Under the pieces are notes generated by a model. The model was not told the origin of the DNA and ran no database searches. It saw nothing but the letters and a program-made list of their open reading frames with translations. Shown here in pieces: positions 1 to 64,000 of a stretch of DNA of 64,000 nucleotides; within the stretch, counting starts at the first letter, position 1; each line of letters begins with the position of its first letter. The stretch is from a bacterium SCSIO 12741. GTDB taxonomy: Bacteria; Bacteroidota; Bacteroidia; Flavobacteriales_G; Salibacteraceae. The position numbers and the translations under genes were made by a program. Location of the stretch: the NCBI GenBank assembly GCA_024398055.1, contig CP073749.1:62001-126000 (forward strand), read 5' to 3'.

Positions 1-2
1 TT

Positions 3-763
3 TTGCACAATGGAGAAATTCAGTTTGTTGGAAACACACTCGATTCCACTTCGGGTCGATGTGGCATCTACCATGGTATTATCAAAAACCTGAATGGTCC
101 AATCGACGTTTCCCTGGAAATTATTGGAGACGATAGCCTTGATCTTGGATTCCCCAATATCACCTACTCCGGAATCAATGCCAGTAACCAAAGTGCTTTG
201 ATTGGTTTTGACCATTCCAGTCCGAACCATTTTGCAGGAAATGCAGTGGTTTATTACGATGGTAAAGGAAACTACTCGGAAGTGAAACGCGTCATTGACG
301 GCGAAGGTTATGTGGATGTGATTAACGGAACTTCTGAACGATGGGGGACTACTTCGGAATGCAACGTGATTTTAATCGTCCCAAGTCAGCTTGGTTGGCA
401 GGCTATTTTGCTAAAACCAATAACGAAAGTTCAATCTGGGTATCGCATGTAAGCACGCCGGCTGACCCGGATGATCCCTTCCTTTCGGTACAAGAAACAG
501 CTAAGAAACAAACAGCATTGGTTTTCCCTAATCCGGTTGATCACCAGTTTAAAGCCCGCATCGAATTAGATCGTCCTGAGGTTCTACAGTTCTCGATTTA
601 CGATGCGCAGGGCAAATTGGTTCGTCATCTATTAAAGCAACAGGCCAAAACAGGCGTTAGTGAGTTTTCCTTCTTCACCTTTGATTTGGATCCAGGAGTA
701 TACATCCTACGCATAGAAGGCGATTTGGGCACTCAAATGAGTCATCAGGTAATGAAGCGATAG
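3..763 (+). CDS. T9SS-sorted secreted protein, 3' part, with one frameshift
   Basis: This is the C-terminal part of a large extracellular protein that begins before the window. The last ~75 residues form a T9SS type A sorting domain (FPNPV start, YDAQGKLV core, GVYILRIE end), so the product should be exported by type IX secretion and cleaved or anchored at the surface. The reading frame breaks at the GGGGG run at 343-347. Frame 3 gives ..SERWG then nonsense to a stop at 452, while frame 2 continues as GDYFGMQRDFNRP. Adding one G joins them as ERWGDYFGMQRDFN, a motif common in Bacteroidota T9SS proteins. The upstream catalytic or binding domain is outside the window, so the function is unknown. 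A sequencing error is more likely than a true pseudogene. Confidence 0.75.
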
Positions 764-778
764 ATTCGGTTTTATCCC

Positions 779-1681
779 ATGGTGTTTCGCTACAGCCTCA
801 TTCTTTCCCTATTCATTTTCGGGGCGTGTACCTCAGTACCTCCAGCTCAGGAGGAATTGGCCTTACCCCACGTTCTGGGCCATCGCGGCAGTGGAAGCGG
901 TTGTCGGGTAATGGGACAAGATAGTATCTGCGAAAACAGCTATCCAGCCGTCATTATGGGATTGGACCACTATCAAGGAGTGGAAGTCGATATTCAGATG
1001 AGTGCCGATGGAACCCTCTGGATGTACCACGATGCTTTAATGATAGATCAAGACTCAAACCAACTTTGCATTCCTCAATCCGGAGATTTTGAAATTCGCC
1101 AAATGGCCAGCCGCGTTCGTGCCTACAAATACCTGGCTCCCTTAGATACGATTTTTGACTACCACCGTAAATATGGTCTTCTCCAATCTATTTCTCTGGA
1201 CGTTAAAGGGTATTTCTCCGAGGCGTGTTTTCCCGGTCAAAATGCCGATCAGAAATACTTATTAGGCTTAGCTGATTCATTGGTCCAACTCATTCATCGG
1301 TATGAGATGACTCCCTTTGTGATGGTAGAAACAGACTACCAGGATGTATTGGATCGGATTCGCTCCCGATCGGATTCCATTCCCTGTTACCTGCTGGCTT
1401 ATGGCCACTGGGAAAAGGCCAAACAGATTATTCAGGAGAAAGGTTATCAGGGTTTGTCCTACTCCTTCTCCGATCCCGAATTGACGCCTGAAAAAGTTGA
1501 AGCCGTCCGAAAAGCGGGGTGGAAAGTACAGATTTGGACGCCTAATGGCCGGGAGGCACTCTATCAAGCGTGGAGTTTGCAACCCGATTATATCCAAACA
1601 GATGATTCCAAAGCCGTTAGATGGATTCAGCAGTGGAATGATTCTTTGTACTCGCTAAGGACACCTAAAACGCCTTCATGA
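779..1681 (+). CDS. Glycerophosphodiester phosphodiesterase family lipoprotein
   Basis: Predicted to hydrolyse glycerophosphodiesters to glycerol-3-phosphate and an alcohol. The 300-residue protein starts with a lipoprotein signal (lipobox FGAC, Cys17), so it is probably anchored in the cell envelope. GDPD motifs are visible: HRG at 35-37, EN at 52-53, EVD at 69-71 and the catalytic-type HD at 84-85. The last part (QIWTPNG, then PDYIQTD) is the usual end of the TIM barrel. An unusual insertion follows HRG (GSGSGCRVMGQDSIC), which separates it from the EN pair. The stop overlaps the start of the next gene (ATGA), so the two are probably co-transcribed and may both act on phospholipid or glycerol-phosphate material. 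Confidence 0.85.
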   Translation: MVFRYSLILSLFIFGACTSVPPAQEELALPHVLGHRGSGSGCRVMGQDSICENSYPAVIMGLDHYQGVEVDIQMSADGTLWMYHDALMIDQDSNQLCIPQSGDFEIRQMASRVRAYKYLAPLDTIFDYHRKYGLLQSISLDVKGYFSEACFPGQNADQKYLLGLADSLVQLIHRYEMTPFVMVETDYQDVLDRIRSRSDSIPCYLLAYGHWEKAKQIIQEKGYQGLSYSFSDPELTPEKVEAVRKAGWKVQIWTPNGREALYQAWSLQPDYIQTDDSKAVRWIQQWNDSLYSLRTPKTPS

Positions 1682-3714
1682 TTCGCCGCCTGGAAGCCTA
1701 CGCCACCGAATATTTGAGGGTAATCTTAATCACCCTACTGCTGCTCGTATTGCTTCGCGTGGTCGAATACCTGGCTTGGACTGTTCACTTCCAGATGGAT
1801 ATTGGCTTAGATGTGTTGTTTTCCCGAAGTATCAATTTTGATGTGCTGCACACCATTTGGATCTCTTTGTGGTGCCTTCCCGGTTTCCTTCTGCTCTCTT
1901 TCCTCCAAGCAAGCTGGGCAAAGGCCTTACTAAGAACCGGTGCTCTACTCTATTTTTTCGCGATTTTGGTAGACACGATCTATTTTCTGATTTCTCAAAC
2001 GCTGCTAACTGGAAGCGTATTGGAGTTTCAACTACAGGAGATCTTCAAAATTGTTTTGGCCGAATTCTCCCTAAACCGCCTTCCGGAAACACTCGGGTTA
2101 CTTCTTTTTTTAGGGTTGGCAATTGGGTTATATTTCTTCCCCAAAGGCTCTCTCCCACTAACCCTTAAACGGGTCGGATTTGCCCTTTATGCCGTAGCGC
2201 TCATTGTAACCTGGGGAAATCGCAGTCATCAGTTTAAGGAATTGAAGTACTTCGATTCCACCTTGAAGTTTCAGTTAGGTAATTCCAAATGGGTCTACTT
2301 TTTTAAGAGTCTTAAAGATTCCACAGAAGATCCGGATCAGTTTTCGGCATTCGAACTGAGCAAGCGCATTCCGGCCTGGCAATCCAAAAATCCCAATTTC
2401 CATTATGTGGATCAGCAGTTTCCATTGATTCACCAAGGTTCAACCCAAAATGTATTGGCCCCTTTCTTTCCGAAGGGCGATAAACCGCCAAATATTGTTC
2501 TGGTCATTACGGAAAGTCTCTCCGCTTCATTTGTTGGAGACTCCACCCAAGTGGGTAACTTGATGCCTTTTACCGATAGCCTGTTGCACGAAAGTTTATA
2601 CTGGCCCAATTTTCTGTCCAATGCAGAACGGTCTTATGGCGCCCTCCCTTCCCTTTTGGCCTCCTCCCCTGCTGGAATCGGTGAGCGTGGGTTTGTAAAC
2701 ATGAAGGTGGAGCTGGACAGTGGGCAACGATACCCGAATCAGTTATCTCTTATTTCCCTGCTCAAAGACAATGGCTACCATACGCATTTCTACTATGGCG
2801 GCTGGATCGACTTTGACAATATTGGCGTGTATTTGCGTCATTTGGGTATTGATGAATACAGCAGTGATGTAGATTTTGATCCGGAAGTTTACTTGAAAAA
2901 TGATGGCTCCCGAAACAAGATGGTCTGGGGATACAACGACAAAGATGTCTTTCGATTTTCGTTGCTTGAAATGGACCAATCAGCCCGTCCAAAACCCTAC
3001 CTAAACATTTACCAGACCCTGAGCATTCATAGCCCATTCAACCTGGTAGAAGAGCATTATTACGACCAAGAATTCCAACAAAAGCGGATAGATCAATTAC
3101 CTAACATCGATCGAGAACGCGTAAGCAAGATACCGAATGCTCCTCTGGCCTCTATTCTGTTTGCGGATGATGCATTGAGGCAATTTATGCAGGCCTATCA
3201 ACACCGCCCGGATTTTGAGGAAACGATCTTTATCATTACCGGTGATCATGCCATCGACTTGGGATTGGATCAAGGGCCATTTAAGAATTACCGCATTCCG
3301 CTCATGATCTATTCTCCAAATCTTAAGCGAACGGGGCATTTTCCGGGCTTGCATTCTCATTTGGACGTATTGCCCAGTCTTCAGGCCTTGCTTCAGGAGA
3401 ATTATGGTCTTTCTTTTCCAGGCAATCAGCCCTGGATGGGGAATGGCCTGGACACCGTGCCCACTTTCCAATCCAATCAGATTATTCCGCTGAATATCCA
3501 AGCCATGGAGTTACCCAATTTCGTGTATCGCAATCAAGTGGTTTGGGGCAACGAGGTATACCGCATTCAATCGAACCTAAGCCTTATTCCAGAACCCGAT
3601 GCCGTTCCTCGCGAAGAGGCCATGAAAGCCTTTGAGGATTACCGGTACATCAACCAATATGTCTGCCGATCTGATAAAATCTGGCCAGCACCTGTGAAGC
3701 AGCTCGAATTCTAA
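1678..3714 (+). CDS. LTA-synthase-like membrane sulfatase / phosphoglycerol transferase family protein
   Basis: A 678-residue protein with about five N-terminal transmembrane helices (residues ~15-180) followed by an alkaline-phosphatase-like domain (~270-600). The domain begins NIVLVITES (metal-ligand-type Glu279), carries a nucleophile-type Ser319 in ERSYGALPS where related enzymes have Thr or Ser, and has the late metal motif ITGDHAID. Lipoteichoic-acid-synthase-like proteins of this layout transfer phosphoglycerol or phosphoethanolamine groups at the outer face of the inner membrane. The substrate in this Gram-negative organism is unknown. It overlaps the upstream phosphodiesterase gene by four bases. 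Its stop overlaps that of the convergent cupin gene. Confidence 0.8.
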   Translation: MIRRLEAYATEYLRVILITLLLLVLLRVVEYLAWTVHFQMDIGLDVLFSRSINFDVLHTIWISLWCLPGFLLLSFLQASWAKALLRTGALLYFFAILVDTIYFLISQTLLTGSVLEFQLQEIFKIVLAEFSLNRLPETLGLLLFLGLAIGLYFFPKGSLPLTLKRVGFALYAVALIVTWGNRSHQFKELKYFDSTLKFQLGNSKWVYFFKSLKDSTEDPDQFSAFELSKRIPAWQSKNPNFHYVDQQFPLIHQGSTQNVLAPFFPKGDKPPNIVLVITESLSASFVGDSTQVGNLMPFTDSLLHESLYWPNFLSNAERSYGALPSLLASSPAGIGERGFVNMKVELDSGQRYPNQLSLISLLKDNGYHTHFYYGGWIDFDNIGVYLRHLGIDEYSSDVDFDPEVYLKNDGSRNKMVWGYNDKDVFRFSLLEMDQSARPKPYLNIYQTLSIHSPFNLVEEHYYDQEFQQKRIDQLPNIDRERVSKIPNAPLASILFADDALRQFMQAYQHRPDFEETIFIITGDHAIDLGLDQGPFKNYRIPLMIYSPNLKRTGHFPGLHSHLDVLPSLQALLQENYGLSFPGNQPWMGNGLDTVPTFQSNQIIPLNIQAMELPNFVYRNQVVWGNEVYRIQSNLSLIPEPDAVPREEAMKAFEDYRYINQYVCRSDKIWPAPVKQLEF

Positions 3715-4076
3715 ATGCGATCCAATTCCTTTTGGGTTAATTCACTTTCAGTATCCCCGGTGTTCAATGTTTCCTTAGGTTCAAACAGCATGACCGAAAC
3801 TTCTTCATCGGCCACCGGCTTGTGCTCCACTCCTCTGGGAATTACAACCATTTCACCAGGATTTAAAACCAAGGTCTTATCCCTCAATTCGATTTTTAAC
3901 TGGCCACTGATCACGTAGAACAATTCATCTTCAGCATCGTGTTTATGCCAAATGAACTCTCCTTTCAACTTGGCCAACTTTACCAATTGACCGTTGAGCT
4001 CTGCGACAATTCTCGGATTCCAATGGTCGGAGAAAAGGCCTAATTTTTCAGATACAACAACCTTTTCTACAGCCAT
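3711..4076 (-). CDS. Cupin domain protein
   Basis: A 121-residue single-domain cupin. The metal-binding motif is complete: the first half is WHKHDAEDELFYVISGQL (two His and a Glu), and the second is PGEMVVIPRGVEHKP with the last His. Small cupins of this type bind a divalent metal and act as sugar isomerases, dioxygenases or sensors; the substrate cannot be read from sequence. The start codon overlaps the stop of the upstream subtilisin gene (TAATG), so it is probably translated from the same transcript. Confidence 0.75.
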   Translation of the reverse strand: MAVEKVVVSEKLGLFSDHWNPRIVAELNGQLVKLAKLKGEFIWHKHDAEDELFYVISGQLKIELRDKTLVLNPGEMVVIPRGVEHKPVADEEVSVMLFEPKETLNTGDTESELTQKELDRI

Positions 4077-7000
4077 TAGCGGTGAATGAGTGTACGTCGA
4101 ACCACCTGAGCTTCAGATTCCAATTCAAGTATATAAGTTCCAGCTCGTAAATGATCCACCTGCAGAATGACCAAAGACTGTCCATTCACCTCAGAAGACG
4201 CTACCGTTCTTCCGAGCGGATCCACCAAACGAATGGTTCCAACCTCAGCAGGCCATTCGCTCAAATCCACATGTAGTTGCTGGTCCATTGGAACGGGGTA
4301 AATGCTCAGGGCATCATTGCCTTCCCATTCAGTCACGCTGGTTTCAAAAATCTGAATTCCACGTTGAACAGAATCAACACCGCATTCATTCTCTACTTTG
4401 AGCTTTACCAGGAATATTCCATTCTGACCATAGTTGTGAGTGGGGTTAGCAACCGTATCTGTTCCTCCATCACCAAAGTCCCAAGACCAGCTATTAGCTA
4501 CCTTGGAAGTATCGGTAAAGTCCACTGTAAAACCGTTTTGCTGTTTCCATTCAAATCCTGCCAATGGCGCATCAATGAAATTAATATCATCAAGGGCCAT
4601 ATCACTGCGGAAGTTGTTTCCGGTTCTTCCAACCAAGCGAATTTGAATGACTTTACCTACATAGGCACTTAAATCAACTTCTTGATTCAACCAGCTTCCG
4701 CCCTTGTTTCCAGTAAGCGGGGTAAAAATATCTTCTACCCAGGCACCATCTACCAGAATATCACCAGAAAGGGTTCCCATGTTGCTACCATTCATATGGT
4801 ACCAGAAGGACAATTTAGGTGCATAGGCATTGGACAAATCAATACATGGAGAAATGAGGTGAGCTTCGTGGTCGTAACAACCTGATGCTTCCAGGTACAA
4901 GTATTTTCCTAAAGGAGATGTCGTTGTGTGATCAACTACGGGCCCTGTACTGTTAGAAGGAGTAGTTCCGCTATTCACCCGCCAGTCTATATCGTCAACC
5001 ACATCGTTGGCTTCATTCAACCAACCATCAATCAAGTCACAAACCTCGGCACCACAATCTGATTCGGTTCCGCAATTCGTAAAATTCTCGAAATCTGTAC
5101 GGTGACAAGCGGAGTAGGTTACCCCTGAAATCATGTCTACGCTGGCATCGAGAGTATCGTTGAATACATTTTGATCAGGACTGTAGTCCAAAGTTACTTC
5201 AATGTCATTGGGGCCAATACTCAACGTAGGTTTATGCGTGAAGGTGTAATCCACGTCTGTACCTGGAGCAATCGGTAAATTGAAGGTTTCGGTAACCGCA
5301 TTTCCATTCACATCCAAAATGAGATCGAAGTTCGAGCTATTCACTCCACCGGCATTCTTCACTTTCACAGTCACCTCTAAATCGGATCCTTGAGAACAGC
5401 TTTGTACCGTGGAAAGATTGGATACAAATTCCACCAATTCCAGGTCTTCATCCAATTGACAGTTGAGCAATCCTGGCGCCTTGCGAATAGCTTCAGATCT
5501 GCGGCTCACGGCATCATCAGGACCGTGGGCGCTCACAGCAAACCAGTATTCGGTATAGGGATGATAGTTATTGGTGATGTAAACATTAGGATTTGTAGTT
5601 GTAGCAATTGAGTCCATGTATTTAGCTCCCAAACGATAAACCGTATAATGAGTAGCACCTGGAGTTGGAATCCATCGTAGCTTCAAGGTATCCGGACAGG
5701 CACGCTCAACACTCATAGCAGTAGGAACATGCATAATGGAAAACAATTCACTCTCATCAACAAGGTTGCCATTGATAATGCGAATAATGGCTTTACCCGT
5801 ATTGGTAATTCCACTTGGCACAGTCCATTGGTAATAACGCTGATTCGGCGGCACGTTGGCCAAAACCGTCCAAGAATTTCCAGAATCCAAAGACAACTCA
5901 ATATCAAATGGATCGTTTCCATCGGGAGCCGACCAGCGAATGGTTTCAGATTCAGAAGGAACCCATTTCTCGCCGCCAACGGGGTATTCAAGCACTACTG
6001 CTTCTTCCTCTACCCACCAGGTGAGGTAGAAAGATTGTTTTCCCATTGGAATTTGATGCGCTTTGATGGTCACCTGATAATTACCAGGAAGCGGTGAATC
6101 GATAACCACTTGTTCAATGTTATTTAAGCGATCCACTCTTTCAATAGCAGGGTCAGCTACATTAGCAGGATTGTGATCCGGTACTAATGGAAGGTGAGAT
6201 TGTCCTAATGGCTCAGACACACGAATATCCAAGTCATTAACCAAAGGATTGGAAGATCCAACCGCTCCTGGAGGATCGTTCCACACCAACATAAAGCGAA
6301 CACTTCCAGGCTGATTTCCTGGAACCTGAACCGTAATATTCATGGAGTCGCCATTGGAAAGTGAATCCAGTTTATAATTCTTCGATTCGATCACCTTGTA
6401 GGCCTTACGAGCATTTACCCGACCAAATCCATAAACAAAGTCAGCGCCCTTCTCACCGAGGTCATCGGCAGTGTTGCACAAAATTCCTTTCATCAAGGTC
6501 GCATCCGGATACTGATTGCTGTTATGCTCCTTAAAGGCTTGATAAAGAACAGCCATGGTTCCTGAAACGCCAGGACAAGACATCGATGTTCCTGTTTTAC
6601 GTACATAGTTGTGATCATTGGTGGTGGACATCACATCCGTTCCTACCGCCGTCACATCAGGCTTAATTCGCCCATCAGCGGCTGGACCACGGCTACTGGA
6701 AGTATTGATCTGATCCAAGTGATTTAGGTTTCCAACGGTGATTACGTTTTTGGCCACCTTGTGCCCACCGGTGATATTACCCCAAAACTGTCCGGCTCCG
6801 TAACCGCAATTCGAGGTCCCACTGTTTCCAGCTGAAAACACGTGAGTAAGGTCTTCCATGTCATTGGTTTGAACATCCAACTCTCGGGCAAGGGAGGTAT
6901 ATCCGGCATTACATCCATTGGAATAAGAAGTAGAGGTAATTCTAATCTCATGTTTGTTGTAATGGCTATACGCTGAGTCAAATCCAGGGTATCCTTGACC

Positions 7001-7903
7001 TGCTGCTCCATATACATAAAGAATCGAAGCCGGGGCCATTCCCTGGTATTTTGGGTTCAGGTTACCAGCTGCCATAATGGTACCACCCGTGTGGTCTCCG
7101 TGATCACCTGTGTTGAAATTGACGTATTGCATGCCAATCCGTCCTTGGTAATCGATGTGCGGACCGATGATTCCATCATCCTGTAGCATGACGTGAATAC
7201 CTTCCCCATTTAGATCTTTGGACAATCCGGTGGTGGTGCGGGACAAAGCTGATACTCTGTGCGTGGCTGCTGCCCGATCGTTTTCAGGTTCGCCAGGAGC
7301 ATCAATAGGCTCAATGTATTGAATAGCAGCAAGCTCTCCCAAATTGCGCAGGTTTTGAGGAGGCAAATAAGCTCTAAGCAATCCGGCTTTCTCGTTTACT
7401 TTTTCAACCGATCCAGCGAGGTATTCGATGTTCGCCACGACATGGGCTGGATTGATGCCTTCATGAAGTTTGATATTGATCATCAACAAACCGTCTTCCA
7501 AGGCATGCTCTGGATAAGGTAATTGAACCAACTCTGGTTGCAATTTGGCTACATAGGGAAGTTCCAAAACCGATCGAATTCCCAAACCAGACCAATCCTG
7601 CTCAATGGCCTGATCGTCAACGGCCACAAAGTAGGCCAGGTTTGGCATGTATTCCAACAACTGGATGCCTCGTTGCTCAAGCGTCAATTGTACCTCCTGG
7701 TTAGGAATGGACAAAAACTGGATAATTCCATATCGCTTTCCCTGATAACGGTCCAACGAAGCCAGATCCTTATTGAAATCGGAGGAAACCTCTGGAGTTA
7801 GTTCCAACGATTTAAAAGAAAGTGTATAGTTCTGTTGTGCATAGGTCACTGTTGAACATAGCAAAGTCACCAGCACAACCTGAAGAAATTTAAAACCTGT
7901 CAT
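4076..7903 (-). CDS. Secreted subtilisin-like (S8) protease with PKD and T9SS sorting domains
   Basis: A 1275-residue secreted endopeptidase. Order of parts: signal peptide 1-22 ending in YAQ; propeptide-like region to ~210; S8 catalytic domain with Asp at 242/243, His271 in GDHGDHTGG, oxyanion Asn360 in FSAGN and Ser440 in GTSMSCPG; a beta-rich segment with EYPVGGEKW; a fibronectin-like segment; a CARDB-like segment; a Cys-rich MAM/jelly-roll-like segment; a PKD domain (SWSWDFGDG); and a C-terminal T9SS type A domain (YPVPMDQ ... GTYILELES). The catalytic triad is intact, so it should be an active extracellular protease used for protein degradation or surface maturation. The cupin gene follows directly, with overlapping stop and start. 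Confidence 0.92.
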   Translation of the reverse strand: MTGFKFLQVVLVTLLCSTVTYAQQNYTLSFKSLELTPEVSSDFNKDLASLDRYQGKRYGIIQFLSIPNQEVQLTLEQRGIQLLEYMPNLAYFVAVDDQAIEQDWSGLGIRSVLELPYVAKLQPELVQLPYPEHALEDGLLMINIKLHEGINPAHVVANIEYLAGSVEKVNEKAGLLRAYLPPQNLRNLGELAAIQYIEPIDAPGEPENDRAAATHRVSALSRTTTGLSKDLNGEGIHVMLQDDGIIGPHIDYQGRIGMQYVNFNTGDHGDHTGGTIMAAGNLNPKYQGMAPASILYVYGAAGQGYPGFDSAYSHYNKHEIRITSTSYSNGCNAGYTSLARELDVQTNDMEDLTHVFSAGNSGTSNCGYGAGQFWGNITGGHKVAKNVITVGNLNHLDQINTSSSRGPAADGRIKPDVTAVGTDVMSTTNDHNYVRKTGTSMSCPGVSGTMAVLYQAFKEHNSNQYPDATLMKGILCNTADDLGEKGADFVYGFGRVNARKAYKVIESKNYKLDSLSNGDSMNITVQVPGNQPGSVRFMLVWNDPPGAVGSSNPLVNDLDIRVSEPLGQSHLPLVPDHNPANVADPAIERVDRLNNIEQVVIDSPLPGNYQVTIKAHQIPMGKQSFYLTWWVEEEAVVLEYPVGGEKWVPSESETIRWSAPDGNDPFDIELSLDSGNSWTVLANVPPNQRYYQWTVPSGITNTGKAIIRIINGNLVDESELFSIMHVPTAMSVERACPDTLKLRWIPTPGATHYTVYRLGAKYMDSIATTTNPNVYITNNYHPYTEYWFAVSAHGPDDAVSRRSEAIRKAPGLLNCQLDEDLELVEFVSNLSTVQSCSQGSDLEVTVKVKNAGGVNSSNFDLILDVNGNAVTETFNLPIAPGTDVDYTFTHKPTLSIGPNDIEVTLDYSPDQNVFNDTLDASVDMISGVTYSACHRTDFENFTNCGTESDCGAEVCDLIDGWLNEANDVVDDIDWRVNSGTTPSNSTGPVVDHTTTSPLGKYLYLEASGCYDHEAHLISPCIDLSNAYAPKLSFWYHMNGSNMGTLSGDILVDGAWVEDIFTPLTGNKGGSWLNQEVDLSAYVGKVIQIRLVGRTGNNFRSDMALDDINFIDAPLAGFEWKQQNGFTVDFTDTSKVANSWSWDFGDGGTDTVANPTHNYGQNGIFLVKLKVENECGVDSVQRGIQIFETSVTEWEGNDALSIYPVPMDQQLHVDLSEWPAEVGTIRLVDPLGRTVASSEVNGQSLVILQVDHLRAGTYILELESEAQVVRRTLIHR

Positions 7904-8138
7904 TTAGCGCAATTTTGAGCGCCTGAAATTACCTAAAAATTGGATTGGTTATAGAAGGTCTTCTATATTTTGAACAGAATGTAAGAGAAATGTCAGGAGA
8001 GACGCATTCGAATTTTCAATCTTGATTCGACCCCGATGGCCATCGGGAGAGATGCGAGATGTGAGATTGGAGATTACCTGCGGTGATTGCTTTGCTCTGA
8101 GTTCGAGATTGAAGATTGGAGATTGAATGTTGGAAGTT
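7904..8138. repeat. Intergenic stretch with palindrome and purine-rich repeat
   Basis: No credible gene. The stretch holds a perfect 16-bp palindrome CCCGATGGCCATCGGG at 8032-8047 and, at ~8050-8130, several copies of a degenerate GAGATTGGAGATT-like unit. The same kind of text, in the opposite orientation, appears near 19375-19405. Such runs are common between Bacteroidota genes and look like dispersed intergenic repeats. The 5' part must contain the promoter of the S8 protease, but I could not assign it with confidence. Confidence 0.45.
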
Positions 8139-8195
8139 AAAAAAAATCCTCCCTTCCGCTTCCCCACTAAGTGCAGGTAAGTTTCAGGGAGGATT
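8139..8195 (-). terminator. Rho-independent terminator of the flotillin operon
   Basis: A perfect 10-bp inverted repeat, AATCCTCCCT at 8145-8154 and AGGGAGGATT at 8186-8195, lies just after the flotillin stop. Read on the minus strand it is followed by a run of eight T (A at 8139-8146 on the plus strand). The 31-base loop is long but contains further short pairing. Confidence 0.7.
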
Positions 8196-8203
8196 CATGA
8201 TGC

Positions 8204-9775
8204 TTAGTCTTCTACCACTTCGGCGTCATCCGCAGCATCAGGGGTATTCGGTTTTGTGGGATTCAAGGGAATCTGAACATCGGGCTTGTCCTTTCCTTTG
8301 ATGAATTCCGGTAAATCCATTCCCGCCATTTGGAACATATCCTGAAGTGGCGGCACAGATTGATAAAGTCCTGAAAGGAAGTTTGCCGTATTGGTTTTAC
8401 CATCACCTCCGCCTCCGTTGGCACTATCCCAAACGGTAACTTTATCGATTTTAATATTCTTAATCGCTTCAGATTGCATTTTAACCAGTTCAGGTAATTT
8501 GTCAGCAATCATAAAGAGAACAGCGCTATCGGTATTTTCGCCAGCGGCGTTAACCAACATTTTGAAACCTTCCGCCTGCTTGCTCAGTACCTCGAAGTTA
8601 CCCTTCGCTTCGGCTTCCATTTTCATGAAGATCGCATCGGCCTCCCCTTTCGCTTTCCGGCGAATTTTCTCGGCTTCGGCTTCGGCATCAATTTCAACTT
8701 TTTGTTTATCCACTTCGGCTGGAACAACCACGTTGGCAACCTGAGTAGCTTTATCCCTTTGGGCACGAGCACTTTCCGCCTCTTTTTCAGCCATATAGGC
8801 TTCTTCCTTGGCTTTTGCGTCTTTTACCTTCTCAGCAGCTACGGCTCGACGAGAAGCTTCTGCCTGAGCCTCCCTACGGGTGGCATCGGATTCTGCAATA
8901 TCAATTTGGGCTTTGTTCTCCCCTTCCACGGCACGTGCATTGGCGTCAGAAGTTTCGATACGCTCTTGTTTCTCCGCAGCGGCCTCACCAATTTTGGCCT
9001 GAGCTACAGCAGAAGCCACTTGGATTCTTTCGTCCTGTTCAGCAGCGGCCTCACCAATTTTGGCCTTAGCCTCAGCAGCGGCAACCTGAGTTCTTTCCAC
9101 TTGCATCGCATTCGCCTCACCAATGGAACCGTCCCGGTTTTTCTCAGCCACACTTTTCTTGGCATCGTTCACCGCCTTGGCAGCAGCTTCCTTACCAAGT
9201 GCTTCGATATAACCAGACTCATCCTTGATATCGGTTACGTTTACGTTGATCAGCTTAAGACCAATCTTCTGCAATTCAGCCTCTACGTTAGCTGCTACAT
9301 TAGACAAAAACTTGTCACGGTTGCTGTTGATTTCTTCAATATCCATGGTGGCTACAACCAAACGAAGCTGACCGAAGATGATGTCCTTGGCCAAATCGTG
9401 GATTTGATCCTGAGCCAATCCCAACAGACGCTCTGCAGCGTTGGTCATAACTCCTGGTTCGGTAGAAATACCCACGGTAAATCGAGAAGGTACATCCACC
9501 CGGATATTTTGCTTACTAAGTGCCCCGGTAAGGTCCACTTCAATAGAAGTAGGTGTTAAGTCCAGGAAAGCATAATCCTGAAACACCGGAAAAATAAAGG
9601 CGGCACCACCATGAATACACTTGGCGGATCGGCCACCACCTCCTCCAACTTTACCGTATACAACAAGAATACGATCGGATGGACAGCGCTTGTAGCGCCT
9701 CAGCATCGAAACGACGAGAATGAAGATAAAGAGTATCGCTATCGCAATACCTACTACACCAAATAAATCTCCCAT
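8204..9775 (-). CDS. Flotillin-like SPFH/Band-7 membrane scaffold protein
   Basis: A 523-residue protein with one N-terminal transmembrane segment (FGVVGIAIAILFIFILVVS) and an SPFH/Band-7 domain to about residue 190. A long Ala/Glu-rich coiled-coil region follows (~190-400) with near-repeats of AKIGEAAAE(Q/K)xERI, then a C-terminal oligomerisation region (FEVLSKQAEGFKMLVNAAG). Bacterial flotillins (YuaG, YqiK) form large oligomers that organise membrane microdomains and fluidity. The gene lies 24 bases downstream of an NfeD-like gene, the usual partner, and ends in a strong terminator, so the two form a short operon. Confidence 0.92.
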   Translation of the reverse strand: MGDLFGVVGIAIAILFIFILVVSMLRRYKRCPSDRILVVYGKVGGGGGRSAKCIHGGAAFIFPVFQDYAFLDLTPTSIEVDLTGALSKQNIRVDVPSRFTVGISTEPGVMTNAAERLLGLAQDQIHDLAKDIIFGQLRLVVATMDIEEINSNRDKFLSNVAANVEAELQKIGLKLINVNVTDIKDESGYIEALGKEAAAKAVNDAKKSVAEKNRDGSIGEANAMQVERTQVAAAEAKAKIGEAAAEQDERIQVASAVAQAKIGEAAAEKQERIETSDANARAVEGENKAQIDIAESDATRREAQAEASRRAVAAEKVKDAKAKEEAYMAEKEAESARAQRDKATQVANVVVPAEVDKQKVEIDAEAEAEKIRRKAKGEADAIFMKMEAEAKGNFEVLSKQAEGFKMLVNAAGENTDSAVLFMIADKLPELVKMQSEAIKNIKIDKVTVWDSANGGGGDGKTNTANFLSGLYQSVPPLQDMFQMAGMDLPEFIKGKDKPDVQIPLNPTKPNTPDAADDAEVVED

Positions 9776-9799
9776 AATTAATTAGGTTTTAAAAATTGT

Positions 9800-10390
9800 T
9801 TAATTAGAACTTTTTGTAACCAGCAGGATCTGATCGTTGATAATGTCCTGAACTTGAACTACGGTCCCCATAGGCAGATCTTCACCGTCGTCGGTCATGG
9901 CCTGCAGGGTGCGCAGTCCGCCCTGAACATTAATCTGCACTTTTCCGAATCCTCCCCGCTGTTTTTTAATAGGCAGGTAAACTTCACCGATGCCATTTAC
10001 AGCATTGCGCATGTCGAGGGTACCACTATCCGTCAGCTTACTCATAAAGTAAAAGATGGAAGCCATAACCGTCATCATCACAAAACCGGAAATGATGGAC
10101 ACAACCAGGGTAACTAACTGCGATTGATCAGCGTCAATACAGGCCAGTCCACTCCAGGCAAACAGGGTGAAAAACCCAACTACGTTTTTGAGGGAAAAAA
10201 ATTGAAATCCGACGCCGTCGTCTCCAGCCACATCTGCATCGGGGCCACCGGCATCATCCAAATCACCACCTACGAAGGTGAGGACCAGGAGAATAAGAAA
10301 AATTAAGGTGGAAGGTAACGCGATGATCCAGTATACCTGTTCAAAGGTACCCATACCTGACCACCAGGTGGATAAATCTAAAAGCATCAT
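9800..10390 (-). CDS. NfeD-like membrane protein, flotillin partner (YqiJ/YuaF type)
   Basis: A 196-residue protein with about three transmembrane helices (YWIIALPSTLIFLILLVLTFV, VVGFFTLFAW, LVTLVVSIISGFVMMTVMASIFYFM), an acidic loop rich in Gly/Asp (GGDLDDAGGPDADVAGDDG), and a C-terminal soluble OB-fold-like domain (IGEVYLPIKKQRGGFGKVQI ... GTVVQVQDII). This layout fits the YuaF/YqiJ type of NfeD protein, which accompanies flotillins and affects their membrane clustering. It is the first gene of the pair with the flotillin gene 24 bases downstream. Confidence 0.8.
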   Translation of the reverse strand: MMLLDLSTWWSGMGTFEQVYWIIALPSTLIFLILLVLTFVGGDLDDAGGPDADVAGDDGVGFQFFSLKNVVGFFTLFAWSGLACIDADQSQLVTLVVSIISGFVMMTVMASIFYFMSKLTDSGTLDMRNAVNGIGEVYLPIKKQRGGFGKVQINVQGGLRTLQAMTDDGEDLPMGTVVQVQDIINDQILLVTKSSN

Positions 10391-10489
10391 GATAATAAAA
10401 TTTGATCGGAATGAAGCGTGAACTTCTCCAGTTGATTATGCATACTAATTTAATACAAACGACTGAATTCTCAACTGCTTCGGATTCCT

Positions 10490-10538
10490 AAAAAAACCTA
10501 ATTCGAAAAGCAGGACCTATTCCTCGATCAGCTTTTCG
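10490..10538 (-). terminator. Possible terminator overlapping the 3' end of the 153-residue gene
   Basis: CGAAAAGC at 10504-10511 and GCTTTTCG at 10531-10538 form a perfect 8-bp inverted repeat that spans the stop codon. On the minus strand it is followed, after a short spacer, by seven T (A run at 10490-10496). The spacer between stem and T run weakens the call. Confidence 0.35.
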
Positions 10539-10978
10539 ATTTTCTTATCCCTTTTTAAATATTCTTCGTGTTCTTTGTAATAGTCCAGCACCGTTTTCAC
10601 GCCAATCTCGTTTCCTTCCTTGGGATCGGTGTCCTCGTTTTCTATTTCATAGCGGGCATAACCAGCCATATATATAAATAGAAGCATTGAATTTTTGGAG
10701 GCCAACTCTACTCCATCTCCAGAAAGCTCCAAAGTAATGGTAGGGGTTCCGGTTACCCATTTAAGGAAAAACGTTTGAGCATCCATCCTTTTTTGCAACT
10801 CTACATCAGGTGGCGTCTCTATCATCCATTGAATGCAATCCAAAACATCGTCTTCATATTCCTGGTACTCTGATTCATCCGAAAACGAGTAGTCTTCCGG
10901 CACCTCAAAATCCTGGGCCCAGGTCAGGTTTACAAAGAGGCAGGCAATTACGATGGCGATTCCCTTTTTCATGCTCAT
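10517..10978 (-). CDS. Secreted protein of unknown function
   Basis: A 153-residue product with a clear signal peptide (MKKGIAIVIACLFVNLTWAQ), exported to the periplasm or beyond. The mature part is strongly acidic and probably alpha-helical (EDYSFSDESEYQEYEDDVLDCIQWM; a charged tail YYKEHEEYLKRDKKIEKLIEE). I do not recognise a family. The start could be the third codon (10972), which gives the cleaner signal peptide. It lies upstream of nothing obvious and is divergent from the gene at 11212. Confidence 0.65.
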   Translation of the reverse strand: MSMKKGIAIVIACLFVNLTWAQDFEVPEDYSFSDESEYQEYEDDVLDCIQWMIETPPDVELQKRMDAQTFFLKWVTGTPTITLELSGDGVELASKNSMLLFIYMAGYARYEIENEDTDPKEGNEIGVKTVLDYYKEHEEYLKRDKKIEKLIEE

Positions 10979-11211
10979 GGTTTTGGTGGTTCCAAACTAA
11001 TACAAAGCCGGGACATAGCAGTAGATCCGAAACACAATTAATAGCTATCCAATTGCTATTTAAAGCCATCCTCAAAAGCCCAAAAAGGGTTCACAGATAA
11101 GAAAACACACCCAAGAGGGGAATTTGTGAAAAAAAATTTTCCCAAAATTGGAACTTTCCTAGTTCGATCCACGTACAGGAATGCCACGGATCTAGGAAGC
11201 CCTTTTACTAC

Positions 11212-11784
11212 ATGAATTACAAAAAATATGACAGCCGCGAGGAGCAGTTTGCCCGTTATGATTTAGAAGCACCCGAAGTCATATTTGCTCGATACTGCCG
11301 CGATTTAGACCCCGAAAAACACGTTATTAATACCGCTTCGCAATACCGGGAGCTGGTTTTTGGTATGAACCTTCATAACCTCCCCTCCAAGTACCGTAAA
11401 CCCTTGTTTCAGCGTTATGAGGGACAAACCACTCAGGCCTATTATAAGTTTTTGATTCACGGATTGAAGTTTGTGCATAAGCTCTATTTCCTGGGTAATC
11501 AATTGGTATTGCTTGAGGTCCTTTGTCGGGAAACGAATCGATACGTATTGGAACAGTTGGTAGAATCTGCCCACTTGAATTACAAGTGCGATGAAGGAGT
11601 TACCTGCTTTACGCCAAGTTATGCGTTTCGCCTCGAGACCAAAATGGGACTTCGGTTTCTATACTTCGGCAACGATAGGCTGAGTTCTCAGCTCATCCGG
11701 GATTTCCATGAGGAAACCATGAACCGAGAAGTGATTCGTGAAGTGGTGACCAGCCATCTACTCAAATTTCAAACGATTGTCTGA
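11212..11784 (+). CDS. Hypothetical protein, 190 residues
   Basis: A soluble 190-residue protein with no signal peptide or membrane segment and no motif I recognise. It is rich in Arg, Tyr, Phe and Leu (RYEGQTTQAYYKFLIHGLKFVHKLYFLGNQLVLLEVLCRETNRYVLEQL) and looks mainly helical. The gene stands alone, divergent from the secreted-protein gene, with a 233-base upstream region. Codon use resembles its neighbours. It is probably a real lineage-restricted gene. Confidence 0.6.
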   Translation: MNYKKYDSREEQFARYDLEAPEVIFARYCRDLDPEKHVINTASQYRELVFGMNLHNLPSKYRKPLFQRYEGQTTQAYYKFLIHGLKFVHKLYFLGNQLVLLEVLCRETNRYVLEQLVESAHLNYKCDEGVTCFTPSYAFRLETKMGLRFLYFGNDRLSSQLIRDFHEETMNREVIREVVTSHLLKFQTIV

Positions 11785-12019
11785 AGCCTTCCCTATCGAG
11801 CAAGCCGCTCTACTCCACGTTTCAGATGACGATGTAACATTCAACGAAGGAATGTTACCACCGAACGATTTAAGAATACGAAAAGACTAGGTTAGACGTA
11901 TCTTCATATCTCTAAAATAAACCGAGAACTGATGGGCCACCAAATACTAAAAGGAATACACGAAGTACTCTTCAGAATCCTCTCCGTAGGAGTTGATTTG
12001 TTACTCCTTCTTTTGAGAA

Positions 12020-14823
12020 TCAAACCTGGAAATCGCAATAACTAAACGACCTCCTTAAAAGCCCCTTACTTTTTCGAATATCTACGGATACTACCTTATA
12101 CTCAGGGCAAAGCGCTTCACTGTCGTGTTCGTCTGAGGTGATGTTGTTCAACATAATTTCCGGGAAGTGGAACGTTGAACTCAATACTCCGGGCTTTACA
12201 TCTGTAGAAACCTTAGCTCGAATATCCACCTTGCCACGTGCCGAAGAAACACATACCATGTCTCCATCTTTAATGCCTTTGGATGCAGCATCTTCAGGAT
12301 TGATCACCAAAAGATCTTCGGTAAGAATTTCAACGTTTTTGGTTCTTCGAGTCATCGCACCACAGTTATAATGTTCCAGCTCTCTAACGGTGGTTAGAAT
12401 GTATGGATACTCCTTTCCATGACTTTCGATTTCCTGACTTTCTTTCCAATCAAAATAGAAGAAACGACCTTTTCCAATTTTGAATTCTTCGGTATGTAGA
12501 ATCTGAGTATCGGATCCATCTTCTTTCACCGGCCACTGCTTTCCATTTTCACCCAATTCATCCCATTTAACTCCTTTGAAGAAGGGAACGATTTGAGAAA
12601 TTTCTTCGAGCATGGTACGGGGATGGTAATCGGCTTGCTTGTAGCCCAGGTGGTTCATCATATCAATAATGATCTGACCATCTACCTTAGCATTTCCAAC
12701 TGGCTCAACACTTTGATTCACCCGTTGAATTCGTCGCTCTCCATTGGTAAACGTTCCACTCTTTTCGAGGAAGGATGCACCCGGTAATACAATATCAGCA
12801 AGCTTGGCCGTTTCCGTCATAAACAGTTCCTGAACCACCAATAGATCAAGACTTTCAAGAGCTTTCACTACTTTCTGTGTGTTCGGATCGGTTTGGGCAA
12901 CGTCTTCTCCAATAATCCAGGCTGCTTTGAGTTTTCCATCGATTGCTGCGTCGAACATCTCCGGAATCTTCAAGCCAATTTCGCCAGGTACATCTACCCC
13001 ATAAAAATCGGTATATAAGTTCTGTACTTCACCTTGGGTGATATCCAAATAACCAGCACCCTGGTGCGGCTGAACACCCATATCCGCAGAACCCTGAACG
13101 TTGTTCTGACCCCTCAATGGATTTACTCCAACTCCTTTACGTCCAATGTTTCCGGTTACCATAGCCAATTGAGCAATCAACATAACGGTAAAAGTTCCCT
13201 GGCTGTGTTCGGTTACACCAAGTCCGTGGAAAGACATAGCATTTGGAGCTTGGGCATAAGCTAATGCTGCCTCTCGAGCCAAGTTTCGGTCTACTCCGGA
13301 AACTCTTTCCAATTCAGCAATATCGAGCTTATGAATGTCTTTTATAAAGTCTTCGTAACCGGTGGTACGGTTCTTAATGAAGTCGTTGTCAGCAAAACCT
13401 TCCTGAATGATGTAATACAACATCATGTTCAGCACAGCCACATTAGTACCTGGTCTTAATTGCAGGTGATAATCAGCATACTTGGCCAACTCGGTGCGGT
13501 AAGGATCGATCACAATGAGCTTTGTGCCTTTCATGGCAGCCTGCTTCAACTTGGCCCCTGTCACCGGGTGAGCTTTGGTTGGATTGGCTCCAATAACCAT
13601 AATCATATCGGTATGGGGAATATCCTCAATCGAATTGGTGGCCGCTCCGGTTCCGTAGGTACGTTGCATCCCCAAGGCGGTTGGAGAGTGACATACACGG
13701 GCACATCCATCAATGTTGTTGGTACCAATAACTGCCCGAATGAACTTCTGCATCAAGTAGTTTTCTTCATTGGTACAGCGAGAAGAAGAAATACCGGCAA
13801 TGGCATCTGGGCCATGTTCTTCTTTAATGGAAGTTAGCTTACTTCCAATCATCTCATAAACCTCTTCCCAACTCGCTTTTTGGAATTCGCCATTACGTTT
13901 GATCAACGGATCTCTCAATCGCTCGGGATGATCGTAGAATTTGAAGGCATATCTTCCCTTCAAGCAAGTATGCCCTTGATTTACCTCTGCATTGTAAGGA
14001 GCCTGAATGCTCAAAATCTCCCCATTTTTAGTAGATACTTCGAGGTTACATCCTACTCCGCAATAGGTACAAACGGTGCGGGTTGTTTCATGAGCCGTAA
14101 CTGCTTTTGACTGGAATACATCCGAAATAGCGGAGGTAGGACAAGCCTGGGCACAGGCACCGCAGGAAACACAATCGGATTCACGGAAGGAAACATCAGC
14201 TCCTTTAATGATTCGGTTGTCAAAACCACGGCCGGCCATAGAAAGTACCATCTGCCCTTGAACCTCATCACAGGCTCTCACACAGCGGTAGCAATTGATA
14301 CATTTTGAAAGGTCTGAAGTCATGTATGGGTGACTCAGGTCTTTGCCTCTATCGAGGTGGTTTTCTCCTTCCGGGTAGCGCACTTCCCGAATTCCGATCT
14401 GGGCCGCCACGGTTTGCAATTCGCAGTTACCGTTTACTTCGCAGGTAAGGCAGTCTAAAGGATGGTCTGTTAAAACCAACTCCACAATATTTTTACGAAG
14501 CCTTTGGACCTTTGGCGTATTGGTATAGATGTAATAATTATCCTGCATTGGAGTGTGGCAAGAAGCAACAGTTTTGGTATTTCCCCTTGTTCAAGGGCTA
14601 CCTCAACGCTACATACCCGGCAAGAACCAAAAGGATCTAAATTCGGGGCATCGCATAGTGTGGGCACTTCCTCATTGCCATGATGCCTTCTTACAAAGGA
14701 TAAAACCGTTTCATCCGGCTCCATTTCAAAAGGCTCATCATTGATATAGGCTGTTTTCTTGGCAACTTGTTCATCACCAATTTTAATTACAAAGGGCTTT
14801 TGCTTTTCTTTTACCGTGCTCAT
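12020..14823 (-). CDS. fdhA: NAD-linked formate dehydrogenase, molybdopterin alpha subunit (frameshifted)
   Basis: Oxidises formate to CO2 at a molybdenum or tungsten bis-MGD centre. Order: N-terminal [2Fe-2S] domain (CDAPNLDPFGSCRVC ... SCHTP), NuoG-type Cys-rich segment (DCLTCEVNGNCELQ), two [4Fe-4S] ferredoxin motifs (CINCYRCVRAC, CVSCGACAQACP), the FdhA [4Fe-4S] motif (CTYCGVGC), catalytic-type Cys in ARVCHSPT, and a C-terminal MGD-binding domain (NPEDAASKGIKDGDMVCV). The frame breaks at the T run 14572-14575 (AAAA on the coding strand). One extra A joins IPK to TVASCHTPMQDNYY and gives ~934 residues. Without it the protein splits into 117- and 842-residue pieces and loses a cluster ligand. 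It follows the flavin subunit gene by 78 bases. Confidence 0.9.
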
Positions 14824-14901
14824 TCTGATACTTCTTGTTACAAATTTCCTCGGAAGGATCTTGATTAACTAAACCGTAGTTACACTCAGGTTTTCAGCGA
14901 C

Positions 14902-16554
14902 TTAATAAAAATACTCTCTTAACTCTTCGTTAAAATGATCCAGCGCATTTTTCACCCCAAGAGGCAATCCTCCTCCAAGGGCACATAGGGAACCATCTTC
15001 CATGGTTTCCAACAGATCATCGAACAACTCCCGGTCGATGCGGTAGTCTTCGTTTTGCACTTTGGTCAGCATTTCCCAACCTCGTTTAGCGCCTAATCGG
15101 CAAGGGAAACATTTACCACAAGATTCTACTGAGGTAAATTCAAAAAGGTGTTCCAGGTATTTGACCATGGGAAAATCTTCCGGAATACTAAGAATTCCAG
15201 CATGACCAAGAAGAAATCCGTTTTCCGCAAAGGATTCAAAATCGATCGTCAGTTTTTCAAAGTGACTGGCTGGAACAATTCCACCCAAAGGACCGCCTAT
15301 GTGCAGTGCTTTAACCGGACTTTTAAATCCTTGTCCTAAGCCGTCAATTACTTCCTGAAGCGGAGTTCCCATTTCCACTTCATACATGCCCGGACGATTA
15401 AAAAAGCTGTCCAGGCAAACCAGTTTCGTTCCAGTAGATCTACCGCGACCGCGGCTACCGTAGTCACCGCCACCTTTACTCACGATGTAGTGAACAGAGG
15501 CAAAAGTTTCTACGTTGTTAACCAAAGTCGGGCAGTTGAACAATCCTTTCTCAGCTGGGTAAGGCGGACGTACCCGAACTTCCGGCCGCTGACCTTCGAT
15601 AGAAGATAACAATGCCGTTTCTTCTCCGCATACGTACGCTCCTGCGGCCTTAATTACTTTGAAATGGAAATTGAACCCTGTACCTTGGATATTATCTCCC
15701 AGGTATCCTCGGTTTATCAAATCTTGTATAGCATCTTCAGCAATTCGAACCGATTCAGGGTACTCTGCACGAATGTAAAGCACACCTCTATCTGCTCCGG
15801 CAATGTAGCCAGCGAGCATCATACCGAAGAGCACCAAATGTGGCCGCTCTTCCATTAGCCAGCGATCTGAATACGCACCCGGATCACCTTCATCGGCATT
15901 GCAAACAATAAATTTCTTATTTCCTTTCGCCTTTTTGACGGCTTCGAGTTTGTAGCTTTTTGGAAAACCTGCTCCACCTCTGCCTCGAAGGCCCGATTTC
16001 TTGTATTCTTCTAACCATTCATCAGGACTTGTTTTCAAGGCCTCCCAAAGTGGGGCATAGAAAGATTCAACACCTGGAAAATCTGCGGTGAGAATCGGAT
16101 TTTCACAATTCGTACCAACATAGTAGTTATCCAAGGCAGGCTTTTTACCTTCAATAATCTCGGCAATCTCTTGCTCAGACTTAGCCGAATAGTTGTTCCC
16201 TTCGTACGAAAAGGCCCCATTCTCATGGCATCTTCCCAGGCAACACATATGGCCAATTTCTTGAGCGTGGAAGTGCTGTTTCAGGTCTTCGGTAAGTTTT
16301 TCCTGAGTACCTGCACACATACATGCTGAACCGTTGCAGACGTATACTTTTTTGCCTTTGTTTTCCTCTTTCAGGAAGTCGTAAAAGGAAGTGGCGCCAT
16401 AGGTATTTGCATCTCCAAAGAGAAACTCTTCCGCCAGTTCGCTTAACTCCTTAACTTCAACCGTACCGGAGGATTCGGCACTTTTGACGTAGCGATCAAA
16501 AAGATTATCATCAAGGCCTTTTCGGCCGGATAAGTATCCAAGGTTTTCCGACAT
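14902..16554 (-). CDS. NuoE-NuoF fusion: formate dehydrogenase NADH-binding flavoprotein subunit
   Basis: A 550-residue protein passing electrons from the formate-oxidising subunit to NAD+. Residues ~1-140 resemble the thioredoxin-like [2Fe-2S] NuoE domain, with Cys73, Cys78/80, Cys104/105 and Cys109 as candidate ligands (VCNGSACMC, HMCCLGRC). Residues ~150-540 are NuoF-like: Gly-rich FMN/NAD loop GRGGAGFP at 191-198, a second motif VCNADEGDPGAYSDR, and the [4Fe-4S] motif CGKCFPC (479-485) with a further Cys in GSLCALGGG. The fusion and pairing with an FdhA gene, with no other complex I genes nearby, support a soluble NAD-dependent formate dehydrogenase rather than complex I. Confidence 0.88.
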   Translation of the reverse strand: MSENLGYLSGRKGLDDNLFDRYVKSAESSGTVEVKELSELAEEFLFGDANTYGATSFYDFLKEENKGKKVYVCNGSACMCAGTQEKLTEDLKQHFHAQEIGHMCCLGRCHENGAFSYEGNNYSAKSEQEIAEIIEGKKPALDNYYVGTNCENPILTADFPGVESFYAPLWEALKTSPDEWLEEYKKSGLRGRGGAGFPKSYKLEAVKKAKGNKKFIVCNADEGDPGAYSDRWLMEERPHLVLFGMMLAGYIAGADRGVLYIRAEYPESVRIAEDAIQDLINRGYLGDNIQGTGFNFHFKVIKAAGAYVCGEETALLSSIEGQRPEVRVRPPYPAEKGLFNCPTLVNNVETFASVHYIVSKGGGDYGSRGRGRSTGTKLVCLDSFFNRPGMYEVEMGTPLQEVIDGLGQGFKSPVKALHIGGPLGGIVPASHFEKLTIDFESFAENGFLLGHAGILSIPEDFPMVKYLEHLFEFTSVESCGKCFPCRLGAKRGWEMLTKVQNEDYRIDRELFDDLLETMEDGSLCALGGGLPLGVKNALDHFNEELREYFY

Positions 16555-16676
16555 GTTCTTCTATTTGCAGTAGTAAGAACGCTAAATTTAGAATTTTTTT
16601 AAACACGCCTTCGTTTTAATATCCCTCCGATGGTGGTAATTTCTTTATTTTGAAAGGATCAAATAATCATCATCTA

Positions 16677-17153
16677 ATGAATCATCGTGGACTAAGAAAC
16701 GGCCTTGTAAGCCTATCATTTGGGGTACTATTTATAGCTGGTTTTATGGGTTGTGATTCTCCTCCCAATGAAAATGCCGAGTCTACTACCACAAAGCCTG
16801 CCCTGGTTGACACTTTAGGTTCTCCAAATAAAAGAAGCGAGCTGGCCATTTTAATGCGCAATCTCTATGATGATTTAAAGAAACATCGCGCCATGATTGC
16901 TGAAGGCGGAAAATCGGATGTGGAGTGGAGTTTGAAATACGAATCCATGCCCACCGCCACCCAAACCGATCCAGGAAATGCTGGTCCTCAATTCGATGCC
17001 TTTGCCCAACAGTATTTGCTCAATCTCAAAAGCTTTGAAGAAGCCGATTCAAACCGGGTAGAAACCTTTAACCGAATGATCGACAATTGCTTGGTTTGCC
17101 ACCAACAATACTGTCAAGGTCCGATGGGAATAATCGGAAAACTAAAAATTTAA
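16677..17153 (+). CDS. Small lipoprotein with C-terminal haem c motif
   Basis: A lipoprotein with signal GVLFIAGFMGC ending in a lipobox Cys, and a mature domain of ~120 residues that ends with NCLVCHQQYC. CLVCH is a CxxCH haem-c attachment site; its position near the C-terminus, after a helical stretch (ILMRNLYDDLKKH ... LLNLKSFEEADSNRVETFNRMID), resembles a cytochrome c' type four-helix arrangement. It would be exported and sit in the envelope as an electron carrier or gas sensor. It is divergent from the formate dehydrogenase genes. The ATG at 16677 was chosen over an upstream TTG because it sits at the usual distance from the signal core. Confidence 0.65.
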   Translation: MNHRGLRNGLVSLSFGVLFIAGFMGCDSPPNENAESTTTKPALVDTLGSPNKRSELAILMRNLYDDLKKHRAMIAEGGKSDVEWSLKYESMPTATQTDPGNAGPQFDAFAQQYLLNLKSFEEADSNRVETFNRMIDNCLVCHQQYCQGPMGIIGKLKI

Positions 17154-17186
17154 CACTCGGGTATTTTTTTCTTCATTTTTCGCCCT

Positions 17187-17400
17187 TAGTTTTGCATCGA
17201 AATTAAACGGACCCCAGGTCCCCTATTGATGTCTTTTAAGCACGCATATTCTAAACCTGCTTGTCCTTCTCAAAAGAAGGCCATGAATTGGAACGCTATG
17301 CAGTGTGCTCACCTGATGTGCAGAAAACCTCTCTGCTGGAGCTAAGACACGATCCCTCTAAACATAGATTAATCGTATCAAGCTCCCAAGGCCTCTGATT
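17187..17400 (+). ncRNA. Candidate structured RNA or 5' leader upstream of the thioesterase gene
   Basis: The 270-base gap between the cytochrome and thioesterase genes has no credible ORF but has visible structure. TAGTTTTG at 17187-17194 matches the Bacteroidota -7 consensus TAnnTTTG. Downstream are hairpins GGACC-cca-GGTCC (17209-17221), CCTTCT-caaa-AGAAGG (17265-17280) and GCAGA-N7-TCTGC (17320-17336), and a possible long-range pairing of GTCTT (17231) with AAGAC (17344). A 6S-type RNA of ~200 bases or a regulatory leader would fit; I could not match a known family by eye. Confidence 0.3.
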
Positions 17401-17425
17401 GAAACTCCTCTTTTGCCCAAAAACA

Positions 17426-17911
17426 ATGAAAACAAACAAACAGAAACGAAAAAAGCCCTTCTTCATCGGTTCACGAGGTACCGATAAAGCGGTGAGTATT
17501 CTCCAGAAGGAATACCTCAGTTCATTCACCGTGTTCCCTGACCATTTGAATTATTCCGGAAGCCTATTCGGTGGCAAGTTATTGGCTGAAATGGACCTGG
17601 CTGCTTCAAATGCCGTGCGCAAAGCACTGTACGAAACTTCATGCGACGGACTGGTAACTGCCCATTTGAATCAGGTTGACTTCAAAAATCCCGGACGGCT
17701 TGGAGACATCGTGGAGCTTAGATCGGTGCTGGTAAAAGCCGGAAGAACCTCCCTTACGGTGGATGTGCAAGTAAACAAGGAAGACCGCCATGGAACAGTC
17801 ACCGAAATCTGCTCGGCCCGATTTGTTTTTGTGGCCTTGCGAAAAGGCAAACCTTTTCCCCACGATATTGAATTGATCGTGGAACCAGAAATAGAATTGA
17901 TTAACGATTAA
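17426..17911 (+). CDS. Acyl-CoA thioesterase (hotdog fold)
   Basis: A 161-residue single hotdog-domain protein that hydrolyses acyl-CoA to free acid and CoA. The family core is visible as DHLNYSGSLFGGKLLAEMD, with the conserved Gly-Gly and the catalytic-type Asp at its end, and AHLNQVDFKNPGRLGDIVEL. The tail after ARFVFVALRKGKP is typical of YciA/BACH-like enzymes. The ATG at 17426 is preferred to a TTG at 17399. The TRIC-family gene follows 11 bases later, so the two are probably co-transcribed. Confidence 0.8.
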   Translation: MKTNKQKRKKPFFIGSRGTDKAVSILQKEYLSSFTVFPDHLNYSGSLFGGKLLAEMDLAASNAVRKALYETSCDGLVTAHLNQVDFKNPGRLGDIVELRSVLVKAGRTSLTVDVQVNKEDRHGTVTEICSARFVFVALRKGKPFPHDIELIVEPEIELIND

Positions 17912-17922
17912 TTACTTAGGCC

Positions 17923-18540
17923 ATGACTCTCTTGTATTGGTTTGATCTGATTAGTGTCCTCTTTTTTGCCTTAAGCGGTGGAATTATTGGCAAGCGTAAA
18001 AACATGGATTATTTCGGTGTTTGTTTTCTGGCCTTCATAACGGCCATTGGTGGCGGAACGGTTAGGGATCTGCTCATTGGCGCTATGCCTATCGCTTGGG
18101 TTAGCGACCCCACCTATATCGGAGTTATTCTCCTTGGAGCCTTTCTGTCCATTCTTCCCTTGGAAAGACTGAGGTGGATCGAGCGACCCTTTTTGGTGGC
18201 CGATACTTTTGCTATTGCCTTGGCCGCTATTGTGGGCCTTCAGAAGAGTTTGGAGTTTGGAGCCAATCCATTGGCGGCGGTCTTTTTTGGGATGACCTCG
18301 GCAGTAATTGGTGGAGTGGTAAGAGATGTGGTTTGTAATCGGGTACCGCAGGTATTACGTCAGGAAATCTACGCTACGGCTTGTTTGGCAGGAGGGGTAA
18401 TTTATCTAATTACGAGTCAATTGTTGGATGCAGGAGCCATCCTTTCCTTCGCTTCTGGAATGGGGACAATTGTCCTCCTTCGGCTGGGAGCCATTCGCTG
18501 GCATTGGAGCCTCCCCTTGGTCCGCCGGGAAGGTAATTAA
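17923..18540 (+). CDS. TRIC cation channel family membrane protein (UPF0126)
   Basis: A 205-residue integral membrane protein of about seven helices built from two repeats. Each repeat carries the signature GGGTVRD (AIGGGTVRDLLIG) or GGVVRD (VIGGVVRDVVCN). Bacterial TRIC-type proteins form trimeric K+-permeable channels. The gene starts 11 bases after the thioesterase stop. Its own role in the cell cannot be told from the context. Confidence 0.88.
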   Translation: MTLLYWFDLISVLFFALSGGIIGKRKNMDYFGVCFLAFITAIGGGTVRDLLIGAMPIAWVSDPTYIGVILLGAFLSILPLERLRWIERPFLVADTFAIALAAIVGLQKSLEFGANPLAAVFFGMTSAVIGGVVRDVVCNRVPQVLRQEIYATACLAGGVIYLITSQLLDAGAILSFASGMGTIVLLRLGAIRWHWSLPLVRREGN

Positions 18541-18611
18541 CCTGAAACCCCTTGTTAATTCAGGGGATTGCTTAATTTTAAAGAACCAATCCCAAACCAA
18601 AAGTAACTCGC

Positions 18612-19334
18612 ATGGCATTCGGAGGAGGGGGTGGAGGAATTCTGGATATGATTATTCGGTTGCGCTACAACCGGGAATTATTAAAGAATTCGAGCCGCTT
18701 CAAAAACGGGTATTTTCAAAACAAGGAGTTCTATGAAGCTGAACTCAAAAAGCGTGATCTGAATTACAAGACCGCCACTCCTGAGCAGCTGGAAGAAATC
18801 CGGATGGAATTGATGCTCTATCATCAACGCAATCAAAAGTTGAGATGGGTGGTTACGGTTGTTGTTTCTATTATCCTGGTTATAGGTATTTGGGCCATAG
18901 TTAACATGGTTATTGCCGATTTCGGAAGTCCATCACCGGGTAACTCCCGAATAGAAAAGGAAAACCTTGAACGCGAAAAACAACTTCAGAAGCAAGAAAA
19001 GCAGTACGACTTTTACCTGGAAGACGGAGACAAATGGCTAAACAAGGGACATTACCACAATGCCGTTTATCAATATGAGTTAGCCGTTAAGGCTCATCCG
19101 GAAAGGTTTTATCCTCAGTACCGTTATGGCTTGGCCCTGGTTTATCAGTGCAACTACGATCAAGAGAATTGTGATTTAGCCGGACAGCAGTTAGAGGAAC
19201 TGATTAGATTGTTTCCGAATCACTACCAGGTATTCCGATTACGGGCCAATTATTATTTACAACAAGGGGATTCTTCTCGGTGGATGATCGACATGGAGCG
19301 AGCGGATAAAGTTCTGAAGTCTGAATTCCAATAG
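18612..19334 (+). CDS. Membrane-anchored TPR protein of unknown function
   Basis: A 240-residue protein that opens with a Gly run (MAFGGGGGG) and a basic amphipathic segment, has one transmembrane helix at about 77-101 (WVVTVVVSIILVIGIWAIVNMVI), a charged coiled-coil linker (IEKENLEREKQLQKQEKQY), and one to three TPR-like repeats (GDKWLNKGHYHNAVYQYELAVKAHPE). It probably scaffolds other envelope proteins; no partner is visible. Convergent with the DUF4294 gene. Confidence 0.65.
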   Translation: MAFGGGGGGILDMIIRLRYNRELLKNSSRFKNGYFQNKEFYEAELKKRDLNYKTATPEQLEEIRMELMLYHQRNQKLRWVVTVVVSIILVIGIWAIVNMVIADFGSPSPGNSRIEKENLEREKQLQKQEKQYDFYLEDGDKWLNKGHYHNAVYQYELAVKAHPERFYPQYRYGLALVYQCNYDQENCDLAGQQLEELIRLFPNHYQVFRLRANYYLQQGDSSRWMIDMERADKVLKSEFQ

Positions 19335-19399
19335 TTACCGGAATTGAATCTAAGTTCACCTCCCTCGTCGTTCATATCTCGCCTCTCGCTTCTCCTCTC

Positions 19400-20002
19400 T
19401 CAAATCCTCCCATGCTCCAGGGCCACTACAATCTCCTCAATGTATTGATCTTCGGTTGCGGAGTTGTATTCTGACTTGAGGTTGTGGCCGAATAATCGAG
19501 CCATTCCCTGGAATACAAAGGCGGTGAACCCGCTTCTAAGGTCTTTAACCAATTCGTAGGAAGTTCGATCCGTTTCGCGGTCAATAAGTTTGATGAGGAT
19601 ACGTCCTTGAGAAACCGTTAAATTGGAAATCTCATCGCCGTATTCATCCCAGAGTTCTTCTTCTACCTTTTTGTAGTATTTCTTTCTCGTTTTTCGGTCT
19701 TCAACGCCTTCTAATTCATCCTCATACTTGGCCAAAAGATCAGCCGCTTTACGAGCGTAGGGATAAACTTTTTTAACATTTCGCTGAAGTTTGTTGTACT
19801 TCTTTCGCTCCTTTTCAGTGGTAAACGAACGATACTCCCAGAGGAAATAAGTATTCAAAAAAACTTGGGGTACGGTATCCCCTTCCTGGACTCTGGCGAC
19901 TACTACCTGGCCATCAGAATCCTCGGCAGCTTGCTGATTCTGGGCATTTAGCGCCGGAATCAGTGCCAGAAGAAAAAGCAATATGACTGAACCTTTCATC
20001 AC
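19400..20002 (-). CDS. DUF4294 family exported protein
   Basis: A 200-residue exported protein (signal MMKGSVILLFLLALIPALNAQ). The mature part matches the Bacteroidota-specific DUF4294 pattern as I know it: VFLNTYFLWEYRSF, a highly charged YNKLQRNVKKVYPYARKAADLL, then SQGRILIKLIDRET and ending with the helical region FTAFVFQGMARLFGHNLKSEYN. The function of the family is unknown. Its gene lies downstream of, and separate from, the Bax-inhibitor-1 gene on the same strand. Confidence 0.78.
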   Translation of the reverse strand: MMKGSVILLFLLALIPALNAQNQQAAEDSDGQVVVARVQEGDTVPQVFLNTYFLWEYRSFTTEKERKKYNKLQRNVKKVYPYARKAADLLAKYEDELEGVEDRKTRKKYYKKVEEELWDEYGDEISNLTVSQGRILIKLIDRETDRTSYELVKDLRSGFTAFVFQGMARLFGHNLKSEYNSATEDQYIEEIVVALEHGRI

Positions 20003-20049
20003 GATCGTTTTCTAAACCGTTGACTAAAGGTACAAAGAATGTGCCTTGA

Positions 20050-20781
20050 TTAATCGCGCAACTTAGAAAGCAGTCGAAGAACTTCGAGGTACAACCACAC
20101 CAGGGTAACCATCAATCCAAAGGCTCCCATCCACTCCATATACTTAGGAGCACCGTAATGTACAGCTCTGTCGATGTAGTCGAAATCCAATAGCAGATTA
20201 AAAGCCGCAATACCGGTAATTACCAAACTAATACCAATTCCAATCATTCCGGAACTATGAAGGTAAGGAACCTGCATACCGAAGAATCCGAGAACAAAAG
20301 AAATCATGTACACGATCATTATCGCTGCGGTGGCGGCAATAATCCCCGACCTCAGTTTTTCGGTTACCTTAATTAATCCTGTTCGGTAAGCAAAAAGCAT
20401 GAATCCTAAGATGGCCAGCGTCAACATGATGGCTTGAAACACGATACCATCAAATGCAGCACCATAAATCCCAGAAATCGCACCCAGGGCTACTCCTTGA
20501 AAGGCGGCATAAAGAGGTGCCGTGTACGGAGACCACTGCGGTTTAGATACGGTTACAATTCCCAGAACCAATCCACCGATAAACCCGCCAATAATTAATC
20601 CAGACCCCATCAACTCCCAGTTGAAGAAAGACCAGATTCCTGGCACCAAAAGAGCCATGAATAGGATAAAGGACTTGTTTACCGTTCCTTGAATCGTCAT
20701 CATTCCTTCTGATGACTGAACGCCGGCTTTCTGGAAAACTTTATCGCTGAAAACCGGATTTGAAGATTTTTGATAAGCCAT
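20050..20781 (-). CDS. Bax inhibitor-1 / YccA family membrane protein
   Basis: A 243-residue protein with seven predicted transmembrane helices and the start motif SSNPVFSDKVFQ typical of the Bacteroidota/Actinobacteria branch of the BI-1/YccA family. The late motif LLDFDYIDRAVHYGAPKYMEWMGAFGLMVTLVWLYLEVLRLL carries the acidic pair linked to pH-sensitive Ca2+ leak in BsYetJ. The protein probably acts in ion balance or as an inhibitor of membrane proteolysis. The gene starts just 20 bases after the accC stop, so it may be read through from there. Confidence 0.88.
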   Translation of the reverse strand: MAYQKSSNPVFSDKVFQKAGVQSSEGMMTIQGTVNKSFILFMALLVPGIWSFFNWELMGSGLIIGGFIGGLVLGIVTVSKPQWSPYTAPLYAAFQGVALGAISGIYGAAFDGIVFQAIMLTLAILGFMLFAYRTGLIKVTEKLRSGIIAATAAIMIVYMISFVLGFFGMQVPYLHSSGMIGIGISLVITGIAAFNLLLDFDYIDRAVHYGAPKYMEWMGAFGLMVTLVWLYLEVLRLLSKLRD

Positions 20782-20801
20782 TTTATTTCGTTTTTAGCTT
20801 G

Positions 20802-22283
20802 TTACATTCTATTCTTCCGCCAGTCTGATACGGGTTCGGAAGTCGAATTATTGATATTCGCTTTGGGACTATGCTCCTCAAATAATTTGCCAACTAAAAA
20901 GGCTGCCATTTGTTCCTCATCTTCGTTGAAAGGATGTAGTTTTTCGGGCGTAAAATAATTTCCAACAAATTGAGTATCAAAGTTTCCAGACACAAAAGCT
21001 TCATGTTCGAGGGCAAAGCGACAAAACGACAGAGTAGTACTTACTCCTTCCACTTTGTATTGATCAATTGCCTCAATCATTCGCTTGATAGCTGCTTTTC
21101 TATCCGGACCATAGGTGATCAACTTTGAAATCATCGGATCGTAGTAGATGGGAATATCCATTCCTTCCTCAAACCCATCATCCACACGGATACCATCACC
21201 AACCGGCGGACGATATACTTCCAAACGACCGATATCCGGCAAGAAGTTATTCGTTGGATCTTCGGCATAAACCCGAATCTCGATGGCGTGACCCTTCATG
21301 GTCAATTCATCCTGGGTAAATCCAAGCTCTTCTCCCCTGGCTACACGAATTTGTTCTCTTACCAAGTCCAATCCCGTGATTTCTTCAGTCACCGGGTGCT
21401 CCACCTGCAAACGAGTGTTCATCTCCAGAAAGTAGAAGCGATTTTGACTATCGAGCATAAACTCAACTGTACCTGCGCCTACATAGTCACAAGAACGGGC
21501 TACATCGATGGCACAAGCTCCCATTTCATTTCTCAGTTCCTCAGTCAAAACGGATGATGGAGCCTCTTCAATCACCTTTTGGTGACGACGTTGCACCGAG
21601 CAATCCCGCTCGAATAGGTGAACTACGTTCCCATGAGTATCGGCCAAAATTTGGAATTCGATGTGACGTGGAGAAGTCACAAAACGCTCAATGAAAACGG
21701 AAGAATCACCGAAGGCAGACTTGGCTTCGCTCATGGCGAGTTCAATTTGTTCTTCCAGATCCTCTTCACGGGTTACGGTTCGCATACCTTTTCCACCACC
21801 ACCGGCAGAAGCTTTTACCAAAACAGGGAATCCGATTTCACGAGCTACCTTAAGCGCCTCGTCCATATCGTCGATAGCACCTTCGGTACCGGGTACCAAC
21901 GGAATGTTGTATTTCTTAACCGCATCTTTAGCTGCCAACTTCGATCCCATCACTCGAATCGCTTCGGTGCCTGGACCAATAAATGTGATATTGGCTGCTG
22001 CTACTTTTTCAGCAAACTCAGCATTCTCACTTAAAAACCCATACCCAGGGTGAATACCTTCCACTCCTAAAGAAGTGGCCACTTCGATGATGCGATCCAT
22101 CACCAAATAAGATTCAGAGGATGCAGCAGGACCAATGCAAACGGCTTCGTCAGCAAACCTTACAAAAGGTGCATTTCTATCTGCTTCACTAAACACCGCT
22201 ACAGTAGCGATTCCCATTTCCTTGCACGTGCGCATTACTCTTAATGCGATCTCTCCTCTGTTAGCAACTAATATTTTGTTCAT
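20802..22283 (-). CDS. accC: Biotin carboxylase subunit of acyl-CoA carboxylase
   Basis: Catalyses ATP- and bicarbonate-dependent carboxylation of biotin on its carrier protein. The 493-residue product has the full order: N-terminal biotin carboxylase domain (NRGEIALRVMRTCKEMGI, HPGYGFLSENAEFA), ATP-grasp domain with Gly-rich loop ASAGGGGKGMR, active-site EMNTRLQVEHPVTEEITG, and C-terminal domain. It is slightly longer than E. coli AccC (~450), with a Ser/Asn-rich tail. No accB lies beside it, so it could serve acetyl- or propionyl-CoA carboxylase. Confidence 0.92.
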   Translation of the reverse strand: MNKILVANRGEIALRVMRTCKEMGIATVAVFSEADRNAPFVRFADEAVCIGPAASSESYLVMDRIIEVATSLGVEGIHPGYGFLSENAEFAEKVAAANITFIGPGTEAIRVMGSKLAAKDAVKKYNIPLVPGTEGAIDDMDEALKVAREIGFPVLVKASAGGGGKGMRTVTREEDLEEQIELAMSEAKSAFGDSSVFIERFVTSPRHIEFQILADTHGNVVHLFERDCSVQRRHQKVIEEAPSSVLTEELRNEMGACAIDVARSCDYVGAGTVEFMLDSQNRFYFLEMNTRLQVEHPVTEEITGLDLVREQIRVARGEELGFTQDELTMKGHAIEIRVYAEDPTNNFLPDIGRLEVYRPPVGDGIRVDDGFEEGMDIPIYYDPMISKLITYGPDRKAAIKRMIEAIDQYKVEGVSTTLSFCRFALEHEAFVSGNFDTQFVGNYFTPEKLHPFNEDEEQMAAFLVGKLFEEHSPKANINNSTSEPVSDWRKNRM

Positions 22284-22360
22284 AGTATAAGTAGTCCAAA
22301 AATTGCGGTACCTTCGTTTTTGAAAGGACCAAAACTAACATAAATTGGCTTAGCAAGGGA

Positions 22361-23134
22361 ATGAAAGAAGCATATCAAATCGTTGTATTTATCGCATTTT
22401 TAGCAGGTTTTAGCACCTTAGCAACGGCACAGGAAGAGCCTCAATTTGTAGTTAGTGAAGGACAGGAGCACATTCAGCTCAATCTTGAGGGATTAAACGA
22501 ATACAATGCCGGGCATTATGAAAAGGCTATTGAATTCTTTAAGAAGTCGGTAGGCTATGACTCAACCTACACGAAGGCCTATTTTAATATGGGCTTGTCC
22601 TATTTCAAATTACGTCGTTTTAATGAATCCATTCAATCGTTTGAGCGGGTGCTTGAACTGGACAGTACGGTGAATGAGGCTCATTATTACATCCCATTTT
22701 GCTACTACTACTGGGGCGATATGGAAAAAGCCAAGGGAGCTTACCGTGAAGCCATCCAGGTATTCCCCAAAAAAGCAGAACTCTACTATCACCTGACTCG
22801 GATTCTGGAACAAGAAGGCCATGAACATGAAGAACTTCAAGTTTACAATGCCTTGTTGGAAAATCTGCCCAATGAAGAATTGGCGCTGTACAACCGCAGT
22901 GTACTGCTGAACAAAGCCCAGGAATTTGAACTCGCCATTCGCGACTTGGATAAATTAATTCAGGTAAATTCTACCAATTCTAAAGCTTGGGTGGAACGCG
23001 GCGTTATGAAAATCAACCTCAACCGAATCGAAGAAGGTTGCGTGGATTTGCTTAGAGCACAGGAATTGGGTAACACCTCCCCGGCGGTTTTAGAGCTTAT
23101 CCCTAAGCACTGCCACAACCCGGATCAGGAGTAA
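22361..23134 (+). CDS. Exported TPR protein
   Basis: A 257-residue exported protein (signal ending TLATAQ) made of about five to six TPR units, e.g. EYNAGHYEKAIEFFKKSVGYDSTYTKAYFN (split here over two units) and SIQSFERVLELDS. It probably mediates protein contacts in the periplasm. It is divergent from accC and its stop lies two bases from the convergent sugar transferase stop, so the boundary of the polysaccharide locus is tight. Confidence 0.75.
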   Translation: MKEAYQIVVFIAFLAGFSTLATAQEEPQFVVSEGQEHIQLNLEGLNEYNAGHYEKAIEFFKKSVGYDSTYTKAYFNMGLSYFKLRRFNESIQSFERVLELDSTVNEAHYYIPFCYYYWGDMEKAKGAYREAIQVFPKKAELYYHLTRILEQEGHEHEELQVYNALLENLPNEELALYNRSVLLNKAQEFELAIRDLDKLIQVNSTNSKAWVERGVMKINLNRIEEGCVDLLRAQELGNTSPAVLELIPKHCHNPDQE

Positions 23135-23136
23135 GA

Positions 23137-23724
23137 TCAGCTGACTATTTTCTTGATGGTAAGAAGAATTACTCTGATGTAATTCAAGAACCCCGGATTC
23201 TCAATAAACTTTTGGTTCAATCGGATTTTATCCGGCATGATGGTGTCTATGTAAAACTGCTCCGGGTCATCGGCCTTTTCGAGCAATTCATTTTCATTGG
23301 AGTATTCAATGGATGCGTAGTCAGTTATTCCCGGTAGAACCGAAAGTACTTTGAGTTGCTCGTGGGAATAAAGTCTCACGTATTTACGAACTTCAGGTCT
23401 TGGTCCAACGAGACTCATATCCCCTTTAAACACGTTGATCAGTTGAGGTAGCTCATCCAGTTTCCAAGCTCTAAGGTATTTTCCTACGGAAGTAATTCGG
23501 CTATCCGCCATTCCAACCGTTAGCTGACCTTTACTCTCTGAGTCCACCTTCATCGTACGAAATTTGATCAGGTAAAAATCGCGATTCCATTTTCCTACCC
23601 GCTGTTGGTGAAAAAAGATAGGACCTTTGGAGGTGAAGTAAACTGCCAATCCAATCAGAACCAAAAGAGGCCACAAAAAGAGGAGCCCCAGGAAACTGAA
23701 AATCAGATCGGCCAATCGATTCAT
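23137..23724 (-). CDS. Polyprenyl-phosphate sugar-1-phosphate transferase (priming enzyme)
   Basis: Starts polysaccharide repeat-unit assembly by moving a sugar-1-phosphate from a nucleotide sugar to undecaprenyl phosphate. At 195 residues it is the short PglC/WcaJ-C-terminal type: one membrane segment (FLGLLFLWPLLVLIGLAVYF), GPIFFHQQRVGKWNRDFYLIKFRTM with the conserved Arg/Lys-Phe-Arg-Thr-Met, SVGKYLRAWKLDELPQLINVFKGDMSLVGPRPE, and a membrane-associated C-terminus. It is the last gene of the polysaccharide locus and overlaps the aminotransferase stop. Confidence 0.9.
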   Translation of the reverse strand: MNRLADLIFSFLGLLFLWPLLVLIGLAVYFTSKGPIFFHQQRVGKWNRDFYLIKFRTMKVDSESKGQLTVGMADSRITSVGKYLRAWKLDELPQLINVFKGDMSLVGPRPEVRKYVRLYSHEQLKVLSVLPGITDYASIEYSNENELLEKADDPEQFYIDTIMPDKIRLNQKFIENPGFLNYIRVILLTIKKIVS

Positions 23725-24938
23725 CCCATCACTTTTTGAACGGCAGACTTCACCGCATCGATCACGGCATCAATCTGTTCATCGCTGATATCGTAGAATA
23801 CCGGAAGGGTAATTTCACAAGCATACTGGGCAAAGGCGTTGGGATAGGGATCTATGCTGTAGCCTCTTTCCCGGTACGCGGTAAACATGGGAAGCGGTTG
23901 AAAATGGACATTCACAGCTACCTGTTTCTCAGTAATGGCATCAATGATTTGATCGCGCTGCCCCTCGGTAGCGTCTTTGATCCGAAGCATGAAAATGTGG
24001 TAAGATCCTTTACTTTCCTCACTCTCGTAAATCGGTAACTGAGCCCAGGGCTCAGAAGAGAATCCAGCACTGTAACGATCAAAAATGTACTTTCTCTTAG
24101 CCAGCATGTCGGAATCGTAGCGCTCCAGCTCCACCAAGCCAAGTGCGGCCTGAATATCGGTCATGTTGCACTTGAATCCAGGCTCCACTATATCGTAGCG
24201 CCATCCTCCAGCCTTGGTTTTGGCCAGGGCGTCTTTGGTTTGCCCATGAAGCGACTTAATTCTGAGTTGCTTGTAGATTTCGTCGTTATCAAAAGGTTCA
24301 GGAAGGTTAAGCGTTAATGCTCCTCCTTCTGCGGTACAGAGATTTTTGACGGCATGAAATGAAAAGGCTGAAAAGTCGGCCAACGACCCAGAGCGTTTTC
24401 CCTTGTACCAGGCACCAACGGAGTGTGCAGAATCGGACAATAGGAGAACCCGCCCTAAAGTTTCCTGCACTTCATTAGACGGGCTAAACATTCCCCGAAC
24501 TCCAGGTTCGCGGATCAATTCGTTAATCCCATCGTAATCACAAGGCCACCCGCCGATATCTACAGGCATAATGGCTTTGGTTCGCGGGGTGATGGCCGCC
24601 TTGATGGCTTCCAGGCTAATATTAAAATCATCGCCTATATCCACAAAAACCGGACGTGCCCCACAATGCAAAATCACATTACCGGTAGCACTATAGGTGT
24701 AGGCCGGTAGAATAACCTCATCTCCTTCACCAATGCCAAACCAACGTAAGGCCAGTTCCAACCCGGCGGTAGCAGAGTTGAAACAAACAACCCGAGGAGC
24801 ACCGGTATATTCGGCTAAACGTTCCTCAAAAAGCTTGGTTTTCGGGCCGGTGGTAATCCAACCCGAGTTGAGCACTTCAACGACCGCATCGGTCATTTTT
24901 TGATCCATCCTTGGAGGTGAAAAAGGTACTTGTGTCAT
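23721..24938 (-). CDS. DegT/DnrJ/EryC1/StrS sugar aminotransferase
   Basis: PLP enzyme that makes an amino sugar from a keto-sugar nucleotide. The 405-residue protein has PLP-binding Asp169 (LLLSDSAHSVGAWY) and Schiff-base Lys198 (SFHAVKNLCTAEGG), with the usual start (GWITTGPKTKLFEERLAEYTG) and end. In this locus it would produce an amino or acetamido sugar precursor for the polysaccharide, possibly the site later amidated. Its start region partners with the downstream priming transferase by a four-base overlap. Confidence 0.9.
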   Translation of the reverse strand: MTQVPFSPPRMDQKMTDAVVEVLNSGWITTGPKTKLFEERLAEYTGAPRVVCFNSATAGLELALRWFGIGEGDEVILPAYTYSATGNVILHCGARPVFVDIGDDFNISLEAIKAAITPRTKAIMPVDIGGWPCDYDGINELIREPGVRGMFSPSNEVQETLGRVLLLSDSAHSVGAWYKGKRSGSLADFSAFSFHAVKNLCTAEGGALTLNLPEPFDNDEIYKQLRIKSLHGQTKDALAKTKAGGWRYDIVEPGFKCNMTDIQAALGLVELERYDSDMLAKRKYIFDRYSAGFSSEPWAQLPIYESEESKGSYHIFMLRIKDATEGQRDQIIDAITEKQVAVNVHFQPLPMFTAYRERGYSIDPYPNAFAQYACEITLPVFYDISDEQIDAVIDAVKSAVQKVMG

Positions 24939-24983
24939 AGGAAAACAAAATTAGTCAGTCCAAGTGATTGAGCGAATAAAATA

Positions 24984-26258
24984 TTACGCCTCCTTTTGTT
25001 TCTGAATGGATCTCAAGGAAATGTTGGACGAGTTGTTGGAAAAGAAAGCTACGAAAAAAGCGAAGAACACCACTCCTGCCTGCACTTCTAAAATACTTTC
25101 AGTCAGGCAAGCTGTAGAAATGATAATGGAAAACAACAGATCTAAAAACCGAAATTGACGTAGCCCGAGAAAAAAGGGCAAGGACAAGGAAAGCAGCAGC
25201 AACACTATGCCAGGAATCCCCAAAGCCGCAAAGGTTTGCAAATACTGATTGTGGGCATTGTACTGACGCTCGTAGGGGTAAATGTAATTGTGGGTTTTGT
25301 ATTGGTGCATCAATTCATCTTTGATGTCTCCAGTACCCGTTCCCAAAATCGGCTTCTGCTGAATGATTTCCCAGCAGGACCTCCAAATCAAAACACGAAC
25401 GGCTGTACTTTCCCTGGCATCTGTCCCCACTTCATCGGTAGCCATCACCTCCCCTACTTGCTCAAAACCATGAAGCGTAACCGAACGATCGAACCAACCC
25501 TTAGCCAAAGTGGTGATCACAATCCAGGAAAGAAGTAATAAGGTAAATCCAAGTAACCAGCGTCTGAATTTGACAATTCCATAAATGCTAATCAGGAGGA
25601 GAATCACCACAAGAGAAAGGAAACCATTACGAGAAGTACTCAGAAAAATGGCAAAAACCAAGGCAAAGGCAACTCCAATTAATCCGGCGTTGCGCAGCGA
25701 ATAGAACTTGTCTTCACTGCGAAGGATGAGGTAGACTACCGCAATTAATCCCATGTTGAGGTACATGGCGAAATAACCGATATGCAGCACCGGAGAAATA
25801 TTGACATCGTATAAATTGATGAATGGCGATTCTCCTGAGTAATAGGACAAAACAGAGGAAGTAACACCGATGAACACAGCTGCCAAACAACCCCATACAA
25901 ATCCCCACATTACCCCTCGAAACCGATCGGAATTCATGGTACCGGCGACTCCATAGATCCAGGGAAGGAGTAAAAAGGACAACTTTATCTGAAGGTCAAA
26001 CCAACCAAAATCGCTGTTGGAGCTCCACAACATGCCCAACACGTGCCAGAGGTAAAACCCGATCAATGCCAGGGAACTCCAATTGGCTCGAAAAGTGGGA
26101 ATGCGAAACGCTCCTTTTCCTAATGACAGGGTATTGAGCAAAAGCAAAACGATAACGATAGGAACGGCCTTTTGATAAACCGGCATCAGAAAAACGAAAA
26201 GCACAGTCAGGTAATAATGCCTGCTTTGCCAATTCTCGTTTTTTTCGATTCCTAACAT
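24984..26258 (-). CDS. O-antigen ligase / polymerase family membrane protein (Wzy_C)
   Basis: A 424-residue protein with about eleven transmembrane helices and the long periplasmic loop typical of WaaL/Wzy proteins (between ~245 and ~340, with VLIWRSCWEIIQQKPILGTGTGDIKDEL and YNAHNQYLQTFAALGIPG). NAHNQYLQ is the common family motif. It either polymerises the repeat unit or ligates it to the lipid A core or another acceptor; sequence alone does not separate these. Seven bases downstream of the GT2 gene. Confidence 0.85.
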   Translation of the reverse strand: MLGIEKNENWQSRHYYLTVLFVFLMPVYQKAVPIVIVLLLLNTLSLGKGAFRIPTFRANWSSLALIGFYLWHVLGMLWSSNSDFGWFDLQIKLSFLLLPWIYGVAGTMNSDRFRGVMWGFVWGCLAAVFIGVTSSVLSYYSGESPFINLYDVNISPVLHIGYFAMYLNMGLIAVVYLILRSEDKFYSLRNAGLIGVAFALVFAIFLSTSRNGFLSLVVILLLISIYGIVKFRRWLLGFTLLLLSWIVITTLAKGWFDRSVTLHGFEQVGEVMATDEVGTDARESTAVRVLIWRSCWEIIQQKPILGTGTGDIKDELMHQYKTHNYIYPYERQYNAHNQYLQTFAALGIPGIVLLLLSLSLPFFLGLRQFRFLDLLFSIIISTACLTESILEVQAGVVFFAFFVAFFSNNSSNISLRSIQKQKEA

Positions 26259-26265
26259 GGTTGAA

Positions 26266-27297
26266 TTACCTCGAAGTTTTTTCCATCGATTTAACAGGCT
26301 TCTTACCCATGAGCAAAAAGTCCCAGATTCCGCGAAGGTATCCTAATCCATAGGACAGATGCAAGAGCAAAACCACCCACCAAACTCTAAATCCCTGAAG
26401 AATGGAAGCAGAGCGGGCAAATGAAGTGGTGATTCCAAGAAGTAAATACAGAATGAGCGCCAAAATTTGAGCGCCTATTAAGACTCCAGGCAGTAGCGGA
26501 GCCAATATCCAGGAAAACAAATAGAGAACAAACAAAGCGGGAACCAATTGCCGAACAGTAGTGACGGTTTGATGCAGTTTATTTACATACACCTTCCAAT
26601 AGCCGTACTGGTAGTATTGCCGCCATAATCGGGAATAAGAAGCCCGAACAAAGTATTGGGCCTTCATGGAAGAAGACAACCAAATAAGGAAACCGGCCTG
26701 AGTAACCCGAAAATTAAATTCGTCGTCCTGGTTCCGGGTTAATTCTTCATGAAAATAGCCGACCTTGTCAAACACTTCCTTCTTGTACACACCGAAGGCC
26801 ACGGTATCTACTTTACCTTCCTTCTTTCCGGTTCTAAAATGGGCATTGCCTACTCCAAAGGGTGATGAAACGCCAATTCCGACAGCTCGGGAGACTTCGT
26901 TTTCGTAAACGTTCTCGAGCAATCCTCCCACGCAGCCAATGCGATCGTCTTTTTGGAAAGCGATTTCACTTTCCTTCAAAAACTGTGAATCCAGGGTCGC
27001 ATGAGCTCCCAAGATCATGATCCTATCGGCCGAGGATTTTTTAATACCCAGGTTGAGGGCATAAGGAGTAAACTGCTGAGGATTGTCCACCCAATGAATA
27101 AAATCATGCTGGGCAGCAAATTCATCCAATATTTTGCGGGTACCATCTTTACTGCCACCATCTGCCACCCAAACCTCCAATTGATCCTTCGGCCAATCGA
27201 GTTGGATCAGAGAATCGAGGCATTTGCCAATGTAACGCTCCTCGTTGTAGCATGGAATGACAATGCTGTAGGTGGAATGAGTTTGGGCTCCCGTCAT
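26266..27297 (-). CDS. Glycosyltransferase family 2, membrane-associated
   Basis: A 343-residue inverting glycosyltransferase. Nucleotide-sugar motifs are SIVIPCYNEERYIGKCLDSL and the DXD-like VADGGSKDGT, with acceptor-side NQDDEFNFR. C-terminal hydrophobic helices (LVPALFVLYLFSWILAPLLPGVLIGAQILALILYLLLG) hold it to the membrane, as in succinoglycan ExoA-type enzymes. It should add a sugar to the lipid-linked intermediate of this locus. Confidence 0.88.
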   Translation of the reverse strand: MTGAQTHSTYSIVIPCYNEERYIGKCLDSLIQLDWPKDQLEVWVADGGSKDGTRKILDEFAAQHDFIHWVDNPQQFTPYALNLGIKKSSADRIMILGAHATLDSQFLKESEIAFQKDDRIGCVGGLLENVYENEVSRAVGIGVSSPFGVGNAHFRTGKKEGKVDTVAFGVYKKEVFDKVGYFHEELTRNQDDEFNFRVTQAGFLIWLSSSMKAQYFVRASYSRLWRQYYQYGYWKVYVNKLHQTVTTVRQLVPALFVLYLFSWILAPLLPGVLIGAQILALILYLLLGITTSFARSASILQGFRVWWVVLLLHLSYGLGYLRGIWDFLLMGKKPVKSMEKTSR

Positions 27298-27400
27298 AAT
27301 TCAAGGCAAAGTAAAGAATCCCTGGCTCCCCTTTGATAAGAAAAGGCCAAGAGCGATAAACATTACAACCTTGAAAAGCTAAAGTTCTTGTTCGGACCGA

Positions 27401-28345
27401 TTATTCTGCAACAATCTGATACACCTGATACCCTTTGGAGTCGGCGGCAATGAGCTTGCATTGGTTGACAAGAAACTGATCGAATGTGGGTGAAAACTTC
27501 ATGAGCTTTTCGGCGTGAAGCAGGTAAGTACAATTCAAGTCTTCAGTTAGGTAGCGGGAGAGTTCCGGTTCGGATCGATCTTCCATCAATGCCACAGGAC
27601 CATCCTTCGAATACAGATCGTCGTACCCAGCCCAATAGTAATGGCCTTTGCGGCTGGTATAAACATAAAAGGCGGGAACGTTGTTGACCAGAAAGTCGCC
27701 TTCTGGCAATTCCTCTTCGATGTACAAATAAATATCCTTGACTGATTTTGTTGTATTGGTTGTCATAGAATCTAAAACGGGAGATTCTTCGGTTTTCGTC
27801 TGAGCGGGCTCTTCTTTTTTTGCAGGTTGAAAATCGCTCAGCCGAGAAGCATAGCGTTCCCACAAATCGAAACGAAAAAAGAAAGCGGTGTTGAGTAAAG
27901 TCAAAACACCCAGTACCATCAGCAAACGAAAACGATCACTGGCTACGAACAAACGATTGAGTAAATAGGCAACAATGAGCAGGGTAAAAGGCACCAGGGT
28001 AAGTTGGTAGCGATCGTTGTAGTAGCCTAATGCTGCTACGATCAGAGAAGTGATCAGGTAAATGATGGCCAGCAGAATGGCCTTGCCTTTTAGCCTTTGA
28101 CCCGCTTTATAAAAGAGCAGGGCCAAAATGGCCATAAGTATTCCAAAGAATCCCGTTAGGCTTAAATCGGTGATGGTGCCCAGGTAACCATTGAGCCAAA
28201 GCTTAGGTGCGGTCTCAATGTTTCGGGAGATCAAGTTGGCATTTCCATTGGGATCGGCGATGCGCTCTGCCATCAGCAACACGGGTGCTATACCCGTAAG
28301 CACCATCGTGACGGCAATCCAAGCGTTATTTTTTCTTTTCTCCAT
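27401..28345 (-). CDS. Membrane protein, second member of duplicated cassette (short copy)
   Basis: About 314 residues with roughly five N-terminal transmembrane helices and a soluble C-terminal part. The motif APKLWLNGYLGTITDLSLTG aligns with LRRWANGYLGTLFRFTYIGT in the 565-residue protein at 30814-32511, and the fold order is the same. It therefore belongs to the same family. The ATG at 28345 (MEKRKNNAW) is preferred to the upstream one because it begins two bases after the stop of the preceding gene. I do not recognise the function; a role in lipid-linked sugar transfer is inferred from its place. Confidence 0.65.
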   Translation of the reverse strand: MEKRKNNAWIAVTMVLTGIAPVLLMAERIADPNGNANLISRNIETAPKLWLNGYLGTITDLSLTGFFGILMAILALLFYKAGQRLKGKAILLAIIYLITSLIVAALGYYNDRYQLTLVPFTLLIVAYLLNRLFVASDRFRLLMVLGVLTLLNTAFFFRFDLWERYASRLSDFQPAKKEEPAQTKTEESPVLDSMTTNTTKSVKDIYLYIEEELPEGDFLVNNVPAFYVYTSRKGHYYWAGYDDLYSKDGPVALMEDRSEPELSRYLTEDLNCTYLLHAEKLMKFSPTFDQFLVNQCKLIAADSKGYQVYQIVAE

Positions 28346-28347
28346 AC

Positions 28348-29370
28348 CTAAAAAATCCAACCGGTCCCCCAAAATGTATCGATCACGTAATGGTAGCCTC
28401 CAAAGAGGAGTGCAAGCGCGGCCACCTGGGCCATTTTAGGCCAAACAATGGTTTTCTGAATGGTGAGATAAACCACCAATGCCAGTAACTCGATTCCTGC
28501 AAATATGGCCCCTATGGAATGCATGTAGGCCTGAAAACCCATGAACACACCTAAGGTAATGTAGTGCCTTTTCTCGGGATTTACGGGCCATTGAATTAAG
28601 ACCAAAACCGTGGCCAACAAAAAGAAGATCCGTGCCGAATCAAGGTGAAACTGCAGGGCATTAAAAATTAATCCATAGTTGAGTATAAAGAAGAGGGTCA
28701 ACCAAAAGGACTGATCTCTAAAATACAAACGAAGTATGCCATAGAGCAGCAAAGCCAGTAATAAAAGATAAAAGCTGGAATAGGCTCTAAAATACAGGGC
28801 ATCCGATGGACCAACAACAGAATCACTCAGCGATTCCAGGGTAAAATTCAAGGGATAGGCAAAAGCATGTCGCCCGACGTAAAAGAAACCGGAGTTTTCG
28901 AAGTAGGCGTATTTGGAATAGGTAATGGCTCGGTCTCTTCCAAGCTGTTTTCCCAAAGCCAGGTATTCGAAGGCATCATGCTCGCTCACCGGCTTTTTGT
29001 AGGCATAAAACAAGGCCACCATCAAAACCATTCCAACAGCCAATGTGCCCACCATAAATTGCCAAACAGCAATTCCTTTTAATCGCTGGAAGACCAAAAC
29101 CCAAGATCTATTCAGGAGGCTCCAGGGCAGGAATACCCCCAAAGGCACCAAGGCTAACCCTACATGAACCCATGCTGGTAAGCCAGGTAATAAAAGCATC
29201 ACGATATTGATCAACCAAATGCCAATCAAAGAAGCACTTCCAAGTCCGATGGCTAATGGAATGGGCAAGGGCCACTCTGGCCATTTGCGAGCCACAAGAA
29301 CGCTTAAAGACAGTCCAGGTAAAATCTGGAACAACAAAGTCTTGATCAGATATGCCGTAATAATGCCCAC
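28348..29370 (-). CDS. Multi-pass membrane protein, first member of duplicated cassette (short copy)
   Basis: A 340-residue, very hydrophobic protein of about nine transmembrane helices. Its periplasmic loop FEYLALGKQLGRDRAITYSKYAYFENSGFFYVGRHAF resembles FEYAATGKALAQSKSIDFLNPFYNGPGSFTRHSFHAPG in the protein at 32508-34139, and both end in GTGWIF. This is the layout of the GT-C (PMT/ArnT-like) superfamily, with an acidic pair in the first loop (SEHDAFEY). A polyprenyl-linked sugar transferase role is likely but not proven. It is followed at once by its partner gene. Confidence 0.65.
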   Translation of the reverse strand: MGIITAYLIKTLLFQILPGLSLSVLVARKWPEWPLPIPLAIGLGSASLIGIWLINIVMLLLPGLPAWVHVGLALVPLGVFLPWSLLNRSWVLVFQRLKGIAVWQFMVGTLAVGMVLMVALFYAYKKPVSEHDAFEYLALGKQLGRDRAITYSKYAYFENSGFFYVGRHAFAYPLNFTLESLSDSVVGPSDALYFRAYSSFYLLLLALLLYGILRLYFRDQSFWLTLFFILNYGLIFNALQFHLDSARIFFLLATVLVLIQWPVNPEKRHYITLGVFMGFQAYMHSIGAIFAGIELLALVVYLTIQKTIVWPKMAQVAALALLFGGYHYVIDTFWGTGWIF

Positions 29371-29375
29371 TTGAT

Positions 29376-30146
29376 TTAAAACAGGTTATAGAGTTTTTCT
29401 TTCAATTCTTCTTCCTTGGGGTAGTTGATCAATACGGATCGGTTGGTGTTTTGGTAAACGAACATACTCCCTGCGGCTACCGCCGAAGCTCCACCCTCTC
29501 GAATGGCGGCTTGAAAATCGGACATGTCTTTGGCCCCACCCAAGGCTACAACGGGCACTTCGACCGCATCGGCCACCTGCTTGATCACTTCCAGATCGTA
29601 GCCTGTAAAAAGTCCATCGTTGTCCACCGAGTTTACCAATATCTCACCAGCACCAGCATCCTCTGCCCGCTTGGCAAATTCAGCTGGACTTAGTTTGGTA
29701 TTCTTACTTCCCGAACGAATGTAGGCCGACTTCTTTCCAAATAAGTTTTTCTTGACGTCGATAGAACAGACAATACTTTGATTGCCGTAAATGGCCGCAG
29801 CTTCTGTGATCAATCCCGGGTTTTCGAAGGCAGCTGTGTTGAGCGATACCTTTTCAATTCCGGCTTTGAATATGGCTTTGATCTGATCGAGAGTGGAAAT
29901 ACCACCTCCGTAGCATACTGGCATAAAACACTCCGAGGCAAACTCCATGATGCGACGCATATCGGGCACCTTCTTTTCCTTGGTAGCGGTAATGTCCAAA
30001 AAGATCAATTCGTCAACGCCCTTGTCATTGAAAATCTTAACCGCATTGATCGGATCGCCGATGTATTGAGGCTTACCAAATTTCCTTGTTTTCACCAGTC
30101 CAGATCCCTTAAGGGACAATACCGGAATAACTCGAATTCGTTGCAT
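29376..30146 (-). CDS. hisF: HisF-type cyclase subunit of the surface-sugar amidotransferase module (WbuZ-like)
   Basis: A 256-residue TIM barrel of the HisF/WbuZ group. Family motifs: MQRIRVIPVLSLKGSGLVKT at the start, ELIFLDITATKEKK, PVCYGGGIST and VALGGAKD. Compared with true histidine-pathway HisF it has the SLKGSGLVKTRKF start and LDITAT of the polysaccharide branch (AglZ/HisF2). No other histidine genes lie nearby, while a WbpG homologue sits in the same locus. It probably channels ammonia to WbpG with HisH. Starts four bases after the hisH stop. Confidence 0.85.
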   Translation of the reverse strand: MQRIRVIPVLSLKGSGLVKTRKFGKPQYIGDPINAVKIFNDKGVDELIFLDITATKEKKVPDMRRIMEFASECFMPVCYGGGISTLDQIKAIFKAGIEKVSLNTAAFENPGLITEAAAIYGNQSIVCSIDVKKNLFGKKSAYIRSGSKNTKLSPAEFAKRAEDAGAGEILVNSVDNDGLFTGYDLEVIKQVADAVEVPVVALGGAKDMSDFQAAIREGGASAVAAGSMFVYQNTNRSVLINYPKEEELKEKLYNLF

Positions 30147-30149
30147 AAA

Positions 30150-30770
30150 TCAATAGTTATTGGCGAAGTTCTTAAGCAATTGCATGCCAAAACGATGGCT
30201 TTTCTCGGGGTGGAACTGAGCTCCCAGAATGTTGTCTTTTTCAAGGGCACAGGTAAAGTCATATCCGTAGTGGGTAGTACCCATCACATCGGCTGAGTTT
30301 TCGCAAACTACATGGTAACTGTGTACAAAGTAGAAGCGACGTTCTTCTTCAAATCCATCAAAGAGGCGGCTGTTGTTTTCCACCTTTACATCGTTCCAGC
30401 CCATATGCGGAACCTTTAATCGCTTGGGGTTTTCGTTGAAAACAAATTTCCGCGTATCGGCTTCAAACCAACCTAAACCTTTTACATCCGGAGCTTCTTC
30501 ACTTCCCTGGGTCAGTAGTTGCATGCCCAGGCAAATACCCAAAATCGGTGTTTTTTCGGTGAGTACTTTTTGGTTCAACATTTCCTCCCAACCCGACTCG
30601 CGTAGCTTCTGCATGCCGTGCCCAAAATTTCCTACTCCCGGAAGAATGAGTTTCTCCGCATCCTTGGCTTTTTCAGGATCCGCAATAATCTGGGATTTGA
30701 CCCCAATTTTCTTGAGGATGTTTTTGATTGAAAATAGGTTTCCTACTTCGTAATCAATGATGGTAATCAT
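30150..30770 (-). CDS. hisH: HisH-type glutaminase subunit of the surface-sugar amidotransferase module (WbuY-like)
   Basis: Class-I glutamine amidotransferase of 206 residues that releases ammonia from glutamine. The catalytic Cys is in GICLGMQLL and the His-Glu pair is in QFHPEKS. It pairs with the HisF-like protein just downstream. The locus context and the WbpG gene at 36805-37941 point to amidino- or amide-sugar formation rather than histidine synthesis, as known for P. aeruginosa WbpG/HisH2/HisF2. Confidence 0.87.
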   Translation of the reverse strand: MITIIDYEVGNLFSIKNILKKIGVKSQIIADPEKAKDAEKLILPGVGNFGHGMQKLRESGWEEMLNQKVLTEKTPILGICLGMQLLTQGSEEAPDVKGLGWFEADTRKFVFNENPKRLKVPHMGWNDVKVENNSRLFDGFEEERRFYFVHSYHVVCENSADVMGTTHYGYDFTCALEKDNILGAQFHPEKSHRFGMQLLKNFANNY

Positions 30771-30813
30771 AGGCAGATAATTGGGTCAAAATTAAGGCAA
30801 ATAGGTACGTCCA

Positions 30814-32511
30814 TCATCCGATCTGTTGTAGCGAGCAATGTTTAAGTGTGATAAAATATCCGTCGCTGATGTAGGTTCCAAAATAAACCTCACCATCCTT
30901 TTCCAGTTCAAACTCAAAGGGCAGCTCCATCACCTTTCCAAAATCCTCTGAAGAGTAAGTATTTTCAATCCGGGCATCCTGCTCTCCAATCACCTTGAGC
31001 CAGAACATAAGCTCGCCCTTTTGATTTTCGTCTTCCGCAGTCAACCGAACATTCAATCGGTATTTTCCTGCTTTTAGTTTAACACTTCGGCGATTAAACA
31101 TCCTTCCACTCGTTCCGTCCGATCGAATTTCCAATCGCAGCGGATCGTAGTTACCGTTGTAAACCGTAAAGTTGCTATCTACTAATCCAAAATCAAGGTA
31201 CCCCTGATTGAGGTATGGGAAGGCGGAGGTATCCACAAAACCGAGGTAAAGTAAATGCAGGTTTTCACCGACGTAGGCATTGCCCAGTTTAAGCGATTCA
31301 AAGGTTTGCAAGGAATCGGGTAATTTGAAATACCAATTGGCATTTACTTTTCGGGAGGGTTCTAAGGGTATTCCGTTGAGCAAAATTTCTTGTTTTTCTA
31401 ACCAGGTATCATGCTGATTAAAACTCAGACATAGTTCTTTCCAGCTCGCTTTGCGTTCAATAGACGGAAGCTTAAACCGTGCATTGGCCTTGAGTTCACC
31501 CGATTTGGAAACATTGGACTTTCTAAACTGAAACAATTTGGATTCCATATTCAGCCAGGCAATGTTTTCGTTGGGGTCATCCTTGAGGCGGTAGAGTTTG
31601 TAGCCTTTATCCTCACCAATCAAATAGGCTCCTTTGCGCGCCAGAAAAAACAATTCAGGAATGTAGTATTCGCGGTACGGGTAAAAAAGCATGTAGCGCG
31701 ATCCATAGTCTTGCTTGAGCTTTTGAAAAGCCTGCTGAAAAGTACTTTCATTTAAACGGTATCCTGAATCCTGAACCATGGGAAACAGGTAATCCAAAGA
31801 ATCAACCGTAACCATTCCCCGGTACACACGGTTTTTCATTACCGTACTAATTCCATAGGTCTGAGCAGGTATATCGGTAAAGTAAAACCAATTGCTGGCA
31901 TGAGCTACCGTAAGTTGATTATCGGGGTTGATCATTTGTTTGCGCTCCATCTCCTCGTACAAATCTGTAGGAGCCGAAGCCGATTGAGATTGTGCTAAAC
32001 GAATCTTGAGAAAATGACTGAATTTCCCCAGGTTCATCATAGGATTGATCATAATAACCAGAAACAATCCTACACCCAAACGGAATCGCCAACTGCGATC
32101 TACTCCAGATGCCCACTCCCCTACCATGGCCAAAACAAACAAGGTATTGATGACTACCGTGGTACTGAGGTAGCGGAAATTGGTGTATCCCTTAACTCCG
32201 AGGAGAAGCAGCATGAACAAGTAGAACAGAAATAATCCTTTCTGCCAAGGCACACGGGTTTTCCAGGTCAAGGCAAAACGAACCATGGCCGGAATGGCCA
32301 ATAAACTCAAAGTACCGATGTAGGTAAAGCGGAAAAGAGTTCCCAGGTATCCGTTGGCCCATCTTCGGAGCGGCCCGTCAATTCCTTGTGAGCTGGCCAA
32401 AGACAAGGCATGCGTACGATCGGTAAGCAGGTAAAAGATCAGCAACAAGGCCATCAATAAGACCAAACCAATCCAGTACTTCCGGGGCGATATGTTAATC
32501 TGCTTGCTCAT
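30814..32511 (-). CDS. Membrane protein, second member of duplicated cassette (long copy)
   Basis: A 565-residue protein. Residues ~1-180 contain about five transmembrane helices with the motif LRRWANGYLGTLFRFTYIGT, shared with the 27401-28345 protein. A long soluble part of nearly 400 residues follows, ending in a beta-rich segment of the carbohydrate-binding or jelly-roll type (KAGKYRLNVRLTAEDENQKGELMFWLKV). The short paralogue lacks this C-terminal extension. Function unknown. It overlaps its partner gene by four bases (ATGA). Confidence 0.6.
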   Translation of the reverse strand: MSKQINISPRKYWIGLVLLMALLLIFYLLTDRTHALSLASSQGIDGPLRRWANGYLGTLFRFTYIGTLSLLAIPAMVRFALTWKTRVPWQKGLFLFYLFMLLLLGVKGYTNFRYLSTTVVINTLFVLAMVGEWASGVDRSWRFRLGVGLFLVIMINPMMNLGKFSHFLKIRLAQSQSASAPTDLYEEMERKQMINPDNQLTVAHASNWFYFTDIPAQTYGISTVMKNRVYRGMVTVDSLDYLFPMVQDSGYRLNESTFQQAFQKLKQDYGSRYMLFYPYREYYIPELFFLARKGAYLIGEDKGYKLYRLKDDPNENIAWLNMESKLFQFRKSNVSKSGELKANARFKLPSIERKASWKELCLSFNQHDTWLEKQEILLNGIPLEPSRKVNANWYFKLPDSLQTFESLKLGNAYVGENLHLLYLGFVDTSAFPYLNQGYLDFGLVDSNFTVYNGNYDPLRLEIRSDGTSGRMFNRRSVKLKAGKYRLNVRLTAEDENQKGELMFWLKVIGEQDARIENTYSSEDFGKVMELPFEFELEKDGEVYFGTYISDGYFITLKHCSLQQIG

Positions 32512-34139
32512 CTAAAAATCCAACCGGTTCCTATCGCCATATCCAAGGCGTAATGTATGGCTCCAAAGGCCAGAAAAAACAATCCTGTAATGATTCCTGA
32601 TTTTACTCTATCGCCTATCGTATTCTTGGCCACCAATAGTGTGATACCGGCTAATCCTACCGCCAAAATGGTATTCATGGAATGGGAAAAAGCACTAAAA
32701 CCGAGCGCCATTCCAAACAAGGCTGCCAGATTGGTCGATGGTTTTTGCAAGAACAATCCCGCCATAAGGATAGCCGAATACAAAGTGGCAATACGCAACA
32801 TGTCGATGTGGTTGTTCAAACCAAAGGACAGAAAGCTAAAACTGGCCAACAAAGCAATAACTGCCAGCCAGGCCAACCACTCCCCTTTTTGCTTGACCAG
32901 GCGAAAAACGCCGATCAGCATCATTACGGCCAGAAACAGGTTAACCACTTTGTACCAGCGAATTTCATCTACACTGAAAAAGGAATTGACCAGCGACTCC
33001 CAGGTCATCAATAAGACAAATCCGGGGGCATGAAAGGAATGCCGGGTAAAACTACCTGGGCCATTGTAAAAAGGATTGAGAAAATCGATGGACTTACTTT
33101 GAGCCAGGGCTTTTCCCGTGGCAGCGTATTCGAAAATATCTGCTGAACCATCGAGCGTGTGAACGCTGTTTCGAGCCCCAATGCAAAGAACCAGTATTCC
33201 TAAAAACACGAATACGCCAGACCTAACGGCCTTCAGCAAATCATGCCTTGTAATTTTTAGGTGGTATTCCTTTTGCTCCACGAGCTTCTGTTCCCACTCT
33301 TTCAACCTATGACCTACGGAAGACCAGGACTCACGAGCTCTTTTTCTTCTTTGAATATGCTCCTTGCGGTAAGGAAAATAGAGTCCCAAATAGATGGCAA
33401 ATACAGTTCCGATGTAGAATAACTCGGTGGAATGAGGAAGAAGAATAAGCAAGTAGTAAAGCAGAAGGTTGGTAAACATAAGGGAGAAAATCCCCGAAAG
33501 GGCAAGCACCAGGTACTTATCCAAATGCTCATTGAGTCGATGCTTAAACCAGGGATACAAGACCTGCGGAAACCAACCAAAAAACAAAATGATTTTGAGC
33601 AGAAAAAAGAAGTTACCTGAAAACAGTTTACTCAAAGCAAATCGGAGAAAGTGATAATCCCCCCTCCAGTTCAAGATGGGCTTCAGGTAGGGTACATTCG
33701 ATACATTGGGCCAGTCTTCAGGTCCGGTATTCAATTTCCAGGCAGTATATTGCTGACCATTGATTTCGACTGATGATTCTGAAAATTGCAATTGCTCACC
33801 CGAGAATACCAATTGGAAGGTATCCAGCTGAAAGGTCATGGAGGTAATTTTGTCCCGATTTTCAGCAGAGGTGTAAACCAGAACTTCCCGCAGGTGATTG
33901 GGGTAATCCCAAGTTCCGGTTGCATTGGGCTCAAAGGGACGATCTGCACCTCGAAAAGCCTTACCGTAAATCTCGCCTGAAAACGGGCCGTCCGAAGTTT
34001 CAATGGCAAGCTCCACATTGTCAATAAAATGGTACTTATTGAATCCATGCAAGATCTGAATAGCCATTTTGTAGCCTACATAGGCGGTAACACCCAGTAA
34101 CAACAAAACCAACAGGGACTTACGTAAAAGACCATTCAT
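32508..34139 (-). CDS. Multi-pass membrane protein, first member of duplicated cassette (long copy)
   Basis: A 543-residue protein. One N-terminal transmembrane helix precedes a ~130-residue beta-rich extracytoplasmic domain (residues ~35-165). A membrane core of about ten helices follows, which aligns with the protein at 28348-29370 and ends GTGWIFR. The loop with SADIFEYAATGKALAQS resembles a GT-C first loop. It is longer than its paralogue because of the N-terminal domain. The role is inferred from its place in the locus: probable membrane glycosyl- or group-transferase. Confidence 0.62.
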   Translation of the reverse strand: MNGLLRKSLLVLLLLGVTAYVGYKMAIQILHGFNKYHFIDNVELAIETSDGPFSGEIYGKAFRGADRPFEPNATGTWDYPNHLREVLVYTSAENRDKITSMTFQLDTFQLVFSGEQLQFSESSVEINGQQYTAWKLNTGPEDWPNVSNVPYLKPILNWRGDYHFLRFALSKLFSGNFFFLLKIILFFGWFPQVLYPWFKHRLNEHLDKYLVLALSGIFSLMFTNLLLYYLLILLPHSTELFYIGTVFAIYLGLYFPYRKEHIQRRKRARESWSSVGHRLKEWEQKLVEQKEYHLKITRHDLLKAVRSGVFVFLGILVLCIGARNSVHTLDGSADIFEYAATGKALAQSKSIDFLNPFYNGPGSFTRHSFHAPGFVLLMTWESLVNSFFSVDEIRWYKVVNLFLAVMMLIGVFRLVKQKGEWLAWLAVIALLASFSFLSFGLNNHIDMLRIATLYSAILMAGLFLQKPSTNLAALFGMALGFSAFSHSMNTILAVGLAGITLLVAKNTIGDRVKSGIITGLFFLAFGAIHYALDMAIGTGWIFR

Positions 34140-34211
34140 GGCTTCAAAAGAAACTAATTTTAGGTCAACTGGGGGTATTCTGAAAAGGGATTCTCAACAT
34201 TCCTTCGGTAA

Positions 34212-35618
34212 CTACTGCCCGATGAGGAGTTTGTAGCTATAGGCCATGGCCGTCATGCGGTTGCTAAACCAGCCATATTCGATAAGATCTTGCCGATGGG
34301 CAACGGTATGTTCGATAATGGAAAACACCTCAGGATCGAACTCCGATAATATGGCAAAACCAGTGATGCTGTACGGTTGAGGATCGTAGGCATCTGCATA
34401 GTCCACGTAATTGGAGCCAATAATGCTATTGAAGCGGTCGCCGCGGTAAATGTTTTCCTTAAAGGTTTGGGCACACTGCTTCACTTCTTCTTGCGAAAAG
34501 CCCGTGCCATATTTATGAGCAAACACGGGAAAGTACATGGATACCTGAGCCTTCCAGGAATACTCAGGCTTTAACTCACACGATTCATCCGTGGTAGATT
34601 GGTAGAAATAGGGCCAGGTAAGGCTACCATTATCCAATTCGCAAAAATGCTGGCGAAATCCTTGCTCCAATTCTTCCAATCGGCAAGACATGTCTGCATC
34701 TCTACCCAGGGTTTGATAAATGGATAAGAAGGCAGCAAAGGCATTGATGTGGTTGATTGCATCGGGACGTTTGAGCTGATGATTAACGTAATAGCCTTTG
34801 CCAGCATCTACTTCATACATCTCGGCACAACCCAGAATTACATCCCGGAGTTCCTTTTTGAAATAGTCGGCTTTAATTCGATAGGCCATGCTCAAAGTAT
34901 CGTTTTGATACACTGCATGGCAAAACATGGCAGCGGGCTGTGCTATTCTTCCTGGAATGGTAACCTCATTCCACCAAAGGGTGTCTTCTGGACGTTGATG
35001 CCCCCAGGAGGTGACTGGTTTTCCCAAAAAGCCATCTACAATACCCAAACGATCGTCGCGGTATTGAAGGATAACGTCAAAACTTTCAGCTACAAGATTT
35101 AGAAAGCGGGTTTCTCCGGTTGCTTCATAGCCATTCATAGCAGCAATAGCCAATTCATGCCACATCCAGGCAAACCGTAGATTTCGCCGTCCCGGATCGT
35201 TGGTGGAGTCAATGGCCTGATCCACCTGGTAGGGAATTTGAAATTTCAGGTAATCGTATAAAATGTCTTTGTCAGCAGGCATTTGAATCAACCAGGCCAT
35301 GAGCGCATCAGGATCGTTGCGTTTGGATTGGGGAATGGGTTGTCCCATCAAAGATTCGATTCGTTTCCTGACTTTCGCATCCAGCTTTCCCTGAGTCAGT
35401 TGGCGCCTAACCGCTTCCAACTCCGACCATCGGTTATTATCCAGCAAGCCTTGCATCGAAATGTCGATTTCAGGATAAACAATGGCTGTTGGTTCCGAAC
35501 TGTCTTCCTGATCCTCTGCTTCAAGAGGAGTCTCCTGGAAAAAGTAAACAGCGGATATACCGGCAAAAACCAATAGGGATAGGAAAAGTAGAATGATCTT
35601 TTTGATGGGTTGCAGCAT
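34212..35618 (-). CDS. Exported alpha/alpha-barrel-like protein, possible uronate epimerase or lyase fold
   Basis: A 468-residue protein with an N-terminal signal anchor (IILLFLSLLVFAGISAVYFF) and a mature part rich in aromatic helix motifs spaced about 50 residues apart (NLRFAWMWHELAIAAMNGYEATGE, AQPAAMFCHAVYQND, HINAFAAFLSIYQTLGRD, SWKAQVSMYFPVFAHKYG). This pattern suggests an (alpha/alpha)6 toroid, the fold of D-glucuronyl C5-epimerases, some lyases and glycosidases. No exact family is recognised. It would act in the periplasm or at the surface on the polymer of this locus. Confidence 0.55.
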   Translation of the reverse strand: MLQPIKKIILLFLSLLVFAGISAVYFFQETPLEAEDQEDSSEPTAIVYPEIDISMQGLLDNNRWSELEAVRRQLTQGKLDAKVRKRIESLMGQPIPQSKRNDPDALMAWLIQMPADKDILYDYLKFQIPYQVDQAIDSTNDPGRRNLRFAWMWHELAIAAMNGYEATGETRFLNLVAESFDVILQYRDDRLGIVDGFLGKPVTSWGHQRPEDTLWWNEVTIPGRIAQPAAMFCHAVYQNDTLSMAYRIKADYFKKELRDVILGCAEMYEVDAGKGYYVNHQLKRPDAINHINAFAAFLSIYQTLGRDADMSCRLEELEQGFRQHFCELDNGSLTWPYFYQSTTDESCELKPEYSWKAQVSMYFPVFAHKYGTGFSQEEVKQCAQTFKENIYRGDRFNSIIGSNYVDYADAYDPQPYSITGFAILSEFDPEVFSIIEHTVAHRQDLIEYGWFSNRMTAMAYSYKLLIGQ

Positions 35619-35654
35619 GAAAATCGGTTAAAAGATGCTGCTTAACGGAGAAAA

Positions 35655-36827
35655 TCAGGCTATCGTATGGTAGAGCTCGATAATTTGTTTTTTCTCTTCG
35701 GACCAGTTGAATTGGCCTCGAACTTTTTCCAGCTGATCTCTTTTGGATTGAATTTCTTCCGGCGTGATTTGTTCCAACCAAGTTCTTAATGCCTCATCCT
35801 CATGCGGATCTGCGGACCAACCAATTCCTTGCTCCACCACCACCTTTTCCATTCCGGGAAAATGACTTGCTAAAACCGGAGTTCCCGCTGTGAGGTATTC
35901 AAAGAGCTTATTGGGTGCTGAATAGTAGTAACTTAGATTCTTTTGCTCAATCAAACACAACCCAACATCGGCCGTGTGTGAATGGGCCAGAATATCAGAA
36001 ACCGGAACAAAACCCATGTGGTGAATGTGAGCATACTTGTCCAAATATGGACGAATGGTTTCTTCCATAAATCCGTTACCCATGAATACGAGGTGCTTTT
36101 TCGGAAAATCGGCAAAAACGCGTAGATATCGCTCAATATTTCGGGCACCGATCAATCCCCCCTGAAAAACAAAAACGAGCTCATTTTCAGGTATCCCGAA
36201 TCGCTCCCGGTAAGAAGCCACTTTCTGGTTAGGATCAAAAGGATTTTCTGGAACATTTTGAGCCAAGTACACCTTTTTCAAGCCATATTCCTTCTGGTAC
36301 CACTCTTGAATACCACCACTCACGACCAAAACGGCATGCGATTGTTTAACCAGCATTCGCTCCACTTTGGCGTAAATCTTCCGCAACAAAGGCGAAGGAT
36401 CCTTCACGGCCTCCAGCTCATGCGGTTCATACACCAGTTTGCTCCCCTTGAGCCACTTAAACAGGCACGACAAGGGCAAGGTCTCCACACTATGGGCATT
36501 GACATACTTAACCGGCTTAAACAGAAAGGAAAGCAAAATGCGAAGGTTCCACTCCACCATCAGCATCACCTTGTGAAAGATGCCCATGTTGTTGAGCGAA
36601 AACCGAAACCAGGTCTTCACCCGCCATACCTCGATGGTGTCGCTGATTTTTTCATGCTCCTCCAAGCCTTCTTCCAGGAAAGCTACGATCATCACCTTGT
36701 CCACAATTCCCAGCTCTTCCACCACCTTAGCCGATTTGATCAATCGAGCCTCAGACTTGAAGGGCGTTTGGGAGATATGAAGGGCGATGTTTTTGGGCAT
36801 GGCTCTATTCCATCTCATCCACATCAT
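35655..36827 (-). CDS. Glycosyltransferase family 4
   Basis: A 390-residue retaining GT-B enzyme. The N-terminal domain holds KYVNAHSVETLPLS and KLVYEPHELE; the C-terminal nucleotide-sugar domain holds FVFQGGLIGARNIERYL, HLVFMGNGF and the donor-binding motif APNKLFEYLTAGTPVLAS. It should transfer a sugar during repeat-unit assembly. It overlaps the wbpG-like gene's end by 23 bases, so translation is probably coupled. Confidence 0.85.
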   Translation of the reverse strand: MMWMRWNRAMPKNIALHISQTPFKSEARLIKSAKVVEELGIVDKVMIVAFLEEGLEEHEKISDTIEVWRVKTWFRFSLNNMGIFHKVMLMVEWNLRILLSFLFKPVKYVNAHSVETLPLSCLFKWLKGSKLVYEPHELEAVKDPSPLLRKIYAKVERMLVKQSHAVLVVSGGIQEWYQKEYGLKKVYLAQNVPENPFDPNQKVASYRERFGIPENELVFVFQGGLIGARNIERYLRVFADFPKKHLVFMGNGFMEETIRPYLDKYAHIHHMGFVPVSDILAHSHTADVGLCLIEQKNLSYYYSAPNKLFEYLTAGTPVLASHFPGMEKVVVEQGIGWSADPHEDEALRTWLEQITPEEIQSKRDQLEKVRGQFNWSEEKKQIIELYHTIA

Positions 36828-37941
36828 AAGCCGTCATCGGCTTAAAGGGAAGGATGTATTTAAACACCCACAGGATGAGCTTTTTGTAGCGATTGTAAAA
36901 AGGGAAATAGCTCGGGTAGTCCGTAAATTTCTTGTTGGGAGCATTCCACATTTCCTGGAATTCTTCTTCGGAAATATCGAGCTTCTTCATCACGTATTCG
37001 CGGTCCTCTTCCATCTGTTCCGGATCGTAGGGAGGCTGAGCCAATTCTTTGAGCGCATCTTCCCGTTCCATCATTCCGGAGCGAACCAAAGCCGATAGAG
37101 TCACCTTACGCTTATCAAATCCAAACTTCTTGGGTAGCCAGTAGCTGATGATAAACTTGGTAAAAATGTTTTCGTGGTGGTGTCCGCCGTAGTATTCCCA
37201 GTCCACCTTTTCCTCGATGATCTTTTTGGCAGCCGGCTTGTCGTAAGGCAGGTACCAGAAAGGTCTTACGTTTTTGATCCCCTTTACCATTCCGTAGTAG
37301 AGGTAATCAAACATGGTCAGGTTTGGGTAGGACTTTAATTTCACCTTGTTTTTACGGGCGATATGCTTCACCATTTTGGCGTCTACATAGGTCCATTCTT
37401 CCGGCTGTTTTCCTTCCGAGCGGAAATCGTGACCGATCAATACGTGTTTTACTCCTTCCTTAGCCGCAATGCGGTACAGGGCTGAAGTAATTCCAATATC
37501 AGTTGTTCCATCCGGCCAAGGTAGAGATGCCTTCATGAAAGAGCGGTGAATACCCTTCATCTCATCCCAGTTCATCACGTAGGTTCTCAATTCGATATTG
37601 AGGATGTCCAGGGCCTTTTTGATGTTGTTTACAGCGATTTCACTGTGCCAGCCGTTGTCGAAGGTTACGGCCAATGGGCGCAATCCCATTTCCTTGGCCA
37701 AGAGCAACAGGTAAGTTGAGTCGGTTCCTCCACTTACTCCAACAATGCAGTCGAATTGTTTGCCCTTACCGTTTTTCTTCATCTCGGCAACCAGTGCTTC
37801 CCAATCGGCCTTCCCTTTTTCGCCCAAAGGGTAGTCGGCTGAAAGCAGGTCATGAGCCTTGCAGTAGTTGCATTCCCCAGATTTATCAAATTTGATATCG
37901 GGTACCGACTCGTCCAACACACAGCGGTTACATACTTTCAT
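36805..37941 (-). CDS. wbpG: N-acetyl sugar amidotransferase, WbpG family
   Basis: ATP-dependent amidotransferase of the PP-loop type, 378 residues. The N-terminus has a four-Cys zinc-type site (CNRCVLDESVPDIKFD then CNYC), then the ATP pyrophosphatase loop GVSGGTDSTYLL. In P. aeruginosa and E. coli O145-like systems WbpG/WbuX uses ammonia from HisH/HisF to turn an N-acetyl group into an acetamidino group on a surface sugar. All three subunits are in this locus. The gene sits between the DUF354 gene and GT4. Confidence 0.9.
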   Translation of the reverse strand: MKVCNRCVLDESVPDIKFDKSGECNYCKAHDLLSADYPLGEKGKADWEALVAEMKKNGKGKQFDCIVGVSGGTDSTYLLLLAKEMGLRPLAVTFDNGWHSEIAVNNIKKALDILNIELRTYVMNWDEMKGIHRSFMKASLPWPDGTTDIGITSALYRIAAKEGVKHVLIGHDFRSEGKQPEEWTYVDAKMVKHIARKNKVKLKSYPNLTMFDYLYYGMVKGIKNVRPFWYLPYDKPAAKKIIEEKVDWEYYGGHHHENIFTKFIISYWLPKKFGFDKRKVTLSALVRSGMMEREDALKELAQPPYDPEQMEEDREYVMKKLDISEEEFQEMWNAPNKKFTDYPSYFPFYNRYKKLILWVFKYILPFKPMTAYDVDEME

Positions 37942-37947
37942 GAATAT

Positions 37948-38985
37948 CTATTTTGTATAGGATTCAATCTTCTGGATAAACAGGCCGTTGATGTCTGTTT
38001 TTTCCTGAAGCAATTTCTTTCTTTTTTCTCGCCCTTTCTCTTCCAACTGCGGATCGCCCAGCCATTCGAGGGTACGTTCGCGGGTACGATCAAAACGATC
38101 GTCTCCATCGGCGTTAAACACCAGGTCAAAGGCTTTTTCCTGCTCGTCCAAACTTCCTGCAGTCAACTGGCTCACGAAGATGGCATGCGTACCCAATACG
38201 GCCGCCTCGGAGGCCATGGTAGCTCCTTCTCCCACGTAAGCTGAAGCGTAATAAAGCACGTGGTGAATTTTCTCAAAAGGAACTTTTACCTGGTAGACGG
38301 CCAAATCATCGGCCAGCTTTTCCTCGGATGAGATGAGCACTTTGGCATGCGGTAAGATGGCTTCTACCAATTCCCTTTTCGCCGCTTCGGAATAACCCTT
38401 GAAGCCAATATCGTGGCTGGCATTCCAGGAAACAAAACGGATGAATACAAATCGCTCATCATCCTTGATCCCCATATCGCGAATCACCTGACGATCGGGT
38501 TGAAAGTAATCGGGATGCAGGTAGAATAGCTCCTTGTAGGTGGGCATTCTTTTCTGCTTGGGACCCAAATTCGTACGAAAAGTCGTAGGCGTAATAATCT
38601 CTTTGGAAAACCACTGGCAAAACTTCAAGCTAATGGTAGAGCGCTCTGTGTCTTCAAAAATCAAGTGGGGCTTTCCGGCAATCGCTGCATTCATCGCCAA
38701 CATAGGACTCGCCCGACCGATGAATACATCCGGCTTAAACTTGCGGCACTTTAACCACATTTTGAAGGTGATGGAAAACAGCAACCAGGCTTTGTCAAAC
38801 ACATTCTTACCGGTGGAATTTCCAACCAACTCGTAGTCTAATCCAAACTTTTCGAGCAGTTCGATATCGCCGTCTTTGTCAATGGCCAGAATGAGCACTT
38901 CATGTCCCTCCTTCTGCAACCTCAAAATGATCTGACGAAACTGGTGGATCCAGGCAGGATGCTCTATGGAAATGGCAACTTTCAT
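37948..38985 (-). CDS. DUF354 family protein (UDP-GlcNAc 2-epimerase/GT-B-like fold)
   Basis: A 345-residue soluble protein of DUF354 type. It opens with KVAISIEHPAWIHQFRQIILRLQKEGHEV and has PDVFIGRASPMLAMNAAIAGKPHLIFEDTE, followed by the late SEAAVLGTHAIFVSQLTAGSLDEQE. The fold is related to UDP-GlcNAc 2-epimerase and GT-B enzymes; proteins of this family recur in surface-polysaccharide loci of archaea and bacteria, but the reaction is not established. The wbpG-like gene starts six bases downstream of its stop. Confidence 0.82.
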   Translation of the reverse strand: MKVAISIEHPAWIHQFRQIILRLQKEGHEVLILAIDKDGDIELLEKFGLDYELVGNSTGKNVFDKAWLLFSITFKMWLKCRKFKPDVFIGRASPMLAMNAAIAGKPHLIFEDTERSTISLKFCQWFSKEIITPTTFRTNLGPKQKRMPTYKELFYLHPDYFQPDRQVIRDMGIKDDERFVFIRFVSWNASHDIGFKGYSEAAKRELVEAILPHAKVLISSEEKLADDLAVYQVKVPFEKIHHVLYYASAYVGEGATMASEAAVLGTHAIFVSQLTAGSLDEQEKAFDLVFNADGDDRFDRTRERTLEWLGDPQLEEKGREKRKKLLQEKTDINGLFIQKIESYTK

Positions 38986-38998
38986 GCAGAATCCCCGA

Positions 38999-41035
38999 TT
39001 AACGGTACAATTTTTTCATCCGGTTTACCCGATCGATGGCCTTAGCAGTATCCAAACCAATCAGGCTAAAATACTCGACCATGGACTGCAATCTCGGGCG
39101 GTTTTCCTCGTAGATTTTTGACATTCCAAATTCACGGGTAATCATTCCTTCGCGAATCTGGTTACTTCTAAAGGTGTCAAACTCGGTAAAACCGGCTACG
39201 GTGTAATACACGTAGTTGTAGAAGGCAGCGGTTCCGTCACCAATTCTCCAAGTGGAGGTGGTATCCGGTGATGTCTCCCAGTTGTAGCCGTCGATCAAAG
39301 TGGTGTTGATTTCTTCTTCGTCCCAGGGAATGTAGTCGAACAACAGCAAGTACACATCCCTTGGCTCCATGTAGTAGGCTTTAAAAGCACTGTAGGTATC
39401 CGGAATCGACGGGTTGATGTACCCCGGGTTCATCATAAAGTTCTTGGCGTAGTACAGCGGCATCTGCAACTTGGCCAAGGTAGATTGTTTGTCAATCCGG
39501 TCTTTGGTAAAGTTCGGTTTGATCCCAGCAAATCCGGCTTTAAAGTCGGTGTTTTCCAACTTATTCTCCATCCAGATATCACAAGGAATTCCGGTTTGCT
39601 GGCGAATCTTGTTAACGTAAACGAAGAAGTGCTTATCCCCGGCCATAAACAAGGGAATCATTCCCAATCGAGGTTGCTTTAACCAGGCACCCACATTCAG
39701 GCGAATGTTTCTTCGCTTCATTTTTATATCGGCCGATACCAGAATGTTTTCCACCCCGAGTTTACCGGTCATTCGGGCAATGTTTCTTCGGGCCAGGTCG
39801 GTTACCATTCCCCAGTCGTAGGTGAAGGTAAGCGGATTCATACCCAGCTCTTTAACGATGTAGTGCAATCCGAAACTACTGTCTCGTCCACCACTAAAGG
39901 CGATTACACAGTCAGGTGAACCGTCTTTGGAGCGGTATTTCTCCAAAACTTTGAGCAGGTCTTCCTTCTTGTTTTCCTTCAGCCCTTTTGTTTGGTAGTT
40001 GTTGCAGTAGTTGCAAACGCCACCCTGGTCGAAGTGAATGTGTGGGAAGGTTTCCGGAAGCAAGCATTTTTTACAACGCTTAAGCTCCTTGATTTCGTCG
40101 GTGTTGTATTCCAACCTTTTCTCAAGGGTGGATAGATTGAGGTTGTCCAGGTTAACGAACTCGCTCTTGTGTTTTTTCTGTTGGGAGTGATCCTTGATTT
40201 CTCCAGCTGGAACATAGATCTCAGACTGAGGAGAATTCTGGGTCTTTTCGAAGGTAAAATTCTGTACTTCAAAAGACTTCATTCCAATAGCGATTCCCGT
40301 TCTCGGGGCTAACCAATGGATGTCTTTGTTTCCGTAACGCTCTTGCAGGCCAACTTGATCAGCCAATGTTTTCATGATGTATTCTTCCGAACCGAAGATC
40401 AACAGACTCTGGTCTGATGCGATCCAGTAGTAAAGTGATCCTGTGTTGGTCGCCAGAATAAACAAATCCCGGTCTGCACATTGTACCGCGATGGAAGCGG
40501 CTCCTTCAATCTCTTCAAACGTGGCCGTAACGGCAGCTGAAGCGGAAAGTCCGCCCTTCAATTTTTGAGAAAGGATACCTGCCAAAATCTCCGTATCCAC
40601 CTCGTAGTTGCGATCGATGGATCCCTGGAATTTTTGGAAAAGATCATCTACGTTGGTTACGATTCCGTTGTGAACCATCACCAATCCGTCTTTGATACAA
40701 GGCTGGTTGTTGTCGTTGTTTTCCTGGCTACCGTTGGTCACCAATCGAGAGTGAGCCGTAACGGCAATAGGAGAAGCCACATGGCCGTTTTCAAAACTGC
40801 CTTCAAAGCCGGCTTCTACAAACTTGCTGTAGGTTCCTGTTTTGATCAGCTCCGTCGCTGGGGTATCTTCTTTGAGTACCTGAATCGATTGGTTGGCCAG
40901 ATTTCTTACCGCGATTCCCGAAGATTCCTTTCCACGGGTTTCTGACAGCACAAATAGTTTTTGCAAAAGATCATCCGATTCCTTCCTGCTCAAATCGGCT
41001 TTTTCCTTAGCTACAAATCCAAAAATTCCACACAT
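38999..41035 (-). CDS. Fusion of class-II glutaminase and WbpG-like amidotransferase domain
   Basis: A 678-residue protein with an unusual layout. Residues 1-~250 are an Ntn-type glutamine amidotransferase (GATase_6): Cys2 nucleophile after Met removal (MCGIFGF), AHSRLVTNG (~94-102), VHNGIVTN (~121-128) and VDTEILAG. Residues ~320-678 resemble WbpG: Cys pairs 321/324 and 341/344 (CKKCLLPETFPHIHFD, CNYC) and PP-loop SGGRDS at 381-386. It therefore carries its own ammonia source and needs no HisH/HisF. AsnB, WbpS and WbtH have a class-II glutaminase with a different synthetase domain. It should amidate a sugar of this polysaccharide; the product (acetamidino sugar or uronamide) is unknown. The gene sits just downstream of the first glycosyltransferase of the locus. 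Confidence 0.82.
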   Translation of the reverse strand: MCGIFGFVAKEKADLSRKESDDLLQKLFVLSETRGKESSGIAVRNLANQSIQVLKEDTPATELIKTGTYSKFVEAGFEGSFENGHVASPIAVTAHSRLVTNGSQENNDNNQPCIKDGLVMVHNGIVTNVDDLFQKFQGSIDRNYEVDTEILAGILSQKLKGGLSASAAVTATFEEIEGAASIAVQCADRDLFILATNTGSLYYWIASDQSLLIFGSEEYIMKTLADQVGLQERYGNKDIHWLAPRTGIAIGMKSFEVQNFTFEKTQNSPQSEIYVPAGEIKDHSQQKKHKSEFVNLDNLNLSTLEKRLEYNTDEIKELKRCKKCLLPETFPHIHFDQGGVCNYCNNYQTKGLKENKKEDLLKVLEKYRSKDGSPDCVIAFSGGRDSSFGLHYIVKELGMNPLTFTYDWGMVTDLARRNIARMTGKLGVENILVSADIKMKRRNIRLNVGAWLKQPRLGMIPLFMAGDKHFFVYVNKIRQQTGIPCDIWMENKLENTDFKAGFAGIKPNFTKDRIDKQSTLAKLQMPLYYAKNFMMNPGYINPSIPDTYSAFKAYYMEPRDVYLLLFDYIPWDEEEINTTLIDGYNWETSPDTTSTWRIGDGTAAFYNYVYYTVAGFTEFDTFRSNQIREGMITREFGMSKIYEENRPRLQSMVEYFSLIGLDTAKAIDRVNRMKKLYR

Positions 41036-41042
41036 AAAAAGT

Positions 41043-42139
41043 CTATTTGTTTAATCGGTCATTGTCTTGAATATCCATCCACATTGCGAAGAATAGGATT
41101 GGAACGACCCGGTAAATAGGAAGAAGAACGCCAAAATGGGTTCGTATGACAGGGAGTAACCCTGAATGAATGACATCAATATTTTTAATCCGTAAGGAAT
41201 CGCCAATATCCCCAAGGCAAAGCTTAGGTGATACAGCAAAAACAGCGGGTGAAAATCGCGGATTAGGTACTTCTGGTAGAGACGCTGAAAAAACAGCTTC
41301 ATCAGCAACCAGGACACCTTCCGAATCACCTTCTTGATTTTCATTTTCGACTGCTCCCCTACCCGATACACAGGCTTAATCTCGATTTCACGAAGCGTGG
41401 CGCTGATGATGTTTAGCTTGACCAACATATCGTTGGGCATTCCGTAGCTCCGGTAGATATCGTAGATCTTAATCGAGCGAAGGGCATGTAGACTAATCGC
41501 CGTGTACCCAGTCTGCGTATCCGAAACCTTCCAGTATCCTGAAGCAATCTTGGTAAAAATGGAAAGGATGGAGTTTCCGAAAAAGCGGATTTTAGGAATC
41601 ACAATTTTAGAACTCGGGTGAATCAGGCGATTACCTTTTACGTAGTCAATGCCCTCTTCAATTACCGGTAGGCAAATCGATTCCAGTTCATCAGGATCCA
41701 TTTGACCATCACCAGCCATCACCGCAGTACAGTCAATGTTGTGGTCCTTACACCACTTGTATCCACGGGCAATAGCGGCGCCCACTCCCCCATTGTCGAT
41801 ATGATCGATGAGGATAATTCGATCCGTATCTTCCTGGGTATTGTAGACTTCCGACTTAACGTAGTATTTGATTTCTTCCACCTGAGCCTGGTGTACCACA
41901 ACATCGGCCTCGTTGTAGCGAGTCTTTACGATCTCCTTGTCAAACTCGGGAATCGTGGTGGTTTCGTGCGTATCCTTGGCAATGTAGTCGCGGATAACTT
42001 CCGAAGTCCGGTCTTTACTTTTATCGTTGATAATTACGATACGGTCCACAAAATCCGGCATGGTTTCGATCACCATTCCGATCTGTGTTTCCTCGTTGTA
42101 GGCCGGTACAACGACGGCCACGGTTTTCCCTTTTAACAT
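41043..42139 (-). CDS. Glycosyltransferase family 2 (dolichol-phosphate-mannose-synthase-like), frameshifted near its end
   Basis: First gene of the polysaccharide locus, ~365 residues. N-terminal GT-A domain: VAVVVPAYNEETQIGMVIETM, IINDKSKDRT (donor-site Asp), MAGDGQMDP and QTGYTAIS. Two C-terminal membrane helices follow. As read, the end is FQSYSSQCGWIFKTMTD with a stop at 41051. One extra C in the CC run (GG at 41096-41097 on the plus strand) gives FQSLFFAMWMDIQDN and a new stop at 41043-41045, which is the usual family ending. Predicted to make a polyprenyl-phosphate-linked sugar or extend the lipid-linked chain. Confidence 0.85.
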
Positions 42140-42348
42140 ATCCTCAAATTGGCGACAAAATTAGGCATTTCATTTTGAGAATGGGTAGGTGTTGAAACTC
42201 TGCTATTTTAGAGGGGTTTTCGAGCTAAGTTGGGAGGGAAATTGGGTGGGTGGATTTTGTTGGGGAGTTGGGGTTAGATCAAAGCTTAAACTATAGTGGG
42301 CACAACCCAGAAATCAAGATTCCCTTATGTTCTAATTAGTGCTTACCG

Positions 42349-44403
42349 TCAAACTTTTATCTCTTTCTCCAAAGCATCTATTTCGTTCGACAATTTGTCA
42401 AGTTGACTTTTGTCAAAATTTGACTTCCTGTACATCTTATCTCTAATTCTGTTTTTTCTTCTTTCAATTAACTGAACTGGATTTACTGTCTTTTCGGTAA
42501 ACACCATATAGATCAACGAAAAAAATAAAGGGATTGAGTAAAATAAAATCCAAGCCCATTGTTCAGAGTTATTCCACCCAAAATGCAAGATTAGATAGTG
42601 AACAATCATAAATGCTCCAATCAATACTATTAAAAAGACCATTTTGTGATTTCTTATAGATGATCTAATTTGCAAATCAATCTGAGCCTTCTGGTTCTCT
42701 AAAATTCTCTTCGAATTTTCCTTCTCGTTGAGAATTGTTCTTTTCGCTTCCAAGAGATCCAAATTGACCTTGTTATGCTCCTTTAATTGATCTTGTATTT
42801 CTATTTCTTTCTGAGACAGATTACTTCTTAAAATACTATTTTCCTCGGATTGCTTGGCCGCCTCTTTCTTGAAGTGTTCTTGCTCTTTCAAGAATGTCTC
42901 TATGCTATCTTCAGATATTCCGTCCAATATTGCCTCAACGTTATCCATTACAACGTCTTCGGGTTTTTTTGCTTGTTTTCTGAGTTCAATTATTGAGGCC
43001 TTGGCTTGGTCTTCGCTAATCGCACCAGTTCTATATTTAGTTTGTAGTTCTTCAAATTTTTGGCCTACAGATTCATTAATTTGGTTTGATAGAACAATCT
43101 GAGCCTTTGTAATTACATCAAACGTTAAGGGCAACTTCCCATTTCCAAAACCCTTATTCAACTTAAACCAAAATTTATTTGTTAAAAAGCTCAAGGTTGT
43201 AGCTAAAGGTACTTGACCGTAAGCTTTAACATTTTCATTCCATGCAATTTGAATAGTTTTAGAATTGCCTGAAAGTAAAATGTATCTAATGTTGTCGAAG
43301 TTGTTTTCCTTGGTATCTTTTCTATGAATACTCACGTAATTCAGAAACCGAAGGTATTCTGAAGGGGCCTCAATCCCTAAATCCTCCGCTAACCTATTTA
43401 TCACATTCTGGTCAACAATATTATACTTATGGTTATGCTCACTAAAGTATTCATTGTAATCATCTTCCTTGATAAGTGCAGATTTTAGTAACGAAAAGAA
43501 ATCAGCTTTCTTGCCAACCACATCCGCTTTGGAATCACATCCGTCAACAATGGTCATCATGGCTGTTACCCTTGGGTTTGCCTTATCTTTTCCTTCAACT
43601 ATGTATTCAGCCTTTTTAAAAAATCTTTCGATTTCGTCTTTTACTTCACTAAAATATCTAAGCTTTATTCTGTTTGGGTGTCGCCTATTTATCTCATTCA
43701 CATAATTGAAAAAATCATTTGAAAGTTTCTGATAGACCTGACCATTATAACCGGCTAGATGAAATAGTATTTCCGTTTCGATGAAAATTGTAAAATCATT
43801 TTTCCAAGAACCTATTTCGTTAAGATTAGTGTTATATTTAATTCCAGTGTAAAGAACTATACCTTCCTTTATTGTTGAAAGCTGCACTTTAAAAGAAGCA
43901 TCATCTTGTTTGCCGATGATAAATGCACTAATTAACTCAGAATATTTATTGGAGTTCGCTCCATCTATTAAAAAAGTAATGAAGGAATGGACTAAATCTG
44001 TTTTCTCCTTTTCTGCTAATTCTTTTTCCTTGTGTCCAGATACAAATTCGAACAATGATTGGATAATCTTATCATTATTACTCTGAATCTGATCCTTTTT
44101 TATGTTGATATTTTTCGATTTTAATTCGGCAAGGTTGTCTATCGAATAAATACCTCTTTCCTTACTCAGGGATTCGACCCTGTTCAGTGAGGTCCTAATT
44201 ACTGCCTCGGGTATACTGAAATCATATGTATCATTTAATAAGTTTGTGATTTCAGTCAAGTTGAAAGAATGTTTTGAGCTTGACAGGATTACTTCAGTGA
44301 TAAACTCTGATATAATACCGTAAATATCCTTCTCACTGTTATATAGTTCCCTGAAAACAGCCAAAGAGGCAAGACATTTACTTTCTTCTATAGTTTCTGA
44401 CAT
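42349..44403 (-). CDS. Large membrane-anchored protein with possible PIN-like nuclease domain
   Basis: A 684-residue protein of no family I can name. Residues ~20-90 look like a small winged-helix-like segment. Residues ~200-400 have PIN-like spacing: beta strand with acidic residues (FTIFIETEILFHLAGYNG, E209/E211), a helix with acidic pair (SEVKDEIERF), and NFDNIRYILLSGNSKTIQIAW. A coiled coil spans ~500-585, followed by two transmembrane helices (~588-608 and ~615-637) and a basic coiled-coil tail. The gene is AT-richer than the flanking polysaccharide genes and stands alone, which suggests acquisition. A defence or RNA-cleaving role is inference. Confidence 0.6.
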   Translation of the reverse strand: MSETIEESKCLASLAVFRELYNSEKDIYGIISEFITEVILSSSKHSFNLTEITNLLNDTYDFSIPEAVIRTSLNRVESLSKERGIYSIDNLAELKSKNINIKKDQIQSNNDKIIQSLFEFVSGHKEKELAEKEKTDLVHSFITFLIDGANSNKYSELISAFIIGKQDDASFKVQLSTIKEGIVLYTGIKYNTNLNEIGSWKNDFTIFIETEILFHLAGYNGQVYQKLSNDFFNYVNEINRRHPNRIKLRYFSEVKDEIERFFKKAEYIVEGKDKANPRVTAMMTIVDGCDSKADVVGKKADFFSLLKSALIKEDDYNEYFSEHNHKYNIVDQNVINRLAEDLGIEAPSEYLRFLNYVSIHRKDTKENNFDNIRYILLSGNSKTIQIAWNENVKAYGQVPLATTLSFLTNKFWFKLNKGFGNGKLPLTFDVITKAQIVLSNQINESVGQKFEELQTKYRTGAISEDQAKASIIELRKQAKKPEDVVMDNVEAILDGISEDSIETFLKEQEHFKKEAAKQSEENSILRSNLSQKEIEIQDQLKEHNKVNLDLLEAKRTILNEKENSKRILENQKAQIDLQIRSSIRNHKMVFLIVLIGAFMIVHYLILHFGWNNSEQWAWILFYSIPLFFSLIYMVFTEKTVNPVQLIERRKNRIRDKMYRKSNFDKSQLDKLSNEIDALEKEIKV

Positions 44404-44713
44404 TTTATTGTTTATCCGCTTGCCCAGGGCAATTACATAATATCGTGCCGCCTTACCCTTAATTCACTACCAATAGGATTTTAAAAGTTAAAGAATCATG
44501 AAATTTTTCAAGACAAGCTTGCCTGAATGCAATTCATCGTTTAAAGTGGCAATACCAAATATAAATGAAAGAGAGATAAGACTCAAAAACAAGGACATCA
44601 AACTGTTAACCGGATATCGAATAATCCTGGAAATAAAGGATCAGGCTTGATTTATTGAATTCTCTTGTGAATTGAGAGAAGACCACCTTGAGCACCATTC
44701 AAAAACAGGAAAT
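44404..44713. other. Intergenic stretch without a supported gene
   Basis: Upstream region of the 684-residue gene plus remnant DNA. A 50-codon plus-strand ORF (44498-44650) and a weak hairpin TTCTCT/AGAGAA (44660-44680) are visible, but neither is convincing. The stretch is AT-rich. Confidence 0.5.
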
Positions 44714-44804
44714 TTCACTGCCTATCCCCCCGAACAGTCTCCCCCAAATAAACAAAGTGAAACTCAACGGTTCCATCCTTTTCAAAAAACAGAAATTGAG
44801 TATC
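44714..44804 (-). pseudogene. Duplicated 3' fragment of a serine hydrolase gene
   Basis: About 91 bases nearly identical to 53605-53694 in the 3' end of the serine hydrolase gene (three substitutions and one extra C in a C run). On the minus strand it reads DTQFLFFEKDGTVEFHFVYLGE as in that enzyme, then leaves the frame after VRG because of the extra C. The rest of the hydrolase is absent. It lies at the truncated 3' end of the orphan gene at 44782-45273, so it looks like debris of recombination between paralogous sequences. Confidence 0.75.
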
Positions 44805-45273
44805 TCCTCTTCCTTTCAGATCCAAAAATGATGATTGAATGCTCGTCTAAGGTTTGTAAAAATTTCCTGGATGGCTGTTTGCAATTGGTGTAATAGAAGT
44901 GTTCACCAAAAACAAAGGGATCTGTATTATGTAATCCTCTAGCTTGATTTGGAAAGAATGGATAATGAATGGCATGAGGCTTAGAAGGAAAGAACGAGAA
45001 TTTATTTCCTGTCAATTCAAATCTGGATGGAGGTTCCCATTCTCCCCAAAAAAAGAGATCTCCTTGCTTGGGAATGAAGTTCAAGGAATCCCCCAAATTT
45101 TCCAGGTAATATCCACGCTGCTTAATGAACTTCCTTTTGTGAACAGACTCTTGGTTCCAAAAACGAATTCCCGTGTTCCCCATTGCATCATCAAATCGAT
45201 AAGCCGACCCATTTTTAGAACTTCGTCTTGAAAGATTCAATTCTGGTCCATTGTGCGAAAACTGTACGATCAT
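44782..45273 (-). CDS. Orphan protein, C-terminally truncated
   Basis: A 163-codon reading frame starting MIVQFSHNGPELNLSRRSSKNGS. It has conserved-looking blocks (AMGNTGIRFWNQESVHKRKFIKQRGYY, LFFWGEWEPPSRFELTG, NTDPFVFGEHFYYTNC, LQTLDEHSIIIFGSE) that suggest a real enzyme-like family, which I cannot name. The last residues (RKRRYSISVF) are read in the wrong frame of a duplicated serine-hydrolase fragment, so the native C-terminus has been lost. It is probably non-functional or altered. Divergent from the TPR/AraC regulator. Confidence 0.5.
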   Translation of the reverse strand: MIVQFSHNGPELNLSRRSSKNGSAYRFDDAMGNTGIRFWNQESVHKRKFIKQRGYYLENLGDSLNFIPKQGDLFFWGEWEPPSRFELTGNKFSFFPSKPHAIHYPFFPNQARGLHNTDPFVFGEHFYYTNCKQPSRKFLQTLDEHSIIIFGSERKRRYSISVF

Positions 45274-45424
45274 TTAAGGCTAATTGTATTTCCAGAAAAT
45301 TTACAACTGAATTGCTAAAAACAAAAAGATTATCGACTCAATTTAGAAATCTTTATGGTCTGTAATAATCGAGACCTGGAGCACCACGCCCTGAATCAAT
45401 AAGACTATTTTTACACCGCATTAC

Positions 45425-47206
45425 TTGGCGTTGACAAAGAACCTATCCATAGCTGTTTTGCCTTTTAAGAACATGAGTTCGGATAAGGAGAATGAGTACT
45501 TCTGCGATGGAATTACGGAAGAGATCATTAATGCTTTGGCCCAGATCGGTTCTCTGAAAGTAACTTCCCGAACCTCTTCTTTTTATTTTAAGGACAAAGA
45601 GATTCCTGTTTCAGAAATCGCCAAATCACTGGGTGTAACCACCATTTTAGAAGGCAGTGTAAGACTGGCGGGTAATATGGTTCGAATCACGGCTCAACTG
45701 ATTCAAGCGAAGGAAGACTTTCATTACTGGTCGGAAAACTGGGACCGGAAACTGGAGAACATATTTGAGATTCAGGATGAAATTAGTTTGCTCATTGCCG
45801 ATAAGATTCGGGAAAATTTTGGGCACTTTGAAATTCAGGATCACCTGGTTTTGAAGCAGACCGATAACATCAATGCTTACGAGTATTCACTCATGGCCAA
45901 GTTCCACAAAAACAAGTGGAATCCGGATGATATCGTGCTGGCAGAAGACTACTACTTGAAAGGATTGGAATTGGATCCAGAACATGTGGCTTCGCTGGTT
46001 GGACTGGCCGATGTATACAGCTTTATGGGAATGACGGGCCTGCTGTCCTTTCAAGATGCCTGGGTAAAATCCAATGACCTGGTAGAAAATGCCTTGAAAT
46101 TGGATGCCCAACATCCTGAAGCGTATTACCAGAAAGCCAATAGTTCCTTTTTCACGGATTGCGATTATACCCAGGCTTTTCGTCATGCTACTGCAGCCAT
46201 CAAGCAAAAACCGAACTACGTAGAAGCCCAGCAGTTTCTGTCCTTCCTACATGTATTGGCGGGAAACACTTCTCAGGCCAGAGAGCATTTGGACATTGCC
46301 CTGGGCATTGATCCACTTTCGCAAGAGACGCTTTTTTACAAGGCCTACTTTGCCTACATGGATCGTAACTATGCTGATGCATTGGAGCAATTGAACAGTT
46401 GTCTGGCTGTCAATCCAAAGAACATTCCGGCTCATACAGTTAAAACCCTTTGCCTGCTTAAAATGGGGCAATACCACGAGGTGATCCACTACACAGACGA
46501 TTTGCCTGTTGAACTTCCAAAGGGAGAAAAGGCGGGTGCAACATCTCTGGCCTACGCCTTAATGGGAGATCAGGTAAAAACCTTAGAATACCTAAAAATC
46601 CTCAAAGAGCAAGCTCAATCTACGGATGGGTTTACGGCGGATTCGTATCTATTTCTGCTGTATGCCGTTACCGGCGAAACCGATAAAGCCTTCGAATGGG
46701 TGGCCTCCGGGTTGGAGCGAAAGACGTCTTTGTTGATGTTGCGTTATCCAGATCCTTTGGTAGATTCACTGCGGTCTGATCCACGCTACCTAAGCTTTCA
46801 CCAGAAAATGTTTCCTTCCAAAGTTGGAAGTGCTTCCAAGCCGGGTAAGAAGTCGCTTATGGATGATGACTCCGCCGAAAACTTCCGGTTAAAACTCATG
46901 GCCCATATCGATCAAAACCAGCCCTATTTGGATCCCGACCTAAGTCTTCGAATTCTGGCCGATCAAATTGATCTGCATCCCAATCTATTGTCCTGGTTGC
47001 TCAATGAAAAAATGGGTCAGAGTTACAATGAGTTTATCAATGCCTACCGCGTGGAGCATTTTAAAACACTGGCCAGGAATCCGGAAAACGCTCACCTCAC
47101 CTTGCTGGGAATGGCCTATGACAGCGGCTTTAATTCCAAAACGGTATTTAATACTTACTTCAAAAAGCTCACGGGGCTTACTCCGAAGCAATTTTTGAAA
47201 GAATAG
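45425..47206 (+). CDS. FlgO/TPR/AraC-type hybrid regulator
   Basis: A 593-residue soluble protein. Residues ~8-140 form the FlgO-like domain (SIAVLPFKNMSSDKENEYFCDGITEEIINAL, GSVRLAGNMVRITAQLI) found in front of TPR arrays in adenylate-cyclase-like regulators. About seven TPR units follow (~145-440). A C-terminal AraC-type helix-turn-helix (~495-593) ends ..GMAYDSGFNSKTVFNTYFKKLTGLTPKQFLKE. It probably controls transcription in response to protein or ligand binding by the TPR region. The start is a TTG at 45425, which places SIAVLPF at the normal distance; no ATG fits. Confidence 0.82.
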   Translation: MALTKNLSIAVLPFKNMSSDKENEYFCDGITEEIINALAQIGSLKVTSRTSSFYFKDKEIPVSEIAKSLGVTTILEGSVRLAGNMVRITAQLIQAKEDFHYWSENWDRKLENIFEIQDEISLLIADKIRENFGHFEIQDHLVLKQTDNINAYEYSLMAKFHKNKWNPDDIVLAEDYYLKGLELDPEHVASLVGLADVYSFMGMTGLLSFQDAWVKSNDLVENALKLDAQHPEAYYQKANSSFFTDCDYTQAFRHATAAIKQKPNYVEAQQFLSFLHVLAGNTSQAREHLDIALGIDPLSQETLFYKAYFAYMDRNYADALEQLNSCLAVNPKNIPAHTVKTLCLLKMGQYHEVIHYTDDLPVELPKGEKAGATSLAYALMGDQVKTLEYLKILKEQAQSTDGFTADSYLFLLYAVTGETDKAFEWVASGLERKTSLLMLRYPDPLVDSLRSDPRYLSFHQKMFPSKVGSASKPGKKSLMDDDSAENFRLKLMAHIDQNQPYLDPDLSLRILADQIDLHPNLLSWLLNEKMGQSYNEFINAYRVEHFKTLARNPENAHLTLLGMAYDSGFNSKTVFNTYFKKLTGLTPKQFLKE

Positions 47207-47658
47207 CTGTGGTTCATACCTTTCACAAACTTAACTGAGAACCGGATTGTTTTACCTTCCCACTTCTATTTTCCTGGCTGACCCTGGAAATATCCTGCCA
47301 ACTTTAGTGCAACCGACTTTACTTTTGTCTTGATACAAAAGAAAGTAGGCAAAGAAAAAATCAAGAGCCAAATAATCCCCAGCCCCCAAGTTCCGACAAG
47401 CGTAACTTCCCCAAACTCTGCCCGCGCATTTGGCTCAGGCCAGCACACTTTTTAGAGTTGGCGAGATTAACCAGTTCCTATTAAAACCAATCAAAAAAGC
47501 CCTATTCTTCATTCTCGTTCCCATTCTCGTTCTGTCCGGCGACTCCCGGGCTCCCACTTCGTTCGGAATTATAATTCCACACACCTCTATGATATCCCGA
47601 ACATTTAGGCGCAATTGCCGCGGTACGTTTGCCTTGTCATTCATTAAAAACAAAAATT
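47207..47658. repeat. Intergenic region with nested inverted repeat and short direct repeat
   Basis: No credible gene in ~450 bases. ACTTTTGTCTTGATACAAAAG (47321-47341) is followed by AAAGTA and then ATCAAG (47360-47365), giving nested imperfect inverted repeats (TACTTTTGT/ACAAAAG and CTTGAT/ATCAAG). This text resembles a repeat that recurs between genes in many Bacteroidota. CATTCTCGTTC occurs twice in tandem near 47511-47533. The promoter of the dehydrogenase gene must lie in the last part. Confidence 0.45.
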
Positions 47659-48615
47659 ATGAAAGCAGCAGTTTGTACCCGATACGGTAGCCCAGAAGTC
47701 ATTCAAGTGCAAGAAGTAGCCAAACCTCAACCTAAAGATGATCAGGTTTTGGTCAAGATTAAAGCCACCACCGTTTCCTCCGGAGACGCCCGCATCCGAA
47801 GAGCCGATCCAGCCATCATTCGCTTGATTTTTGGTTTTAGAGGGCCTCGCAAATCCGTTTTGGGTGTGGTTGTAGCCGGTGAAGTTGAATCCGTGGGTAA
47901 GAAGGTGACAAAATTCAAAGCCGGCGACCAAGTATTCGGAACCACCGGCATGTCCTTCGGAGCTCATGCCGAGTACCAGTGCATTGCCGAAAACGGTACC
48001 CTGGCCTTAATGCCGGAAAACATGTCTTACCAAGAAGCCGCCGCCCTCCCTTTTGGTGGAACGGCTGCTGCTCATTTCCTTCGTAAGGCCAACATTCAAA
48101 AAGGCCAGCACGTGCTGATTTACGGAGCCTCCGGAGCTATTGGAACCATCGCCATTCAACTGGCGAAGGAGTTGGGGGCTGAAGTCACCGGCGTATGCAG
48201 TGGAAGAAATACCAAATTGGCCAAATCCCTCGGTGCCGACCATGTGATTGATTATACCCAGGAAGACTTTAGTGAAAATGGGGTTCAATATGACGTTGTT
48301 TTGGAAACCGTGGGCAAGTGTACCTTCTCACAGGTTCGCAAAGCCTGTAAAAAAGACGGCGTTATCCTATTGGCCAGTGCCGGCTTAGGGATGACCTTAA
48401 GAGGAGCCTTTTCTGCGCCCTTGGGAGGACACAAAGTCATTTCCGGTGTGATCGAAGAAACCGAGAAAGACATGAACTGGTTTAAGGAATTGTTTGCCGC
48501 TGGAAGACTGAAGGCCGTGATTGATGAGGTTTATTCTTTAGAGGATATAGCCCAGGCTCACGCTCGTGTGGATAGTGGACGTAAGGTTGGGAATGTTGTT
48601 GTGGGGGTTGGGTAG
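47659..48615 (+). CDS. NAD(P)-dependent quinone-oxidoreductase-like medium-chain dehydrogenase
   Basis: A 318-residue MDR-superfamily oxidoreductase of the zinc-free quinone reductase type. N-terminal GroES-like domain (MKAAVCTRYGSPEVIQVQEV) and Rossmann domain with VLIYGASGAIGTIAIQLAKELGAEVTGVCS and LGADHVIDY. The catalytic zinc ligands of alcohol dehydrogenases are absent. It should reduce quinones or activated alkenes with NADPH. The ATG at 47659 was chosen because it begins the conserved MKA start; a longer frame begins earlier with TTG. Confidence 0.87.
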   Translation: MKAAVCTRYGSPEVIQVQEVAKPQPKDDQVLVKIKATTVSSGDARIRRADPAIIRLIFGFRGPRKSVLGVVVAGEVESVGKKVTKFKAGDQVFGTTGMSFGAHAEYQCIAENGTLALMPENMSYQEAAALPFGGTAAAHFLRKANIQKGQHVLIYGASGAIGTIAIQLAKELGAEVTGVCSGRNTKLAKSLGADHVIDYTQEDFSENGVQYDVVLETVGKCTFSQVRKACKKDGVILLASAGLGMTLRGAFSAPLGGHKVISGVIEETEKDMNWFKELFAAGRLKAVIDEVYSLEDIAQAHARVDSGRKVGNVVVGVG

Positions 48616-48808
48616 CATGGATTCGCCTCTATGGCCCGTATTGGACAAGATTTAGTTGGAATCCGATTTCGATATCCCTGATGAAGGTAAAATGAGAATG
48701 TTCGCCTAAAGATTCAAACCGGTTGGTTAATCGTCTCAATTAGCGAATTAATCCAGCTGATATTTTGCCGAGGCTAGGAAAGTTTATCGGAGATAATTCA
48801 AAATACTT

Positions 48809-49135
48809 CTAATCATCTTGAACTTGATTAAAAATCAAATTGAATTCCTCAATGGACAATAAATGATTGATTATTTCTTCAATTTCAGCTCTGCATATGC
48901 GTTCTACAATTATCATGTTTGAAGCCCAAAAGAATCGACCATCTAAACATTCGCCGCTCTTTTGATTTTTCTTTCTTAAATACTCAATGTTTCTGTAGGT
49001 AAAGAATGAAGCGACATATCTGCTTTTATTCTTGAAAGTGACAATAACATCAGAATTGTCATTTGATTCTAAGGTTCCACCCAGAATGGCCCCCTTTTCT
49101 TCACTTTCAATCCAAATATCACATATCTGATTGTT
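48809..49135 (-). CDS. Small orphan protein, 108 residues
   Basis: Starting at MNNQICDIWIES, a 108-residue soluble protein with beta-strand then helix pattern (GAILGGTLESNDNSDVIVTFKNKSRYVASFFTYRNIEYLRKKNQ ... AEIEEIINHLLSIEEFNLIFNQV). Size, acidic composition and orphan position resemble immunity proteins of polymorphic toxin systems, but no toxin lies near. An in-frame extension to 49297 overlaps the next gene and is rejected. It follows the 49149-49394 gene by 13 bases. Confidence 0.5.
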   Translation of the reverse strand, partial: NNQICDIWIESEEKGAILGGTLESNDNSDVIVTFKNKSRYVASFFTYRNIEYLRKKNQKSGECLDGRFFWASNMIIVERICRAEIEEIINHLLSIEEFNLIFNQVQDD

Positions 49136-49148
49136 CATGCTAATTACA

Positions 49149-49394
49149 TTAGGGATTTTGTTCGATGTAAATACCCCAAATATTATTTGAAAATTCACCA
49201 GCTGAAAACCGAACTGTTTCAGAACCTCGGGTAATTTGGTAAACGCTGAAGGTATAACATTGACCATATTTTGGGTCTTTGATTTTAATAGACTCACCTG
49301 TCGTTTTCCATTCTAAATCCCAAATATTCAAACCTTTAACCTCAAAAGACTCACTATCCAAGACTGTCTTTATGTGCTTCCAATTTTCATCCAT
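49149..49394 (-). CDS. Small orphan protein, ~81 residues
   Basis: A short frame starting MDENWKHIKTVLDSESFEVKGL with content typical of a small soluble domain (GLNIWDLEWKTTGESIKIKDPKYGQCYTFSVYQI ... VRFSAGEFSNNIWGIYIEQNP). It is probably co-transcribed with the downstream 108-residue gene. The family is unknown; an immunity-like role is only inferred from size and neighbour. The start could be 12 codons further upstream (49430). Confidence 0.5.
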   Translation of the reverse strand: MDENWKHIKTVLDSESFEVKGLNIWDLEWKTTGESIKIKDPKYGQCYTFSVYQITRGSETVRFSAGEFSNNIWGIYIEQNP

Positions 49395-49474
49395 GATCAT
49401 CGTCTTTTCTCGCATAACGCAATCAATCATCCAGCCATGTAGCTTTCAGCCCTCGACACCTCAGCTACCCACAA

Positions 49475-50685
49475 CTACTGAACAAAATACATCTCCAACT
49501 CCCTTTTCCCTTGGCAAAGATTTTTCCCCGGGAGAGACAGGTGAAGTTGTCCTTGACCAGTTCGTAAGTTGAAGCGGAGATGTTGATTTTACCGGCTTCG
49601 CCGGTGGACTCTATTCTACTGGCGGTATTGATGGTGTCTCCAAAAAGGTCGTAGGCAAACTTCTTTTTTCCTACTACACCTGCGACTATGGTTCCTGAAT
49701 GAATGCCCACCCGCATCCTCCATTTGATTTCGTGGCTTTTGTTTCTCTCCTCAAGGTAGGACAGCATCATTTTTGCTGCGGTAACACAGTTGGCTGCATG
49801 ATCTGTATTTTCATCTTCCAGGCCGCACGCAGCTAAATAGGCATCACCAATGGTTTCAATCTTTTCAACGTTGGTTTCCTCCATGATGTCATCGAATCGC
49901 CCGAAAATTTCGTTTAATTCATTGACCAAGGTGATGGCCGATATGGACCTCACCAACTCTGTGAATCCTTCAAAATCAGTAAATAAAATCGACACATTCT
50001 TATGTCTTTTAGGGATGGTCTTCCCACTCTCCTTTAGGTCTTTTATAATGTGTTCGGGTAAAATATTATGCAGAAGATCATCTGACTTTTTCTGTTCTGC
50101 CAACAAGGAATCTTCCGATCTATCAATAAGTACAGACAAGCTCCAAATCAAGGCGATACAAATCAAAGCCGTCATTCCGATATTGACAATCTGGGATAAA
50201 TATGGATCCATGTCCTCGTTGTGTGCCTGGAATTCTGATTGAAAGACAACCGCAGCAATCAAAGTCAAACAGGCCAATAAACTGAAACCATTGGCAATCG
50301 CCCTTGCCTTACGCGGAAAAGTCATGTAGGGTAAAATGATTAGCAAAAAACCGACTGTGGTAATTCCTGAACGGTAGCCGGATAAATAAAGAAATACGAG
50401 AACGGACAAATAGGCCGCTAAGGAAAGCCAGACGGAAGCGAATACCCGCCGACCTTTCTGGTTAAACACCAAAACGAGCAGAAACATCAGGCCCAATATG
50501 GTATTCCACACCGCGCTTGTAGTTTCCGATATGGACAGGGCAATGGCCATCCACAACCCGTTGAACAGAACCCCTAAAATTCCGGCTATATTGGTTACCC
50601 GCAGATACCTTTTCTCAGTTACTGAAAACTTGTCGTTTGCCCCAATATCAACAATTCTTTGAAAGAGCGTTTGTTTTTTTGTCAT
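49475..50685 (-). CDS. Class III adenylate cyclase with membrane domain (frameshifted at the 3' end)
   Basis: Makes cAMP from ATP. Residues ~30-190 hold about six transmembrane helices; the linker LLHNILPEHIIKDLKESGKTIP leads to the catalytic domain (~228-400). Metal-binding Asp237 (SILFTDFEGFT) and Asp281 (IGDAY), ATP-specificity Lys275 (VEKIETIG) and YDLFGDTINTASRIES are present, and the domain is complete. The read-out end SWRCILFSSCG is abnormal. One extra C in the CCC run at 49501-49503 gives KGKGELEMYFVQ and a stop at 49475, the usual ending. No cAMP receptor gene is close. Confidence 0.88.
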
Positions 50686-50767
50686 CTACTGAGTTTTGGT
50701 TATTCCCGACTTCTTTTGATTACCCAATTCCTAACAGTCAATTTATGTCTCTATCGCATCAATCAAC

Positions 50768-51448
50768 TCATTCATAGAGAAGATAATTTCTCTTCCTCCT
50801 GTCTTTATAATAGAGCTCAGTCAGTAATTGGTCTGGATTGTTTTCTAATTCTTGTATTCTCTGGTAATAAAAAGAATAAACAACGGTATCTTGTTGGTAA
50901 ACATATTGATACTCGGATATTGCTTTTTCGGGATTCCCTTGAATTTCATAAAGATTTCCGATATACCACTTAAAGTCAGGATTCACTTCGGCCGCTTGTG
51001 CAAGCAAGGCCATCGCTTTGTCAAAGTCCCCTTGTTTAATATAGCAGCCGGCCTTATTTGCTTGGTTTCTGGGTGAATCAAAAGTTAATAATTCATTCAA
51101 CTGAAATCGCTCCATGGCAAGAGCAATACTGTCATTGTCGTAATAGATTTCACCAACAATGGCATGAAGGATAGAAACCTTCGAATCATCAAGTGACTTG
51201 TCATTTTCAATCAAAGAGTCAGCATAGATCACTCCATCTTTTAGATTAGCATCGGAACGTCTATACAGCTCTTGGATTTTTGAATCCCAGGCAAGGACTT
51301 TCTGATTATGCCTTTCAGCGTGCTTGGCAAAATCTTTTCTTATTTCATTCATGTAATCGTTCGCATTGGTCTGATTAGGTTGACAACCCGAAAGAGAGAT
51401 TAGAAAAACGATTATGGTAATGGTATGCTTCATTTTTATAGAATTCAA
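50768..51448 (-). CDS. TPR lipoprotein
   Basis: A ~220-residue protein with lipoprotein signal (IIVFLISLSGC) and TPR-like helices in the mature part (QANKAGCYIKQGDFDKAMALLAQAAEVNPDFKWYIGNLYEIQGNPEKAISEYQYVYQQD). It is held at the envelope and probably binds other proteins. Start MKHTITIIV at 51433 is an alternative. It lies between the cyclase gene and a disrupted orphan gene, all on the same strand. Confidence 0.65.
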   Translation of the reverse strand: MNSIKMKHTITIIVFLISLSGCQPNQTNANDYMNEIRKDFAKHAERHNQKVLAWDSKIQELYRRSDANLKDGVIYADSLIENDKSLDDSKVSILHAIVGEIYYDNDSIALAMERFQLNELLTFDSPRNQANKAGCYIKQGDFDKAMALLAQAAEVNPDFKWYIGNLYEIQGNPEKAISEYQYVYQQDTVVYSFYYQRIQELENNPDQLLTELYYKDRRKRNYLLYE

Positions 51449-51475
51449 CGTTCTGACTTAAATGTCGCTTGACGG

Positions 51476-51877
51476 TTAGGTTAGAGATGCATTTAAGTTC
51501 GTATTGTAGCTCGCTTTTATTTCAATTTCTCGTTTTATGTTCCTGCCTGAAGCTACCCATGTTCGATGATAATAGACTGTTGTATTGAACTCATTTGCTA
51601 TCAATTGTCCAATTTCTTTAATCTCTTTTTAGTCAATTTTATTTTTAGTAATCGAAATTCCATAGTTGCAATTCTCCGGAACTGTATTATCCCAATCACT
51701 AAGTGTCCCTTCCTCATAAGGCCGACTTACATTAAATTTCAAATCATCCTTACTTGATTCTCCCCACTCAGTTTCATTTTCGCTATCAAATTGAAATTCA
51801 GACAAGCCTATAAGACTCTTCATTCGGCCACAAAAATCCTTTAATGTCAAATTACATCGTAATGCTAAGTGTTCCAT
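51476..51877 (-). pseudogene. Orphan gene with in-frame stop
   Basis: From MEHLALRCNLTLKDFCGRM the frame runs 82 codons to TAA at 51629-51631 (...NCNYGISITKNKID*). The same frame then continues in a protein-like way (KEIKEIGQLIANEFNTTVYYHRTW, then NIKREIEIKASYN) to a second stop at 51476. The continuation has normal codon composition and a sensible KEIxEIGQLIANEF helix, so the first stop looks like a nonsense mutation in a ~130-residue gene. The intact family is small, acidic and orphan-like, possibly immunity-related. Confidence 0.5.
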
Positions 51878-52151
51878 TTTAATGAAGTACAAAGTTTTGT
51901 ATTCTATCATTCCAGCCGGCGCCACACAATATGTATACCATTGAAGTGAGTTATTCCTCCCTATATTTTTGTGTTTCAGGTTCCCATTTTATCTTATTTA
52001 CTAAAGCCTATTCCTATGCATTAAACATTTGCCCGTAAAGTCCATATTACTGATAGTTGATCTGGCTTGACTCAAATATAGATGAAAGAAAAGTAGGGCT
52101 AAAAACACATGAATGGTATAGTACTATTTCAATATTTTAGAAGGATCGGAA

Positions 52152-52580
52152 ATGAGATTATCAAACCTAAGATATCAAGACGTTGAAGAATCCTTCGGAA
52201 TGGGTGGCCCCTATCTTGGAACACTTGAATTCAATGGAGAAATACTGAATAGGAGATTTCTTGCTAATGGTGAAAAACTATCTCTGAATAAAACAAAAAT
52301 TGTTTTAGCGCAATATTCAGGAAATAGAAATGACGGCATATTGGGTTTGAGTCTCCAAAGAGTGTTTCACATTGTCGTCTATGATGAAGTAGTAGACGAA
52401 TTTTATCAATCTATAGATTCCTTCGAGAGCCTTACTATTGAGAAAATGGAAGGTAATCTCATCACTTTTCATGAAGCTTTTCATACTTCATTGAATGAGT
52501 TTAAGCGGACCGTTAAATTCACTGAGAAGAACTTCAATAAAATGGAAAGGGATAATATAATCGCCACAAAAAGAGAATAA
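52152..52580 (+). CDS. Orphan protein, 142 residues
   Basis: A soluble 142-residue protein with no signal peptide (MRLSNLRYQDVEESFGMGGPYLGTLEFNGEIL, then FHIVVYDEVVDEFYQSIDSFESLTIEKMEGNLITFHEA). I do not recognise it. It is the only plus-strand gene in this small-gene segment. Composition and size match the other orphans here. AT-rich upstream DNA of ~220 bases has no obvious promoter match. Confidence 0.5.
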   Translation: MRLSNLRYQDVEESFGMGGPYLGTLEFNGEILNRRFLANGEKLSLNKTKIVLAQYSGNRNDGILGLSLQRVFHIVVYDEVVDEFYQSIDSFESLTIEKMEGNLITFHEAFHTSLNEFKRTVKFTEKNFNKMERDNIIATKRE

Positions 52581-52661
52581 AAGTCAACTGCCTCTTAGGC
52601 ATTACCGCCAGACAATCAGATAAGTGCTTTGGCTGGCCAAACTCAAAACTAATTCCGAAAT

Positions 52662-53150
52662 TTAGTATCTCCTTAAAACCGTAATTTCATACCTTCTATT
52701 TCGTTGATGAGCTAGCTCCTTTTCTTTCGTCGTTTGTATGCCTCGAATCTTCTCCTCGGAAAATACGGGATCACCTTCCCCATACCCTTTGGCTACCATT
52801 CTTTCAGATTCTATTTCAAAAGTCTCGTGAAAGACTTGACAAGCCATTATTGCTCTCCATTCACTGAGTTTTAGATTGGCAACAGAATCCCCCCTGTGGT
52901 CAGTGTGCACCCCAATTTCAAATACCCATTCAGGGTGAGCTTCCAAATAATTAGCGACAGCTTTAAAGGAATAGTAAGATGCCGAATCATTAGATGGATA
53001 AACCCTCCCTTTCATATCCGAAATTACCTGGAAGGATTTCCGATCTCCTATTTTTAGTTCTTCTGATTGATTGGTGGTCTCACAACTGATACCGAAAAAC
53101 ATGATGGTCAAAAAGATTGGGAGGCTTTTGATTGAAAAGGATTTAATCAT
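52662..53150 (-). CDS. OmpA-family lipoprotein-like protein
   Basis: A 162-residue exported protein with lipobox-like MFFGISC and a C-terminal OmpA peptidoglycan-binding domain: YLEAHPEWVFEIGVHTDHRGDSVANLKLSEWRA, MVAKGYGEGDPVF and the typical NRRYEITV end. It should bind the cell wall through diaminopimelate-type residues (D of TDHRGD, R of NRR). Its start overlaps the stop of the upstream 126-residue gene by eight bases. Confidence 0.78.
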   Translation of the reverse strand: MIKSFSIKSLPIFLTIMFFGISCETTNQSEELKIGDRKSFQVISDMKGRVYPSNDSASYYSFKAVANYLEAHPEWVFEIGVHTDHRGDSVANLKLSEWRAIMACQVFHETFEIESERMVAKGYGEGDPVFSEEKIRGIQTTKEKELAHQRNRRYEITVLRRY

Positions 53151-53523
53151 TGGTTGATTCGTTGTTTGTTTCTACTATCTCCACGCCCATATCCTCCATA
53201 TTCTTAGCGAGGGTCAATGCCAAATCATCTTTCATATCCATGGACACTAAATCGATGAAATAACTCACATCTGAAAAGTAGTCTTCGAATTTTTTGGAAA
53301 GGATCAAATTCTCCTTTTCATATTCTTGATCATCATCGTAGAACAATACAATTGCTCTAATCTTATTCAATGACAAAAAGCCATTTCTTCGATAAACCAA
53401 ACAGAAACCTTGAATGCTGTTTAACGGGGTAAATACATCCTTCAAATAGTCTGACAAATCATGAGGTGGGCTCTTCCAGCGGCTATATATGATTCGTTGT
53501 CCTTTGGGTATGTAGGTTTCCAC
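53143..53523 (-). CDS. Hypothetical protein, 126 residues
   Basis: A soluble protein of unknown family starting METYIPKGQRIIYSRWKSPPHDLSDYLKDVF. It has an alternating beta/helix pattern and an acidic C-terminus. It is probably translated together with the OmpA-like gene because the two overlap by eight bases. Confidence 0.5.
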   Translation of the reverse strand: METYIPKGQRIIYSRWKSPPHDLSDYLKDVFTPLNSIQGFCLVYRRNGFLSLNKIRAIVLFYDDDQEYEKENLILSKKFEDYFSDVSYFIDLVSMDMKDDLALTLAKNMEDMGVEIVETNNESTND

Positions 53524-53550
53524 TTTGTTGCTGGTTTGGTAACTACTAAG

Positions 53551-54933
53551 TTAATAGGAATCTTCTGAAGGGAAGTCACCTAAGTCAATAACCATGAATG
53601 TGCATTCACTGCCTATCCCCCGAACAATCTCCCCCAAATAAACAAAGTGAAACTCGACGGTGCCATCCTTTTCAAAAAACAGAAATTGAGTATCCCATTC
53701 TTCGGCGAAGAACTCATTTTTGGATAGTGGATAGATGGGATGCCCATTACCATTGGAAAATCGGAAGTAGAGCTCGCCATCTTGCATCGAGATGGTCCAC
53801 TCTTCGCCATTCATAAGGTATACTCCGGTATAGGTTTGAAGTAGGTCTTCAGGGAGCTTGATTCTCTTTTTGATGGGAAGGGGTTTTCCTATGGCTATTG
53901 CGGTTAAACTTTTAGCTGTTTGGGTTGTGGGGCTACACAGGCAATTGGAGAGTATAATGGTCAAGGTTTTGGAGAATGGAATGAACCAGGCACTGGAAAG
54001 AAATCCGTTGATTCCGCCTTCATGGGAAATGAGTTTTTCTCCTTGTAGGCTATCTACAAACCAGCCGTATCCGTAATTGGAATAGCTCCCATCGTTTAAC
54101 CGGAAGGGAGTGTGAGCGGATTGAAGCGTTTGCTTAGAGACCAACTTGTATTCAAACAGTGCCTGATACCACTTGTTTAAGTCATTGGCGGTGGAGAGCA
54201 GATTTCCGGCGGAAAAGGGAATGGACATATCGATAAAGGTGGCTTTTTGAATCCTTCCATCTACCTCTTCATAACCCATTGCCCGTCTGTCTATGATCGA
54301 ATCGGTACGATCAGCCAGGGTGTGGGTCATACCTGCTGGGCTCAAAAGGTGATTGGAGATGTATTGATTGTAGTCCTCTCCTGAAACTTGCTCGATGATC
54401 AAACCCAACAAATGATAACCCGAGTTGCAGTAACTAAATTGAGAACCGGGTTCAAATTCCAAGGGCAAATCCTTAAAGTAGTTGACCAGAGAATCGGGAT
54501 CGCAACCGTTTTGCATTAGGTCTTTTTCAAAGACTTCCAGTTCGGTGATCTCCGCTAATCCAGAGGTGTGGGTCAGAAGATGTTCTATAGTTAGGGGATA
54601 TTCCTTTTTAGGGAAGTTGATCAGGAATTTCTGGATGGGATCCTTTATACTCAGCTTCCCCTCTTCCATCAACTGAAGAATGGCGATGGCCGTAAATTGC
54701 TTAGTCACGGATCCAATTCTAAATCGGGTATGCTCGGTTGCTTGAAGCTTTAACTCCATATTGCTCAAACCTTTTACCTGAGAATAGATGGGTCTAAATT
54801 CCTGACTAACAAGCACACTAACGGCTGGACCGTTGTTGAATTTGGACTGAACAATGGAATCTATCTGTTGAACTGACTGCTGACCAAACCCAATCAGGGG
54901 AAAAATGAAAAGAGGCAGGAATAGTTTTTTCAT
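53551..54933 (-). CDS. Serine hydrolase, beta-lactamase / penicillin-binding-protein-like family
   Basis: A 460-residue exported protein (signal LFLPLFIFPLIGFGQQ). The class-C-type active site is complete: SVTK (RIGSVTKQFTAI), YCN (SQFSYCNSGYH) and HEGG (KLISHEGGING). These enzymes act as D-aminopeptidases, esterases or carboxypeptidases; a true antibiotic resistance role cannot be assumed. A C-terminal domain follows the catalytic part. A 90-base piece of its 3' end is duplicated at 44714-44804. Divergent from another serine hydrolase. Confidence 0.85.
   Translation of the reverse strand: MKKLFLPLFIFPLIGFGQQSVQQIDSIVQSKFNNGPAVSVLVSQEFRPIYSQVKGLSNMELKLQATEHTRFRIGSVTKQFTAIAILQLMEEGKLSIKDPIQKFLINFPKKEYPLTIEHLLTHTSGLAEITELEVFEKDLMQNGCDPDSLVNYFKDLPLEFEPGSQFSYCNSGYHLLGLIIEQVSGEDYNQYISNHLLSPAGMTHTLADRTDSIIDRRAMGYEEVDGRIQKATFIDMSIPFSAGNLLSTANDLNKWYQALFEYKLVSKQTLQSAHTPFRLNDGSYSNYGYGWFVDSLQGEKLISHEGGINGFLSSAWFIPFSKTLTIILSNCLCSPTTQTAKSLTAIAIGKPLPIKKRIKLPEDLLQTYTGVYLMNGEEWTISMQDGELYFRFSNGNGHPIYPLSKNEFFAEEWDTQFLFFEKDGTVEFHFVYLGEIVRGIGSECTFMVIDLGDFPSEDSY
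53605..53694. repeat. Source copy of a 90-bp sequence also present at 44714-44804
   Basis: These bases lie inside the 3' end of the serine hydrolase gene and match 44714-44804 with three substitutions and one length change in a C run. This copy keeps the reading frame, so it is the parent or a paralogue of the parent. Confidence 0.75.
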
Positions 54934-55103
54934 GGATTTAACCGATGGCTATGCTTGTTCTAATGGATGTTGAGCTTAAATTTGAACCGATACTCCAGCA
55001 TCCTAAGAATTGTTTCCGGGCTAAAATTATCGAAGTTCTCTTTCCCAAACACGATTTCTCGATTCGGTGCGTTGTTGTCTCCAACTAATTGACACCCCAA
55101 AGA

Positions 55104-56540
55104 ATGAAATACACCTTTTTAGCCTTAACTGTAGTAGGCTTACTGGGATCTTGCTCCCCAACCTCTTCTTCCGACAGCCCCGCCACCGTTTACAATGAAA
55201 AATCGAAAATCCTGGACTCGCTGTATACTGAATTGCACCAATACGGGGAATTCAATGGCAACGTGCTGGTAGCGGAAAACGATACCATCATCTTTCAAAA
55301 GAGTTTTGGATTGGCCAAAAGAGAAACGGGTCAAATGCTCGAGGATAACTCTGTTTTTAACCTGGCCTCGGTAACCAAACAATTTACGGCTACGGCCATT
55401 GCTTTACTGGCTAAGGAACAAAAGCTATCCCTCGATGACGAACTGGCAAAACACATTCCAGAACTTGAATTTTACCAAGGAATAACCATCAATCACCTGG
55501 TCAGACATACTTCTGGCCTACCCGATTACATGCAGCTCTGGGATGAAAAAGGCGACACTTCGCAAGAAGCCTCCAACAGCTCGGTGATCGAACTTTTTGC
55601 GAAGGAAAAGCCAGACCTTCTTTTTGAACCCAATGAAAAAATGCGCTACAGCAATACGGGCTACCTCCTGCTCGCTACGATTGTTGAACGGGTATCCAAT
55701 CAATCCTTTGGGGCCTTTTTGGACGAACGAATCTTTACTCCATTAGACATGAAGGATACGAAGCTGCTTTTTGTGTACAAGGACGGTGTAAAATTGAACA
55801 AGTTAACCGCTGGCTATTCCCAAGATTCAACGGGTTCATACGTACCCAACATTGAATATGCTCAGATTTTTGATGGCGTTTATGGCCAGGGACGATTGTA
55901 TTCAACCACTACAGATTTATTCAAATGGCACCAGGGATTAAGGAAGTATAAACTGCTTTCTGAAGAGGAAACAAAAAGCCTTTTCTCCCCTTCTACTTTG
56001 AACTCGGAAGAAGAAATCAATTATGGGTTTGGCTGGTTTTTGAAGGATGATGAGAATTACGGAAAAATCGCCGCACATAGCGGAGGCTGGGCCGGGTATG
56101 TCACCTACCTGGAAACCCATTTGGATGATAACAAAGTCATGATCATTCTTCAAAACAATGGAAATGCCACTGGCAAAACCAGAATACCGATGCAGAATAC
56201 CCGAAGAGTGTTATACAATGAGCCCCTGGAAAGCCAGCTTCGACTCCCCACAGATCTTTTGAAAAAGTACGCCGGAACCTACGTTTCTGAAAAAGGAAAG
56301 GACAAGGTCATTTTGTTGGAGCATCAATCTCTTTGGATGGTACTGGACAAGGAAACCAAACTTGAATTAATCCCCGACTCCAAAACAAAATTCATTGTCG
56401 ATGGATTTAGTCCAGAGGTGACTTATGAGTTTTTCCTGGATGATCAGGGCGACGTAGAAAAGTACCGGGTACAGCAACCGGAACATGAAATTGACCGGAT
56501 AGCCATGCGCAAAAAGGCTGGTAGCGATTTACCGGGTTAA
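55104..56540 (+). CDS. Serine hydrolase lipoprotein, beta-lactamase-like family
   Basis: A 478-residue lipoprotein (lipobox VVGLLGSC). Active-site motifs: SVTK (NLASVTKQFTATA), YSN (KMRYSNTGYLL) and HSGG (AAHSGGWAGY). It is distinct from its divergent neighbour at 53551-54933 in length and in its tail domain (KYAGTYVSEKGKDKVILLEHQS). It probably cleaves peptide or ester bonds at the envelope. The ATG at 55104 gives the right signal; the TTG at 55089 is rejected. Confidence 0.83.
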   Translation: MKYTFLALTVVGLLGSCSPTSSSDSPATVYNEKSKILDSLYTELHQYGEFNGNVLVAENDTIIFQKSFGLAKRETGQMLEDNSVFNLASVTKQFTATAIALLAKEQKLSLDDELAKHIPELEFYQGITINHLVRHTSGLPDYMQLWDEKGDTSQEASNSSVIELFAKEKPDLLFEPNEKMRYSNTGYLLLATIVERVSNQSFGAFLDERIFTPLDMKDTKLLFVYKDGVKLNKLTAGYSQDSTGSYVPNIEYAQIFDGVYGQGRLYSTTTDLFKWHQGLRKYKLLSEEETKSLFSPSTLNSEEEINYGFGWFLKDDENYGKIAAHSGGWAGYVTYLETHLDDNKVMIILQNNGNATGKTRIPMQNTRRVLYNEPLESQLRLPTDLLKKYAGTYVSEKGKDKVILLEHQSLWMVLDKETKLELIPDSKTKFIVDGFSPEVTYEFFLDDQGDVEKYRVQQPEHEIDRIAMRKKAGSDLPG

Positions 56541-56543
56541 TCC

Positions 56544-57311
56544 CTACTTAAGGGTTTCAATCGCCCTTTCCCATTCAAACTCCTCGGGATCGTGGTATCC
56601 AAAATAGGTCATTTGATCTCCATGGGTTTCAATTAAACGACGAACCTTTTCCAAGGATTCCAATCGGGCTTCGTTATCCACCGCTCGGATAGTCGCTAAT
56701 TGATCTACGGGATGGTTTTTATCCTTTAATTCTGCTCGAAGGTAGTAGGCATCTCCGGCATAAAAAAGCCAGTCCTTATCGGTTTTGATGGCTACACCAC
56801 AGTGACCAAGCGTATGGCCAAATAAAGGAATGAGGTAGGCTTCAAAATCCAGGTCCAGCTTACGAGCAGGTAATCCAAACCATTCGCTGTCATTTTGCTC
56901 ATACTGGCGTATGGAGGGATGATAGGCCAATTGGTAATTCAGGTAGCGCTCGTCTCCCTGGTTGAAGGCATCAAGCTCTTCGCTGGACACGTGCAACCGG
57001 GCATGGGGAAAGTCCACTGCCCCACCGATGTGATCCGGATCGAGATGGGAGCACACGATGTTTTTTGCTTGGTTTGGATCTAATCCTAATTGCTCAATCT
57101 GGCGAATGGCAGTATAGCTTTCGTCGAATTGAAATCCGGTGATTTCTACCAGTTCTTTCCCTAATTTCTTTTCGGGTTCGCGGTTTTCTTCTAATCCTAT
57201 TCCGACGTCTATCAGAGTTAGGGTTCCGTTGTTTTCAATGAGCAGGCAATGGCCAATGGCAGATCCAAAGGGTGATTCTATTTGGACGCAGTTTAGGTGA
57301 TGGAGGAGCAT
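56544..57311 (-). CDS. MBL-fold metallo-hydrolase
   Basis: A 255-residue soluble enzyme of the metallo-beta-lactamase fold. Metal motif SHLDPDHIGG supplies His, Asp and His; GHTLGHCGV supplies the second His group; FYAGDAYYLR carries the bridging Asp. The sequence is of the N-acyl-homoserine-lactonase/glyoxalase-like branch. Substrate unknown. Confidence 0.85.
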   Translation of the reverse strand: MLLHHLNCVQIESPFGSAIGHCLLIENNGTLTLIDVGIGLEENREPEKKLGKELVEITGFQFDESYTAIRQIEQLGLDPNQAKNIVCSHLDPDHIGGAVDFPHARLHVSSEELDAFNQGDERYLNYQLAYHPSIRQYEQNDSEWFGLPARKLDLDFEAYLIPLFGHTLGHCGVAIKTDKDWLFYAGDAYYLRAELKDKNHPVDQLATIRAVDNEARLESLEKVRRLIETHGDQMTYFGYHDPEEFEWERAIETLK

Positions 57312-57452
57312 TACAGTGCGAGTTTGAGTCCGAGGACGTTTGGATTCAATTGTTTGTTACCTCAATAACGGTATGAATCGTTTGGGGTTTGTGAAGCTAT
57401 TGTGAATCATCTGGTTGGTTAGATTCACTTTATCATAACGGAAGCCATCCCA

Positions 57453-58634
57453 TTAGCCCTTATCTAAAAGCTTCTTGATTTCTTCCTTTCTCAATTGGGC
57501 TCCTTCATTTGTAGGGTCAATCTCAAGGACCATTTCGTACACCTCCATACTCTTGCCGTATTCCTCCAGCTGAAAGTAACAATCTGCAAATTCCAAGAGC
57601 ATCATTAGATCGGACTTATAGAGACTTGTACATTCTTTGTACGCATCTATCGCCTCGGGCCATTTTCCTTGATAGTGATTAACATAGCCAGTCCATCGAA
57701 AGGCCTCTACGGTTGGAGTAAACTCAAAATTCACCTTATTCGAAAAGGCTGCGTAGTGGTCTTTTACATCCTGGGCGGTGATTGTATCAGTGGGCATGAT
57801 CGTGCCAATGGCATAACCTTCATACAAGTTGGTTAGTCCGTCAATCAAACTGGGAAGCCGAACAGAACTATGCCCTTCTTCATAGATTTTCAACTCTGAA
57901 TTGACCTTTTTGCCTTGTAACAGATCGTAGAATTCCTGATGCGTATCCACATTGTATTGCTGCCTTTCCTTTCCTCCATTGGCAGTGGAAATGAAAACGT
58001 TGGATTGAATTTTTGAATTGCCGTTTTTCTCCACGTACCGGATCACATCACCGTGTTCGTACCAGATGCTCGGATCATACAACTGAAGGGCTTCAAAGGG
58101 ATTCTCCTGCACCAACATATAAGCCCCAAAATACCCACTTAAGGAATGACCGATGTAAACATCAAAACCATTGGTGTTGTATTCGGAGTTGACCCATGGA
58201 ACTACTTCATCTACCAGATACTTCAAAAAGTTGACTCCTCCCCCGGTGAGACTATCCGAAAAATAGGTCGCGATCAGCGAATCAGGGGTTCCATCAGAAT
58301 TGTAGCTGTTGGTGGTAAAGGTTAAATCGTAGACCCTCTTTTGGGGATCCTGGTAGGGAATGCCGACAACGATGTGATTGGGAATCTTATCATTAACCGC
58401 TAACTCCTTCATAATGGCATAGGTAATATCAAATTGGTATTCTGCATCCATCACATAGATGGTAGGATAGCTAATCGTGGAATCGTAACCGGCAGGTAGT
58501 CCTACCCAAATTTCGCGGGACTCATTTAGGTACTTGGAGTTAATTGAATGTTTCTTCCCTCCAAAATCCGGGTCTTGAGAAAAAGCGGTAAAGCAGTTCA
58601 GGCTCAAAATGAGAACCAGGGCAATGTATTTCAT
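57453..58634 (-). CDS. Exported esterase with C-terminal TPR units
   Basis: A 393-residue exported protein (signal MKYIALVLILSLNCFTAFSQ). Residues ~20-270 are a putative-esterase/alpha-beta hydrolase (GLPAGYDSTISYPTIYVMDAEYQF; nucleophile Ser in YIGHSLSGYFGAY; late His in YEEGHSSVRL). A TPR-like tail follows (AIDAYKECTSLYKSD, YGKSMEVYEMVLEIDPTNEGA). Related IroE-like proteins cleave siderophore or glycolipid esters. The ATG at 58634 is chosen because it starts the signal peptide; an in-frame start at 58667 is rejected. Confidence 0.8.
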   Translation of the reverse strand: MKYIALVLILSLNCFTAFSQDPDFGGKKHSINSKYLNESREIWVGLPAGYDSTISYPTIYVMDAEYQFDITYAIMKELAVNDKIPNHIVVGIPYQDPQKRVYDLTFTTNSYNSDGTPDSLIATYFSDSLTGGGVNFLKYLVDEVVPWVNSEYNTNGFDVYIGHSLSGYFGAYMLVQENPFEALQLYDPSIWYEHGDVIRYVEKNGNSKIQSNVFISTANGGKERQQYNVDTHQEFYDLLQGKKVNSELKIYEEGHSSVRLPSLIDGLTNLYEGYAIGTIMPTDTITAQDVKDHYAAFSNKVNFEFTPTVEAFRWTGYVNHYQGKWPEAIDAYKECTSLYKSDLMMLLEFADCYFQLEEYGKSMEVYEMVLEIDPTNEGAQLRKEEIKKLLDKG

Positions 58635-58707
58635 GGATTGTTTTTTCTTGGTATCAAAAGAAGTCATGATCCCTTTCTCTAAATGAATCGGAAAATAGAA
58701 AATTTAG

Positions 58708-59190
58708 CTAACCTAATAAGAGCTTAAACTTCTCGATCTGTCTCCGATGCCGGAGTATATGGACAATGGCGTGTTGCATGAGCTGCTCCACATCAAAAGT
58801 TTGCCCCCATCTTACTTGGATCTTTTTAGCGTTGTCGTATTCGGTCAATTTGAGATTGGGGTGGTCTTCGAAAAGCTTTTCGGTAAACTGAAACATGATC
58901 CACAAGGCCGCTCGGTATTCTTGGACACTGCTTAAGGTTTCTTTGTCGCGATAATCCTCATCCTCTCCTTGCCACTTTCTGATTTCAACCGCATAGGTAT
59001 AACCGCTTTGGACAAGATGAGTCAATATAGTTTGGATGGAGTGGCAATCGGCGTCTTTTGTATCCGGATCAATGATCTGTGTCAATTCACTTGAGCTCAA
59101 ATCAGCGATAACGGTAAACAATTCGTTTAATGCCTTTTCATACTCATCGAGTAAGGCTCCTACTGCTCCATTGGTTCTGTATTTTCTCAC
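58708..59190 (-). CDS. DinB-family protein
   Basis: A 160-residue four-helix-bundle protein of the DinB/YfiT type. Candidate metal-ligand His residues are in IQTILTHLVQSGY and QLMQHAIVHILRHRRQIEKF, the latter being the family signature. Members are thiol-dependent metalloenzymes or damage-inducible proteins; substrate unknown. The gene stands alone. Confidence 0.82.
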   Translation of the reverse strand: MRKYRTNGAVGALLDEYEKALNELFTVIADLSSSELTQIIDPDTKDADCHSIQTILTHLVQSGYTYAVEIRKWQGEDEDYRDKETLSSVQEYRAALWIMFQFTEKLFEDHPNLKLTEYDNAKKIQVRWGQTFDVEQLMQHAIVHILRHRRQIEKFKLLLG

Positions 59191-59213
59191 GGGTATTGAA
59201 ATAGGTTATTCGT

Positions 59214-59741
59214 TTAAAAGGAGGACAGCAATCGCTCGATGGCAGTGATATCCTTCCCACTTTTCGACCTTATTTTCTTGAGCACAACAATCAATCCGGT
59301 CAAATGAAAATACATGTTGCTCTTTTGCCCTTGTTTGTCTTTAATCGAAATGAAGTAGGTCAACAGGCTGATGTTCAAGGATTGAATTTGATCGAACTTG
59401 AATTCCTTTTCCTGACCAAATAGGGTGTGAACCGTGAATCCATCATCAGTGGTTGAAACTTTATGTACCTGGCATAATCTGATAATCCATACTCCGAATA
59501 GAAATACTGCCACGATGATCAACCAAACCAGAGGATGATAATACTCAGGAGCATTCGACATAAAGCGAGGTACAATCAGGATGGCCAATGCGATCAATAT
59601 CATTAAGTAGCCCATAAACAAATAAGCCTTGGGCATGGAATGCGTATTTCTCATCACCACTGGGCTGGCTGCCTTCTTATTCAGGAATTTGAATACTACC
59701 AAAGTCAAAAGCATGCAGGATGCAATTATCACTTCTTTCAT
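59214..59741 (-). CDS. Membrane protein with PH-like domain
   Basis: A 175-residue protein with three transmembrane helices (VIIASCMLLTLVVFKF; AYLFMGYLMILIALAILIV; YHPLVWLIIVAVFLFGVWII) and a C-terminal soluble region (STTDDGFTVHTLFGQEKEFKFDQIQSLNI) that resembles a bacterial PH domain. No role is known. It sits between DinB and the barrel-protein gene with its own spacing. Confidence 0.55.
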   Translation of the reverse strand: MKEVIIASCMLLTLVVFKFLNKKAASPVVMRNTHSMPKAYLFMGYLMILIALAILIVPRFMSNAPEYYHPLVWLIIVAVFLFGVWIIRLCQVHKVSTTDDGFTVHTLFGQEKEFKFDQIQSLNISLLTYFISIKDKQGQKSNMYFHLTGLIVVLKKIRSKSGKDITAIERLLSSF

Positions 59742-59825
59742 AAACTCCTGTATTTAATGGGATTGGGCAATTGGCTACGAGTTTGCATCAAACTTACTAA
59801 ATGGTTCTCAACCTTTTGAATGCAG

Positions 59826-60128
59826 TCAGCTCGATCTACCCGAAAGGATGGACGCCCTTGCTTTATTGGGGTTCCAGGCTCTCAGTGCTTTCATTTCCTC
59901 TTCATTTTCGCACCTGATCAATAGCCCCGTCAATCGATTCTCCTTGGGGAGTCGCATTCCCATATCCACTCCAGTGATCATCCGCTTCAAGGATTCTCCG
60001 TTAATGTCAAATTGGAGCACATCACCCTGATTCACTTCACCCTGGAGAACGATTCCTGCAAAAGTGAGCCCTCTTCCGGTGATGATGAAGGGCTCGTGAA
60101 TCTCAAACTGACCTTTTATATCTTCCAT
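59826..60128 (-). CDS. Stand-alone EF-Tu domain-2-like beta-barrel protein
   Basis: About 100 residues starting MEDIKGQFEIHEPFIITGRGLTFAGIVLQG and continuing VNQGDVLQFD ... MGMRLPKENRLTGLLIRC. This matches domain 2 of elongation factor Tu and related translation GTPases (VxDVFxIxGRGTVxTGRVxxG ... GDxV), but there is no GTPase domain. It is a small free barrel; binding of RNA, lipid or protein cannot be told. The ATG at 60128 is chosen over 60164. Confidence 0.55.
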   Translation of the reverse strand: MEDIKGQFEIHEPFIITGRGLTFAGIVLQGEVNQGDVLQFDINGESLKRMITGVDMGMRLPKENRLTGLLIRCENEEEMKALRAWNPNKARASILSGRSS

Positions 60129-60236
60129 AGTTGAAAAGTTGAAACGAATCAGAATACCTGGCATTGTCCCTCATTCTACCGAAATTCGTTTTGGATAAAG
60201 ATATCAGAACTACGAAAAATCAAACCGCCACTGTCC

Positions 60237-61043
60237 TTATTTCAACCCGAAGTGGTTTATCGGACCATTTCCCCGGCCCAAGGTTTTGTCCTTACCTTGA
60301 TCAATCGCACGATTGATGTATTCGCATCCTTTCCTTACTGCGCTTTCCAAATCGTTACCCTGACTCAGAAAAGTGGCGATGCTTGAGGACAAACTACACC
60401 CGGTTCCATGTGTGTTGTTCGTATCAATTCTTGGGTTCTCAATAATCACCGTTCTATCACGGCCGTATTCGTACAACACATCCATCATGTTTTCAGTTGA
60501 ATCCTCTAAGTGCCCCCCTTTTAGCAACACAGAGGTTTTAAACTGCTGACCAATTTCGCGTGCTGTGGCTTCGGTATTGTTTCGATCAATGGTATGCCCG
60601 ATCAGTACTTCCGCCTCTTTGGTATTTGGAGTAATCAAGACGGCCTTGGGCAACAATTCCTTAAGGCAACCAACAGCCTCACGGGTAATTAAGTGATCGC
60701 CTGAAGTGGCTACCATAACCGTATCAATCACAACGTTGGAGGCCTTGTACTCTGACAGTTTTTGGGCAATCGCCTCAATGACTTCGCAGGAATGAAGCAT
60801 TCCAATTTTTACCGCATCAAAATGGATATCGCTAAATACGGCATCCAATTGCTTCTCGAGGTGTGAAATCGGGATGGGGTGAATATCCGTAACGCCCTGG
60901 GTATTTTGTGCCGTTGTGGCCGTGATAACACTTGCCGCATAGGCACCACAAGCCGAAATACTCTTAATATCCGCCTGTATTCCAGCGCAACCTCCGGAAT
61001 CGCTGCCGGCAATGGTCAATACACTCTTGTAAGGGTTCTTCAT
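60237..61043 (-). CDS. thiD: Hydroxymethylpyrimidine/phosphomethylpyrimidine kinase
   Basis: Phosphorylates HMP to HMP-PP for thiamine synthesis. The ~268-residue protein has SVLTIAGSDSGGCAGIQADIKSISACGAYAASVITATTAQNT (family start), VKIGMLHSCEVIEAIA, LITPNTKEAEVL and the anion hole NTHGTGCSLSSSIA. The start at 61043 overlaps the tenA stop (ATGA). It is the last gene of the riboswitch-controlled operon. Confidence 0.92.
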   Translation of the reverse strand: MKNPYKSVLTIAGSDSGGCAGIQADIKSISACGAYAASVITATTAQNTQGVTDIHPIPISHLEKQLDAVFSDIHFDAVKIGMLHSCEVIEAIAQKLSEYKASNVVIDTVMVATSGDHLITREAVGCLKELLPKAVLITPNTKEAEVLIGHTIDRNNTEATAREIGQQFKTSVLLKGGHLEDSTENMMDVLYEYGRDRTVIIENPRIDTNNTHGTGCSLSSSIATFLSQGNDLESAVRKGCEYINRAIDQGKDKTLGRGNGPINHFGLK

Positions 61044-61693
61044 ACTTTCCATGATTCTTTGTGGTAGGCACTGTCCCAAAACATCCATTCCAATTTTGAC
61101 GCTTTTTCAAAAGCTTCATTCATTTTCTCCCGTTTTTCTGGTGAAGCGGTAACCGCATATTTGTCAGTGATTTCAACCGCTTGTTTTACCGAATTGGCAA
61201 ACTCTTCACCGCCATAGGTATCGATCCAATCCTGATAAGGGTTATCGCCCTCATGACTTTGATTAGCCAGGATATAGTCCCCCACTTGTTTGTAGATAGT
61301 AAAACATGGGAGCACGGCAGCAAGACCTTCTTCCAAGGATTTTGAATGGGCCATCCGGGATAAATAACTGATGTATAATTCACAGGTGGGAGAGGTTTCA
61401 TTCACCCGCTCTTCCCGACCCAAAAAGTTTTGGTGCAGGGCATTTTCTACGTGGATAATTCCCGTTGCAGCGCCCAAAAAGAATTGGGTATCGTTTTCAT
61501 CCGGACATTGAATACCGATCTGAGCCAAAACCTTTTTGTATTCGGCCAGGTAAAGCGTATCCTGATGAATGTAAAAATGGAATACCTCCTTGGGAAGCGT
61601 TCCCGCCATGAGCTCTTTGATGAAAGGATGCTCCGTTATTTGCTGAAAAATGTAATCTGTTTTTACACTTATTTCTTTGTACCAGCTTGCCAT
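61040..61693 (-). CDS. tenA: TenA family thiaminase II / aminopyrimidine hydrolase
   Basis: Salvages thiamine breakdown products by releasing HMP from base-degraded thiamine. The 217-residue helical protein has HPFIKELMAGTLPKEVFHFYIHQDTLYL, the active-site Cys region SPTCELYISYL and AVLPCFTIYKQVG (nucleophile Cys), and the family ending EWMFWDSAYHKESW with its Glu. It overlaps the thiE end by 25 bases. Confidence 0.92.
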   Translation of the reverse strand: MASWYKEISVKTDYIFQQITEHPFIKELMAGTLPKEVFHFYIHQDTLYLAEYKKVLAQIGIQCPDENDTQFFLGAATGIIHVENALHQNFLGREERVNETSPTCELYISYLSRMAHSKSLEEGLAAVLPCFTIYKQVGDYILANQSHEGDNPYQDWIDTYGGEEFANSVKQAVEITDKYAVTASPEKREKMNEAFEKASKLEWMFWDSAYHKESWKV

Positions 61694-62313
61694 ATAATTT
61701 CTTTTAGTTGTTTCGTTGCCTGTTCCGGGTCGTTTGCTTGAGATATAGCTGAAACCACCGCAATTCCCGCTGCCCCATTTTGCATAACCTCCGCCGCATT
61801 GTTTGAATCAATTCCCCCAATACAAACGATAGGCTTTATGCTTATGGCCTTCAATCTTTGTAGGCCCTCAATACCCAAAGCAGGATCTAAATCCTTCGTT
61901 TTTGTAGCCGTGTTATAAAGCGGAGATAAGCCAATGTAATCTACTTCAAGGTGGTTGGCTTCAGCCGCTTGTTCTTCATTACTGACGGACCAGCCAATGA
62001 TTTTTTGGGTCCCCAATAATTCTCGAGCAAGGATCACGGGCATATCCTTTTGCCCCAGATGAACTCCATCTGCGTCTATGGCCAAAGCAATATCGATTCT
62101 ATCATTAATAATCAGCGGGGTGTCATGCTTTGTACAAAGGCTTTTCGCCGCCACTGCACGTTCATAAAATCGTTTCGTATTCAGGGTCTTTTCTCTTAAC
62201 TGAACGATACTTACTCCACCTTTTAGACTGGCTTCCAGAACCTGGAAAAAGAGCTCGTCGTTGGTGATGCGCTCGTCCGTCACAAACATCAAAGAACAGT
62301 CTGCCTTTTTCAC
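61669..62313 (-). CDS. thiE: Thiamine phosphate synthase
   Basis: Joins HMP-PP and hydroxyethylthiazole phosphate to thiamine phosphate. A 214-residue TIM barrel with VSIVQLREKTLNTKRFYERA, DTPLIINDRIDIALAIDADGVHLGQKDMP, DYIGLSPLYNTATK and VCIGGIDSNNAAEVMQNGAAGIAVVSAI. It overlaps the thiM stop by four bases. Confidence 0.93.
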   Translation of the reverse strand: MKKADCSLMFVTDERITNDELFFQVLEASLKGGVSIVQLREKTLNTKRFYERAVAAKSLCTKHDTPLIINDRIDIALAIDADGVHLGQKDMPVILARELLGTQKIIGWSVSNEEQAAEANHLEVDYIGLSPLYNTATKTKDLDPALGIEGLQRLKAISIKPIVCIGGIDSNNAAEVMQNGAAGIAVVSAISQANDPEQATKQLKEIIWQAGTKK

Positions 62314-63083
62314 TTTTCTTCAAGCAATTGATGCAGAGCGTCGATAAAATTCATTTGGAAGCTTCCTGGACCCTGGGCAGTTTCTTCTGCCTTCTCGCCT
62401 GCTTTGCCCATAATTTCCATAGCTTGGTGAGCCGCCGAATGATAATCTGGGTTAACCGCAACACAAGCCCCAATAATACTGGTAGCTGTACATCCCATTC
62501 CGGTTACTTTGGCCATCAGGGGACTTCCGCTGGTTACTTTGTCCAATCGTTCGTTTGTTACTATAAAATCAGTTGCCCCACTAATCACAATAGTATTGTT
62601 GAGTTGCCTGGAAAGCTCTTTAGCAGCCTCCAAAGCATTTTCTGAACTTGTGGTACTGTCCACTCCTTTGGTGCTATTGCTGAGTTGGGCCAAGGCCATA
62701 ATCTCTGAAGCATTTCCCCTTATCACTGTCGGTTTGTAGGTTTCCATAATCTTCAAAGCCGTTTCGGTTCTGTATTTCGAAGCGCCCACACCTACCGGGT
62801 CAAAAACGATGGGTTTGTTCAGCTCATTGGCTTTTTTCATCGCCTTTTCCATGGCTTCCACCCATTTGGGACTCAAGGTCCCCATGTTGATCACCAAGGA
62901 CGATGAAATAGAGGTAATGTCTTCCACTTCTTCAATGGCATGAGCCATTACCGGTGATGCCCCTGCAGCAAGTAATGCATTGGCCGTGTTGTTCATCACT
63001 ACATAATTGGTGATGTTGTGAACCAAAGGTGATTGTTCACGTAATTCTTTCAATATTCCGCTGAATTGTTCTTTTTCAGGCAT
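62310..63083 (-). CDS. thiM: Hydroxyethylthiazole kinase
   Basis: Phosphorylates the thiazole moiety in salvage. The 257-residue ribokinase-like protein has PLVHNITNYVVMNNTANALLAAGASPVMAHA, KPIVFDPVGVGASKYR and the anion-hole VTGMGCTATSIIGA (catalytic Cys). It is the first gene of the operon, ~30 bases after the terminator hairpin of the TPP riboswitch. Confidence 0.93.
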   Translation of the reverse strand: MPEKEQFSGILKELREQSPLVHNITNYVVMNNTANALLAAGASPVMAHAIEEVEDITSISSSLVINMGTLSPKWVEAMEKAMKKANELNKPIVFDPVGVGASKYRTETALKIMETYKPTVIRGNASEIMALAQLSNSTKGVDSTTSSENALEAAKELSRQLNNTIVISGATDFIVTNERLDKVTSGSPLMAKVTGMGCTATSIIGACVAVNPDYHSAAHQAMEIMGKAGEKAEETAQGPGSFQMNFIDALHQLLEEK

Positions 63084-63107
63084 TGTCTATAGCGTTAAAT
63101 TTTGAGC

Positions 63108-63143
63108 AATAAAAAAGCCACAATCACAACCGTGAGAGTGGCT
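63108..63143 (-). terminator. Terminator hairpin of the TPP riboswitch
   Basis: AGCCAC (63116-63121) pairs with GTGGCT (63138-63143), extended by an inner TCTCACGG/TTGTGA region, and on the minus strand is followed by six T. It sits between the aptamer and thiM, so it should stop transcription when TPP is bound. Confidence 0.75.
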
Positions 63144-63159
63144 CATATATCTATGTATC

Positions 63160-63252
63160 CAATGATTTTCAATCCTCGTTTCCCTCCGCTGTCATTAAAC
63201 ATCTCAGGTTCATAGGGTATAATCTCAGCCTTTAAGGGGCACCCCTAACGAT
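63160..63252 (-). promoter_or_regulatory. TPP riboswitch (THI element)
   Basis: On the minus strand the aptamer reads TAGGGGTGCCC, then GGCTGAGATTATACCC, ATGAACCTGA and AGGGAAACGAGGATTG, the classical conserved segments of the thiamine-pyrophosphate aptamer. It controls thiM-thiE-tenA-thiD through the adjacent terminator hairpin. The conserved CTGAGA and the ACCTGAT-like segments are intact. Confidence 0.92.
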
Positions 63253-63350
63253 TGGGTAAAGTTACTTTTTTGTCTCGGGTAAATGCCAACTATGCGGAAA
63301 AGAGTTTTGAGCAAGGGATAACGGTAAATGGATCGTTAAGATCTATGGAC

Positions 63351-64000
63351 TTATTCTGCCCAATTGATTTTATGGGTTTGGTTGAGGTAAATGATCCCGT
63401 CAAAAGCTTTACCGAGTTCTTTGGTTTCTGTTTCCTCATCCCTGATTACCGCCCCTGCACCACTCATGGTTGTCAGGTTGGAATTCAGGAATTCTATAAG
63501 TGTCGAATCTTCTCTTGCCTGGCGGATATTTAAAAAGGCATTGGGTTTACCAAAGTCTTTCAAACAAGCCGTAAAGGAGTCTTCTACCACACTTTCATGA
63601 CCAAAAGCAATGAGTTTGCCGTCGTGTGAAAACGCCATATACTCGCCGGTTCCAAAATCTGTAGCCAGGTTAAAATAGGCATCGCCATACATCTTTCTCA
63701 ATTGGTGCCCCGCCACATCTACCGATCCGTTGTCCACCCAATCTCCTACATGAGCATTGTGCGCCCAGTAAAGGGCTTTGGATTCGGTACCGTGAAAATG
63801 TAAAATCCACTCGATGTTTTCGGCGATGTACATATCTCTCATGTCATGCTTGCGCTGTTCGGCATTTTGGTGAATGGCCATAACAAATTGGCCCAGCACC
63901 AGCACATGACGATAGGCTAATTCCAGCTCTTTTTCGGAGGTTTTGCTTTTGAGGATTTCATAGTTATCTGTGAAATAGTTTTTTAGCTTCACATAAGACA
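63351..64000 (-). CDS. Erythromycin esterase family protein, 3' part
   Basis: The gene runs off the end of the window: the frame stays open through the last bases, so only the last ~216 residues are seen. Motifs YIAENIEWILHFHG, LYWAHNAHVGDW and GDAYFNLATDFGTGEYMAF belong to the EreA/EreB-like succinoglycan-biosynthesis/esterase superfamily. The WAHNAHV motif carries active-site His residues. Such proteins outside clinical strains are usually esterases of unknown substrate; macrolide resistance should not be assumed. Divergent from the thiamine operon promoter only in position, same strand. Confidence 0.8.
   Translation of the reverse strand, partial: SYVKLKNYFTDNYEILKSKTSEKELELAYRHVLVLGQFVMAIHQNAEQRKHDMRDMYIAENIEWILHFHGTESKALYWAHNAHVGDWVDNGSVDVAGHQLRKMYGDAYFNLATDFGTGEYMAFSHDGKLIAFGHESVVEDSFTACLKDFGKPNAFLNIRQAREDSTLIEFLNSNLTTMSGAGAVIRDEETETKELGKAFDGIIYLNQTHKINWAE

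What the first reader, a model, noticed from the sequence alone, without database searches (positions are those of the whole stretch)
38999..41035. Class-II glutaminase fused to a WbpG-like amidotransferase domain, beside a complete HisH/HisF/WbpG system
The protein has a Cys2 Ntn-type glutaminase (MCGIFGF, VHNGIVTN) and a WbpG-like half with four Cys and SGGRDS. It can therefore make its own ammonia. The same locus also encodes the usual three-part system (wbpG 36805-37941, hisH 30150-30770, hisF 29376-30146). Known class-II sugar amidotransferases (WbpS, WbtH) are AsnB-like; WbpG-like enzymes known to me rely on HisH/HisF. Two different ammonia-delivery routes in one operon suggest two distinct sugar amidations, or one self-contained replacement. 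What is seen: motifs and order. Inference: substrates and products.
Basis: partly seen in the sequence, partly recalled or inferred. Interest (0 to 1): 0.75.

Follow-up and report, generated by a model that had tools for sequence, protein, structure and literature searches.

The report
Self-feeding sugar-amidating fusion enzyme
A bacterial surface-sugar gene cluster encodes one protein that joins an ammonia-making half to a sugar-modifying half, whereas related enzymes often sit beside separate ammonia-making partners; the design turns up in many bacterial phyla and no experimental study of it was found.

Summary
Confirmed. Window 38999-41035 (minus strand) encodes a 678-aa protein: a GlmS-type class-II glutaminase (Cys2, HNG) joined to an N-acetyl sugar amidotransferase (NASAT) domain (four Cys, SGGRDS). 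The AlphaFold model is confident (pLDDT 94.8, pTM 0.94); the C-terminal half matches solved NASAT 8wex (Z 23.7), not AsnB's synthase half. It is a family: 121 relatives in about 85,000 species genomes, 80 kept, 15 named phyla, one clade separate from WbpG (100/99). HisF lies within 5 kb of 17 of 40 standalone NASATs but 1 of 54 fusions; dedicated HisF2 occurs in 15 of 19 fusion-bearing genomes that also have a standalone NASAT and 0 of 31 that do not. I infer a self-contained glutamine-dependent sugar amidotransferase. The window's HisH/HisF/WbpG set is complete and separate; a third NASAT with its own HisH/HisF lies elsewhere in the genome. Most neighbourhoods look like surface-polysaccharide loci (69 of 82). 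Substrate, product and ammonia channel are untested. New variant of a known kind; seven paper searches showed no description.

The parts
38999..41035 (-). Fusion gene, 678 aa: class-II glutaminase + N-acetyl sugar amidotransferase (NASAT)
40250..41035 (-). Class-II (Ntn, Cys2) glutaminase domain, residues 1-262; closest folds GFAT-1/GlmS/PurF (Z about 26)
   Evidence: Cys2 in 80 of 82 homologues, the other two lack the N-terminus in the frame read
39002..40087 (-). NASAT domain, residues 317-678; 8wex Z 23.7, 306 aligned, 25% identity
40004..40075 (-). Tetracysteine motif C321-x2-C324 ... C341-x2-C344 (zinc site in 8wex according to PMC10607449)
39878..39895 (-). PP-loop SGGRDS, residues 381-386
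   Evidence: 82 of 82 homologues
41051..42139 (-). GT2 glycosyltransferase (weak AglJ / polyprenyl-phosphate sugar synthase-like), 15 bp upstream of the fusion; homologues in 26 of 82 fusion loci by tblastn
37948..38985 (-). DUF354-type putative glycosyltransferase directly downstream; homologues in 13 of 82 fusion loci
36805..37941 (-). Standalone WbpG-type NASAT (SGGTDS, four Cys), synthase of the three-part system
35655..36827 (-). GT4 glycosyltransferase
30150..30770 (-). HisH-type class-I glutaminase of the three-part system
29376..30146 (-). AglZ/HisF2-type acetamidino-modification HisF, over the curated cut-off
32508..34139 (-). Membrane protein, homologous to the protein directly downstream of the fusion in L030 (PMT_2-like) and, weakly, to the GT-C neighbours of other fusions
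30814..32511 (-). Second protein of that pair, related to 27401-28372
28348..29370 (-). Paralogue of 32508-34139 (second split GT-C-like pair)
27401..28372 (-). Partner of 28348-29370
23721..24938 (-). DegT/PseC-like sugar aminotransferase of the same cluster
23137..23724 (-). Initiating sugar-phosphate transferase (Bac_transf) of the same cluster

Best explanation
The protein is a single-chain, glutamine-dependent N-acetyl sugar amidotransferase. The N-terminal Cys2 glutaminase releases ammonia from glutamine. The C-terminal PP-loop NASAT domain activates the oxygen of a sugar N-acetyl group with ATP (to AMP + PPi), and the ammonia displaces it to give an acetamidino (-NH-C(=NH)CH3) sugar. 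The fused glutaminase does the job that HisH/HisF do for WbpG. In this window the HisH/HisF/WbpG set most likely amidates a different sugar of the same surface glycan. Shown: domain content, catalytic motifs, a confident two-domain model, a single clade, and absence of HisF2 from the sampled genomes that have the fusion and no standalone NASAT. Inferred: ammonia channelling, acetamidino product, different substrates.
For: GlmS-type glutaminase signature with Cys2 and the HNG motif. NASAT signature and fold: TIGR03573 148 bits; 8wex at 25% identity, Z 23.7 over 306 residues. AF2 pTM 0.94 over both domains. Catalytic motifs kept across the family: SGGRDS 82 of 82, four Cys 81 of 82, Cys2 in 80 of 82. 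Fusion clade 100/100, SH-aLRT 99, and 100/99 after adding six low-scoring standalone NASAT-like rows. HisF within 5 kb: 17 of 40 standalone NASATs against 1 of 54 fusions, Fisher p 5e-7. HisF2 over cut-off in 15 of 18 fusion-bearing genomes with a standalone NASAT over the cut-off and 0 of 32 without (p 4e-10), or 15 of 19 and 0 of 31 if low-scoring standalones count (p 2e-9). Neighbours: 69 of 82 loci have at least one polysaccharide-type gene cluster member within 6 kb, 56 at least two.
Against: No activity is shown. The NASAT half scores below the curated WbuX cut-off and differs from both main standalone clades at 31 near-invariant positions, among them the TYDWGM...ARRN stretch, so the acceptor or even the chemistry may differ. 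The genomes in the statistics are not phylogenetically independent and many are MAGs; ordinary histidine-pathway HisF is probably present in most of them (44 of 50 have some HisF-family match) and its use is not excluded. The L030 homologue has lost three of the four zinc cysteines, so the zinc site is not strictly conserved. Thirteen of 82 loci show none of the labelled polysaccharide genes within 6 kb (several are short).
Confidence: 0.7

Rival explanations
1. The fusion makes a uronamide or another primary amide: it adenylates a carboxylate of a uronic acid or amino acid and adds ammonia, like AsnB-type sugar amidotransferases, and does not make an amidine.
For: Same glutaminase plus PP-loop layout as AsnB. 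Distinct residues in the synthase half. Some neighbourhoods hold UDP-sugar dehydrogenase, WbpB-, DegT- and NeuD-type genes, which recall the diacetamido-uronic acid pathway.
Against: The synthase half is NASAT by profile and fold, not AsnB. Loci L057, L060, L068 and L080 carry FnlA/FnlB/WecB-type (L-FucNAc or L-QuiNAc) genes beside the fusion and no labelled uronic acid gene in the 6 kb listed.
Confidence: 0.15
2. A refinement rather than an alternative of the main reading (so the odds overlap): the acceptor is not a nucleotide sugar but a polyprenyl-phosphate-linked sugar. The fusion works in a periplasmic decoration module: GT2 loads a sugar on the lipid phosphate, the fusion amidates it, a Wzx-like flippase turns it over and a GT-C enzyme transfers it.
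For: GT2 and WZX clusters co-occur within 6 kb of the fusion (18 of 22 GT2 loci, p 5e-7) and GT2 with GTC827 (7 of 11, p 7e-3), uncorrected. The GTC827 model is a GT-C fold (ArnT Z 20, AglB Z 20.8) with a CBM-like C-terminal domain. In the window the GT2 lies 15 bp upstream and split GT-C-like pairs lie downstream.
Against: No Wzx homologue was found in the window, nor elsewhere in the genome with one query (which had no positive control). Sixty of 82 loci lack the GT2 within 6 kb by my clustering (tblastn finds a homologue in 26 loci); 18 loci instead have an initiating sugar transferase within 300 bp. The GT2 has no PDB sequence match, so its lipid-phosphate activity is only suggested by weak family matches.
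Confidence: 0.25
3. The fusion and the locus HisH/HisF/WbpG set serve the same reaction: redundancy, with one of the two decaying.
For: Both NASATs lie in one run of same-strand genes.
Against: Both keep all catalytic motifs. WbpG is in another clade. Close relatives of this WbpG recur near a DUF354 gene and a fusion in L067 and L078, which fits two jobs better than decay; those two have, however, lost zinc-site cysteines.
Confidence: 0.08

Closest known systems
WbpG/WbuX N-acetyl sugar amidotransferase with HisH and HisF (TIGR03573; structure 8wex)
   Same: PP-loop SGGxDS, tetracysteine, NASAT fold, surface-polysaccharide context
   Different: Glutaminase is fused and class II instead of separate class I (HisH); HisF rarely nearby; separate clade; below the curated cut-off
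AsnB-type asparagine synthetase and AsnB-like sugar amidotransferases
   Same: Class-II glutaminase followed by a PP-loop synthetase in one chain
   Different: Synthase half is NASAT with a zinc-type Cys motif, not Asn_synthase; the glutaminase scores closer to GlmS
GlmS/GFAT
   Same: Glutaminase half (Z about 26, 21-22% identity)
   Different: No sugar isomerase (SIS) domain; PP-loop synthetase instead
Sphingomonas exopolysaccharide genes (PMC11340318, passages seen)
   Same: One list of mutant genes with WbuX + HisF2 + HisH and a further amidotransferase
   Different: There the further enzyme is labelled an exosortase-associated amidotransferase, not a NASAT fusion

Membership tests
NASAT superfamily (WbpG/WbuX/LpNASAT) | PP-loop SGGxDS | tested here: met
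NASAT superfamily (WbpG/WbuX/LpNASAT) | Tetracysteine motif CxxCxn[GN]xCxxC (definition from PMC10607449) | tested here: met
   window and 81 of 82 homologues; lost in L030
NASAT superfamily (WbpG/WbuX/LpNASAT) | NASAT fold | tested here: met
   8wex Z 23.7, rmsd 3.9, 306 aligned
NCBIfam TIGR03573 subfamily | Curated score cut-off 203.2 bits | tested here: not met
   148.4 bits; best fusion-type match 164 bits in 50 genomes. Score alone does not mark fusions: some standalone NASAT-like proteins also fall below (L227, L228, L230-L232)
WbpG-type three-part system | Partner HisH/HisF in the same locus | tested here: not met
   in the window the set is there with wbpG as its synthase; across the family 1 of 54 fusions has HisF within 5 kb and 2 of 82 loci have HisH and HisF within about 10 kb
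NASAT superfamily (WbpG/WbuX/LpNASAT) | ATP-dependent conversion of N-acetyl to acetamidino | not testable with these tools
   needs enzymology
AsnB family | Asn_synthase C-terminal domain | tested here: not met
   no Pfam Asn_synthase match at E up to 0.01; TIGR01536 matches residues 2-224 only, 28.7 bits
GlmS family | C-terminal SIS isomerase domain | tested here: not met
   no SIS match at E up to 0.01; GlmS model covers residues 1-219 only
Class-II (Ntn) glutamine amidotransferases | N-terminal Cys2 and glutaminase fold | tested here: met
Class-II (Ntn) glutamine amidotransferases | Glutamine hydrolysis and ammonia channel | not testable with these tools
   no enzymology; model coordinates not available

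The most novel reading that the evidence does not exclude
The fusion founds a distinct, widespread class of self-contained amidotransferases that amidate a polyprenyl-phosphate-linked sugar. This would be an ArnT-like periplasmic decoration pathway (GT2, flippase, GT-C with a carbohydrate-binding domain) that puts positively charged amidino sugars on surface glycans.
Probability: 0.2. Interest if true: 0.7.

Novelty: new variant of a known kind. Interest (0 to 1): 0.5.

Why it matters
The ammonia supply of the enzymes that make amidino sugars is little studied as far as I know; the only solved NASAT that my PDB sequence searches found (8wex) is a synthase without an ammonia source. A single-chain version with its own glutaminase is a tractable subject for biochemistry and structure of the whole reaction. 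In the plasmid collection the three copies that cover the query are called 7-cyano-7-deazaguanine synthase, hypothetical protein and glucosamine 6-phosphate synthetase, so amidino-sugar capacity may be missed by annotation. The loci also suggest glycan decoration modules worth testing.

Tried and rejected
Rejected: AsnB-like synthase half. Rejected: assembly artefact or chance fusion. Judged unlikely: the fusion as a partner of the HisH/HisF of the window, by co-occurrence; this does not exclude use of the histidine-pathway HisH/HisF. Not decided: Wzx flippase for the window (none by tblastn with the neighbours' Wzx proteins; one protein query against the own genome empty and without a positive control). 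Led nowhere: paper searches for a described fusion and for the NRPS insertion. The phage collection gave no full-length match: of 68 records with a match, 0 cover 80% of the query. Given up on re-check: my first idea that fusions and standalones separate cleanly by WbuX score. One search showed that short-frame rows under the cut-off (two in G074, one each in G083, G156, G246 and, without a Cys motif found, G184) are standalone NASAT-like proteins with no glutaminase match in the stretch fetched, not broken fusions; I had first set the G074 rows aside as fragments. Six were added to the tree: the fusion clade held (100/99), though most of the six are long branches.

Rows dropped before counts. 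The related-loci search kept the best 80 of 121 relatives. Alignment A3 holds P0001 plus 72 of the 82 collected homologues: L036 (stops inside), L069 and L074 (no N-terminus) and near-duplicates L038, L055, L064, L091, L099, L105, L110 were left out. Counts near HisF: one search gave 17 of 39 and 1 of 55; I added G083:C106 to the standalones (40) and took two NRPS rows (G058:C36, G073:C41) out of and one omitted fusion (G060:C212:13098) into the fusions (54); within 10 kb the fusions are then 3 of 54. still used 37 and 53 (p 2e-7); the values given are those. Weaker rows (under about 60 bits, or second pieces of the same protein) were not used. L036/G044 (frame broken by stops) was coded by hand as a fusion, and G067:C5 (open frame 775 aa, no glutaminase match) as standalone. 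HisF rows under about 175 bits were not used; distances are between start coordinates. Two further genomes have a HisF2 match just under the cut-off (G048 308, G062 303 bits); both have a standalone NASAT. The genome counts used 50 of the 80 genome loci. The tree used 30 fusion, 21 standalone and 3 NRPS rows; one search used 28, 19, 3 and 6 low-scoring ones; L197 (no SGGxDS found by my script) and four wrong or fragmentary rows were left out, as was L234 (partial frame). LpNASAT itself was not placed on a tree. My gene calls in the neighbourhoods are a greedy longest-ORF method and miss genes, e.g. HisF in L048, recovered by tblastn.

Full report
OBSERVATION. The ORF at 38999-41035 lies on the minus strand and encodes 678 aa with MCGIFGF, VHNGIVTN, RCKKC...GVCNYC and SGGRDS. 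Pfam sees GATase_6/7 at 91-218. NCBIfam sees WbuX (TIGR03573) at 319-656 with 148 bits, under the cut-off of 203, and GlmS as the best glutaminase model. Against PDB sequences the C-terminal half hits the Legionella NASAT 8wex well, and the N-terminal half hits GlmS and, with the family profile, PurF. The stated wbpG, hisH and hisF genes are there and pass curated cut-offs.

STRUCTURE. The AlphaFold2 model from 73 aligned sequences has mean pLDDT 94.8 and pTM 0.94. Aligned to solved structures, the N-terminal half matches GFAT-1/GlmS/PurF (Z about 26) and residues 317-678 match 8wex (Z 23.7, rmsd 3.9, 306 aligned, 25% identity). E. coli AsnB aligns over 188 residues (Z 20.6, model range 2..473), and its sequence model covers the glutaminase only. 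The synthase half is therefore NASAT-like, not AsnB-like.

FAMILY. A scan of one genome for each of 84,980 species found 121 stretches encoding a relative; the best 80 were kept. The scan used two peptide patterns, so the number is a lower bound. Two near-identical contigs of the viral collection carry one too. Of these 82 homologues, SGGRDS is in 82, the tetracysteine in 81 and the Cys2 start in 80; the other two (L069, L074) lack the N-terminus in the frame read. The 75 with a named phylum fall in 15 phyla, two of them archaeal candidate phyla; most are MAGs, so a misplaced contig here and there is possible. In an even sample of 296 genomes of the window's phylum, 45 have a WbuX match over the cut-off; among the listed rows 5 genomes, the window's included, have a fusion-type match in a frame over 600 aa without the NRPS domains (one of these, G332, checked).

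PHYLOGENY. Fusion NASAT domains form one clade: SH-aLRT 99 with 45 fusion rows, bootstrap/SH-aLRT 100/100 with 30, and 100/99 with 28 after six low-scoring standalone NASAT-like rows were added. It is separate from the WbpG-type clade (which holds the window's wbpG), from an SGGKDS clade (which holds the genome's third NASAT) and from an NRPS-embedded clade. The tool warns of long branches, and the order among the clades is not firm. Thirty-one positions are near-invariant in fusions and different from the majority letter in both main standalone clades, among them positions of the TYDWGM...ARRN stretch.

AMMONIA SOURCE. In 50 fusion-bearing genomes, a HisF-type match lies within 5 kb of 17 of 40 standalone NASATs but of 1 of 54 fusions (Fisher p 5e-7). 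HisF2 over its cut-off occurs in 15 of the 18 genomes that also have a standalone NASAT over the cut-off and in 0 of the 32 that do not (p 4e-10); if low-scoring standalones count, 15 of 19 and 0 of 31. HisH and HisF homologues of the window proteins occur in 2 of 82 fusion loci (up to 10 kb each side), L048 and L070, and both of these also hold a standalone NASAT. So HisF2 goes with the standalone enzyme, not with the fusion. But only 17 of 40 standalones have a HisF that near, the genomes are not independent, and many are MAGs. The genome of the window has three NASATs: the fusion, wbpG with HisH/HisF, and one at C1:2690700 with its own HisH/HisF directly upstream.

NEIGHBOURHOOD. Of 82 loci, 69 have at least one and 56 at least two polysaccharide-type genes (as labelled from cluster representatives) within 6 kb; 13 have none, several of them on short contigs. 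Two patterns stand out. In one, an initiating sugar-phosphate transferase lies next to the fusion (within 300 bp in 18 loci), with DUF354, GT4 or WecG-type transferases upstream and, in L057, L060, L068 and L080, FnlA/FnlB/WecB-type genes. In the other, a GT2, a Wzx-like flippase, the fusion and a membrane protein stand together. GT2 and Wzx co-occur in 18 of 22 GT2 loci (p 5e-7), and GT2 with the membrane protein in 7 of 11 (p 7e-3); these p-values are not corrected for the many pairs tried nor for relatedness. The membrane protein model (pLDDT 83, pTM 0.86) has the GT-C fold of ArnT and AglB (Z about 20) with a C-terminal domain like carbohydrate-binding modules. The window shares the GT2 (15 bp upstream of the fusion) and has two split pairs of related membrane proteins, but no Wzx was found. 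A fusion, a DUF354 gene and a close relative of the window's wbpG also lie together in L067 and L078, which favours two separate amidations in one glycan.

MECHANISM (inferred). Glutamine is hydrolysed at Cys2, ammonia passes to the PP-loop site, ATP activates the sugar N-acetyl oxygen, and an acetamidino sugar results. The chemistry of the second half is taken from the NASAT literature: PMC10607449 (first of four parts of the text and searched passages read) states that the reaction joins ammonia to an N-acetyl group and probably uses ATP to AMP + PPi. A term search of that text found no HisH, glutamine or fusion.

PRIOR KNOWLEDGE. Paper searches in the held open-access library listed no paper that I recognised as describing a class-II glutaminase-NASAT fusion; I read from only three of the listed papers. 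PMC13329287 (one section and passages read) mentions WbpG-like and large multi-domain proteins but, in what I read, no such fusion. A Sphingomonas study lists WbuX, HisF2, HisH and another amidotransferase among genes that affect colony morphology, a precedent for two amidotransferase routes in one pathway (PMC11340318, passages only).

Noticed in passing
L222:1406-5827, L223:4357-8832, L224:4025-7798: NRPS proteins (Condensation, AMP-binding, PP-binding) with a NASAT-like domain (SGGKDS, four Cys) after the adenylation core and, in L222 and L223, before the match to its C-terminal subdomain. They form their own clade at 100/100; tblastn found no HisH/HisF or class-II glutaminase in the 10 kb fetched. 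The large multi-domain proteins named in PMC13329287 may be of this kind..
   Followed up: partly
L110:2814-11827 (also L109): Contigs of the viral collection with a 608-aa fusion downstream of a weak terminase large-subunit match and a DMFA2_C protein: a possible phage-borne glycan-modifying enzyme..
   Followed up: partly
L030:10001-12034; L067:4838-6004; L078:6374-7537: NASATs that have lost zinc-site cysteines (three of four in the L030 fusion) yet keep the PP-loop; the two standalone ones are the closest relatives of the window wbpG on the trees..
   Followed up: partly
L227:1683-2816, L228:1695-2825, L230:437-1681, L231:2147-3184, L232:2304-3485: Standalone NASAT-like proteins (open frames of 346-415 aa) with SGGKDS or SGGRDS and a four-Cys motif that score below the WbuX cut-off and lie outside the main clades on the tree: possibly further subfamilies..
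   Followed up: partly
window 27401-29370 and 30814-34139: Two paralogous split pairs of GT-C-like membrane proteins on either side of hisH/hisF..
   Followed up: partly
L078:3180-12037: Two fusions and one standalone NASAT within about 9 kb of one contig (Ignavibacteriales)..
   Followed up: no
L225:12001-18821: Solidesulfovibrio plasmid: the fusion is annotated 7-cyano-7-deazaguanine synthase and stands near two asnB genes..
   Followed up: no
L001 (genome C1:2690700): A third NASAT (SGGKDS type) of the same genome with its own HisH and HisF directly upstream..
   Followed up: partly
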